Below are positions 1-33,015 of a DNA stretch of 33,015 nt, piece after piece. The stretch lies in assembly GCA_021847575.1 (NCBI GenBank), contig JAJZQO010000025.1, positions 1 through 33,015 of the forward strand, given 5' to 3'. The notes below the pieces were generated by a model. It searched no databases and had not been told where the DNA came from. It was given only the letters and a program-made list of their open reading frames with translations. Each line of letters begins with the position of its first letter. Positions within the stretch are counted from its first letter, which is position 1. The stretch is from Bacillota bacterium (GTDB lineage Bacteria > Bacillota > Sulfobacillia > JAJZYS01 > JAJYTV01). Made by a program: the position numbers and the translations under genes.

Positions 1-2
1 TC

Positions 3-533
3 CCAGACCAGGAGCGGGTTCTCTTGGAGCTGCCAGGCGTGGGCCCCGAGACGGCCGCCGCCATCATGGTCTACGCCCTGGGCGAGGCGGCACCGGTCGT
101 GGACGCCTACGCCCTGCGCGTCCTGCGGCGCATCGGCGCAATCAGCTCGGCCGAGCGGCGCAGCGAGGCGAGAGCCTGCATGGCGGGCGCGATCGACGGT
201 GATGCGGCCGTCGCGCGCCTCCTCCACGCGACCATCGTCGAGCTGGCCCGGCGCCACTGCCGCGTGGAGCCGCTGTGCGCAGGCTGCCCCTGCAGGGAAC
301 TCTGCCCGAAAATCCTTGGGCATCCTGCGCAGGGAAGAGGTGATCGTGGTGCCGGGAACGCAGGGAGAGCGGCGGCGGGCCGCGAAGGAGGAAACGCCGG
401 AGCAAACCGCGCTCCGCCTGCTCAAGGAGGCGGTCGCGCAGGAGCTCGGTTTGTGGGACAAGGTACGCCAAGCGGGCTGGGGCAATCTCAGCGCGCGCGA
501 GAGCGGCCGGGTCGGCGGGATCGTGGCGCGTAA
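3..533 (+). CDS. HhH-GPD DNA glycosylase, endonuclease III/MagIII-like (5' partial, possible frameshift at 3' end)
   Basis: C-terminal half of a base-excision-repair glycosylase; the start lies outside the window. Visible are the helix-hairpin-helix LPGVGPETAAAI and the catalytic-Asp strand VVDAYALRVL, followed by a cysteine cluster (C-x5-C-x2-C-x5-C, with one extra Cys) typical of the [4Fe-4S] loop in endonuclease III relatives. In endonuclease III the hairpin carries a Lys (GxGRKTA) used for lyase chemistry; here that place reads GPETA, so a monofunctional glycosylase is more likely. The recognisable domain ends near 311. The frame stays open to 533 and runs antiparallel in sense to nothing but straight through the SASP gene. 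A different frame has a TGA at 341-343, just ahead of the SASP start, so the tail after about 311 is probably not real protein. Confidence 0.72.
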   Translation, partial: PDQERVLLELPGVGPETAAAIMVYALGEAAPVVDAYALRVLRRIGAISSAERRSEARACMAGAIDGDAAVARLLHATIVELARRHCRVEPLCAGCPCRELCPKILGHPAQGRGDRGAGNAGRAAAGREGGNAGANRAPPAQGGGRAGARFVGQGTPSGLGQSQRARERPGRRDRGA

Positions 534-699
534 GATGCGGGAGGGGTCGGTCGGAGGTGCAGAGGGTTCAGGCGGTGCTGTGGACGAAGCGGGAGTGCAG
601 TCTCTGCGACAAGGCGGAGAGTGCCTTGCGGCGGATCGCCAGGGACGTCCCGCTCGACATCGAACTGGCCACGGTGCCGGACGGCAGCCCGCAGGCTGA
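349..699 (+). CDS. Alpha/beta-type small acid-soluble spore protein (SASP)
   Basis: Spore DNA-binding protein that coats and protects DNA in dormant spores. The first 67 or so residues match the family: an acidic helix ending in LLKEAVAQELGLWDKV, then the second helix region with NLSARESGRVGG and VARKMRE, equivalent to the conserved SRxNGSVGGE(I/M)xKR(L/M) block. Starts at GTG 346 or 349 follow a strong extended ribosome binding site (AGAGGTGATC, 335-345). Typical family members are 60-70 residues, so the protein should end near 549, but no in-frame stop occurs until 697-699, well inside the next gene. The upstream glycosylase frame also overlaps it. Third codon positions in this frame are mostly G/C, which supports it as the coding frame for 349-549. 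It is the main evidence that the host makes endospores. Confidence 0.72.
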   Translation: MPGTQGERRRAAKEETPEQTALRLLKEAVAQELGLWDKVRQAGWGNLSARESGRVGGIVARKMREGSVGGAEGSGGAVDEAGVQSLRQGGECLAADRQGRPARHRTGHGAGRQPAG

Positions 700-797
700 G
701 CGCGTGCCGATCGTCGAAATCGGCGGCGTCGAGGTTCAGGCGGGCAAGGTCTCCGAATTCCGTCTGCGCAACTGGCTCAAGGAAAGGGGTTACTCGG

Positions 798-811
<14 letters not shown>
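557..811 (+). CDS. Glutaredoxin-like thioredoxin-fold protein
   Basis: An 84-residue protein with a thioredoxin-like start: strand QAVLWTKRECSLCDKA with a CxxC (Cys14, Cys17) at the head of the first helix, then a second strand (LDIELATV), the cis-Pro-like VPIVEIGG and a C-terminal helix. This matches the short glutaredoxin family (DUF836-like). It probably does thiol-disulfide exchange in the cytoplasm; the partner is unknown. It starts at GTG 557 after GGTCGGTCGGAG. Its end overlaps the aminotransferase start (798) by 14 bases, so the two are probably co-transcribed. The SASP reading frame runs 143 bases into it. Confidence 0.75.
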
Positions 812-1987
<1,176 letters not shown>

Positions 1988-1988
<1 letters not shown>

Positions 1989-3313
1989 TGCTGCCCGACG
2001 TGTTCGCCGGCAGCCGTGTGGCCCTGCTGGGTCTCGGCAGGGCCAATCGCGCCCTTGCCGCGGCCTTGCTGGCGGAGGGCGCGGAGGTGCTCGGCTTCGA
2101 CCGAGACGCGGGCAAGAGCGCATGGCTCGCCGACCTCGGCATCGGCGGGAGCTGCGGGGTGGACTATCTCGCGCAGGCGGCGCGCTCCGGCGCTGCCTAC
2201 GCCTTCCTCACGCCGGGCATGCGCAAGGACCTTCCCGATATCTCCGCTCTCGTGCGCGGCGGCTGCGAGCTGGCGGCGGAGGCGGGCTACTTCTTCGCCC
2301 GCCGCAGGTCGCCCGTCATCGGGATCACGGGTTCGGCCGGCAAGACCACCACGACGACGCTCGTCGCGCGCATGCTGGCACGCGGCGGCGTCGCCGCCAC
2401 AGCGTGCGGCAACATCGGACGCCCATTCGCCGACGCGCTGCAAGATGCGGCGACGACCGAGGTCTACGTCGCGGAACTGTCATCGTTCCAACTGCAGCTG
2501 CTCGACGAGAGCCCCGAGACGGCCGCCGTCCTCAATATCCGGCCCAACCACCTGGACATCCATCCGTCGTTCGAGGACTATGTCCGCAGCAAGTGGCGCA
2601 TCGCACGCTTCCAGGGGCCGGAGGGAATCCTCGTCGTGCCGCCGGATCTGGTCCGCGAGGCGCCGGGCGCGGGCAGACGCCTGACGTTCTCCCTCGACCG
2701 GCCGGCGGACGCCACGCTCGCCGGGGGCCAGCTCGTGCTCCACGGCGAAGGGCTGATGTCGGCCGCCGAGGTGCGCCTGCCGGGGCGTCACAACCTGGAA
2801 AACGCCTTGGCGGCTGCCCTTCTGGCGAGCGCTGGCGGGGCAGGTTTGCGGGAGATCAGGGAGGAGCTCGAGAGTTTCGGGGGCGTGCCGCATCGGCTCG
2901 AGCTCGTCGCCGAGCGCGACGGCGCGCGCTTCGTCAACGATTCGATCGCGACCGCGCCTGACCGCGCAATGGCCGCCTTCGCCGCGCTCGACGGCCCGTT
3001 CCTCTGGCTGGGCGGCGGCTACGACAAGCACCTCGACTACAAGGTGCTCGCCGGCCACCTTGGCCAGGTGCGGCGTGCCTACCTCTTTGGCCCCGTCGGG
3101 CGGCTCCTGCTCGAGGTCTGCAGGATCGACGGCGTGCCGGCGCAGTTCTATCCGGATTTCGCCGCGGCGGTCTTGGCGGCGATGGCCGACGCCAGGGCAG
3201 GGGACACCGTCCTGCTATCGCCCGGCGCGGCGTCGTACGACGCGTTCCGTGACTTCGAGGAGCGCGGCGAGGCGTTCCGCGCGCTTGTCCTGGGCAGATC
3301 CGGCCAAGCCTGA
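1988..3313 (+). CDS. murD: UDP-N-acetylmuramoyl-L-alanine--D-glutamate ligase
   Basis: Cytoplasmic peptidoglycan-precursor enzyme adding D-Glu to UDP-MurNAc-L-Ala with ATP. The 441-residue length is normal for MurD. The N-terminal Rossmann-like domain starts with VALLGLGRANRALA. The central Mur-ligase domain has the P-loop GITGSAGKTTTT near residue 115, then TACGNIG, VAELSSFQL and NIRPNHLDIHPS, the MurD-type substrate and Mg sites. LPGRHNLENALAA introduces the later part, and the C-terminal domain carries VPHRLELVAERDGARFVNDSIATAPDRA and LGGGYDKHLD, both MurD signatures. It begins at the ATG overlapping the aminotransferase stop. It is separated from the usual dcw cell-wall cluster; no other mur genes are nearby. 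Confidence 0.95.
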
Positions 3314-3659
3314 GCCGCTCGCTCGAGCAGTCGGTCAGCGCGAAAAAGCCGGTACAGACCGGTGCACCTGCAAGAGATTTGTCCACTGTCGCGAGAACGG
3401 TCGCATGGTTTTGCCGGCGGAAGCGACAGGTTGAACCGCCGCATCGGGCGGAGCCGGTGATGACCGGGCGGTCCGGTGGTGCGCCACGGGTCCTTCGCGA
3501 CATCGGCATGGGACGGTGTGGGGCGCGCACAGCCATTCGGGGCTGCTTCACGGTGGTCCTGCGCAGCGTTCGTGCGAGAATCGCGAACGCTCCGCGCCTC
3601 ACAGGTGACCATATGTTCGCGTCGATCAGCACACCTCGGGAGCGAAGGGCGTACCGCGA
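3314..3659. other. Convergent intergenic stretch without a recognised gene
   Basis: This 346-base gap lies between the ends of murD (+) and the LysR gene (-). Small open frames exist on both strands but none has a convincing ribosome binding site or family signature. One inverted repeat stands out: AGCGTTCG (3565-3572) and CGAACGCT (3584-3591) with an 11-base spacer. It could be a weak transcription end for one or both genes, although no T-tract follows. Confidence 0.5.
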
Positions 3660-4547
3660 CTAAGCCCGCATCTTGCGCAAGAGAGACGCGAACGAAAGCG
3701 ACGCGGGCGACTGGCGGTGCCCTTTGCCGTATGCCAGGAAGAATTGGCGCGGCAAGACCATGTCCCTACCTCTGACCCGCGCGATCAGGCCGGCCCGTTC
3801 TTCCGTCTGGATTGCAAGTTCCGAGACAAAGGCGATCCCACCGCCGGCCACCACTGCCTGCTTGATGGCCTCCGTGTCGTCGAGTTCCCACATGCTGAGG
3901 CCGTCCTTGAGGCCGCACAGTTCGCTGAACGCGTCGACTGCGGCGCGTTCGCAGCCGCCTGCTGGAGGCACGATGAGCCGCTCGCCCAGGAGGGCGCGGG
4001 GCTCCACGCTTGGCCGTCGTGCGAGCGGGTGATTCGGCCTGGCGATGAGCACCAGCCGGTCGCCCATACATGGCTCCAGGAAGAGGTTGCGGGGCACGAC
4101 GGGACCGCTGATCACCGCGAGTTGCACATCGCCGCGGGACACCGCATCTCCGATTTCTTGGACGCTGCCGATCATTAGGTGAAGCGTGACTCGCGGATGC
4201 TCGTTTGCGAACTGCACCATCGCCGGAGCCAGGAGATACCGGGCCGGCGTCGTGGTGGCAGCCAGACGCAACTGTCCAGCCTCAAGGTCTCGCAGTTCCC
4301 CGAGAGCGTCCTTCGCCTCATCCACCTGACGCAGGATATCCTGCGCATAGACGAGGAGACGCTCTCCTGCTTCCGTCAGTTCAGCCGAGCGGCGTCCGCG
4401 TGTGAATAGGGCGATTCCGACGGACGCCTCCAGAGCCTCGATCTGCCGCGACACGGCGGACTGGCTCAGGGAGAGTCTGCGTGCGGCCCCCGAAAAGTTG
4501 CGGCAATCCGCAGCCGCGACGAATGTCTCAAGCTGGTGGAGATCCAA
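3660..4547 (-). CDS. LysR-type transcriptional regulator
   Basis: A 295-residue LTTR of standard length. The N-terminal winged helix-turn-helix is clear: MDLHQLETFVAAADCRNFSG, then ARRLSLSQSAVSRQIEALEASVG and LFTRGRRSAELTEAGE. A linker helix follows, then a periplasmic-binding-protein-like effector domain (LRLAATTTPARYLLAPAM, VQLAVISGPV, GGGIAFVSELA). It is transcribed away from selD with about 135 bases between the start codons, the classic arrangement for an LTTR that controls its divergent neighbour. The effector is unknown; given the downstream genes a sulfur- or selenium-linked signal is a reasonable guess, and several CysB/CysL/CbbR-type members answer to such metabolites. Confidence 0.92.
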   Translation of the reverse strand: MDLHQLETFVAAADCRNFSGAARRLSLSQSAVSRQIEALEASVGIALFTRGRRSAELTEAGERLLVYAQDILRQVDEAKDALGELRDLEAGQLRLAATTTPARYLLAPAMVQFANEHPRVTLHLMIGSVQEIGDAVSRGDVQLAVISGPVVPRNLFLEPCMGDRLVLIARPNHPLARRPSVEPRALLGERLIVPPAGGCERAAVDAFSELCGLKDGLSMWELDDTEAIKQAVVAGGGIAFVSELAIQTEERAGLIARVRGRDMVLPRQFFLAYGKGHRQSPASLSFASLLRKMRA

Positions 4548-4575
4548 ACGGCTCCCCCCTTAGCAGTCGCAGTGT

Positions 4576-4644
4576 GCCATGCGGCAAGCGCAATAGTGAC
4601 ATGCGATAGTTGCACCGCCATCATAGCACCACCTGGGGTACACT
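4576..4644. promoter_or_regulatory. Candidate LysR operator/promoter region between the regulator and selD
   Basis: The divergent gap holds a perfect TGCC-ATGC-GGCA dyad (4576-4587), which fits the T-N(11)-A style of LTTR recognition sites. CATGCG occurs twice (4578-4583 and 4600-4605), 22 bases apart, about two helical turns. A possible -10 for selD is TACACT (4639-4644), but no good -35 lies 16-18 bases upstream, as is common in LTTR-activated promoters. Seen by eye only; binding is inferred. Confidence 0.35.
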
Positions 4645-4683
4645 CTCACCAATTCACCACAGCCGCCGAGGGGGGACCTTCCT

Positions 4684-5730
4684 GTGGGAGTCCTGCCAGA
4701 GATTCGATTGACTTCCTACTCGCCTGGTTCGGGCTGAGCCTGCAAGGTCGGCCCGCACGACCTGGCGCAGGTTCTGCGCCACCTTACGCCTCCCAAGGAC
4801 CCCATGTGGCTTGCGAGCATCGGCGACGATGTGGCAGCGCGCAAATTGACGGACGACCTTGCCATCGTGCAGACGATCGACTACATCACGCCGGTGCTCA
4901 ACGATCCCTATCTCTTCGGTCAGGTGGCCGCCGCCAACGCGCTGAGCGACATCTATGCGGTCGGCGCCCAGCCGTCCTTCGCCCTGAACCTCGTCGGCTT
5001 CCCGGTGCGCAGCCTGCCGCTCGGGTATCTCTCCGAGATCCTTCGCGGTGGAGCGGACAAAGCCCGTGAGGCCGGAGTCGAGATCGTCGGCGGACATACC
5101 GTCGACGATCCAGGACCGAAGTACGGGATGGTCGTCACGGGATTCGCGCACCCGCAGCGTCTGATCCGCAAGTCCGGCGCACAGCCGGGGGATGCGTTGT
5201 TCCTCACGAAGCCGCTGGGGGTCGGTGTGCTCACGACAGCGCTCGACCAGCGCCTCGCCAGCGTGGATCTTGAGGGGCTGGTGTTGCCGGTGATGCTCCA
5301 GCTCAACGCGGCGGCCGCCCGGGCGATCGAGCGCGTCGGCGCTCGCGCCTGTACGGACGTCACTGGATTCGGCCTCCTCGGCCACCTGCATGAGATGGCT
5401 TGGAAGAGCGGCCTCAGCGCGCGTGTACACTTGCCTGCCGTCCCGATTCTCCCGGCTGCGCGGCGCTTTGCAGCGCGCGCCATCTCGACGGGAACGCAGA
5501 ACAATCTGCGCCACTTGCAGCGATGGGTGGACTGGCCCGAAGAGGCGCCAGACGAAGATCGGGTTCTGCTCTCCGATGCCCAGACCTCCGGCGGGCTTGT
5601 GATCGCAGTCGCGACGGAGAAGCGGGATGCGCTGAGGGCCGCCTTGCAAGAGGAAGGGTGCCTCACCTGGGCGGAGATCGGGTGCCTGGAGTCGGGAGGT
5701 GCGGGCCACATCACCGTGCTTGCGCAGTGA
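4684..5730 (+). CDS. selD: Selenide, water dikinase (selenophosphate synthetase), predicted selenoprotein with in-frame UGA
   Basis: Makes selenophosphate from selenide and ATP, the Se donor for Sec-tRNA and seleno-tRNA. From ATG 4804 the protein lacks its catalytic N-terminus. Read upstream in the same frame, the sequence continues perfectly as SelD: LTSYSPGSG, then TGA (4735-4737), then ACKVGPHDLAQVLRHLTPPKDP. The TGA occupies the place of the essential Cys of E. coli SelD (Cys17 before Lys20); here Sec18 is followed by Cys20 and Lys21. GTG 4684 is chosen as start: GAGGGGGGA (4668-4676) lies 7 bases ahead, giving 348 residues, the family length. Further motifs are TDDLAIVQTIDYITPV, ANALSDIYAVGA, EIVGGHTVDDP, DVTGFGLLGHL and SDAQTSGGL. 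It is the first gene of the LysR-linked cluster, 45 bases before the desulfurase gene. Confidence 0.9.
4738..4772 (+). promoter_or_regulatory. Putative bacterial SECIS hairpin of selD
   Basis: Directly after the in-frame TGA (4735-4737) the mRNA can fold into a two-part hairpin. The lower stem is CCTGC (4739-4743) with GCAGG (4767-4771). The upper stem is AGGTCG (4745-4750) with CGACCT (4758-4763), closing a 7-base loop GCCCGCA. Bacterial SECIS elements sit immediately 3' of the UGA inside the coding region and are bound by SelB. Position and size fit; bacterial SECIS sequences are poorly conserved, so this is structural evidence only. Confidence 0.65.
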
Positions 5731-5775
5731 TGCGTCGCGTGCCAATACCTGTTTGAGCGCAGCGGAGGCGAATGC

Positions 5776-6936
5776 ATGGGGGTCCCGATCTACCTCGACT
5801 ACAACGCCACGACTCCTGTGGATCCGCGCGTGCGGGCGGCGATGCTGCCGTTCCTCGGCGACCAGTTCGGCAATCCATCAAGCACCCACGCGTTCGGCCG
5901 CTTCTCTTGGGCCGCGCTGGAGCGTGCCCGTCGTCAGGTCGCGGACCTCCTCGGATGCGCATCGGAGGAAGTCATCTTCACCAGCGGCGGCAGCGAGAGC
6001 GACAACCTCGCGATCCAGGGGGTCGCTTTCGCGAACCGCGCGCGCGGGCGGCACATCGTGACATCGACGGTCGAGCATCCGGCGGTGATCAACACCTGCA
6101 GGTATCTCGCGGAGCAGCACGGGTTCGATGTGACCTATGTCGACGTGGACCATCATGGCCGCGTCGACCCCGCAGCGGTGATCCACGCCATCCGGCCCGA
6201 AACGGTGCTGATCAGCATCATGCAGGCCAACAACGAAACCGGCACGATCCAGCCCATCGCGGAGATCGCCGGCATCGCGCGCGCGGCGGGCGTTGCATTC
6301 CATAGCGACGCCTCCCAGGCGGTCGGCAAGATCCCGACGCGGGTCGCAGACCTGGGCGTCGATCTCCTCACGATCGCCGGCCACAAGCTCTATGCTCCGA
6401 AGGGGATCGGTGCCCTCTACGTGAAAGGAGGCGTCGAACTCCAGCCGATCATCTATGGCGGCGGTCAGGAGCGCGGTCTGCGGGCCGGTACGGAAAACGT
6501 CCCTTACGCGGTGGCCCTCGGCGAGGCCTGCAAGGTGGCAGCGCAGGTCCTGCCGGCGGAGGAGGGGCGCCAGCGCGCGCTTCGTGACCGCTTGCATGAG
6601 ATCCTGGCCGATCAACTCGGCGGGGTGCTCCTGAGCGGCCATCCCCTGGAGCGCCTTCCCAATACGCTCAACCTGAGCTTCCAAGGGGTGATCGGTAGCG
6701 ATCTCCTCGATGAGGTGCCAGAGATTGCCTTCTCTACGGGCTCGGCGTGCCACGCGGGCAGCGCCGCGCCATCGCCGGTGCTCGCACAAATGGGACTCAG
6801 CACGGATGTCGCGCTAGGCGCCGTCCGGCTCAGCATTGGCCGCTACACCACAGAGGCGGAGGTGGACGAGGCCGCACGTCACATATTACGAGGGGTTCGC
6901 AGCTTGCGCCGGCGATCCGAGAGCCCCAGGGAATGA
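5776..6936 (+). CDS. NifS/IscS-like cysteine desulfurase, selD-associated
   Basis: PLP enzyme that strips sulfur (or selenium) from cysteine (or selenocysteine) onto an active-site Cys. A 386-residue group I desulfurase: IYLDYNATTPVDPRV at the N-terminus, TSGGSESDNLAI, STVEHPAVINTC with the PLP-stacking His, NNETGTIQP, SDASQAVGK, and AGHKLYAPKGIGALY with the Schiff-base Lys204. The active-site loop STGSACHAGS holds the catalytic Cys325. The start ATG 5776 follows GGAGG (5764-5768). Lying 45 bases after selD, it could deliver Se to SelD or load the DsrE-like carrier downstream. There is no iscU or thiI neighbour, which argues against a general Fe-S or tRNA role. Confidence 0.88.
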   Translation: MGVPIYLDYNATTPVDPRVRAAMLPFLGDQFGNPSSTHAFGRFSWAALERARRQVADLLGCASEEVIFTSGGSESDNLAIQGVAFANRARGRHIVTSTVEHPAVINTCRYLAEQHGFDVTYVDVDHHGRVDPAAVIHAIRPETVLISIMQANNETGTIQPIAEIAGIARAAGVAFHSDASQAVGKIPTRVADLGVDLLTIAGHKLYAPKGIGALYVKGGVELQPIIYGGGQERGLRAGTENVPYAVALGEACKVAAQVLPAEEGRQRALRDRLHEILADQLGGVLLSGHPLERLPNTLNLSFQGVIGSDLLDEVPEIAFSTGSACHAGSAAPSPVLAQMGLSTDVALGAVRLSIGRYTTEAEVDEAARHILRGVRSLRRRSESPRE

Positions 6937-6967
6937 TGAGGCAGCTGTTCGGAAGGGGGTGATCTGG

Positions 6968-7612
6968 ATGCGCAAAGGCGCGTGGCTCGGAATGGTCATG
7001 CTCGTGGTTGGAGTTGCCGGTCTTACCTTCGCAACGGCCAGGTCACTCCCGTTCTTGCCGCGCGGTAGCCATTTGACCGGATCCGATGCGATGGGCGGGA
7101 TGATGGGGACGTTCCTTTCGGGGGCGCAGGTCCCGCGCATCACGCGCGCCGAGGCGGTGGCGCTTGGCAATGAGGTGCCACTTGGGGCGAGTGCCGATCG
7201 CGGCAGGAACCAACTTGTATTTCGGACGAGCGTGGTTCGCCTGACGATCCTCGCGAGCCCTCCTTGGGGCAAGGACATGACCTTCCGCGTGGCTGGCCTC
7301 ACCAACCCCACGATCGTCGTGCCGCAGGGCGCCCAGGTACGCGTGGAGTTCGTCAACCCCGACAACGACACGAGCCATGGGTGGCTGGTGTCGTCCGCGC
7401 TACCGCCCTTCCGCTACATGGCCATGATGGGTACGCCACCTGCGTTCCCTGGCTCCTTCGCTCCACCGCTCGGGGAGTCTTACGGCGGGGGCATGCCGAG
7501 CGAGACGATTACCTTCCGGGCGAGTGCGTCGGGCCGCTACACCTACCTTTGTCCAGTCCCTGGGCATGCGCAGCGAGGGATGTATGGAGTGTTCGTCGTG
7601 GCCCCTTCGTAG
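6968..7612 (+). CDS. Membrane-anchored/exported cupredoxin, rusticyanin/sulfocyanin-like
   Basis: A 214-residue blue-copper protein. An N-terminal hydrophobic segment (AWLGMVMLVVGVAGLTFA) after a basic start acts as signal peptide or anchor, so the copper domain faces outside. The C-terminal half is the cupredoxin fold: NPTIVVPQGAQVRVEFVNPD, SHGW with the His137 ligand, and TYLCPVPGHAQRGMYG supplying Cys195, His200 and Met205, the spacing C-x4-H-x4-M of type 1 sites. The overall layout resembles rusticyanin. ATG 6968 follows a strong GGGGGTGATC. Its place in the cluster suggests it accepts electrons from a sulfur-oxidising step or passes them to a terminal oxidase; this is inference. Confidence 0.82.
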   Translation: MRKGAWLGMVMLVVGVAGLTFATARSLPFLPRGSHLTGSDAMGGMMGTFLSGAQVPRITRAEAVALGNEVPLGASADRGRNQLVFRTSVVRLTILASPPWGKDMTFRVAGLTNPTIVVPQGAQVRVEFVNPDNDTSHGWLVSSALPPFRYMAMMGTPPAFPGSFAPPLGESYGGGMPSETITFRASASGRYTYLCPVPGHAQRGMYGVFVVAPS

Positions 7613-7678
7613 CGGGGCCGCACGGCGGCGGGGGATCGACAAGAATACCAGTCTCAGGAAAGGTGGGGCCACATCCAA

Positions 7679-8029
7679 ATGAACGTGCTGCTCATCCTGA
7701 ACGACCCGCCCTACGGCACCGAACGCACCTACAACGGGATGCGCCATGCGATTGCACTCAGCTCGCGTGACGACGTGCAGGTTCGGGTCTTCCTGATGGC
7801 GGATGCCACGCTCTCCGGCAAGAAAGGTCAGAAGGTGCCCAACGGCTACTATTTCCTGGAACGCATGCTGGGTGCCGCCGTCCGGCGTGGAGTGGAGATC
7901 GGCGCTTGCGGCACCTGCCTCGACGCGAGAGGGCTCGCGGAATCCGAGATGATCGAGGGCGTACACCGGAGCTCCATGGAGGAACTGACGGATTGGACGC
8001 TCTGGGCGGACAAGGTCATCGTCTACTAG
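7679..8029 (+). CDS. DsrE/TusD-like sulfur-carrier protein
   Basis: A 116-residue DsrE/F-fold protein: LLILNDPPYGTERTYNGMRHAIAL at the start, VQVRVFLMADA, a flexible middle with LSGKKGQKVPNGYYFLERML, and GVEIGACGTCLDARG containing Cys77 and Cys80. In DsrE/TusD relatives the Cys in this loop carries a persulfide. Family members relay sulfane sulfur between enzymes in the cytoplasm. It sits between the cupredoxin and the SQR-like gene, so it is a likely partner for sulfur (or selenium) released by the desulfurase or the flavoprotein. GAAAGGTGG lies about a dozen bases before ATG 7679. Confidence 0.85.
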   Translation: MNVLLILNDPPYGTERTYNGMRHAIALSSRDDVQVRVFLMADATLSGKKGQKVPNGYYFLERMLGAAVRRGVEIGACGTCLDARGLAESEMIEGVHRSSMEELTDWTLWADKVIVY

Positions 8030-8054
8030 GACCAGGGAGCAGGAGGGACGTGCA

Positions 8055-9209
8055 ATGTCCGACAAGACGGCTATCGTGCTGGGTGGGGGAGTGGGTGGCG
8101 TCGTTGCGGCAAGCCACCTGCGGCGATTGCTCCCCCAGGAGGATCGCATCGTTGTGATCGAGCGCTCGGGACGCCACGTATTCTGGCCGTCCCTCCTCTG
8201 GCTCATGACCGGCACACGGAAGGTCCAAGATGTTCAGCGCGACATCGCTGCCCTGAAACAGCCGGGCATCGACGTGTTGAAGCGCGAGGTAACGAGGATC
8301 GATCCGGGCACCTGCACCGTATATATGGGTGATGAATCGCTGCAGGGCGACGCGCTTGTCGTTGCGCTTGGGGCGCAGCTCGCGCCCGATCGGATTCCTG
8401 GGCTCAGCGAGGGTGGACACAACTTCTACACGGTGGAAGGGGCGGCGCACCTCTACGAGGATCTTCAGGCCCTGCGCGAAGGGCGTGTTGTCGTCCTGAT
8501 CGCCGGCGTGCCGTTCAAGTGCCCGGCGGCTCCCTACGAGGCCGCCATGCTGATCGATCACCTCCTTAGGAAGCGCGGTGTGCGCGACCGGGTGGAGCTG
8601 GAAGTCTGGGCCGCGGAGCCTGCCCCGATGGGGGTCGCGGGACCGGTTGTTTCACAGGGGGTAACGAATCTGGTCGCCGAGCACGCCATTGGCTACCATC
8701 CGAGCCGGCAGATCTCGAAGGTGGACGCCGCAAAGGGGCGCCTCCATTTTGAGAGCGGGGAAGAGGTCCCCTTCGACGTGTTGGCCGTCGTCCCGCCGCA
8801 TGTGCCCCCGGCCGTCGCGCAGGAAGCCGGGCTCACAGCACCGGGTGGCTGGGTAGAGATCGATCGCGAGTCCTGCGAGACGCGGTTCGAGAATGTCTTT
8901 GCCATCGGGGACGTCACCGGCGTGATGCTCGCCATGGGCAAACCTCTGCCGAAGGCAGGCGTGTTCGCGCACGCGCAGGCGGAGGCCGTCGCAAAGACCA
9001 TTGCAGCCAGATGGTCGGGTAAGGGTGAGGAAGGGCGGTTCTCAGGCAACGGCGAGTGCTTCATCGAGATGGGATCGGGCGTTGCCGGCTTCGCGCGCGG
9101 GAACTTTTATGCGGAACCTGCACCCGAGGTGAAGATGTTCCGCACCGGCCGCCACTGGCATGTCGCAAAGGTGGCGTTCGAGAAGAACTGGTGGCGCAGC
9201 TGGTTTTGA
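8055..9209 (+). CDS. SQR-like FAD-dependent pyridine-nucleotide-disulfide oxidoreductase
   Basis: A 384-residue flavoprotein. The N-terminal FAD-binding GGGVGGVVAASHLRR and the second FAD block FAIGDVTG(V) with KPLPKAGVFAHAQAE are intact. PFKCPAAPYEAAMLIDHLLRKRG carries Cys156, equivalent to the conserved active Cys of sulfide:quinone oxidoreductases; a second Cys335 (NGECFIEMGSG) could be its partner. A third N-terminal Cys used by some SQR types is absent. The C-terminus ends in aromatic residues (NWWRSWF), as in monotopic membrane-attached relatives. The start follows GGAGGG (8042-8047). It probably oxidises sulfide or a persulfide, passing electrons to quinone. Such genes are often found next to dsrE homologues in sulfur oxidisers. 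Confidence 0.83.
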   Translation: MSDKTAIVLGGGVGGVVAASHLRRLLPQEDRIVVIERSGRHVFWPSLLWLMTGTRKVQDVQRDIAALKQPGIDVLKREVTRIDPGTCTVYMGDESLQGDALVVALGAQLAPDRIPGLSEGGHNFYTVEGAAHLYEDLQALREGRVVVLIAGVPFKCPAAPYEAAMLIDHLLRKRGVRDRVELEVWAAEPAPMGVAGPVVSQGVTNLVAEHAIGYHPSRQISKVDAAKGRLHFESGEEVPFDVLAVVPPHVPPAVAQEAGLTAPGGWVEIDRESCETRFENVFAIGDVTGVMLAMGKPLPKAGVFAHAQAEAVAKTIAARWSGKGEEGRFSGNGECFIEMGSGVAGFARGNFYAEPAPEVKMFRTGRHWHVAKVAFEKNWWRSWF

Positions 9210-9439
9210 TGCGGCTTACAGAGTCGCAGACAACCACGCACAAGGTTCCGCACGGCGCGGCTTGGTGCTGACCACGCGGCAGCCAGGTGTTGGACACGGC
9301 CGCGGCGGTCAGCCGTTTGGCATGGTTCCGTCGGGCTCCGCAAACTCAGCGTAGTGCAGGCCTGACAAGCAGCCATCTTAATCGAGCGCGTCGAAGCAGG
9401 CTGGCGCCGACAACGGGTTGTTTTACGGGGGCTGGTGAT

Positions 9440-10093
9440 GTGATCCGCTCTGAGTCGTCCACGCAACGCGCAAGGCTGCCGAACCTCGGCATCACGGTTG
9501 AATGGCTCACAATCGCCTGGATGGTCGTTGAAGTTGGCGTCGGCATCCGAGCCGCCATTCTTTCGGGCAGTGTCGCCCTGATGGCCTTCGGACTGGACAG
9601 CGGGATCGAGATCGTGTCCGCCGGTGTCATGGTGTGGCGGCTTGGCATTGAACAACAGGGCGGCAATGTGGAGCGCGTCGATCATGCCGAACGTCGGGCG
9701 TCAACGCTGGTCGGATGGGGTCTGATGCTCCTTGCCATCTATGTCGTCGCGAGCGCCGCCTGGGGCCTTTGGCAGCGTAGCCAGCCCGAGCCGACAGCAC
9801 TTGGAATCGCCCTCGCCGCCGCCGCGGTGGTCGTCATGCCGGTCCTTGTCGGGGTGAAGCGCCATATCGCCGACAGAATCGGCAGTGCTGCGTTGCGTGG
9901 TGACGCCGCCGAAGGCGTGGTCTGCGCCTACATGGCGATCGTGCTTCTCGCCGGGCTGGTTCTGCGCGCTGCCTTCGGATGGTGGTGGGCCGATTCCATC
10001 GCTGCCCTCGGCATCGTGTACGTCATCGTCCGCGAGGGCCGGGAAGCTCTCAGCGAGGCACGGGCCGAGGAGGACGAGAGAGGTCTGAAGTAA
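9440..10093 (+). CDS. Cation-diffusion-facilitator-like membrane transporter
   Basis: A 217-residue membrane protein with five or six hydrophobic segments (VEWLTIAWMVVEVGVGI, GWGLMLLAIYVVASAAW, ALGIALAAAAVVVMPVLVG, GVVCAYMAIVLLAGLVL, WWADSIAALGIVYVIV). AFGLDSGIEIVSAGVMVWR matches the CDF helix that normally reads HxxxD/DxxxD, and ALRGDAAEGVVCAY is the second metal-helix equivalent with Asp and Glu. It lacks the cytoplasmic C-terminal domain of full-length CDF proteins. GTG 9440 is taken as start because GGGGG (9427-9431) lies 8 bases upstream; the frame's longer start at 9287 has no such site and would add non-membrane sequence. Substrate unknown. About 230 bases separate it from the SQR-like gene, so it may not belong to that operon. 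Confidence 0.75.
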   Translation: MIRSESSTQRARLPNLGITVEWLTIAWMVVEVGVGIRAAILSGSVALMAFGLDSGIEIVSAGVMVWRLGIEQQGGNVERVDHAERRASTLVGWGLMLLAIYVVASAAWGLWQRSQPEPTALGIALAAAAVVVMPVLVGVKRHIADRIGSAALRGDAAEGVVCAYMAIVLLAGLVLRAAFGWWWADSIAALGIVYVIVREGREALSEARAEEDERGLK

Positions 10094-10132
10094 CTCATCC
10101 TTCCATGCCCACACGCGCCGCGATCTCCCGCC

Positions 10133-10270
10133 GAAGCAGACCTTGGCCGCAAATTGGGTTTCCCGAAGTGAAGCGAGCGCACCAACGGCACCCTGCAGCG
10201 GTGGGACCCTAAGGGGATTCTCAAGCCCAAACGCAGCCCGACCAGCTCCCGGTGGCCAAGGTTGTCGCGG
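10133..10270 (+). pseudogene. Relic of IS607-type serine recombinase (N-terminal MerR-like HTH)
   Basis: Translating from 10133 gives EADLGRKLGFPK, a TGA (10169-10171), then ERTNGTLQRWDPKGILKPKR and SPTSSRW. This closely follows the helix-turn-helix of IS607-family recombinases and related MerR-type proteins, where an AKxLGVS helix is followed by TLQRWDREGxLKPxRTPxxxRRY. The internal stop and the loss of similarity after about 10260 mark it as decayed. No resolvase catalytic domain or tnpB follows; typA begins shortly after. Recognition is by eye and covers only about 40 residues. Confidence 0.45.
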
Positions 10271-10288
10271 GGACGGCGCCAAGCGTGC

Positions 10289-10317
10289 GTGGCACGGCTT
10301 GCGGCACATGATACACT
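10289..10317 (+). promoter_or_regulatory. Possible sigma-A promoter for typA
   Basis: GTGGCA (10289-10294) and TACACT (10312-10317) are spaced by 17 bases and each matches four of six consensus bases. It is the best such pair seen in the gap ahead of typA. Weak evidence. Confidence 0.3.
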
Positions 10318-10436
10318 ACGATAGGCAAGGCGGCCGAAAGGTTCGCCCGCTGACTTTTCTCTTCCGGATATAGGGGGATCTCGCACTGGACCTCAAGGTT
10401 TTTGCATCGGGCGAGTCGGCTGCGCGGCGCACCGAC

Positions 10437-12257
10437 ATGCGCAACATCGCCATCATAGCGCACGTCGACCACGGCAAGACGACGCTCGTCGACGCGATGC
10501 TGCGCCAGAGCGGCGTCTTCCGGGAGAACCAGCAGGTCTCGGAGCGCGTGATGGACCGCAACGAACTCGAGCGCGAGCGCGGCATCACGATCCTGGCGAA
10601 GAACACAGCCGTCGTCTACCACAAGCACACCATCAACATCGTGGACACGCCAGGCCACGCCGACTTCAGCGGCGAGGTGGAGCGCATTCTCAGCATGGTC
10701 GACGGCGCCCTGCTGGTCGTGGACGCTGTCGAGGGCCCGATGCCGCAAACCCGCTACGTCCTGCGCAAGGCGCTCGAGCAGCGCCTGCGTCCGATCGTCT
10801 TCATCAACAAGGTGGACCGCCCCGAAGCGGATCCGGCGGCGGCCCTCGACGGCGTGATCGACCTCTTCATCGCGCTCGGCGCCGGCGAGGAGCAGCTGGA
10901 GTTCCCCGTGCTCTACGGCTCGGGTCGCGCCGGTGTCGCGTCGACCGACCCGTCCCAGCCCGGAGCTGACCTGCGCCCGCTCTTCGAGACGATCCTCGAG
11001 GCCGTGCCGGGGCCCATAGCACTCACCGGGCCGCTGCAGATGCTCGTCTCGTCGCTGGACTACGACGACTACCTGGGCCGCATCGCGCTCGGCAGGATCC
11101 ACCGCGGCGTCCTGCAGCCGGGCCAGTCCGTCCTCGCCCTGCACCGCGACGAGACGCAGACCCAAGGCAAGATCGCGAAACTGTTTGTCTTCCGCGGACT
11201 CGAGCGGGTCGCCGTGGAAGAGGCCGAAGCCGGTCAGATCGTGGCCCTGAGCGGCCTGTCGAACGTCTTCGTGGGTGAGACCATCACCGATCCCGCGGAG
11301 CCAGAGCCGCTTCCTGGGCTCGTCGTGGACGAGCCCACCCTGACGATGACCTTCAGGGTCAACGACTCGCCCTTCTCGGGCCGCGAGGGACGGTACGTCA
11401 CGTCGCGGCACCTGCGCGATCGCCTATGGCGCGAGCTCGAGCGCAACGTGGCCCTGCGCGTCGAGGAGACCGACTCGCCAGACGCGTTCGTCGTCGCGGG
11501 GCGGGGCGAACTGCATCTCTCGATTCTGCTCGAGACCATGCGCCGCGAAGGCTACGAGCTCGCCGTCTCCCGGCCGGAGGTCATCCTGCGGGGCGCCGGC
11601 GACGGCGTCGAGGAGCCCTACGAGGAACTGGTGATCGATGTGCCGGAAGCCCACGTCGGGGCTGTCATGGAGGGGGTCGGACGCCGCCGCGGCGAGCTTG
11701 TCAGCATGGCACCGACCGCCGGCGAGGGGCGGCGCCTGGTGTTCCGCATCCCGTCGCGCGGCCTGATCGGTTACCGCGGCGAATTCCTCACCGCCACGAA
11801 GGGCTACGGCACGATGCACCACGTGTTGCTGGGCTACGCTGCCGCCGGCTCTCCGCCGCCGCGGCGCAACAGGGGCAGCCTCGTCGCCTCGGAGACGGGA
11901 GAGGCCACTTCCTACGCCCTCGACCAGCTGGCCGACCGCGGCACCTTCTTCATCGGTCCGCAGACGCCGGTCTACCGCGGCCAGGTGGTGGGGGAGCACA
12001 CGCGCGAGAAGGACCTGGACCTCAACGTCTGCAAGCGCAAGCACGTCACCAACGTGCGCAACGCCACCGCGGAAGAGGCCATCCGCCTGCAGTCCGCGCG
12101 CATCCTAAGCCTCGAGGACGCCCTCGAGTTCCTCGCGGACGACGAGCTTTTGGAGGTCACGCCGCAGAATCTGCGCCTGCGCAAGGCGGTGCTCGACGCG
12201 GAAGAGCGGCACAAGATCAACAAGGCGCGGCAGAAGGCGGAGGAAGCGCAAGGCTAG
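10437..12257 (+). CDS. typA: Ribosome-associated translational GTPase TypA/BipA
   Basis: A 606-residue GTPase related to EF-G and LepA that acts in ribosome assembly and stress adaptation. The G domain starts at once: [21 protein letters not shown] (P-loop), [15 protein letters not shown] (switch I), [17 protein letters not shown] and [12 protein letters not shown]. Domains II and III follow, with the TypA-specific C-terminal block [38 protein letters not shown] and [15 protein letters not shown], distinguishing it from LepA and EF-G. ATG 10437 has no ribosome binding site, and relatives have several residues before RNIAIIAH. In frame, CTG 10386 lies 8 bases after AGGGGG (10372-10377) and would add 17 residues, so a non-AUG start is possible. 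Confidence 0.95.
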
Positions 12258-12278
12258 ATTCCATTTACTGGCGTTATA

Positions 12279-12309
12279 GGCTACAATTCCTTGCGGAGGG
12301 ATTGTAGCC
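12279..12309. repeat. 31-bp near-perfect palindrome (12-7-12) abutting a recombinase-like gene
   Basis: GGCTACAATTCC (12279-12290) and GGGATTGTAGCC (12298-12309) are inverted repeats matching at 11 of 12 positions around a 7-base centre (TTGCGGA). The outer nine pairs are perfect. The right arm ends at the base before ATG 12310, and the GGAGGG ribosome binding site spans the centre and right arm. Arm and spacer sizes match core sites of tyrosine recombinases. It could equally be an operator or an mRNA hairpin that hides the ribosome binding site; TACAAT (12282-12287) could also serve as a -10. Confidence 0.75.
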
Positions 12310-13122
12310 ATGCTGTTTCTGGACGCAGTCGAGAGATGCCTCGCAACGCTGCAGACGCTGGGCCGCGGGCGGCAGACGATCGCCGCCTACCGCGCCGACC
12401 TCATGCTCTACGGCCGGCACGCGGCCGGGCAATTGCGCCAGCCGCTCGGCGAACTGCTGCTCGAGGAGTGCGCCGCGCTTGGCGTGGACGGCTACCTGCG
12501 GGAACTGCAGGAAGTCCGGCGCAACGCCCCCGCCACGCTGGCCCGCCGTCTCGCCTCGCTGCGCGCGCTCTACGGCGCCACGTGGCGGGAGGCGGGCCTG
12601 CAGGACAACCCCGCGCAAGCCATCGCCTATCCCGGCGGGAAGAGGCGCTCGGTTCCCGCCCTCGACCTGGACGCCGCGCGCTCGCTGGTGCGGGCCGCCG
12701 CCTACCAGAGCCGCACGCCGCTGCGCGACGCCCTGATGCTGACGCTGATGCTGGGCAACGGTCTGAGCCTGGCCGAGCTCGTGCGGCTGGACAGTTGCGA
12801 TGTCGACGTCGCCCGACGGGAGATCGTCGTGAGGGGACGGCGCGGCCGCAAGCGGACGGTCCCGGTCTCGCACGCGACGGCCATCCTGCTCGCACGGCAT
12901 ATCGCAAGCCAGCCCGGGGGACCGCTCTGGTGCAACCGGCAGGGCCGGCGGCTATCGCCGCGGGGCGTCCAGTACGTCTGCCAGCGCGCTTCGCGGCATG
13001 CGCGCGTCGACGGTCACGCCTCGGCGCAGGCCCTCAGGGCCACGGCGAGGCGCTTGATGCGCCGGGCCGGAGCCAGTCCCGCCACACTGCGAGCCCTGCT
13101 CGGCGTCGAGAGTGCGGTATAG
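12310..13122 (+). CDS. Tyrosine-recombinase/integrase-like protein, catalytically degenerate
   Basis: A 270-residue protein with the two-domain layout of XerC/XerD: an N-terminal SAM-like core-binding domain (GRGRQTIAAYRADLMLYGRH, LARRLASLRALYGATWREAG) and a catalytic-like domain (RDALMLTLMLGNGLSLAELVRLDSCDVD). The active-site set is mostly gone: the box I Arg (normally GLR) is Ser153, the hairpin Lys is in an all-Arg stretch (GRRGRKR), the HxxR His is Gln240 (its Arg243 remains), the LLGH His is Val266, and the protein ends at residue 270, before the nucleophilic Tyr. It therefore should bind DNA but not cut it. The start is firm: GGAGGG at 12295-12300. It follows typA by 52 bases and converges on the histidine kinase gene with 6 bases between. 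Confidence 0.8.
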   Translation: MLFLDAVERCLATLQTLGRGRQTIAAYRADLMLYGRHAAGQLRQPLGELLLEECAALGVDGYLRELQEVRRNAPATLARRLASLRALYGATWREAGLQDNPAQAIAYPGGKRRSVPALDLDAARSLVRAAAYQSRTPLRDALMLTLMLGNGLSLAELVRLDSCDVDVARREIVVRGRRGRKRTVPVSHATAILLARHIASQPGGPLWCNRQGRRLSPRGVQYVCQRASRHARVDGHASAQALRATARRLMRRAGASPATLRALLGVESAV

Positions 13123-13128
13123 GGCACT

Positions 13129-14487
13129 CTAGGCGTCGCGTGGCAGGCGGATGGTGGCGGTCGTGCCGCTGCCAGGCGCGGAGCGCAGCGCAAGCGTCGC
13201 CTGAAGCGACTCCGCCAAGGCCTTCGCGATGGGCAGCCCGAGCCCCGTGCCCTTCATGCCCCTGCCGTGCCGGCCGCGGAAGAAGCGTTCCGTCACGAAC
13301 GGCAGCTCGTCCTTGTCGATCCCCGGTCCGGTGTCGCGGACGTAGATTTCGACCGCGTCGGGCAGCAAGGACGCGCCAAGCGTGACGCGGCCGCCTGCCG
13401 GCGTGTAGTGCAGCGCATTCTCGAGCAAGGCCCAATAGGCCCGCGTCAGGATCTGCACGTCCACCCGAACCGTTTGCGCAGAGGGCGGCAGGAGGGTCAC
13501 CTTGAGCTGCGGTGCCAGGGCCTGCGCGTCCTCGCGCAGGCCCTCGAGCCACGGTCCGAGTGCGAGCGGTTCGGGTTCCGGCCGCCGCGTGCGCGCCGAC
13601 TCGAGGGTCAGGAGATCGTTCGTGAGCCCGGTCATGCCGGCCAGGGCCTGCTGCATCGCGCTCAAAGACTCCTGCGCCTCCTGGGCGTCGAGCGTCCCCT
13701 CGGCCAGAAGGGCGGCGTTGCCCTGCATGATCTGGAGCGGTGTGCGCAGCTGGTGCGCCGCCTCCGCGAGCAGCATGCGGTCCCGCTGGCGCTGCAGGTC
13801 CAGATCGGAGATGAGGTTGTTGAGCACGCGGCCGAGGCGCCCGATCTCGTCCTGCGGGTCCGACAGTTCCGGCAGTTTGGCGCCGGCGGGCGAGCGCCTG
13901 AGCTCCATCGCCGCCTCGGTCAGAGCCTCCACCGGCTTGAGCATGCGGCGCGCCGCCACGTAGCCGAACGCGCCGCCGCCGACGGCGGCCGCAAGGCCGA
14001 TCGTCGCGATGCCCAGCAGCAGGTCCTCGACCAGCGAGATGGCGGAGGCGAGTGGGTAGTCGAGCACCACGGCAAGGTTCTGGTGCGTGAGGTCGACCCG
14101 CACGTAGGGAAAACCGTCCGCGAGCGATATGCCGTTGCGCGCTCCCGTCGGCACACGCGATCCCGTGTTCGTGGACTGCAGCACCACCTGGCCGTTGCGG
14201 TAGATCCAGACCTGGGGATCGCTCCGGAGAACGTCGTGTTTCACGGCCTGGACGGTCGCGCTGGTCGGACCACCTGGGCTGAGCGTGTCGAGCACGAGCT
14301 GGGCCGTGCTGAGCGCGTTCGCGCTGACCGTCGTGTACTGATGGATAGCGGTGAAGATCGACACGAGCAAGCTGGCGCCGATGACCATTCCCGCCGTCGC
14401 AAGCCCGGCCTGCGTCGCGAGCCTTCGGCTGAGGCTGCCGAGGCGGCGTTCGCGCAGCTCGCTGGCGGGCGTGGGAGCGGTGCTCAC
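13129..14487 (-). CDS. Sensor histidine kinase (HAMP, HisKA, HATPase)
   Basis: A 452-residue membrane sensor. TM1 lies near residues 28-48 (LATAGMVIGASLLVSIFTAI), an extracellular region follows, and TM2 near 155-175 (LLLGIATIGLAAAVGGGAFGYV). A HAMP-like linker (RRMLKPVEALTEAAMELRR) leads to the HisKA box AEAAHQLRTPLQ with phospho-acceptor His245. The ATPase domain shows the N box (LENALHYTPAGG), G1 (DTGPGID), F box (ERFFRG) and G2 (GTGLGLPIAKA). It starts at GTG 14487, overlapping the regulator stop by 4 bases (GTGA), so the pair is co-translated. The signal is unknown. Confidence 0.93.
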   Translation of the reverse strand: MSTAPTPASELRERRLGSLSRRLATQAGLATAGMVIGASLLVSIFTAIHQYTTVSANALSTAQLVLDTLSPGGPTSATVQAVKHDVLRSDPQVWIYRNGQVVLQSTNTGSRVPTGARNGISLADGFPYVRVDLTHQNLAVVLDYPLASAISLVEDLLLGIATIGLAAAVGGGAFGYVAARRMLKPVEALTEAAMELRRSPAGAKLPELSDPQDEIGRLGRVLNNLISDLDLQRQRDRMLLAEAAHQLRTPLQIMQGNAALLAEGTLDAQEAQESLSAMQQALAGMTGLTNDLLTLESARTRRPEPEPLALGPWLEGLREDAQALAPQLKVTLLPPSAQTVRVDVQILTRAYWALLENALHYTPAGGRVTLGASLLPDAVEIYVRDTGPGIDKDELPFVTERFFRGRHGRGMKGTGLGLPIAKALAESLQATLALRSAPGSGTTATIRLPRDA

Positions 14488-15215
14488 TCGGCCTGGGCCT
14501 CCGCCACACCGTGGTCGTCCTGTGCGCGCAGCCGGTAGCCCACGCCGCGCACCGTCTCGATGAGCTTCGGCGCCCCGACGGCCGTCAGCTTCTGGCGCAG
14601 GTAGCCGATGTAGACATCGACGATATTGCTCTGTCCGCCGTAATGAAAGCCCCAGACGCGCTCGAGCAGCATATCGCGCGTCAGGACGGTCTCCTGGTTC
14701 AGCGCAAGACAGCGCAGCAGTTCGAACTCCCGGCGTGTCAGGCTCAGCAGCTCACCCTGGAAGCTCACCTCCCAGCGCAGCGTGTCGACGTGGAGCTGGC
14801 CGACGTCCAGCACGGCCTGGGCACGCTCGTGTTCGCCCTGATGGCCGCTGCGGCGCAGCAGGGCGCGCAGGCGGGCCACGAGCTCCGCTGGCGCGAACGG
14901 CTTGACAAGGTAGTCGTCTGCGCCGGCGTCGAGGCCCTCCACACGTTCGGGCAGGCTGCCGCGCGCCGTAAGCATGAGGATCGGGATATCAGACAGGGCG
15001 CGCAGGGCCCGGCAGACCTCGAGCCCGTCGATGTCGGGCAGGGTGAGGTCGAGGATGACTGCGTCGTACTGGCCCTGCGCCGCCTCGGTGAGGCCCGCGC
15101 GTCCGGTCGGCTGATGCGCGACCGTGAACCCGGCGTGGCGCATCTCGATGGTGACGAGACGCGCTACGGCGGGGTCGTCCTCGATCAGGAGAAGATTCGG
15201 CTCTGGCTGTTGCAT
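14484..15215 (-). CDS. OmpR/PhoB-family response regulator
   Basis: A 243-residue regulator. The receiver domain begins LLLIEDDPAVARLV, with phosphorylation Asp56 in VILDLTLPDIDG, the switch Thr in MLTARG and Lys in LVKPFAP. The C-terminal winged-helix domain has SLTRREFELLRCLALNQETVLTRDMLLERVWG, SNIVDVYIGYLRQKL and IETVRGVGYRL, typical of OmpR/PhoB. It is cognate to the overlapping kinase. Its ribosome binding site (AGGAACGGTGA on the minus strand) falls in the last codons of iscB, 7 bases upstream, so the IscB element has landed at its translation start region and probably replaced its native leader. Confidence 0.95.
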   Translation of the reverse strand: MQQPEPNLLLIEDDPAVARLVTIEMRHAGFTVAHQPTGRAGLTEAAQGQYDAVILDLTLPDIDGLEVCRALRALSDIPILMLTARGSLPERVEGLDAGADDYLVKPFAPAELVARLRALLRRSGHQGEHERAQAVLDVGQLHVDTLRWEVSFQGELLSLTRREFELLRCLALNQETVLTRDMLLERVWGFHYGGQSNIVDVYIGYLRQKLTAVGAPKLIETVRGVGYRLRAQDDHGVAEAQAE

Positions 15216-15222
15216 GGCTAAG

Positions 15223-16668
15223 TCACCGTTCCTTAGCCCCGGATGCCCCCGGCTTCAGCCGTGGGGAGGCAGGGGCGTACTCGAAACCATCTGCGAGGTG
15301 AATGAGGTTGCAATGCCGCCACGAGATGCCGTCCGCGCTGCCGACGCGGAACGAGCCGGCGGCGCGCACCCCGACGCGGCCGACGTGCAGTCCCACGTAC
15401 TTCCCTTTTGGCACCTCCGCCCGTACCAGGTCCCCAGTCCGAAAACCGAAGAACCGCTTTGCGCGCGGCGCATGGCGAATCGGAAAGCCGTGCCGGTCGG
15501 TGCCGCACCTCTGGCGCTTGCCGTGTCCTGTCGCCTTGATCTGCAACGCGGGCCCGGCATCCACCCTCAGTCCCGCCGGTGTCGACACCCCAACGCAGGC
15601 CGCGTCCAACCAATGCTCCTTCGGCAGGCCGAACCGTGTTCGGTTGAACTTGGTCAGGCCACCGCTACCGGCCTCGACGGGCAGGCCGATCTGAGAGAGC
15701 CGCCGCCAGAGCGCCCAGCGCGTCGCGTTGACCGCCGCCGCGTCCTTGAGCGGTGCCTTCGCCTGCGCCCGCACCCTGCCGCAGTTGGTGACGCGGACGA
15801 CATCGATCTCCTTCTGGCAGTCTTTGAGCGTCTGAGCCCATTCCTCCGGCGTGCGCCTGCCCTTCGCCTGGTTGCAGGTGTCGCAGGCGATCGCCAGGTT
15901 GGGCAAGCGATTGGTGCCGCCACGACTCTTCGGTGTCAAGTGCTCGACCTCGAGCACCGGATCTTGGGAGAGCCCGCCGCAGTAGGCACAAGTGTGACCG
16001 AACTTCAGGAGGAGGTACTCCTTCACCTCGTAGCCCGCGCGTTCGCCCTGCTGGTACTCGACGCCATGGATCTCGGAATTCTCGATCTTCTGCAGGTCGA
16101 AGCGCACCATCTCCGCCGAGATCGCCGCGACGGGCGCCAGGCGGCTCAGTCGTTTCGCCCAGGTCTCCACATTGGCCACCCTGCTCTCCAGCGACGGTGG
16201 CAGGCGGCGAGGCGGCGCCAACACCTCCGGGCGCTGACTCGCGTGCAGCCGGCAGGTTTTGTGCCCGTGCCGGGCGTTTCCGCCGCAAACGATGCAGGGT
16301 GCCGGATGCCTGTTCAAGAATCGGGGTGCCCGGTACCGGGCGTGCCGGAACCGGCGGCCCCGGCGCAGCGCCGCGCGGGCTACCATGCGGAGGTGGATTT
16401 GCTGGCCACGATGTTCGATCTCCGCGCCCCAGACGACGGTCGCCGTGCTTTCGTCCAGGATGGCAACACCTGTCATGCGGCTACCCGGATCGAGTTTGAC
16501 ACGGTGAGGATGGACGATGGAGTTCGCGACCTCACGATCCTTGAGGACGATCGTGAACGGCTGGTGGCAGAACACCGCCGCACGGCCCACCTTCAGCAGA
16601 TGGCGGGCCCGTGCTGGATGGCAGGGATCTAGTGGTTGCCGGTTCTTGTCCAGAACGAAGACTCGCAT
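15223..16668 (-). CDS. iscB: IscB, RNA-guided RuvC/HNH nuclease of the IS200/IS605 superfamily
   Basis: A 481-residue IscB, the ancestor-type relative of Cas9. In order: a PLMP-like start (QPLDPCHPARARHLLKVGRA), RuvC-I with Asp60 (VKLDPGSRMTGVAI), an Arg-rich bridge helix (RRGRRFRHARYRAPRFLNR), a zinc-like CIVCGG, RuvC-II with Glu186 (AISAEMVRFD), the HNH domain (CAYCGG, VEHLTPKSRGGTNR with His243, CDTCNQAKG) and RuvC-III with Asp355 (KEHWLDAACVG). All catalytic residues are present, so it looks active. The C-terminus (PRLKPGA) is encoded by the right-end repeat. ATG 16668 follows AGGAGG 8 bases upstream. No Y1 transposase is in the window, so mobility would depend on one elsewhere. Confidence 0.94.
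   Translation of the reverse strand: MRVFVLDKNRQPLDPCHPARARHLLKVGRAAVFCHQPFTIVLKDREVANSIVHPHRVKLDPGSRMTGVAILDESTATVVWGAEIEHRGQQIHLRMVARAALRRGRRFRHARYRAPRFLNRHPAPCIVCGGNARHGHKTCRLHASQRPEVLAPPRRLPPSLESRVANVETWAKRLSRLAPVAAISAEMVRFDLQKIENSEIHGVEYQQGERAGYEVKEYLLLKFGHTCAYCGGLSQDPVLEVEHLTPKSRGGTNRLPNLAIACDTCNQAKGRRTPEEWAQTLKDCQKEIDVVRVTNCGRVRAQAKAPLKDAAAVNATRWALWRRLSQIGLPVEAGSGGLTKFNRTRFGLPKEHWLDAACVGVSTPAGLRVDAGPALQIKATGHGKRQRCGTDRHGFPIRHAPRAKRFFGFRTGDLVRAEVPKGKYVGLHVGRVGVRAAGSFRVGSADGISWRHCNLIHLADGFEYAPASPRLKPGASGAKER
15245..15266 (-). repeat. IscB element right-end repeat
   Basis: A 22-base sequence with the imperfect hairpin CCCCCGGCTTCAGCCGTGGGG, here encoding the last residues of IscB. It matches the left-end copy at 16904-16925 in the same orientation with one mismatch. 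Such subterminal hairpins mark the ends of IS200/IS605-type elements. The true cleavage site should lie within a few dozen bases, near the response-regulator start. Confidence 0.65.
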
Positions 16669-16930
16669 TGAAACGGCCTCCTTACGGAGACAACTCGGCT
16701 TTCGCCGGTAAAGTGAGCCTCGCCGATGTTATCCGGGCTTGTCGTGTCCAGGACGCTGGCTTCGACCCCGTACGCCTGTTTGACCCTGGACGACAGAGCG
16801 GCAGGCTGGCTCGCGCACCCGCCGGTGTCGTAACCCGGATAACGTAGCCCGATGGTCCGAAGACCCTGGCTGGGGCTGGTCAACCCCGGACTTGCCTCAG
16901 CCGGCCCCCGGCTTTAGCCGTGGGGTGGTT
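16669..16930 (-). ncRNA. Putative omegaRNA scaffold of IscB
   Basis: IscB guide RNAs are transcribed from the region just upstream of iscB. This stretch has no gene but strong pairing: CCCGGATAAC (16834-16843) with GTTATCCGGG (16728-16737), a perfect 10-base long-range stem; GTCCAGG with CCTGGAC near 16746-16790; and a small CTCC-loop-GGAG hairpin (16678-16689) that also contains the iscB ribosome binding site. The guide would come from the flank beyond the left-end repeat, at about 16926-16950. Boundaries are approximate. Confidence 0.6.
16904..16925 (-). repeat. IscB element left-end repeat
   Basis: Second copy of the 22-base end repeat (core CCCCCGGCTTTAGCCGTGGGG), differing at one base from 15245-15266. 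It sits about 240 bases upstream of the iscB start, at the expected 5' edge of the element and of the omegaRNA scaffold. Confidence 0.65.
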
Positions 16931-17044
16931 GACTCCCCTGGGCGCAGCGTCAGCGGTGGCCGAGTGTACGGTTCGCGGCCCAGGGCGGCTCTCCCTGCGT
17001 GTCCGCGGCAGGCGTTGACGGCAGCAGAGGGGAATACCACCACC

Positions 17045-17569
17045 ATGACATCGCATGACTGGAACTCGCTGAAACGCGGTCGCTGGACAACCGTCGGCCT
17101 GATCGTCGTCGCCGCCGTGGTCCTGATCCTGCTGCGCTCGAACCAGCGCCAGAACATATCGCGGGCCTGGAGCCTCTATTCGGTGGGCTACGTCCTGAAG
17201 ACATCGCAAACCCAGGAACTCTTGCAGACCGCGTATTGGCTGCGCCTGCCGAAAAGCGTCGCCGGCCTGCCGTACAGGGGTGCGGTGGTTCATCCCGAGG
17301 GGGCCCGCGGCATCGCCTTCGTCGAACTGCTGTACGGACGGTTTCCGAGCGCGTTCGTCGACGTCTCAGAGTCGCAGCAGCCGCTCTCCGTCGGCGACGC
17401 GGGCCACGCCGCGCGGATCGGGCAGGCGCGGGCGCATGTCGGCACAGTGAGGCTACGCGGCGTTTTGCGGCAGTTCGCGATCTTCAGGAGCGGCGCCAAC
17501 TACTACCTCGTCGTCGCACCGCAGGGCTCGCCGGACTTCCGCCCAGCGGTGGCGCAGCTCGGCCGCTAG
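17045..17569 (+). CDS. Membrane-anchored protein of unknown function
   Basis: A 174-residue protein, not recognised. A basic N-terminus (LKRGRW) is followed by one membrane segment at about residues 16-31 (TTVGLIVVAAVVLILL), so the rest (residues 35-174) should be outside the membrane. The outer part has beta-rich pieces such as GIAFVELLYGRFPSAFVDVSESQQPL and YYLVVAPQG, faintly like DUF4367 or lipoprotein-type domains attached to anti-sigma factors, but this is a guess. ATG 17045 is used because it begins just ahead of the membrane segment, with GAGGGG 12 bases upstream; a longer frame from 16892 would run back through the IscB end repeat. It is divergent from the two-component pair, now separated from it by IscB. 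Confidence 0.6.
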   Translation: MTSHDWNSLKRGRWTTVGLIVVAAVVLILLRSNQRQNISRAWSLYSVGYVLKTSQTQELLQTAYWLRLPKSVAGLPYRGAVVHPEGARGIAFVELLYGRFPSAFVDVSESQQPLSVGDAGHAARIGQARAHVGTVRLRGVLRQFAIFRSGANYYLVVAPQGSPDFRPAVAQLGR

Positions 17570-17645
17570 GCCTGGTGGCTTGCGGTGCCCGGCGACTGGC
17601 TGACGCGGCAAGGCCGAGGCGCATGCTGCGGGTGCCATTCAGCCG

Positions 17646-17674
17646 TTGGCATTACTTGGCTTTTGGCCTAGAAT
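17646..17674 (+). promoter_or_regulatory. Sigma-A-type promoter of the S41-like gene
   Basis: TTGGCA (17646-17651), a 17-base spacer, and TAGAAT (17669-17674): five of six matches in both boxes. Transcription would start near 17681, about 36 bases before the TTG start codon. Confidence 0.7.
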
Positions 17675-17716
17675 CCCTCCAGTCGACCAAGCTTTGGCGA
17701 ACGGAGGGAGCCTGGC

Positions 17717-19042
17717 TTGCGTTTGAAGCTGCTCTTTGCGGGCCTCGCGTTGCTCGCCCTGTCGGCCCTTTGCGTGCCGCGCTTCGCGCCCCAGGACCTC
17801 GCGGTGCCATTGCCCGAAGCCCGGCTGGACCTGCTCGCGACCGCCCGGCAGGTGATCGCGACCCATCCCGACTTCACAGAGCTCGGGCAGGGCAGCGCCA
17901 GCTATCTCGCCTTCGTGCGCACTCTCCAGGGCGATCTGCGCGAACCGCTGCCCTGGTGGCGGGTCTACGAGGACGAGGACCTCGTCCTGAACTACGTCCA
18001 CGACCCCCACACCAACCTGCAGAACAACTTTTCGCCGTTCTCGAGTCCGGACATCCTGCCGCTCGGCTTCGACTGGGCGAGGGGTGGGCTCGTCGCCTAC
18101 CGCGTGGCGGGCTCGCCGCGCGCCGTCCGGACGGGCGACCGCGTCCTCCAGATCGGCGGCTTGCCGGTAGCTGGGCTGCTCCCGCGCCTGCGCAGGTTCC
18201 TGAGCGGCAATGGGCCATGGCTCAGGACGCTCGCGGGCCTCACCCTGCCCTTCGGCGACACCCTGCGCTGGCTCGGTCTGGTGCGCAAGGGTCGGGTGGA
18301 GTTGCGCCTCTCGTCGCCGTCCGGACAGACCTACAGCATCTCCGAGGATCTCGTGCCCACAGACCTCGCAAGCGCGCGGGCCTACCTGCTCGGAGAGCAG
18401 AATTTCATGGCGCGCTACATCGCGCCGCCGAGGTCTGTCCTGACGCATGCCGGCCCCTTCTACGCCTGGGGCCTCACGCCGGACTACGCCCTCTTCACGC
18501 TCGCGAGCTGCGACGACACTCCTGGCTACGAAAGGGCCATCACGGCCTTCTTCCGTGCGGCGCAGGCAGCCGACGTCGGGTACGTGGTCATCGACCTGCA
18601 GCAGAACATGGGTGGCGACGAGGCCGTCGCGCAGCCCATGCTCCGGTACCTGCCGCTGCGCCCCGCCTACACAAACCGGCAGGATCCTGTCAATCCGCGC
18701 CAGATCTACCGCGGCAAAGTCTACGTCCTGATCGACGGGGGCAGCATGAGCTCCGCGGTCGATATCGCCGAACTGCTCAGCGAAGCAGGCTACGCGACAC
18801 TCGTCGGCAGTCCGGCGGGGATGGCGAGCCAGGCGCCGGGCAACGTTCAGTCCTACCGCACGCCGGACGGCCGCATGGCGTACATCGTGTCTACGGAGTT
18901 CGTGCCTTCCGTCAACGGGCAGGTCACGCCGGCTCTGGCTCCGGCCATCAGCCTGCCTCTGACCGCGCGCGACATCGCGCGCGGGCGCAATCCCGTGGCC
19001 GCATGGCTCGGCAAGCTCGCGGCGCCCCGCGTCAAGACCTGA
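17717..19042 (+). CDS. Exported S41-family (tail-specific-protease-like) peptidase
   Basis: A 441-residue protein with a signal peptide (LKLLFAGLALLALSALC; Cys19 could make it a lipoprotein). The middle contains a short PDZ-like part (GLVAYRVAGSPRAVRTGDRVLQIGGLPVAGLLPRLR). The C-terminal domain is S41-like: YVVIDLQQNMGGDEAV (DLRxNxGG equivalent), VYVLIDGGSMSSAVDIAELL with the likely nucleophile Ser in GGSxSS, then TLVGSPAG. In classical CtpA proteases a Lys follows the VGxxT motif; here it reads LVGSPAGMAS, so the dyad may differ. TTG 17717 is chosen because GGAGGGAG (17703-17710) is 6 bases upstream. It has its own promoter. The substrate is unknown. Confidence 0.78.
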   Translation: MRLKLLFAGLALLALSALCVPRFAPQDLAVPLPEARLDLLATARQVIATHPDFTELGQGSASYLAFVRTLQGDLREPLPWWRVYEDEDLVLNYVHDPHTNLQNNFSPFSSPDILPLGFDWARGGLVAYRVAGSPRAVRTGDRVLQIGGLPVAGLLPRLRRFLSGNGPWLRTLAGLTLPFGDTLRWLGLVRKGRVELRLSSPSGQTYSISEDLVPTDLASARAYLLGEQNFMARYIAPPRSVLTHAGPFYAWGLTPDYALFTLASCDDTPGYERAITAFFRAAQAADVGYVVIDLQQNMGGDEAVAQPMLRYLPLRPAYTNRQDPVNPRQIYRGKVYVLIDGGSMSSAVDIAELLSEAGYATLVGSPAGMASQAPGNVQSYRTPDGRMAYIVSTEFVPSVNGQVTPALAPAISLPLTARDIARGRNPVAAWLGKLAAPRVKT

Positions 19043-19055
19043 CGGCGCCGCTGAC

Positions 19056-19072
19056 GCCGCCCGTGGGGCGGC
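19056..19072. terminator. Hairpin between convergent genes
   Basis: GCCGCCC (19056-19062), a 3-base loop, and GGGCGGC (19066-19072) form a perfect 7-base stem in the 34-base gap between the S41-like gene (+) and the ROK kinase (-). No T-tract follows on either strand, so it may be only a weak bidirectional end. Confidence 0.4.
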
Positions 19073-19076
19073 CCAA

Positions 19077-19976
19077 TCAGTTGTGCTCGATGCCGCGCCG
19101 CGCGAAGTAGGCGGCGCCGATCAGGGGTGCCGGCCCGCCCAGCTGCGCGGGCAGGATGGGAAGCGGCAGGTTGGCGGCCCAGGCGCGCTGGCGCAGGCTC
19201 TGCAGGAGCGAGGGCTGCAGCAGGTCCAGGCTCTGGGCCAACGACCCGCCCGCGATCACCGCCTGGGGATTCGCGACCTGCGCGACGATCGCGCAGGCGA
19301 CGCCGAGGGCCCGTCCCGCGTGCCGGTACACGGCGAGCGCCGCGGCCTCGCCGCCGCGAGCGCGCTCCGCGATCTCCCTGGCGCCGATCTCGAGTCCCGT
19401 CCGTCCGCGGTAGGCGCGTTCGATCGAGGGCCCCGCCGCGATCGCCTCGACGCAGCCCCGCCTGCCGCAGCCGCAGGCGGGTCCCCGCGCCTCCGCCTGG
19501 AAGTGCCCGACTTCGCCTGCGGCGCCGTCAGCACCCAACACCGGCCTGCCGTCCAGGATCAGGCCGCCGCCGATGCCGGTGCCGAGCGTGATGTAGAAGA
19601 ATGACTGCAGACCCTTGCCGGCCCCCGCCGCGTATTCCCCGAGGCCGCCCATCAGGGCGTCGCGCTGCGCGAAGAGGGGCAGGCCAAGGTTCAACATGGC
19701 GGCATAGTCCGCCACCTTCTGGCCGACCCAGCCCTTGGGCAGGTTCGGGGCCTGCAGCAAGGTGTCGCGTGCGACAGGACCTGGCAGCGAAAGACCGACG
19801 GCGTTCGGCTTGGCCTTCGCCCGTCGCGCCATGGCCTGCAGTCGCCGGCCGACTTCGCCCAACTGGGCGGCGGGAGGCTCCTGCTCTGTCTCCATGCGGT
19901 CCTCGGCGACGATGCGGCCCTCTTCGACAAGCGCGTAGGCGATCTTCGTGCCGCCCACGTCAATGGCGTACTCCAT
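19077..19976 (-). CDS. ROK-family sugar kinase (glucokinase-like)
   Basis: A 299-residue ROK protein. MEYAIDVGGTKIAYALVEEG is the N-terminal phosphate-binding motif, VGLSLPGPV the sugar-domain motif, AQRDALMGGLGEY holds the catalytic Asp, FFYITLGTGIGGGLILDG is the second phosphate loop, and CGCGRRGCVEAIAAG is the ROK zinc-binding signature. It probably phosphorylates glucose or a related sugar. Start at ATG 19976, as the motif begins immediately; upstream extensions are low-complexity Arg/Gly sequence. There is no HTH domain, so it is an enzyme, not a NagC/XylR-type repressor. Confidence 0.9.
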   Translation of the reverse strand: MEYAIDVGGTKIAYALVEEGRIVAEDRMETEQEPPAAQLGEVGRRLQAMARRAKAKPNAVGLSLPGPVARDTLLQAPNLPKGWVGQKVADYAAMLNLGLPLFAQRDALMGGLGEYAAGAGKGLQSFFYITLGTGIGGGLILDGRPVLGADGAAGEVGHFQAEARGPACGCGRRGCVEAIAAGPSIERAYRGRTGLEIGAREIAERARGGEAAALAVYRHAGRALGVACAIVAQVANPQAVIAGGSLAQSLDLLQPSLLQSLRQRAWAANLPLPILPAQLGGPAPLIGAAYFARRGIEHN

Positions 19977-20150
19977 CGGCTTGACCCGGCTCCGTCCGAC
20001 AGCGGCCGCGCAGCGCCCGCGGCATAGGCTGCCGTCCGTCCTCCCCCGGCCAGGCGTTCGCCCCCTTACATGGATTCTCCCTTGCGGGATGCGGCGGGGA
20101 GGCCCTGCAGCAAGCGGCCGGCGCACACGTCTGCCGGCCTTCACATGACA

Positions 20151-20171
20151 GGCGTTCGCGCCGCGAACGCC
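20151..20171. repeat. 21-bp perfect palindrome upstream of the DUF1540 gene
   Basis: GGCGTTCGCG (20151-20160), one central C, then CGCGAACGCC (20162-20171). It lies in the divergent gap between the ROK kinase and the DUF1540 gene, 61 bases before the latter's start. GGCGTTCG recurs at 20053-20060. Size and symmetry suit an operator for a dimeric regulator. Confidence 0.6.
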
Positions 20172-20231
20172 CATCCCTGCCCGCTATACCTTCTCCTCCC
20201 GGCGGACATGCTACTTCGGGAGGGACGCCAA

Positions 20232-20456
20232 ATGCACGAGCTAACGGTGCGGTGCACGATCGACAACTGCCACTACTGGGGGCAGGGCAACGTCTGCGAT
20301 GCGCGCGAGATTCTGATCACGAGCGACCAGGTCGGCGGCAGGTACCCCCAACACATCGACACGCAGCAGCTCTCGACGATCCTCGAGGAGGTCGGGGAAA
20401 CGCCGGCGAGCCGCTGCGAGGAGACCTGCTGCAAGACGTTCAAGGCCAAGCGCTAG
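20232..20456 (+). CDS. DUF1540-domain protein
   Basis: A 74-residue Cys-rich protein: VRCTIDNCHYWGQGNVCDAREILI matches DUF1540 (Cys8, Cys13, Cys22), followed by a spacer and RCEETCCKTF. Such proteins are common in spore-forming Bacillota; metal binding is presumed and the function is unknown. GGGAGGG lies about 10 bases before ATG 20232. Its stop overlaps the metX stop tail to tail in a shared CTAG. Confidence 0.85.
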   Translation: MHELTVRCTIDNCHYWGQGNVCDAREILITSDQVGGRYPQHIDTQQLSTILEEVGETPASRCEETCCKTFKAKR

Positions 20457-21499
20457 AAGGCGGCGCGGTTGCGCGGCGCGATTCCGGCGGCCCCGCCTGC
20501 GGGCGGGGCCGCTTGCGCCTGTGCGAGGAGCGTGCCCAGGATGCCCGCGAGGGCGTTCTGCTCCGCGAGGAACGCGTCGTGCCCCATCTCCGTCTCGAGC
20601 CGCGCCAGGCCACCGGGCACCCCGAGCATGCGCAAGGCCGAGTTCAGGGAGTTGACCGACTGTTCGGGGAAGAGCCAGTCGCGCTCGATCGAGACGAGAT
20701 CGATCCGCGTGTCCCGCCCGACCGAGAGATCCCAGGCGAAGTTCGCCATGGCGCGGCTGAGGAGCAGGTAGCTCCAGGCGGAGAACCGTTCGGCCAGGCG
20801 GTCGCCGTGATGGTCCAGGTAGCTCTCCACCGCGAAGCGGCGGCGACCGGCCGGAGCCGGGTTCCGGCCGAACCTCGCTTCGAAGTGGGGTTCGGAGCGG
20901 TAGGTGGCCATCGCGACGGCGCGCGCCGCCCGGAGGCCGCCTGCCGCGTCGCCGTGGGCGAGGCCGAGCTCGAGCGCGACGTGCTGCGCGTGGCAGAGAG
21001 CCACCTGCAGCGCAGGCAATCGGTCGGCGGCGCCGATCGCGATGGCGTGGCGGACGGGAAGCGTGTCCTGGCCTGACCAGGCGAGGGCCTGGAGCCCGCC
21101 GAGCGAGCCGCCGATGACGAGCGCCACGCGCTCGACGCCGAGTTGCACGAGGACGCGGCGCTGCGCCTCGACCATGTCGTCCACCGTGATCTCGGGGAAG
21201 GGGCGCCCGTCCGGCAGGAGCCCGTTCGGGTCAGGGCCCGTGCTGCCGTAGCAGCTGCCGATGACGTTCATCGCCACGACAAAACTGCGGTCCGTGTCGA
21301 TGACCTTGCCGGGGCCGACGATCTCCCGCCACCAGCCTTGGGCAGGGCCCCAGTCGGCGGGGTGCTGGTCGCCTGTGAGCGCATGGCAGATTAGCACTGC
21401 CTCGGGTCCTCTCTGGCCCCAGGTCTGGTAGGCGACGCCGGCGTCCGTGAGGCGCCCGCCGCGCGCAAGCGGCAGGTCGCCGATCGCTGCGCGCGGCAT
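20453..21499 (-). CDS. metX: Homoserine O-acetyltransferase
   Basis: A 348-residue alpha/beta-hydrolase acyltransferase that activates homoserine for methionine synthesis. Visible: VLICHALTGDQH (oxyanion side), FVVAMNVIGSCYGSTGPDP, the family marker; VALVIGGSLGGLQALAW with the nucleophilic Ser; the Asp in IERDWLFPEQ; and the His in ETEMGHDAFLAE, completing the triad. Start at ATG 21499 overlaps the metY stop by one base (TGATG), so the two are translated from one SAM-riboswitch-controlled mRNA. The C-terminal tail (AQAAPPAGGAAG) is encoded by a GC hairpin. Confidence 0.93.
   Translation of the reverse strand: MPRAAIGDLPLARGGRLTDAGVAYQTWGQRGPEAVLICHALTGDQHPADWGPAQGWWREIVGPGKVIDTDRSFVVAMNVIGSCYGSTGPDPNGLLPDGRPFPEITVDDMVEAQRRVLVQLGVERVALVIGGSLGGLQALAWSGQDTLPVRHAIAIGAADRLPALQVALCHAQHVALELGLAHGDAAGGLRAARAVAMATYRSEPHFEARFGRNPAPAGRRRFAVESYLDHHGDRLAERFSAWSYLLLSRAMANFAWDLSVGRDTRIDLVSIERDWLFPEQSVNSLNSALRMLGVPGGLARLETEMGHDAFLAEQNALAGILGTLLAQAQAAPPAGGAAGIAPRNRAAF
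20487..20512. terminator. GC-rich hairpin inside the 3' end of metX, possible terminator for the DUF1540 gene
   Basis: GCGGCCCCGCC (20487-20497) pairs perfectly with GGCGGGGCCGC (20502-20512) across a 4-base loop, 31 bases after the DUF1540 stop. On the + strand it is followed by only two T. It lies in coding sequence of metX on the other strand. Confidence 0.35.
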
Positions 21500-22776
21500 C
21501 AGGCGCGGCTCGCCGCGAGGGCCCCTTGCAGATCCTCCATGAGGTCCTGCGGATCCTCGAGGCCGAAGGAAAGGCGCACGAGGTCGTCGGGGACGCCGGC
21601 GAGCCGGCGCTCCTCGCTCGTGAGCTGTTGGTGCGTGGTCGTGGCGGGGTGGATCACAAGCGAGCGCGCGTCGCCCACGTTGGCGACGTGGGAAAAGAGC
21701 TTCAGCGCGTCGATGAAGCGTGGACCCGCCTCGACGCCGCCCTTGAGGCCGAACGTCAGGATGCCCGAGTAGCCGCCCTGCAGGTAGCGGTGCGCAACGG
21801 CGTGCGAAGGATGGTCCGCGAGACCCGGGTAGCTGACCCAGGCCACATCCGGCTGCTGCTGCAGCCACTCGGCGATGGTCAGGGCCGTCTCGGAGATGCG
21901 CTGCATGCGCAAAGGCAGGGTCTCGACGCCAAGGAGCAGCAGGTGCGCGTCGGCGGGGCTCAGGCATGAGCCGAGGTCGCGCAAGAGCTGAACCCTCGCC
22001 TTGATGATGTAGGCAAGGCTGCCGAATGCGTCGACATAGCGGACGCCGTGGTAGCTCGGGTCGGGCTCCGTCAGCTCCGGGAACTTCCCCTGCGTCCAGT
22101 CGAAGTGCCCACCGTCGACGATCACGCCAGCGATCACCTGGCCGTGTCCGCCGATGTACTTCGTCGCGGAGTGGATGATGATGTCGGCGCCGTGTTCGAA
22201 CGGACGGCAGAGGTAGGGGGTGGCGAACGTGTTGTCGACCACGAGGGGCACGCCGTGGCGGTGGCTCAGTTCCGCGATCGCGGCGATGTCGGCGACGTCG
22301 AGGCGCGGATTGCCGATGGTCTCGATGTACACCGCGCGCGTGCGCTCGTCGATCTCCCGCGCGAGTGCCTCGGGCGCCACGTCCGACGCAAGCTTCACCT
22401 CGATGCCCAGACGCTCGAACGTGCTGCGCAGCAGGTTGTGCGTGCCGCCGTAGAGGTTGGGCGCAGCGACGATGCGGTCGCCCGCCCTGGCCAGGTTAAG
22501 CAATGCGAGCGTGATCGCCGCTTGCCCGGACGAGGTGGCCAGCGCGCCGACACCACCTTCGAGGGCTGCGATCCGCTCCTCGAAGACGGCGGTCGTCGGG
22601 TTCATGATCCGGGTGTAGATGTTGCCGAACTCCTCCAGCGCGAACAGCCGGCCGGCGTGCGCGGTGTCGTGGAAGGCGTAGGATGTCGTGCGGTGGATCG
22701 GCACCGCGAGCGAACCGGTCGTCGGGTCTGGCTTCTGGCCGGCGTGCAGCGCCAGCGTCGCGAATCTCTGTGCCAA
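21499..22776 (-). CDS. metY: O-acetylhomoserine sulfhydrylase (aminocarboxypropyltransferase)
   Basis: A 425-residue Cys/Met-metabolism PLP enzyme that makes homocysteine from O-acetylhomoserine and sulfide. Motifs: [95 protein letters not shown], and [16 protein letters not shown] with the PLP Lys. TTG 22776 is the start: AAAGGAGA lies 7 bases upstream, whereas a longer frame would extend back through the riboswitch terminator. First gene of the metY-metX operon; expression is set by the SAM-I riboswitch. Confidence 0.94.
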
Positions 22777-22805
22777 GGATCCGTCTCCTTTCGGTCCTGG
22801 CGAAA

Positions 22806-22831
22806 CAAAAAATGCGCCTGAGGGCGCATGC
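22806..22831 (-). terminator. Intrinsic terminator of the metY leader
   Basis: On the minus strand ATGCGCC-CTCA-GGCGCAT (plus 22812-22829) is followed by a run of six T. It sits between the SAM-I aptamer and the metY ribosome binding site, the expression platform expected for transcriptional control: SAM bound, the terminator forms. Confidence 0.85.
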
Positions 22832-22844
22832 TGTTCGCTGACCC

Positions 22845-22952
22845 TCTTATCTCTCAACCCGGAGCTCCCGGGTTGCAGGAATTGGCACCGACGGCGCGTA
22901 GCGCCCGGTTGCCGGGTTTCATTGGGCCAGTCCCTCCACCTCTCGCGATAAC
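22845..22952 (-). ncRNA. SAM-I (S-box) riboswitch
   Basis: The minus strand carries the S-box consensus in order: TTATCGCGAGAGGTGGAGGG (5' P1 side and start of P2), ACTGGCCCAATGAAACCCGGCA, GGTGCCAATTCC and a closing GAGAGATAAG whose GATAA pairs with TTATC to form P1. These are the conserved core bases of SAM-I aptamers. It is followed by the intrinsic terminator and metY. High SAM should switch metY-metX off. Confidence 0.95.
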
Positions 22953-23013
22953 AGGTACTTATGCAGTTGTCGAAACGGCTACGGCGGTGCCTCCTCTCGT
23001 GGATATTGACGCC

Positions 23014-23042
23014 ATTATGCAGGCCCTGGCGGCGGGCGTCAA
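23014..23042 (-). promoter_or_regulatory. Sigma-A promoter of the SAM-riboswitch-metY-metX operon
   Basis: On the minus strand TTGACG (plus 23037-23042), a 17-base spacer, and CATAAT (plus 23014-23019), five of six matches in each box. The start site would be near 23007, giving about 55 bases before the aptamer. Confidence 0.72.
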
Positions 23043-23762
23043 GTTGCGAAATGCGCCCGCCCAGGGCCGACGCAAGGTTCCTCTGCGTTCTGAGCGATTG
23101 TGCGACAGCGAGGCGCGTCTTGGCAGAGCGAATGGTTTGAAGAGGTGGTTGAGGCGGGGATCGGTTGGCACAGATGCGGCGTCGTGGCGCATGTCGGGCA
23201 GCGACGTTGCAGATCGGCCAGAACCACGGGCACTGCGAAGCAACTTGCGACCATAATCCGGGTCAGCCCCGGCGGCTGCAGGTGATCGCGTCCGCCGGCG
23301 GCGCCCTGGCGCTCGCGGCAACTCCGTTGTTGCCTGCGGTCGCCGGGGCGGCCAGTCCTACCGTCGATCCTGGCCGAGGCGCAGCGACCACTCGCCAGCT
23401 GGGTGCCCGGTGGAGCTGGAGGATCGTCTGGGTGGGTGTCGTGGTCGCGGAGGTTGTGCAGATAGTGTAGCTCCTGCACCATGGCGATGGAGAGATCCTG
23501 GACCGCTTCGATGACGAGCGTCGCACTCGTGCCCCCCTCGCGGCTGAGATATCGCAAGAGCGTCTGGAACTGCTGGGGCACCCCTCTAAGGGTGACGCCG
23601 GGCACAATGCCGAGGGTCTCGAACGAACTGCTGAAACGTCATCCTGGCCCTCCGTGACATTCATCTGCCTGCCGTCCGCCGCGCCCGCCTGGCGGCAGGG
23701 GATGGGCCACCTGCCCGCGAAGGCTAGCCCGAACAAGCGAGAGCCCGATGGAGGGTGCCCCC
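23043..23762. other. About 700 bases without a confident gene
   Basis: Between the met promoter and the reductase gene. On the minus strand at about 23390-23640 a frame reads like protein (GVTLRGVPQQFQTLLRYLSR, then ATLVIEAVQDLSIAMVQELH, YLHNLRDHDTHPDD), but it has no start in frame. An ATG with a GGAGGG site just upstream (MTFQQFVRDP) is in another frame and stops early. This looks like a small frameshifted or decayed gene. The rest (23043-23390) shows no signature. I do not recognise a family. Confidence 0.4.
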
Positions 23763-24250
23763 ATGTACCACGAGAAGACGGGCGTCCTGACGTCCGAAGA
23801 CATCCTGCAGGAACTCTCAGGCCTGCTCCAGGGCGAGCGGGACGCCATCGCAAGCCTGGCGAACGCGTCCGCGCTTCTCTACCTGCATCTCGACGACATC
23901 AACTGGCTCGGCTTCTACATCCTGCGCGACGGGGAGCTCGTGCTCGGGCCGTTCCAGGGCAAGCCGGCCTGTACGCGCATCGCGCTCGGCAAGGGAGTCT
24001 GCGGCACCTCATTCTCCCGTGGGCAGACCCTTATCGTGCAGGACGTGTCGCTGTTTCCCGGCCATATCGCCTGCGACCCGGCGTCGCGGTCGGAGATCGT
24101 CGTGCCCCTGCGCGTCGGTGGACAACTCGTCGGTGTCCTGGATTGCGACGCGCCCGCGACAGGCCGCTTCGGCGAAGGGGAGCGCCAGTTGTTCGAGGCC
24201 GCTGCCGATCGCATCGGTCGCCATCTGACCGAGTCGGGCGCCAAGGTCTG

Positions 24251-24251
<1 letters not shown>
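23763..24251 (+). CDS. Free methionine-(R)-sulfoxide reductase (GAF-domain fRMsr)
   Basis: A 162-residue single GAF-domain protein that reduces free Met-(R)-sulfoxide with thioredoxin. The signature blocks are INWLGFYIL, PACTRIALGKGVCGTSF, DVSLFPGHIACDPASRSEIVVPL and GVLDCDAP. All three redox Cys are present: Cys70, Cys80 and Cys104, with the same 10- and 24-residue spacing as the E. coli enzyme. ATG 23763 is used because GGAGGG (23750-23755) is 7 bases upstream. Its stop overlaps the dnaE start (TGATG). It lies near the methionine genes but on the opposite strand. Confidence 0.92.
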
Positions 24252-27598
<3,347 letters not shown>

Positions 27599-27601
27599 CA
27601 T

Positions 27602-27630
27602 TTGCCGCAAACGGGCGGGATAGGTAGCAT
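27602..27630 (+). promoter_or_regulatory. Possible promoter of the M42 peptidase gene
   Basis: TTGCCG (27602-27607), 17 bases, TAGCAT (27625-27630); four of six matches in each box. It would start transcripts about 33 bases before TTG 27670. Moderate evidence; read-through from dnaE is equally possible. Confidence 0.4.
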
Positions 27631-27669
27631 GGAGACGTCGGGCGTAGCTGACGTAAGGAGGCCAACCCA

Positions 27670-28740
27670 TTGGACGAAGAGATGAGGCTCGTGACCGAGC
27701 TCTGCCAGGCGCACGGCCCCTCCGGTTACGAAGAGCCGGTGCGCGCCGTGATGCGGCGCTGGCTCGAAGGATGCGGCGAGATCTCGCAGGATCGCCTGGG
27801 CTCATTGATCGTGCGCGCAACCGGGGACGAGTCCGGCCCGAAGGTCATGCTGGCGGGGCACATGGACGAGGTTGGATTCATGGTTTCCAGGATCGACGAC
27901 AACGGTTTCGTCTACTTCCAGACGATCGGCGGCTGGTGGGAACAGGTCATGCTTGCCCAGCGGGTGGAGATCCGGACCGAGCGCGGCATGGTGCACGGCG
28001 TCATCGGCAGCAAGCCGCCGCACGTCCTGGACGCCGACGAGCGGAAGAAGATCGTCGACAAGCGCAAGATGTTCATCGATGTCGGCGTCGCCAGCCGCGA
28101 GCAGGCCGAGGCACTCGGCATCCAGCCAGGCGATCCCGTGACTCCGCTCTGTCCGACCGAGCGCCTGGGCAATCCCGATTTCGTTCTGGCCAAAGCCTGG
28201 GACAACCGCTATGGCTGCGCGGTGGTGACCGAGGTGCTGCGGGGGCTGCGGGGTGCCGCACACCCCAACGTGGTCTACGGAGTCGCCACGGTTCAGGAGG
28301 AGGTGGGTCTGCGCGGCGCCCGCACGGCGGCGCAGACGATCATGCCGGACGTCGCCTTCTCCCTGGACGTCGGGATCGCCGGCGACACGCCTGGCGTCGA
28401 GTCCTCCGAGGCGGAGGCGCGTCTCGGCAAGGGTCCGGCCATCCTGATCTACGACGGGTCGCTGATACCGAACCAGCCCCTGCGCAAGCTGGCGCTCGAG
28501 GTGGCGAAGAGCGAGGGAATTCCGGTGCAGCAGGACCTGGTGCGGGCGGGCGGCACCGACGGCGGCGCCATCCACCTGACCGGCAGCGGCGTGCCGAGCC
28601 TGGTGATCAGCGTGCCGACGCGCTACATCCACAGCTCCGCCGCCGTCTTCAGCCTGTCGGACTACCGCGGCGCGGTCCGCCTCGTGTCCGCGCTGGTGCG
28701 CCGCCTGGACCGCGAGACCGTCGCGAGCCTCGCGGGCTGA
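27670..28740 (+). CDS. M42-family metal-dependent aminopeptidase
   Basis: A 356-residue M42 (tetrahedral aminopeptidase/FrvX-type) cytoplasmic peptidase with two metals. Ligands and motifs: LAGHMDEVGFMVS (His, Asp), KAWDNRYGC (bridging Asp), VQEEVGLRGA (catalytic Glu pair), LDVGIAGDTPG and PTRYIHSS (last His). GGTDGGAIH is also conserved. Start TTG 27670 follows AAGGAGG with 8 bases between. Old annotations call such proteins endoglucanases, but the fold and residues are those of peptidases. The downstream orphan starts 4 bases after its stop, so they are probably one operon. Confidence 0.92.
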   Translation: MDEEMRLVTELCQAHGPSGYEEPVRAVMRRWLEGCGEISQDRLGSLIVRATGDESGPKVMLAGHMDEVGFMVSRIDDNGFVYFQTIGGWWEQVMLAQRVEIRTERGMVHGVIGSKPPHVLDADERKKIVDKRKMFIDVGVASREQAEALGIQPGDPVTPLCPTERLGNPDFVLAKAWDNRYGCAVVTEVLRGLRGAAHPNVVYGVATVQEEVGLRGARTAAQTIMPDVAFSLDVGIAGDTPGVESSEAEARLGKGPAILIYDGSLIPNQPLRKLALEVAKSEGIPVQQDLVRAGGTDGGAIHLTGSGVPSLVISVPTRYIHSSAAVFSLSDYRGAVRLVSALVRRLDRETVASLAG

Positions 28741-28744
28741 TGCG

Positions 28745-29386
28745 ATGATCCTGCTGCTGCTCGGCGAGAGCGGCTTCGGCAGACTGCAGCTGCGCCAGAT
28801 CCGCGCGGCCATGGCCGACGGACACATCGCCGAGCAGCCGATCCTGGTGGTGGGGGACAGGGCACCCTCCCTGTGCGGCGATCCGGCGGCCGATGGCGTC
28901 GAGCTCTTGGCGGAGCCCGCCGAATCCTACCTCCGGCGCCACCTCGCGGAGCTCCCGATCCACTGCCGGGTCATTCCCGCGCCGATCGGACGCCATGTCT
29001 TCGCCGCCACGCTTGCCGCCGGCAGCGGCGGCCGGCTCGCGGCGCCTCAAGCCAGTTTCCGCCTGCCGTTCGTACGTCGTCAGGACGACGCGCTCTTTCT
29101 CTCGGCGGCCGCGTGGATGTGTCCTGTCGACTGCATGGCGCCTGCGATCTGCCCGAAAATCGGCCTCGAGCGGACGTGGCACCTGCCCTCGCTCCTCAGG
29201 CTCTGGGCCAGGGAGCAGGGCATCCCCTCGATCGTCTTTGCGCCCTACGGCCCGTCGAGCGGAGCCGAGAGCGTCTCGGCGGGACGGTTGCAGGCCGCTC
29301 TGCGCCGGGTGCGACGTGGCGGCCTCTTCCTGGTGGCGACCGCGGCTCCGTGCCACGCCGCGGCGAGCCTGCTCCAAGTCGGCTGA
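28745..29386 (+). CDS. Protein of unknown function with a CxxxC-x5-C motif
   Basis: A 213-residue protein I do not recognise. The N-terminus looks like a strand-helix unit (ILLLLGESGFGRLQLRQIRAAM). The most distinctive feature is SAAAWMCPVDCMAPAICPKIG at about residues 122-142, with Cys in the pattern C-x3-C-x5-C each followed by or near Pro, suited to a metal or Fe-S site. A possible second half (GIPSIVFAPYGPSSGAESVS, then GLFLVATAAPCHAAASLL) is alpha/beta-like and has another Cys. There is no signal peptide or clear membrane segment. ATG 28745 is 4 bases after the M42 stop, so the two genes are coupled. Confidence 0.7.
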   Translation: MILLLLGESGFGRLQLRQIRAAMADGHIAEQPILVVGDRAPSLCGDPAADGVELLAEPAESYLRRHLAELPIHCRVIPAPIGRHVFAATLAAGSGGRLAAPQASFRLPFVRRQDDALFLSAAAWMCPVDCMAPAICPKIGLERTWHLPSLLRLWAREQGIPSIVFAPYGPSSGAESVSAGRLQAALRRVRRGGLFLVATAAPCHAAASLLQVG

Positions 29387-29424
29387 AAGGCTGTAGCGTG
29401 TGTCCAGAGGGAGGATCCCGAGCC

Positions 29425-29592
29425 GTGTGGATCGTTGTCTACCTGAGCGGCCGCAAATCCGAGGCTGAACGCGTCCGGTCCCTGCTCGTTCAGGAAGGCT
29501 TCCTGGCGGAAGTGCGGGGCGAGAGCGTCTACGAGGTCGTGGTTCCCGCGGCCGAGGCGAGCGACGCTCAGGAAGTCATCCACAGGATCTGA
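29425..29592 (+). CDS. Small DUF2007-like protein
   Basis: A 55-residue protein: MWIVVYLSGRKSEAERVRSLL, then VQEGFLAEVRG, and EVVVPAAEASDAQEVIHRI. It matches the short beta-alpha-beta proteins found near dnaE/pfkA/accA in many Bacillota (sometimes misnamed glutamate decarboxylase). Function unknown; likely a small ferredoxin-like fold. GTG 29425 follows GAGGGAGG (29407-29414) by 10 bases. A strong hairpin terminator follows 10 bases after the stop. Confidence 0.75.
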   Translation: MWIVVYLSGRKSEAERVRSLLVQEGFLAEVRGESVYEVVVPAAEASDAQEVIHRI

Positions 29593-29602
29593 GCGAGACG
29601 CC

Positions 29603-29638
29603 GGCGGGCCCGCGCTCCCTCTGGAGTGCGGGCCCGCC
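29603..29638. terminator. Strong GC hairpin terminator
   Basis: GGCGGGCCCGCGCTCC (29603-29618) and GGAGTGCGGGCCCGCC (29623-29638) pair over 16 positions with one G-T wobble and a CTCT loop. It closes the + strand run and lies tail-side of the minus-strand gene ending at 29694, so it may serve both. T-tracts are poor. Confidence 0.7.
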
Positions 29639-29693
29639 GCTCTTGCCGTCCTGGGGACCTGCCGCACCCTGCGCTGGCACAGCGGCCGCATCT

Positions 29694-30395
29694 CTAGGAC
29701 CAGGCGTAGCCGAGACCGATCCTGCCGGGCACGGCACCGGGAAGGTCGCCTGGAACCGGCGGCGCGTTGCCGGCGGAAAACAGCACGGCCACGTGGCCGA
29801 ACTGCGGATCGAAAGCGAGCCCTTCGGCTCCCATGGGCTCGGCGGCCCGCCATATGCCGGCGAGTTCCCCCACGGCCCCGAGCATCGCCTCGCGCACCTC
29901 GGCGGCCGCGACCAGCAGGCGCGGATCCTGCGGAGCAGGCCATGTCGCTCCAGGCATGGGCGACGCCTGCGTCAGCCACGCCCCGACCAGCTGTCCCGGA
30001 GGTTCGGCGGGTGACCAGCCGATGGACATGGCGTCAGCCCAGAGCATGAGGTCTCGCCTGGACGGCTCGAGCCCCGCGCTGTGGGCGGCCGCCAGCGCCC
30101 CGAGCAGTGCGGCGCCGCGTGCGGCGTAGAGCCGTCGCGGTTCGGGGCAGCGCAGCATGGCGCGGACAGGCGCGGCGATGCCGAGCAGGCGGAGCATGTA
30201 GGCGGCGCCAGCCGCAGCCTCCCGCGAACCTTGCGCCGCGAAGGCGCCCGGCATGCCGGCGGACGGCGTGACGCGCACGCGCATGTCGACCTGCGCGAAG
30301 ACCGCAAGGCCGGGCTTTTCGCCGCTGGGCGGCGCAAGAAAGCCCCAGGGTGCGGAGCCGCGGGCGCTCGCGACGGTCAGGGCATGTATGGACAA
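29694..30395 (-). CDS. Unknown protein, possibly a degenerate GHMP-kinase-like fold
   Basis: A 233-residue protein. Start TTG 30395 is preferred: it follows AGGGAGAGG (12 bases upstream) and a good promoter (30430-30458), while longer frames would start upstream of that promoter. The N-terminal part (SIHALTVASARGSAPWGFLAPP, GLAVFAQVDMRVRVTPS) and RGAALLGALAAAHSAGLEPSRRDLMLWADAMSIG are reminiscent of the first domain of GHMP kinases such as the PduX group, but the Gly/Ser-rich ATP loop is not convincing and the length is short. The C-terminal part (GHVAVLFSAGNAPPVPGDLPGAVPG) is not recognised. Treat as hypothetical. Confidence 0.65.
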   Translation of the reverse strand: MSIHALTVASARGSAPWGFLAPPSGEKPGLAVFAQVDMRVRVTPSAGMPGAFAAQGSREAAAGAAYMLRLLGIAAPVRAMLRCPEPRRLYAARGAALLGALAAAHSAGLEPSRRDLMLWADAMSIGWSPAEPPGQLVGAWLTQASPMPGATWPAPQDPRLLVAAAEVREAMLGAVGELAGIWRAAEPMGAEGLAFDPQFGHVAVLFSAGNAPPVPGDLPGAVPGRIGLGYAWS

Positions 30396-30429
30396 GGGAC
30401 GATAGCACCTCTCCCTAAGGCATGCCGCT

Positions 30430-30458
30430 AGCATAGCGAAGCGCGACGCTCCTGGCAA
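30430..30458 (-). promoter_or_regulatory. Sigma-A promoter of the 29694-30395 gene
   Basis: On the minus strand TTGCCA (plus 30453-30458), 17 bases, TATGCT (plus 30430-30435): five and four of six matches. The predicted start site, near 30422, gives a leader of about 27 bases to the TTG codon. Confidence 0.65.
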
Positions 30459-30692
30459 ACCGCGAAGGGCGCCCCGACGCGGTTTGCGCCCTGTTGCGAA
30501 ACGCCGCGGAACGGGGCGGGAGCCTGGGCCGCCAGGGCCGCGCCGCGTCCGATCGCGGCGGCTGGGTGCGCTTCGGCATGGGCGGATTGGCCGCGACGAC
30601 GGCAGCGCAGGCAGGGCTTGGCTCGGCCCATCGGCCCATCGGCGCATTGGGCGGGTTTGGCGGCGAGACATGCGCCGCGCAAGCCGCAGGGA
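30459..30692. other. GC-rich intergenic stretch with nothing recognised
   Basis: Between the minus-strand promoter and the tRNA promoter. Open frames here are of the GC-rich spurious kind, without ribosome binding sites or similarity I can see. Several short GC repeats (for example CGGCCCATCGGCCCATCGGCG near 30624-30644) are present. Confidence 0.4.
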
Positions 30693-30721
30693 TGGAGAGA
30701 CGGTTCATGCCGTGCTATCAT
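30693..30721 (+). promoter_or_regulatory. Promoter of tRNA-Leu
   Basis: TGGAGA (30693-30698), 17 bases, TATCAT (30716-30721). The start site would fall a few bases before the mature tRNA end at 30731. Confidence 0.5.
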
Positions 30722-30730
30722 GAACGTCGA

Positions 30731-30815
30731 GCCGAAGTGGCGGAATGGCAGACGCGCCGCACTCAAAATGCGGTGGGCAATCCCCGTGTGGGTTCGAGTC
30801 CCACCTTCGGCACCA
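30731..30815 (+). tRNA. tRNA-Leu (anticodon CAA)
   Basis: A class II tRNA with a long variable arm. The acceptor stem GCCGAAG pairs fully with CTTCGGC, the discriminator is A, and CCA is encoded (30813-30815). The anticodon stem is CCGCA/TGCGG with loop CTCAAAA, giving anticodon CAA, which reads UUG leucine codons. The variable arm follows, then the T arm GTGGG-TTCGAGT-CCCAC. UUG codons are rare in the coding sequences here, though UUG is used several times as a start codon. Confidence 0.97.
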
Positions 30816-30823
30816 GTTTTCGA

Positions 30824-30849
30824 GAGGCGGAGGCGCGGGCCTCCGCCTC
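30824..30849 (+). terminator. Hairpin after tRNA-Leu
   Basis: GAGGCGGAGGC (30824-30834) pairs perfectly with GCCTCCGCCTC (30839-30849) across a 4-base loop, 9 bases after the tRNA. No long T-tract follows. It would separate the tRNA from polA. Confidence 0.55.
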
Positions 30850-30917
30850 CTGCTTGAGGCAGGGGCGCCAAGCTGCATGCGCGAATGCCCCATTGGTCGA
30901 GCAGAAAGGGGAGCGGC

Positions 30918-33015
30918 CTTGAGCGAGCGCCTTCTCGCGATCGACGGCATGAGCCTGCTCAATCGCGCGTTTCACGCCCTTCCGCCGCTGACCGCCCCGG
31001 ACGGCACGCCGACGGGCGCGATCCACGGCTTCTTCCTGACCTTCATGAAGTGGTACGACGCGTACAAGCCCACGCACGTCGCGATCGCCTTCGACCGTCC
31101 CGGCGGCACGTTCCGCCACCAGCAGTTCGAGCGCTACAAGGCGCATCGCAAGGAGGCCGACCCTGCGCTCCTGCGCCAGTTCCCGCTCGCCGAGGAACTG
31201 CTGGGCGCGATGGGCCTCAAGGTGATCGGCATCCCGGGCTACGAGGCGGACGACGTGCTCGGCACGATCAGCGAGCGCTTCTCCTCGGAGCTCCCGGTGA
31301 CCGTCATCTCGGGCGACCGGGACCTGCTGCAGCTGGTCGGCGGGCGCTGCGAGATCGTGCTGATGCGCGCGCTCGACGGCACGAAGCTCTATGACCCCGA
31401 GGCCGTGCTGCAGGACTACGGCATCACACCCGCCCAGGTCCCCGACTGGAAGGGCCTGATGGGCGACGCCTCGGACGGCATCCCCGGCGTGCCGGGCATC
31501 GGTGAGAAGACGGCTCAGCGTCTGCTCCAGATCGCGCCGACGCTCGAGGAACTCCTGGCTGACACGTCGCGCGTCACTCCGCCGCGCATCCGCGACCTGC
31601 TCGAGACCTATCGCGACCAGGCGCTCTTCTCGAAGAGCCTTGCGACGATCGTGCGCGACGTGCCGTTCGGCCACGAACTTGCCGACCTGCGCTGGTCGCC
31701 GGGGGAGGTGCCCGTCGCGGTGCGCGGCCGCCTTGCCGACCTCGGCCTGCGCAACCTGGTCGCGCGCCTGACATCGCCTGATATGCAGGTCGAGGCGACG
31801 CAGCCTGAGGAGGAGGCAAGTCCGCTCGCAGAGTCGTTTGCGGGCGGTGGTGCGTTCGCCATCGCCATCGCCGCGGAGGGCGCGGCCCTGAGCGACGCCG
31901 ACGGGGCTGCCGCCAGCTGGGCCTGGCAGGACCCTCGGCTCCCTGCCTTGCTCGAGAGCGGGGGACGGGCCCTGGTGCACGGCGCGAAGCGCATGATGCA
32001 CGAACTCGCGCAGCACGGCCTGCCGGCTCCCGTCGACTGGTTCGACACGCAGCTCGCGGCGTACCTCGTGAACCCGCTGTTCGGCTCCCAGCCGGCGGGC
32101 CAGGTGCTGCAGGGGCTCTACGGACTGGCGCCTGCGGGGGGCGATGCCGCCGCTGTGGCGGCGGAGGCGACATGGCGGCTCGGAGCGCGCCTCCCCGCGT
32201 CACTCGCGGAGCAGGGCGTGCAGGAACTCTACGCGCAGATGGAGGCGCCGCTCGCCCAAGTGCTGTTCGGGATGGAACGCCACGGCGTGCAGGTGGACAG
32301 GCCGGAGCTCGAGCGCTACGGCGAAGAACTGCGCCTGGCGCTCGCCGCGATCGCCCAGGAGCTCGAGGACCTGGCCGGCTACAGCTTCAATGTGAACTCG
32401 ACGCCGCAGTTGCGAGATCTCCTGTTCGGCAAGCTGCAGCTGCCGGTGCTCAAGCGCACCAAGACAGGGCCCTCGACGGACGCCGAGGTGCTCGAACAGC
32501 TCGCGGGCCGCCACCCGATCGTGCAGAAGATCCTCGACCATCGCCAGGTGCAGAAGCTCCTCTCGACCTACGTCGACGGGCTTTTGCCCCTGATCGGCCC
32601 AGACGGACGCGTGCACACCACGTTCCAGCAGGCCCTGACCGCGACCGGGCGTCTCTCGAGCGACTCGCCGAACCTGCAGAACATCCCGGTACGCTTCGAG
32701 CTCGGCCGCCGGCTGCGCCGCGCGTTCGTGCCGTCGGCCGCTTCGCTTCGCTTCCTCGCCGCCGACTATTCGCAGATCGAGCTGAGAATTCTCGCGCACC
32801 TGAGCGGCGACCCGGCCATGCAGGACGCCTTCCGCAGCGGCGACGACATTCACCGGCGCACCGCGGCGGAGGTGTTCGGCGTCGCTCCGGGCGACGTCAC
32901 GCCAGACCAGCGGCGGCAGGCCAAGGCGGTCAACTTCGGCATCGTCTACGGCATCTCGGACTTCGGGCTGGCGCGCGACACGGGGTCGAGCCGCCAGGAG
33001 GCCGCGGAGTTCATC
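30918..33015 (+). CDS. polA: DNA polymerase I (3' partial)
   Basis: The first 699 residues of PolA; the end is outside the window. The N-terminal 5'-3' exonuclease begins LLAIDGMSLLNRAFHALPPL, with IAFDRPGGTFRH, PGYEADDVLGTI, TVISGDRDLLQLV and the H3TH GDASDGIPGVPGIGEKTA. The middle 3'-5' exonuclease-like domain lacks the acidic DxE motif (its strand reads AFAIAIAAEGAAL), as in other Bacillota/Thermus PolA that do not proofread. The polymerase domain shows TATGRLSSDSPNLQNIPVR, motif A DYSQIELRILAHLSGD and motif B RRQAKAVNFGIVYG. TTG 30918 follows AAAGGGGAG (30904-30912) by 5 bases. Motif C is not reached. Confidence 0.95.

Follow-up and report, generated by a model that had tools for sequence, protein, structure and literature searches.

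Genes and features at the locus

The window, by which we mean the whole analysed stretch of 33,015 nucleotides, carries a gene for selenide, water dikinase (selD) that is preceded by a divergent LysR regulator gene and followed by genes for a cysteine desulfurase, a cupredoxin, a DsrE-family protein and a sulfide:quinone reductase (SQR)-like protein (Table 1).

Table 1. Positions, strands and supporting evidence for selD and its surroundings in the window
Feature	Position	Strand	Evidence and remarks
LysR regulator, divergent	3660..4547	-	NF040786 182.5 bits, below cut-off 250; closest to selenium-associated LysR family
Ribosome binding site GAGGGGGG	4668..4675	+	Shine-Dalgarno-like, 8 nt before GTG 4684; from sequence
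selD, selenide water dikinase	4684..5730	+	348 residues, predicted selenocysteine at residue 18, GTG start; TIGR00476 350.9 bits; single internal TGA; constraint from GTG
TGA read as selenocysteine, catalytic Cys/Sec position	4735..4737	+	aligned with Cys of 3u0o; TGA in 52/53 SelD matches
Predicted SECIS hairpin	4763..4781	+	8-bp stem, apical loop GUU 4771-4773, 33 nt after UGA; -13.4 kcal/mol alone; covariation
NifS/IscS-type cysteine desulfurase, probable selenium or sulfur donor	5776..6936	+	TIGR03402 466 bits, cut-off 530.75; adjoins selD in G006 and G008
Cupredoxin, rusticyanin-like C-terminal domain	6836..7612	+	TIGR03095 81 bits, below cut-off; mechanical ORF, conserved from ~6929
DsrE-family protein	7679..8029	+	PF02635 78.7 bits, cut-off 22.7
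FAD sulfide:quinone reductase-like protein	8055..9209	+	NF049943 227.8 bits (below cut-off), PF07992 84.8 bits
Island-holding segment	3294..10288		~1.5-1.6 kb instead in same-genus G001, G002 and G005; collinear flanks 1-3293 and 10289-15209

The selD frame runs through a TGA at the catalytic position

A mechanical ATG-to-stop reading of selD gives an open reading frame of 308 amino acids, from ATG 4804 to 5730. An earlier sequence-only reading had proposed that the gene starts further upstream, at GTG 4684, behind a good ribosome binding site, and continues through a TGA that encodes selenocysteine (Sec). GTG 4684, the TGA at 4735-4737 and ATG 4804 do lie in one frame at the coordinates given there, and the ribosome binding site was found, ending 8 nt upstream of the GTG. 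The TGA is the codon of residue 18 and the stop codon of the gene is at 5728-5730; with the TGA taken as Sec, the product reads MGVLPEIRLTSYSPGSG-U-ACKVGPHDL.... The earlier reading expected automated annotation to truncate the gene, although some annotation pipelines recognise known selenoprotein families; a plain ORF caller removes 40 residues, and the reading given here sets the start and the active site of selD right.

The read-through protein scored 350.9 bits against the SelD profile TIGR00476 (cut-off 125) and matched profile positions 1-310 of 311, from residue 8 onward. Its alignment with E. coli SelD (3u0o) was continuous over residues 6-326 (E 4.7e-71) and placed U18 under the Cys of SYSHGAGC-GCK, so that GSG-U-ACK of the window stands against GAG-C-GCK. 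The Cys/Sec position of the N-terminal glycine-rich loop is thus filled by the predicted Sec, which is followed by the conserved Lys. The aligned residue is Cys17 of E. coli SelD (numbered by counting along the printed alignment), a residue that is essential there. The comparison of the residues around the TGA with SelD proteins, which had been proposed as a check, therefore came out in favour of the TGA lying at the essential Cys/Sec position, with the family match beginning at residue 8 and U18 on the catalytic Cys.

Coding constraint and conservation of the TGA

We compared codons 4684-4803 of the window with those of two relatives whose SelD proteins are 90% and 87% identical to the window copy. 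Here 8 and 9 changes were synonymous and 3 and 2 were non-synonymous, mostly at third positions, whereas the 30 codons before GTG 4684 were unalignable (28/30 and 29/30 differed in the two relatives). As change is synonymous-biased from the GTG onward and shows no such bias upstream, coding appears to start at GTG 4684 and to cross the TGA, and judging from these substitutions the reading through the TGA is not a chance frame. The earlier statement that the frame is family-consistent on both sides of the TGA thus agrees with both the profile score and the pattern of change. The same codons bear on the possibility that the TGA is a true stop, and selD either a decaying pseudogene or the gene of a real N-terminally truncated protein from ATG 4804. 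Although an open frame of 308 amino acids does begin at that ATG, the codons upstream of it are under protein constraint (8-9 synonymous versus 2-3 non-synonymous changes), and the shortened form would have no catalytic Cys/Sec loop, as the sequence-only reading had also argued when it said that this start loses the active site. We consider either version of a terminating TGA extremely improbable.

The codon was then surveyed in 61 genomes (the genome of the window and 60 relatives), counting SelD matches of at least 220 bits (n = 53). Exactly one in-frame stop, a TGA, was present in 52/53 matches; the remaining match had no in-frame stop, carried TGT (Cys) and came from a genome that also holds a Sec-SelD. 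Over all loci examined, 71 had TGA at the Sec site and 14 had TGC/TGT; some genes appear twice in this count, and a few rows beyond the close relatives (e.g. L090) depend on a loosely matched motif. The genome with the TGT match is G032, in which a Sec-SelD (TGA) and a Cys-SelD (TGT) occur together (loci L037 and L106), and the Cys copy is without a SECIS hairpin. Sec-SelD is thus the usual form in this lineage, which is an addition to those already known.

The TGA might instead be a sequencing or assembly error for TGC or TGT in an ordinary Cys-SelD, as the assembly is fragmented into 137 contigs, of which the window is one, and related bacteria do have Cys-SelD. However, 51 other SelD matches, from separately assembled genomes, have this TGA as well, and it is accompanied by a covarying hairpin and by decoding genes (see below). 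This conservation refutes an error in practice, leaving it with next to no probability, and the codon at 4735-4737 can be read as TGA, as had been claimed, rather than as TGC/TGT.

A predicted SECIS hairpin downstream of the UGA

Downstream of the UGA, the RNA is predicted to form the hairpin UGGCGCAG-GUU-CUGCGCCA at 4763-4781. It agrees with the rules for bacterial SECIS elements given in PMC13188914, with a 3-nt loop that has G first and then U, a stem of 8 bp, a distance of 33 nt from the UGA and a folding energy of -13.4 kcal/mol. In an alignment of 38 UGA regions, the helix was paired in 81.6% of cells, compared to 70.6% in shuffled alignments. Double-changed cells numbered 24 as against 6.5 in the shuffles, and 0 of 500 shuffles reached this value, which is not to be read as a probability because the shuffles break the relatedness of the sequences. 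Controls in which the pairing partner was slid by 1-3 columns keep the relatedness, and there pairing was only 29-52%. The putative SECIS hairpin thus covaries across relatives. RNAalifold, when applied to all 38 divergent UGA regions, gave no consensus structure, because the position of the hairpin differs between lineages.

Two other structures were considered and set aside. The minimum-energy fold that starts at the UGA, which is favoured when folding begins there, was rejected as the SECIS element because its pairs are much less kept across relatives and because it includes bases that would be covered by the ribosome. Many relatives keep a second short hairpin (alignment columns 16-28), but the register of the window differs there. 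The SelD genes linked to selA are without the window-type hairpin; the one in G006 has GGUCCAGC-GGA-GCUGGACC instead, ~20 nt from its UGA. This ~20-nt-spaced hairpin of selA-linked Sec-SelD was seen at L099 (G006:C69) and L108 (G007:C40), as against the spacing of 33 nt in the window.

Selenocysteine decoding genes in the same genome

The sequence-only reading had called for selA, selB and tRNA-Sec elsewhere in the genome (2.86 Mb, 137 contigs, 99.4% complete). The two whose absence had been named as a refutation were found: one clear copy of tRNA-Sec with the anticodon UCA (68.7 bits, cut-off 47) and SelB (327 bits, cut-off 242). SelA was recovered only over its ~88 N-terminal residues (model positions 1-88), as contig C28 breaks off within the gene. 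C28 runs collinear with a locus of same-genus genomes where selA is complete and the selA-selD pair intact. The missing part of selA probably falls into an assembly gap, and a second selD is likely to follow it there, as it does in those relatives.

The genome also encodes a formate dehydrogenase with one in-frame TGA (motif RT-U-HAPSVAGL), its second UGA selenoprotein gene. The alpha subunit with the TGA at the Sec site is L118 (G000:C51:20424-22295), and a match to the N-terminal 53 model positions of formate dehydrogenase stands apart from it at C51:17840-18004, also with a TGA.

UGA is known to be read as Trp or Gly in some bacteria, and a reassigned code or a suppressor could make it a sense codon other than Sec here too. 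Yet tRNA-Sec and SelB are encoded in the genome, the UGA lies exactly on the Cys/Sec site, and other long frames that were checked, e.g. those of SelB and TypA, are open without any TGA being read; the chance of a reassigned code or a suppressor seems negligible. Taken together, the frame, the constraint across the UGA, the conservation of the UGA, the covarying SECIS hairpin and the decoding genes support the Sec reading, and on this sequence evidence the gene almost certainly encodes a selenocysteine-containing selenophosphate synthetase.

For this selenoprotein we propose the following scheme. Ribosomes would start at GTG 4684, and at UGA 4735-4737 SelB, bound to the hairpin at 4763-4781, would bring Sec-tRNA-Sec, so that residue 18, within the N-terminal catalytic loop, would become Sec and translation would end at 5730. 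SelD would then convert ATP and selenide, or persulfide-bound selenium, to selenophosphate; the adjacent NifS could plausibly hand persulfide-bound selenium to it. As SelA would take the selenophosphate to form Sec-tRNA, SelD would itself be a product of the pathway that it feeds.

The selD island and its surroundings

In the window, selD lies in a 7.0-kb selenium/sulfur island between murD and typA, which is absent from this site in G001, G002 and G005. G006 and G008 share the neighbours LysR, SelD, NifS, DsrE and SQR-like protein, and G008 also has the cupredoxin; in G006 the island and TypA are on different contigs. The G+C content of the island is ~64-67%, compared to ~68-72% in most flanking kilobases. 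A laterally acquired accessory element would fit these observations best. The contig is the host's own: its TypA is 91-92% identical to that of the same genus and 82-84% to that of the next genus, which rules out misbinning. We also asked whether the TGA that closes the SQR-like ORF (9207-9209) might encode Sec, and take it to be an ordinary stop.

Elsewhere in the window, an IscB gene (15223-16668, minus strand) and a HEARO/omega RNA (16708-16933, minus strand) form a clean insertion: G001 and G002 have ~50 nt where the window has 15210-16965. A MetX homoserine acyltransferase-like gene (20453-21967) has a SAM riboswitch (22844-22954, minus strand) upstream, separated from it by other sequence.

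A clade of SelD paralogues

A tree was built from 78 SelD proteins, and in it the window copy grouped with six others in a fully supported clade (100/100), whose seven members come from G000, G006, G008, G053, G047, G050 and G030. A second Sec-SelD, placed elsewhere in the tree, is present in six of the seven genomes. G001, G002, G004 and G005, which are of the same genus as the window genome, encode the selA-linked type and lack the island type. Between genera, the island SelD proteins are 87-90% identical, compared to 78-82% for the selA-linked ones. The closest named genomes are Bacillota MAGs. By its place in the tree, the window SelD is a member of a distinct clade, and genomes with such a copy mostly have another Sec-SelD as well.

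One could go further and suppose that this is an undescribed clade of second Sec-SelD paralogues, which spreads among related bacteria together with a LysR-NifS-cupredoxin-DsrE-SQR island and supplies a selenophosphate pool apart from that of the housekeeping selA-selD pair; we regard this larger proposal as rather unlikely. A literature search for duplicated selD gave nothing relevant, a result that proves little. Two Sec-SelD paralogues per genome, whose SECIS hairpins differ in their spacing from the UGA, and with one paralogue on an accessory island, would make a modest, testable case of why bacteria keep two, and the paralogue clade and the island are the only parts that may be of specialist interest.

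Comparison with known systems

Sec occurs in 19% of the SelD genes of a prokaryotic reference set, always at the one N-terminal position (Mariotti et al. 2015, PMC4561486). The window gene is of the same Sec-SelD/SPS2 family (TIGR00476; PMC4561486), with Sec predicted at the single conserved N-terminal position and a bacterial-type SECIS hairpin after the UGA. It differs from that family in nothing essential, apart from belonging to a subclade with a second Sec-SelD in 6/7 genomes. E. coli SelD (3u0o) is homologous over residues 6-326, but has Cys where the window has the predicted Sec. NifS-like enzymes as selenium donors, as well as NifS-SelD fusions, have been described (PMC4561486); Geobacter sp. 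FRC-32 likewise links a NifS-like enzyme to a Sec-SelD, although there the two are fused, whereas in the window nifS stands on its own, directly after selD. LysR_Se regulators are found beside selenium genes (PMC5322559), and the LysR protein beside the window selD is most similar to this selenium-associated family, although its 182.5 bits are below the curated cut-off of 250 bits. Sec-containing SelD is thus a long-known family, to which the selD of the window adds an example that is ordinary in kind.

Follow-up and report, generated by a model that had tools for sequence, protein, structure and literature searches.

We report on a gene cluster in a 33,015-nucleotide stretch of DNA (the window; contig JAJZQO010000025.1 of assembly GCA_021847575.1) from a member of the Bacillota. 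The lineage of this bacterium is of the acid-mine type. Five genes lie in line on the forward strand: selD (4684..5730), nifS (5776..6936), a gene for a rusticyanin-like blue-copper protein (cupredoxin; 6968..7612), dsrE (7679..8029) and a gene for a sulfide:quinone oxidoreductase (SQR)-like flavoprotein (8055..9209). The gaps from selD to the SQR-like gene are, in order, 45, 31, 66 and 25 bp, and no terminator-like sites were found in 4400-9500. This confirms the one-strand line drawn in an earlier note on this DNA, with all five genes at the same coordinates. Divergent from selD, on the reverse strand, is a gene for a LysR-type regulator (lysR; 3660..4547), with the divergent promoter region in between (4548..4683), and downstream of the SQR-like gene there is a gene for a CDF-like transporter (9287..10093, forward strand; PF01545, 52.6 bits).

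The SelD of the cluster scores 350.8 bits on TIGR00476, above the cut-off of 125. Its gene starts with GTG at 4684, and the full-length protein needs the in-frame TGA at 4735..4737 (forward strand) to be read as Sec (SYSPGSGUACK), which places Sec at residue 18, the catalytic Cys position, and provides the N-terminal loop with its catalytic Sec and Lys (GUACK). The TGA is kept in the orthologues of two family relatives (G002 and G004), and it is found at the same position in three loci of a second Bacillota group (group 2; L131, L175 and L181) and in the remaining members of the SelD clade described below, except for L267, which has Cys instead. Moreover, the window genome encodes selB and a tRNA-Sec (68.7 bits; gathering score 47). 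A candidate bacterial SECIS hairpin in selD, TGGCGCAG-GTT-CTGCGCCA (4763..4781, forward strand), has its loop 33 nt 3' of the TGA, an 8-bp stem common to three genomes and a local fold of -13.6 kcal/mol (z -2.7). A 60-nt fold around it favours an overlapping alternative hairpin and it therefore ranks as a candidate only; an Rfam scan for SECIS gave no match. The product of the cluster selD is predicted to be a Sec-containing selenophosphate synthetase.

The LysR carries the Pfam domains HTH_1 and LysR_substrate, and its top NCBIfam model is NF040786 ("selenium metabolism-associated LysR"), on which it scores 182.5 bits, below the cut-off of 250, as do four other selD-linked LysRs (195-235 bits). 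Its orthologues are present in G002 and G004 (70-74%). Alignment of the three intergenic regions revealed a block kept in all three genomes, GTTGCACC-CATCATA-ACC-TGGGGTACACTC, and the divergent promoter region has two weak sigma70-like matches. We infer that one LysR regulates the cluster. A regulator of this kind, LysR_Se, has been described beside selA, selB or selD (Lin et al. 2015, PMC5322559; NF040786), and the cluster resembles it in having a LysR that adjoins selD and in the top model; it differs in that its LysR is below the equivalog cut-off and accompanies a paralogous SelD, with another SelD usually present in the same genome.

The NifS is assigned as a group-I cysteine desulfurase and possible Sec lyase (TIGR03402, 466 bits, below the equivalog cut-off of 530.75) with the active-site loop STGSACHAGS. 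The DsrE is a YchN-like protein of 116 aa with a CGTC motif, in which PF02635 (78.7 bits) was the sole domain found, and it matches the YchN structure 1jx7 with E 5.7e-27. Together with SelD these proteins make up a triad of functions that equals EF2566-EF2568 of E. faecalis (PMC2432076), where selD is accompanied by a class-V PLP lyase (EF2568, SclA) and a DsrE-domain protein (SirA/DsrE, YedF; PMC2432076, PMC13188914). By analogy the cluster SelD might feed another use of Se, i.e. the labile Se cofactor of molybdenum hydroxylases, or selenouridine. We consider this very unlikely: the lyase is of the NifS/IscS type and not of the EF2568/SclA type, with 152.8 bits on the EF2568 model (cut-off 377) and 110.2 bits on the SclA Sec lyase model NF040779 (cut-off 525), no SirA domain was found in the single-domain DsrE, which thus departs from the SirA-DsrE architecture of YedF, and no XdhC, YqeB, YqeC or YbbB was noticed among the genes adjoining the loci that were read. 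The cluster differs from the E. faecalis set also in its Sec-containing accessory SelD and in the added SQR and cupredoxin.

The flavoprotein (Pyr_redox_2 and FCSD_central) is predicted to be SQR-like since both the FAD fold, with a GGGVGG motif, and the conserved redox Cys pair are present; in an alignment with SQOR and bacterial SQR structures, Cys156 and Cys335 fall on the KC and SC redox cysteines of SQOR. The closest NCBIfam model is NF049943, the type III SQR selenoprotein subtype (PMC13188914), with 227.8 bits (cut-off 525). Among correctly framed sequences (L013 and L014 were left out), the Sec of the TGA-bearing homologues L052, L057 and L069 aligns with Cys335, whereas the cluster SQR has Cys at this position and no in-frame TGA; it was therefore rejected as a selenoprotein. 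On the Nterm_to_SelD flavoprotein model it scores 65 bits (cut-off 310). Fusions of SelD with an NADH-dehydrogenase-like flavoprotein, or with NifS, have been published (PMC2432076, PMC4561486) and likewise join SelD physically to NifS or to a flavoprotein with two dinucleotide folds, but in the cluster the genes are separate, and its SQR-like flavoprotein has two redox cysteines.

The cupredoxin, membrane-anchored or exported, scores 81.8 bits on the rusticyanin model TIGR03095, below the equivalog cut-off of 146.7, and matches rusticyanin structures with E 2.7e-13. Aligned to 2cak, it has the type-1 copper ligand loop C-x4-H-x4-M and the upstream His (YLCPVPGHAQRGM and SHGW, respectively). 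Its gene is internally deleted in G002, where N- and C-terminal scraps remain, and it was seen in one of the three group-2 loci (L175); the cupredoxin is dispensable. The combined sulfur/selenium oxidation or sorting system that the earlier note had derived from the presence of this protein and a LysR switch is not supported as stated.

The cluster is shared by two family relatives: it is complete and in the same order in G004, and G002 has it with the cupredoxin remnant; no close SQR orthologue was found in the other seven family genomes searched, several of which are incomplete. The gene order is hence not limited to the window genome and, as described below, the set recurs in rearranged form in group 2, which bears out the view of a conserved multi-gene cluster joining selenium and sulfur chemistry. 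The cluster genes have dN/dS values of 0.06-0.25 and are under purifying selection. Their GC3 ranges between 0.75 and 0.83 compared to 0.90-0.91 in three other genes of the window, and the surroundings in G002 and G004 differ, with none of murD, cdf and typA found beside the cluster. Taken together, the deviant GC3 and the different neighbours point to a cluster acquired as a unit, and the stretch that holds it was probably acquired horizontally. The gene for the CDF-like transporter has a GC3 of 0.71, which also differs from that of the host genes, and CDF homologues lie near SQR in L134, L175 and L178; the acquired stretch may also include this transporter.

A selA-selD locus is present in most of the family genomes. 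In a tree of 44 SelDs this core family copy forms a clade (100/100) far from the window SelD, which is placed inside a 19-member LysR-linked Bacillota clade (100/99) with the group-2 SelDs as sister (90/89, not starred). In phylogenetic terms the cluster selD is a paralogue and not the ordinary selA-selD copy of the family. Besides the cluster SelD, G002 and G004 each have a second one, which adjoins selA in G002, while no selA was seen on the short G004 contig. All 19 clade loci have lysR within 4 kb, directly divergent in 18, and in L216 an apparent transposase gene lies between lysR and selD. A DsrE-type gene was detected at 15 of these loci, nifS at 11, SQR at seven and selA at none, and at four of them tblastn found no nifS and no DsrE-type gene. 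By comparison, at 23 non-clade SelD loci, mostly from the family of the window genome or from clade genomes, selA was found at 14 and nifS, dsrE and SQR each at none; the tblastn queries were derived from the clade, and distant NifS or DsrE homologues at the non-clade loci may be missed.

In a sample of 398 genomes of the phylum, at least two SelD matches were present in 14 of the 15 clade genomes versus 16 of the 248 other genomes with SelD (Fisher p = 3e-14, which overstates independence as the genomes are related). The counts may include split genes (G369, G387 and G401, weak E-values), the removal of which would only strengthen the contrast. The one clade genome lacking a second match is the window genome, where an HMM search gave no selA and a second SelD was not found. 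Its contig C28 ends inside selA, and the core selA-selD locus would thus fall in an assembly gap; the ordinary SelD copy is probably unassembled. The possibility that the cluster SelD is the only SelD of the genome was dropped given this contig end and the selA-selD locus of the relatives.

The cluster appears to combine two modules. In the NifS tree the cluster protein groups with NifS from selD loci, while the NifS proteins encoded at nifS-dsrE-sqr loci (Sulfobacillus, Alicyclobacillus and others) form a lineage apart (100/100 for the split of the main groups), with one actinobacterial exception, L166, on the selD side. The DsrE and SQR are of a type that also occurs at selD-free dsrE-sqr loci of Bacillota, Chloroflexi, Proteobacteria and Actinobacteria. 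Compared with the dsrE-sqr modules of Sulfobacillus, Chloroflexi and others the likeness is about 50-77% for DsrE and about 48-61% for SQR; these modules differ in having no adjoining selD or Se-type LysR, and several have an ArsR-rhodanese regulator, which precedes or lies near dsrE/sqr in L072, L133 and L160. Hence, a LysR-SelD-NifS module appears to have been joined to a DsrE-SQR module. Group 2 has a divergent arrangement, with selD-nifS opposite lysR, a selD-type DsrE, a methyltransferase and SQR, and in L175 genes for an SHOCT protein and the cupredoxin are also on the selD-nifS side. The SQRs of the window family fall with those of group 2 in a single clade (99/95), and the simplest history would be a single joining event followed by rearrangement and DsrE exchange. 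L225 is a third locus, where lysR, selD and DsrE are accompanied by a distant SQR-like gene (28%). In L160 (Muproteobacteria), SQR lies convergently beside selD-selB-selA, which may be a chance adjacency.

The cluster might be an operon for sulfide and persulfide oxidation, in which NifS, DsrE and SQR would generate and transfer sulfane sulfur, electrons would pass to quinone and blue copper, and LysR-SelD would be a passenger that brought the promoter and does ordinary selenophosphate synthesis. This would fit the selD-free nifS-dsrE-sqr and dsrE-sqr loci and the ArsR-rhodanese regulators listed above, and the occurrence of DsrE-SQR away from selD in many genomes, with or without another NifS lineage, implies that SQR and DsrE may be sulfur-only. 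It would also fit the distribution of SQR, which was not significantly tied to SelD in the phylum sample (18/23, Fisher p = 0.15); SelD is present in 28 of 36 SQR-clade genomes against a phylum background of 262/398, and genome-level co-occurrence was rejected as evidence on account of this background and the in-sample p value. Still, we regard a sulfide-oxidation operon with a passenger SelD as rather unlikely, because the cluster nifS is of the selD-locus lineage and not that of most SQR loci, SelD and SQR were kept together through rearrangement in the sister group, and the SelD-linked SQRs are a clade of their own.

The reading that we favour, tentatively and with close to an even chance of being right, is that of an accessory LysR-regulated operon for selenophosphate supply with a NifS-DsrE relay, extended with sulfide oxidation. 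The accessory operon would work beside the housekeeping selA-selD locus. NifS would remove Se or S from Sec or Cys to give a protein-bound perselenide or persulfide, the CGTC cysteines of DsrE would accept Se/S from NifS and pass Se to the Sec-containing SelD, and SelD would in turn produce selenophosphate. SQR would oxidise sulfide that is released by NifS or competes with selenide, with electrons going to quinone, and could also provide sulfane sulfur to the same DsrE; the rusticyanin-like protein would be an optional electron acceptor. The direction of Se flow and the parts given to SQR and the cupredoxin are what we infer. With respect to the first step, NifS-like proteins of E. coli supply the Se that goes into selenophosphate (Lacourciere 2000, cited in PMC4561486). 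Points against the supply operon are the below-cut-off scores of the LysR, the NifS and the rusticyanin-like protein, the four clade loci where nifS and a DsrE-type gene were both not found, the many DsrE-SQR loci away from selD and the core selA-selD that was not seen in the window genome. In a bolder version, SQR and DsrE would themselves act on selenium: SQR would oxidise selenide or a seleno-persulfide and charge DsrE, from which protein-bound Se would reach the accessory Sec-SelD, and the synthesis of selenophosphate would thereby be coupled to the respiratory chain and protected against sulfide. This version strikes us as quite doubtful.

SQRD-1 mutants of C. elegans have no selenite phenotype (PMC7052493), which counts against the supply operon and also against detoxification of selenide or selenite, where SQR would convert selenide to Se(0) with DsrE as carrier, SelD would clear the rest as selenophosphate and LysR would sense excess Se. 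The SAM methyltransferase linked in the sister group would suit Se methylation in such a scheme, as would the metal- and sulfide-rich habitat suggested by relatives (Sulfobacillus and similar records). However, the best models for the methyltransferase are generic or corrinoid-linked and the cluster has no Se export or reduction gene; detoxification is in our opinion improbable.

As to novelty, the links of SelD to flavoproteins and to DsrE that the earlier note had named are published (PMC2432076, PMC4561486, PMC5322559). Its proposal of an undescribed system holds in part: associations of selD with LysR, with a lyase and with DsrE are known, whereas no report of a LysR-linked SelD paralogue or of the SQR/cupredoxin extension was found in the literature searched, which covered few subscription papers, so that this absence is weak evidence. 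What we add to the description in the note are the Sec codon, the paralogy of SelD and the origin from two modules. A survey from 2005 listed one prokaryote with two selDs (PMC1273633), and according to a review from 2026 it is incompletely elucidated which form of Se SelD uses in vivo and which system donates it (PMC13188914). A recurrent second SelD together with a dedicated NifS and DsrE under LysR nominates concrete, testable partners for Se donation. Finally, a paralogous and usually Sec-containing SelD beside another copy, as in 14 of the 15 clade genomes, raises the question why bacteria need two.

Adjoining the selD cluster, a gene for a CDF-like transporter (9287-10093) represents the GC3 minimum of the stretch, and homologues of it are found close to the gene for the SQR (sulfide:quinone oxidoreductase-like flavoprotein) in three further loci, L134, L175 and L178. 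The window genome carries two more SQR paralogues, on contigs C60 (L046) and C133 (L047); at both loci, genes for TusA-like and DsrE-like proteins are in line with the SQR gene.

Elsewhere in the window, a HEARO RNA (16708-16933, minus strand, 130 bits) adjoins an HNH-type ORF of 481 aa (15223-16668, minus strand); judged by position, the two form a putative IscB/IsrB-like (OMEGA) arrangement. Moreover, a SAM riboswitch (22844-22954, minus strand, 85 bits) is present immediately upstream of a Cys/Met-metabolism-like ORF (21499-22857, minus strand).

One more extra selenocysteine-containing SelD within the family (L113, genome G007, contig C59) falls outside the LysR-linked clade, and its gene adjoins an apparent permease pair. 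Within that clade, the SelD of L267 (genome G408) has Cys, not selenocysteine, at the catalytic position.

In the sister group comprising L131, L175 and L181, a SAM methyltransferase gene is flanked by the selD-type DsrE gene and the SQR gene. At L220 and L222, the LysR-linked selD-dsrE pair is followed by nitrate-reductase-gamma-like and HdrD-like genes, which suggests that these two loci may have a membrane redox partner different from SQR.

Follow-up and report, generated by a model that had tools for sequence, protein, structure and literature searches.

The transposase leaders of IS10 and IS200 form a stem-loop that masks the ribosome binding site in transcripts arriving from outside, and in those alone. 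In phage T4, the leader structure of the lysozyme gene e is described as lowering lysozyme synthesis 100-fold (PMC3014915). Long transcripts of gene e that start upstream have their ribosome binding site masked by a hairpin, and a nearby promoter, located in the DNA that encodes the 5′ strand of the hairpin, gives rise to messages without that strand, which are translated (PMC3014915). An equivalent hairpin/promoter layout is reported for I-TevI and other T4 homing endonucleases, and I-TevI represses its own promoter, where an operator is combined with an RBS hairpin (PMC2988022). MrpR (YopR), the master repressor of SPbeta, is described as having a recombinase fold without recombinase activity, binding many repeated elements, and retaining the Tyr and Lys residues (PMC10516654).

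We describe here an inverted repeat located upstream of the gene of a catalytically dead tyrosine recombinase, in a window (the whole stretch of DNA that was analysed) of 33,015 nucleotides from a Bacillota bacterium. With moderate confidence, we read this palindrome as a promoter-embedded RNA hairpin that would silence read-through messages of the recombinase gene. As such a hairpin gate, it would be a fresh example of an established design, at an unusual location. Like gene e, the locus has a hairpin, in our case a predicted one, over the ribosome binding site, and a −10-like hexamer in its 5′ arm may belong to a promoter. Gene e, however, is a phage gene with a T4 late promoter, whereas the present gene is located on a bacterial chromosome behind a putative housekeeping-type promoter, the −10 of which lies itself within the stem. 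The likeness to I-TevI would lie in a hairpin/promoter layout on the gene for a DNA-recombining protein; I-TevI is an active GIY-YIG endonuclease within an intron, whereas the present protein is a dead tyrosine recombinase encoded behind typA. The IS10 and IS200 leaders would share the silencing of outside transcripts, but differ in belonging to mobile elements. MrpR has the tyrosine-recombinase fold with catalytic residues lost and offers a precedent for a DNA-binding role; however, the present protein ends before the Tyr, whereas MrpR keeps Tyr and Lys, and the locus has one site with inconstant arm spacing, compared with the many repeated elements of MrpR. In the accessible portions of the open-access literature on RBS-hiding or read-through-blocking hairpins and on autoregulated dead recombinases, we found no bacterial chromosomal recombinase with this gate layout; a paper on the IS elements of A. 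asiaticus proved to have no bearing on the question.

Gene context and loss of the catalytic residues

The features of the locus are listed in Table 1. The upstream open reading frame, which we take from its sequence to be a typA/bipA-like gene, was directly upstream in all nine relatives (82–92% identity), and its stop is separated from the recombinase ATG by a gap of 52 nt. Behind the recombinase gene comes a convergent histidine kinase gene, on the same contig in eight of the nine relatives; in the remaining genome (G005), it is found on a second contig, and the recombinase gene itself is split over two contigs.

Table 1. Coordinates of the features of the locus (positions in the window)
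Feature	Position	Strand	Remarks
typA/bipA-like translational GTPase gene, upstream	10437..12257	+	open reading frame; stop 21 nt before the left arm
Putative −35, TTCCAT	12259..12264	+	TTCCA invariant in 10 of 10 genomes
12-7-12 inverted repeat	12279–12309	+	GGCTACAATTCC-TTGCGGA-GGGATTGTAGCC
Left hairpin arm	12279..12292	+	14 RNA pairs with 12296–12309
Putative −10, TACAAT	12282..12287	+	inside the left arm; spacer of 17 in 10 of 10 genomes
Hairpin loop	12293..12295	+	putative transcription start predicted here, 6–8 nt past the −10
Shine-Dalgarno, GGAGGG	12295..12300	+	within the stem (sequence, predicted fold)
Right hairpin arm	12296..12309	+	abuts the ATG
Catalytically dead Xer-like tyrosine recombinase, 270 aa	12310..13122	+	profile match, residue comparison, predicted structure

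Catalytic residues were judged against an XerD-like protein of the same family with the full set. By this comparison, the first Arg is replaced by Ser or Thr, the H-x-x-R motif by Q-x-x-R, and the second His by Val or Leu, while the C-terminus falls before the position of the catalytic Tyr; the gene product is thus a dead recombinase, as the first-pass annotation had it. The predicted model (mean pLDDT 81, pTM 0.57) keeps both recombinase-fold domains and resembles XerA, XerH and lambda Int (Z about 17–21, with a large rmsd for whole chains), with YopR/MrpR and SroF chains also among the structural matches.

The gene was present in all ten genomes of the family, which covers two genera; those records that carry a name are MAGs with the label Bacillota or Clostridia. 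In the other five genomes of the order, all matches found were of the strength seen for the ordinary XerD-like paralogue. The gene looks domesticated rather than decaying, since it is present in 10 of 10 genomes, the copies of the family contain no interrupting stop codons, and the typA and histidine kinase neighbours are kept. The recombinase profile also matched, over residues 6–271, PDB chain 9i5v_14 (401 residues), which is named ribosome-associated translation inhibitor RaiA and is either a recombinase-RaiA fusion or a mislabelled chain; a literature search for a paper with this entry code found none.

The inverted repeat and its conservation

The 12-7-12 repeat is just as the first-pass annotation gave it: the GGCTACAATTCC and GGGATTGTAGCC arms match at 11 of 12 positions, the Shine-Dalgarno sequence lies in the repeat, as had been claimed, and the 3′ end falls directly before the ATG at 12310. 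The single mismatch, a T opposite a G, becomes a wobble pair in RNA. The predicted RNA fold has a 14-pair stem and a 3-nt loop, with an energy of −33.7 kcal/mol over 86 nt (z = −4.2; none of 200 shuffles was equally good).

As a lone repeat in the focal genome, the palindrome is not exceptional. Across 345,270 bases of that genome, 72 sites carried a comparable repeat (12-bp arms, at most one mismatch, centre of 3–9 nt). Among 344 open reading frame starts preceded by a Shine-Dalgarno sequence, 20, including the focal one, had an equal or stronger fold energy over −42..+3, and the focal start ranked 7th by shuffle z over −54..+3 (−4.26). A search for further copies, as the annotation had proposed, found the close pattern once in the 2.86-Mb focal genome. 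The loose GGCTAC/GTAGCC pattern had matches in nine of the ten genomes, in each case fewer than its reversed-pattern control; the focal locus was matched in all six members of its genus, and the remaining matches were scattered. CTGCTA/TAGCAG was matched in three of the ten genomes, solely at the focal locus.

It is conservation that places the palindrome above chance: all ten family genomes have, upstream of the gene, an inverted repeat whose 3′ end reaches or takes in the start codon, with a shuffle z of −2.8 to −5.6 for the upstream regions. The annotation had named a lack of conservation in relatives as grounds for refutation; with 10 of 10, the site withstood this check. The other five members of the first genus have the stem CAUAGGCUAC.../...GUAGCCUAUG, with the AUG inside it; its sister-genus counterpart is UCUGCUAUCC.../...GGGUAGCAGA, apart from minor changes, and is followed by a UUG start. 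The palindrome is real and has been maintained throughout a small bacterial family. The comparison of arms and centre in relatives, which had been suggested as a check, showed an inverted repeat in 10 of 10 genomes, arm sequences that differ between genera and a centre of no fixed length, with a spacing between the conserved arm motifs GCTA and TAGC of 17, 18, 19, 21 or 22 bases across the ten sequences.

Pairing was counted in a structure-anchored layout, because MAFFT alignments of both genera displace the right arm by 2–3 columns. This layout comprised nine sequences and 14 pairs (one genome, G003, was left out as a near copy of G004); it leaves out positions out5, in6 and in7, which pair less well, and leans towards structure. 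With this leaning, the 126 cells held 102 Watson-Crick pairs, 14 G-U, 0 A-C and 10 others, and both sides had changed with pairing kept at six stem pairs. The mean duplex energy was −23.6 for native arms and −15.2 for cross-genus arms; the arms fit within genera, and no longer between them. Pairing within genera stood at about 95% and fell to 67% or below once the register was slid. Within-genus alignments that were not fitted to structure contained one and zero doubly changed pairs, respectively, and did not exceed shuffles, so that the covariation rests mainly on the single branch between the genera. Antisense folds were weaker in eight of nine sequences.

Overall, these features favour an RNA role, as judged from sequence: the arm spacing ranges between 17 and 22 nt, unlike that of a recombinase core; the imperfect pairs include 14 G-U against 0 A-C, a pattern that an RNA would accept on the sense strand but not on the other; and the Shine-Dalgarno sequence and start codon would be hidden. 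Part of the G-U bias may come from the G-rich Shine-Dalgarno sequence. A recombination core or a dimer operator is expected to hold the distance between its arms constant. The alternative that the annotation had put last, an RNA structure hiding the ribosome binding site, is hence the one that the data best support, the predicted stem covering the Shine-Dalgarno sequence in all ten genomes.

A promoter-like element and the proposed effect on read-through messages

What the first-pass annotation had overlooked is that the left arm coincides with the −10 of a promoter-like element that all ten genomes share. Immediately after the typA stop, TTCCA is followed, at a 17-nt spacing fixed in 10 of 10 genomes, by a −10-like hexamer, which is TACAAT in the first genus and TATCCT or TATTCT in the sister genus. 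The hexamer lies in the left arm in every genome, a placement that may match the T4 type, and the −35 is weak; a consensus promoter scan did not call the element, the −35 of which is a poor match to TTGACA. The combined TTCCA/−10 motif occurs once per genome, at the focal locus alone, in all ten genomes (0 for the reversed control). As it was drawn from the same sequences in which it was scanned, the telling point is its absence elsewhere in the genomes. Moreover, the loop and the arm spacing vary while the distance from TTCCA to the −10 remains constant (17).

An RNA begun 6–8 nt past this −10 would start in or beside the loop, and so carry little or none of the left arm. Predicted energies for opening −16..+3 ranged from 17.4 to 23.6 kcal/mol in read-through RNA, compared with 4.0 to 10.9 kcal/mol in RNA started 7 nt past the −10 (10 of 10 genomes in both cases). 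The start codon was predicted to be more accessible in the short message in all ten genomes, and the mean accessibility of the Shine-Dalgarno sequence was predicted to be higher in just six. A stem that sequesters the Shine-Dalgarno sequence, the start codon or both in read-through RNA, as in T4, was predicted in 10 of 10 genomes.

From the sequence, its conservation, the predicted stems and the pairing statistics, we infer a promoter activity, a start site, read-through from typA and an effect on translation that would work together as follows. The left arm would be the −10 region of the recombinase gene's own putative promoter, and the right arm would carry the Shine-Dalgarno sequence and abut or include the start codon. 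Read-through messages from typA would hold both arms, form a hairpin of 12–17 pairs and stay untranslated; a ribosome terminating on typA would halt 21 nt short of the left arm and should leave the stem intact. Transcripts initiated at the recombinase gene's promoter would start in the loop, without the left arm, and be translatable. With read-through messages silent and own-promoter messages active, expression would thus depend on that promoter and be insulated from typA.

If this is true, a regulatory design documented in T4 has been carried into a bacterial chromosome, and expression of the dead recombinase is both controlled and selected throughout the family, so that the gene is not debris. 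The embedded promoter together with the variable loop would also serve as a signature by which to find gates of this kind in further genomes. A scan for a wider habit used a crude gene set (162 starts from 345 kb), in which 14 starts had a 6-nt anti-Shine-Dalgarno sequence upstream; one of the 14 abutted TANNNT, with about 0.3 expected, so that a genome-wide habit is unsupported. The focal gene is outside these matches because its pairing includes wobble.

Alternative readings and other sites

Second to the RNA reading, and tentative, is a DNA operator, an idea already put forward in the first-pass annotation, at which the dead recombinase or another dimeric protein would bind the palindrome and repress the gene, the arms having drifted along with the protein. 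The repeat covers the putative −10 and start, which is the usual position of an operator, and the predicted model, as mentioned above, keeps both recombinase-fold domains and has YopR/MrpR and SroF chains among its structural matches; MrpR of SPbeta is itself a repressor with a recombinase fold (PMC10516654). However, the distance between the arms differs by as much as 5 bp, roughly half a turn of the helix, the strand bias of the asymmetries is not predicted by DNA binding, and the genome holds a single site, and so no regulon. The operator and the RNA gate may also both hold, since I-TevI, whose promoter unites an operator and an RBS hairpin, is an autorepressor as well (PMC2988022). That one 31-bp element should serve as −10 promoter, read-through RNA gate and operator for the dead recombinase is rather unlikely. 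If it did, a family-specific domesticated Xer protein would be a regulator setting its own level, under a double lock like that of I-TevI, within a bacterial chromosome.

Third, and improbable, is an intrinsic terminator of typA with a U-rich tail reaching into the first recombinase codons. A scan lists the hairpin as terminator-like; the relatives have a moderately U-rich stretch past the stem, and the 52-nt gap leaves typA no other room for a terminator. Nevertheless, the strong stem is followed by the tail AUGCUGUUUC, without a clean U run, whereas the terminator-like site near a SAM riboswitch in the same window has TTTTT; the stem hides the Shine-Dalgarno sequence in 10 of 10 genomes, and the chance rate for such scans is about 0.4 site per 500 bases.

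The leading interpretation of the first-pass annotation, a former att/dif/lox-like core site of a tyrosine recombinase, is highly improbable: the 12-7-12 geometry of the focal genome and the adjoining recombinase-derived gene speak for it, but the centre is of no fixed length (17–22 bases between the arm motifs), the arms differ between genera, no second copy of the same kind was found, the neighbours are the same in relatives with no sign of an inserted element, and dif-like candidates lie elsewhere in the sister genus. The latter came from a search with a dif motif for Firmicutes, which had candidates in three of the four sister-genus genomes, away from the focal locus. A CATAAGTGCACCTTATGTTAA-like conserved site was observed in three of the four sister-genus genomes (L084, L085 and L086, at or near 1501–1521); it may be a dif candidate or a regulator site.

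Other hairpins and structured RNAs were noted. At L073:2465–2500, a hairpin lies over a Shine-Dalgarno sequence, directly 5′ of the TTG start of a 664-aa open reading frame with a signal-peptide-like start; no −10-like hexamer was seen in its left arm. In the window, positions 17646–17719 (+) contain TTGGCA-17-TAGAAT directly followed by CCCTCC, complementary to the GGAGGG Shine-Dalgarno sequence of the gene at 17717. In some relatives, TACACT or TAAACT precedes CCCG and the Shine-Dalgarno position reads CGGGAG, and in other copies this is not so; this is a possible second case of a gate, or could be just a C-rich stretch after a −10. The window also contains a HEARO RNA (HNH endonuclease-associated RNA and ORF) at 16708–16933 (−; 130 bits) and the SAM riboswitch at 22844–22954 (−; 85 bits), downstream of which the terminator-like site with its T run is located at 22829–22812.
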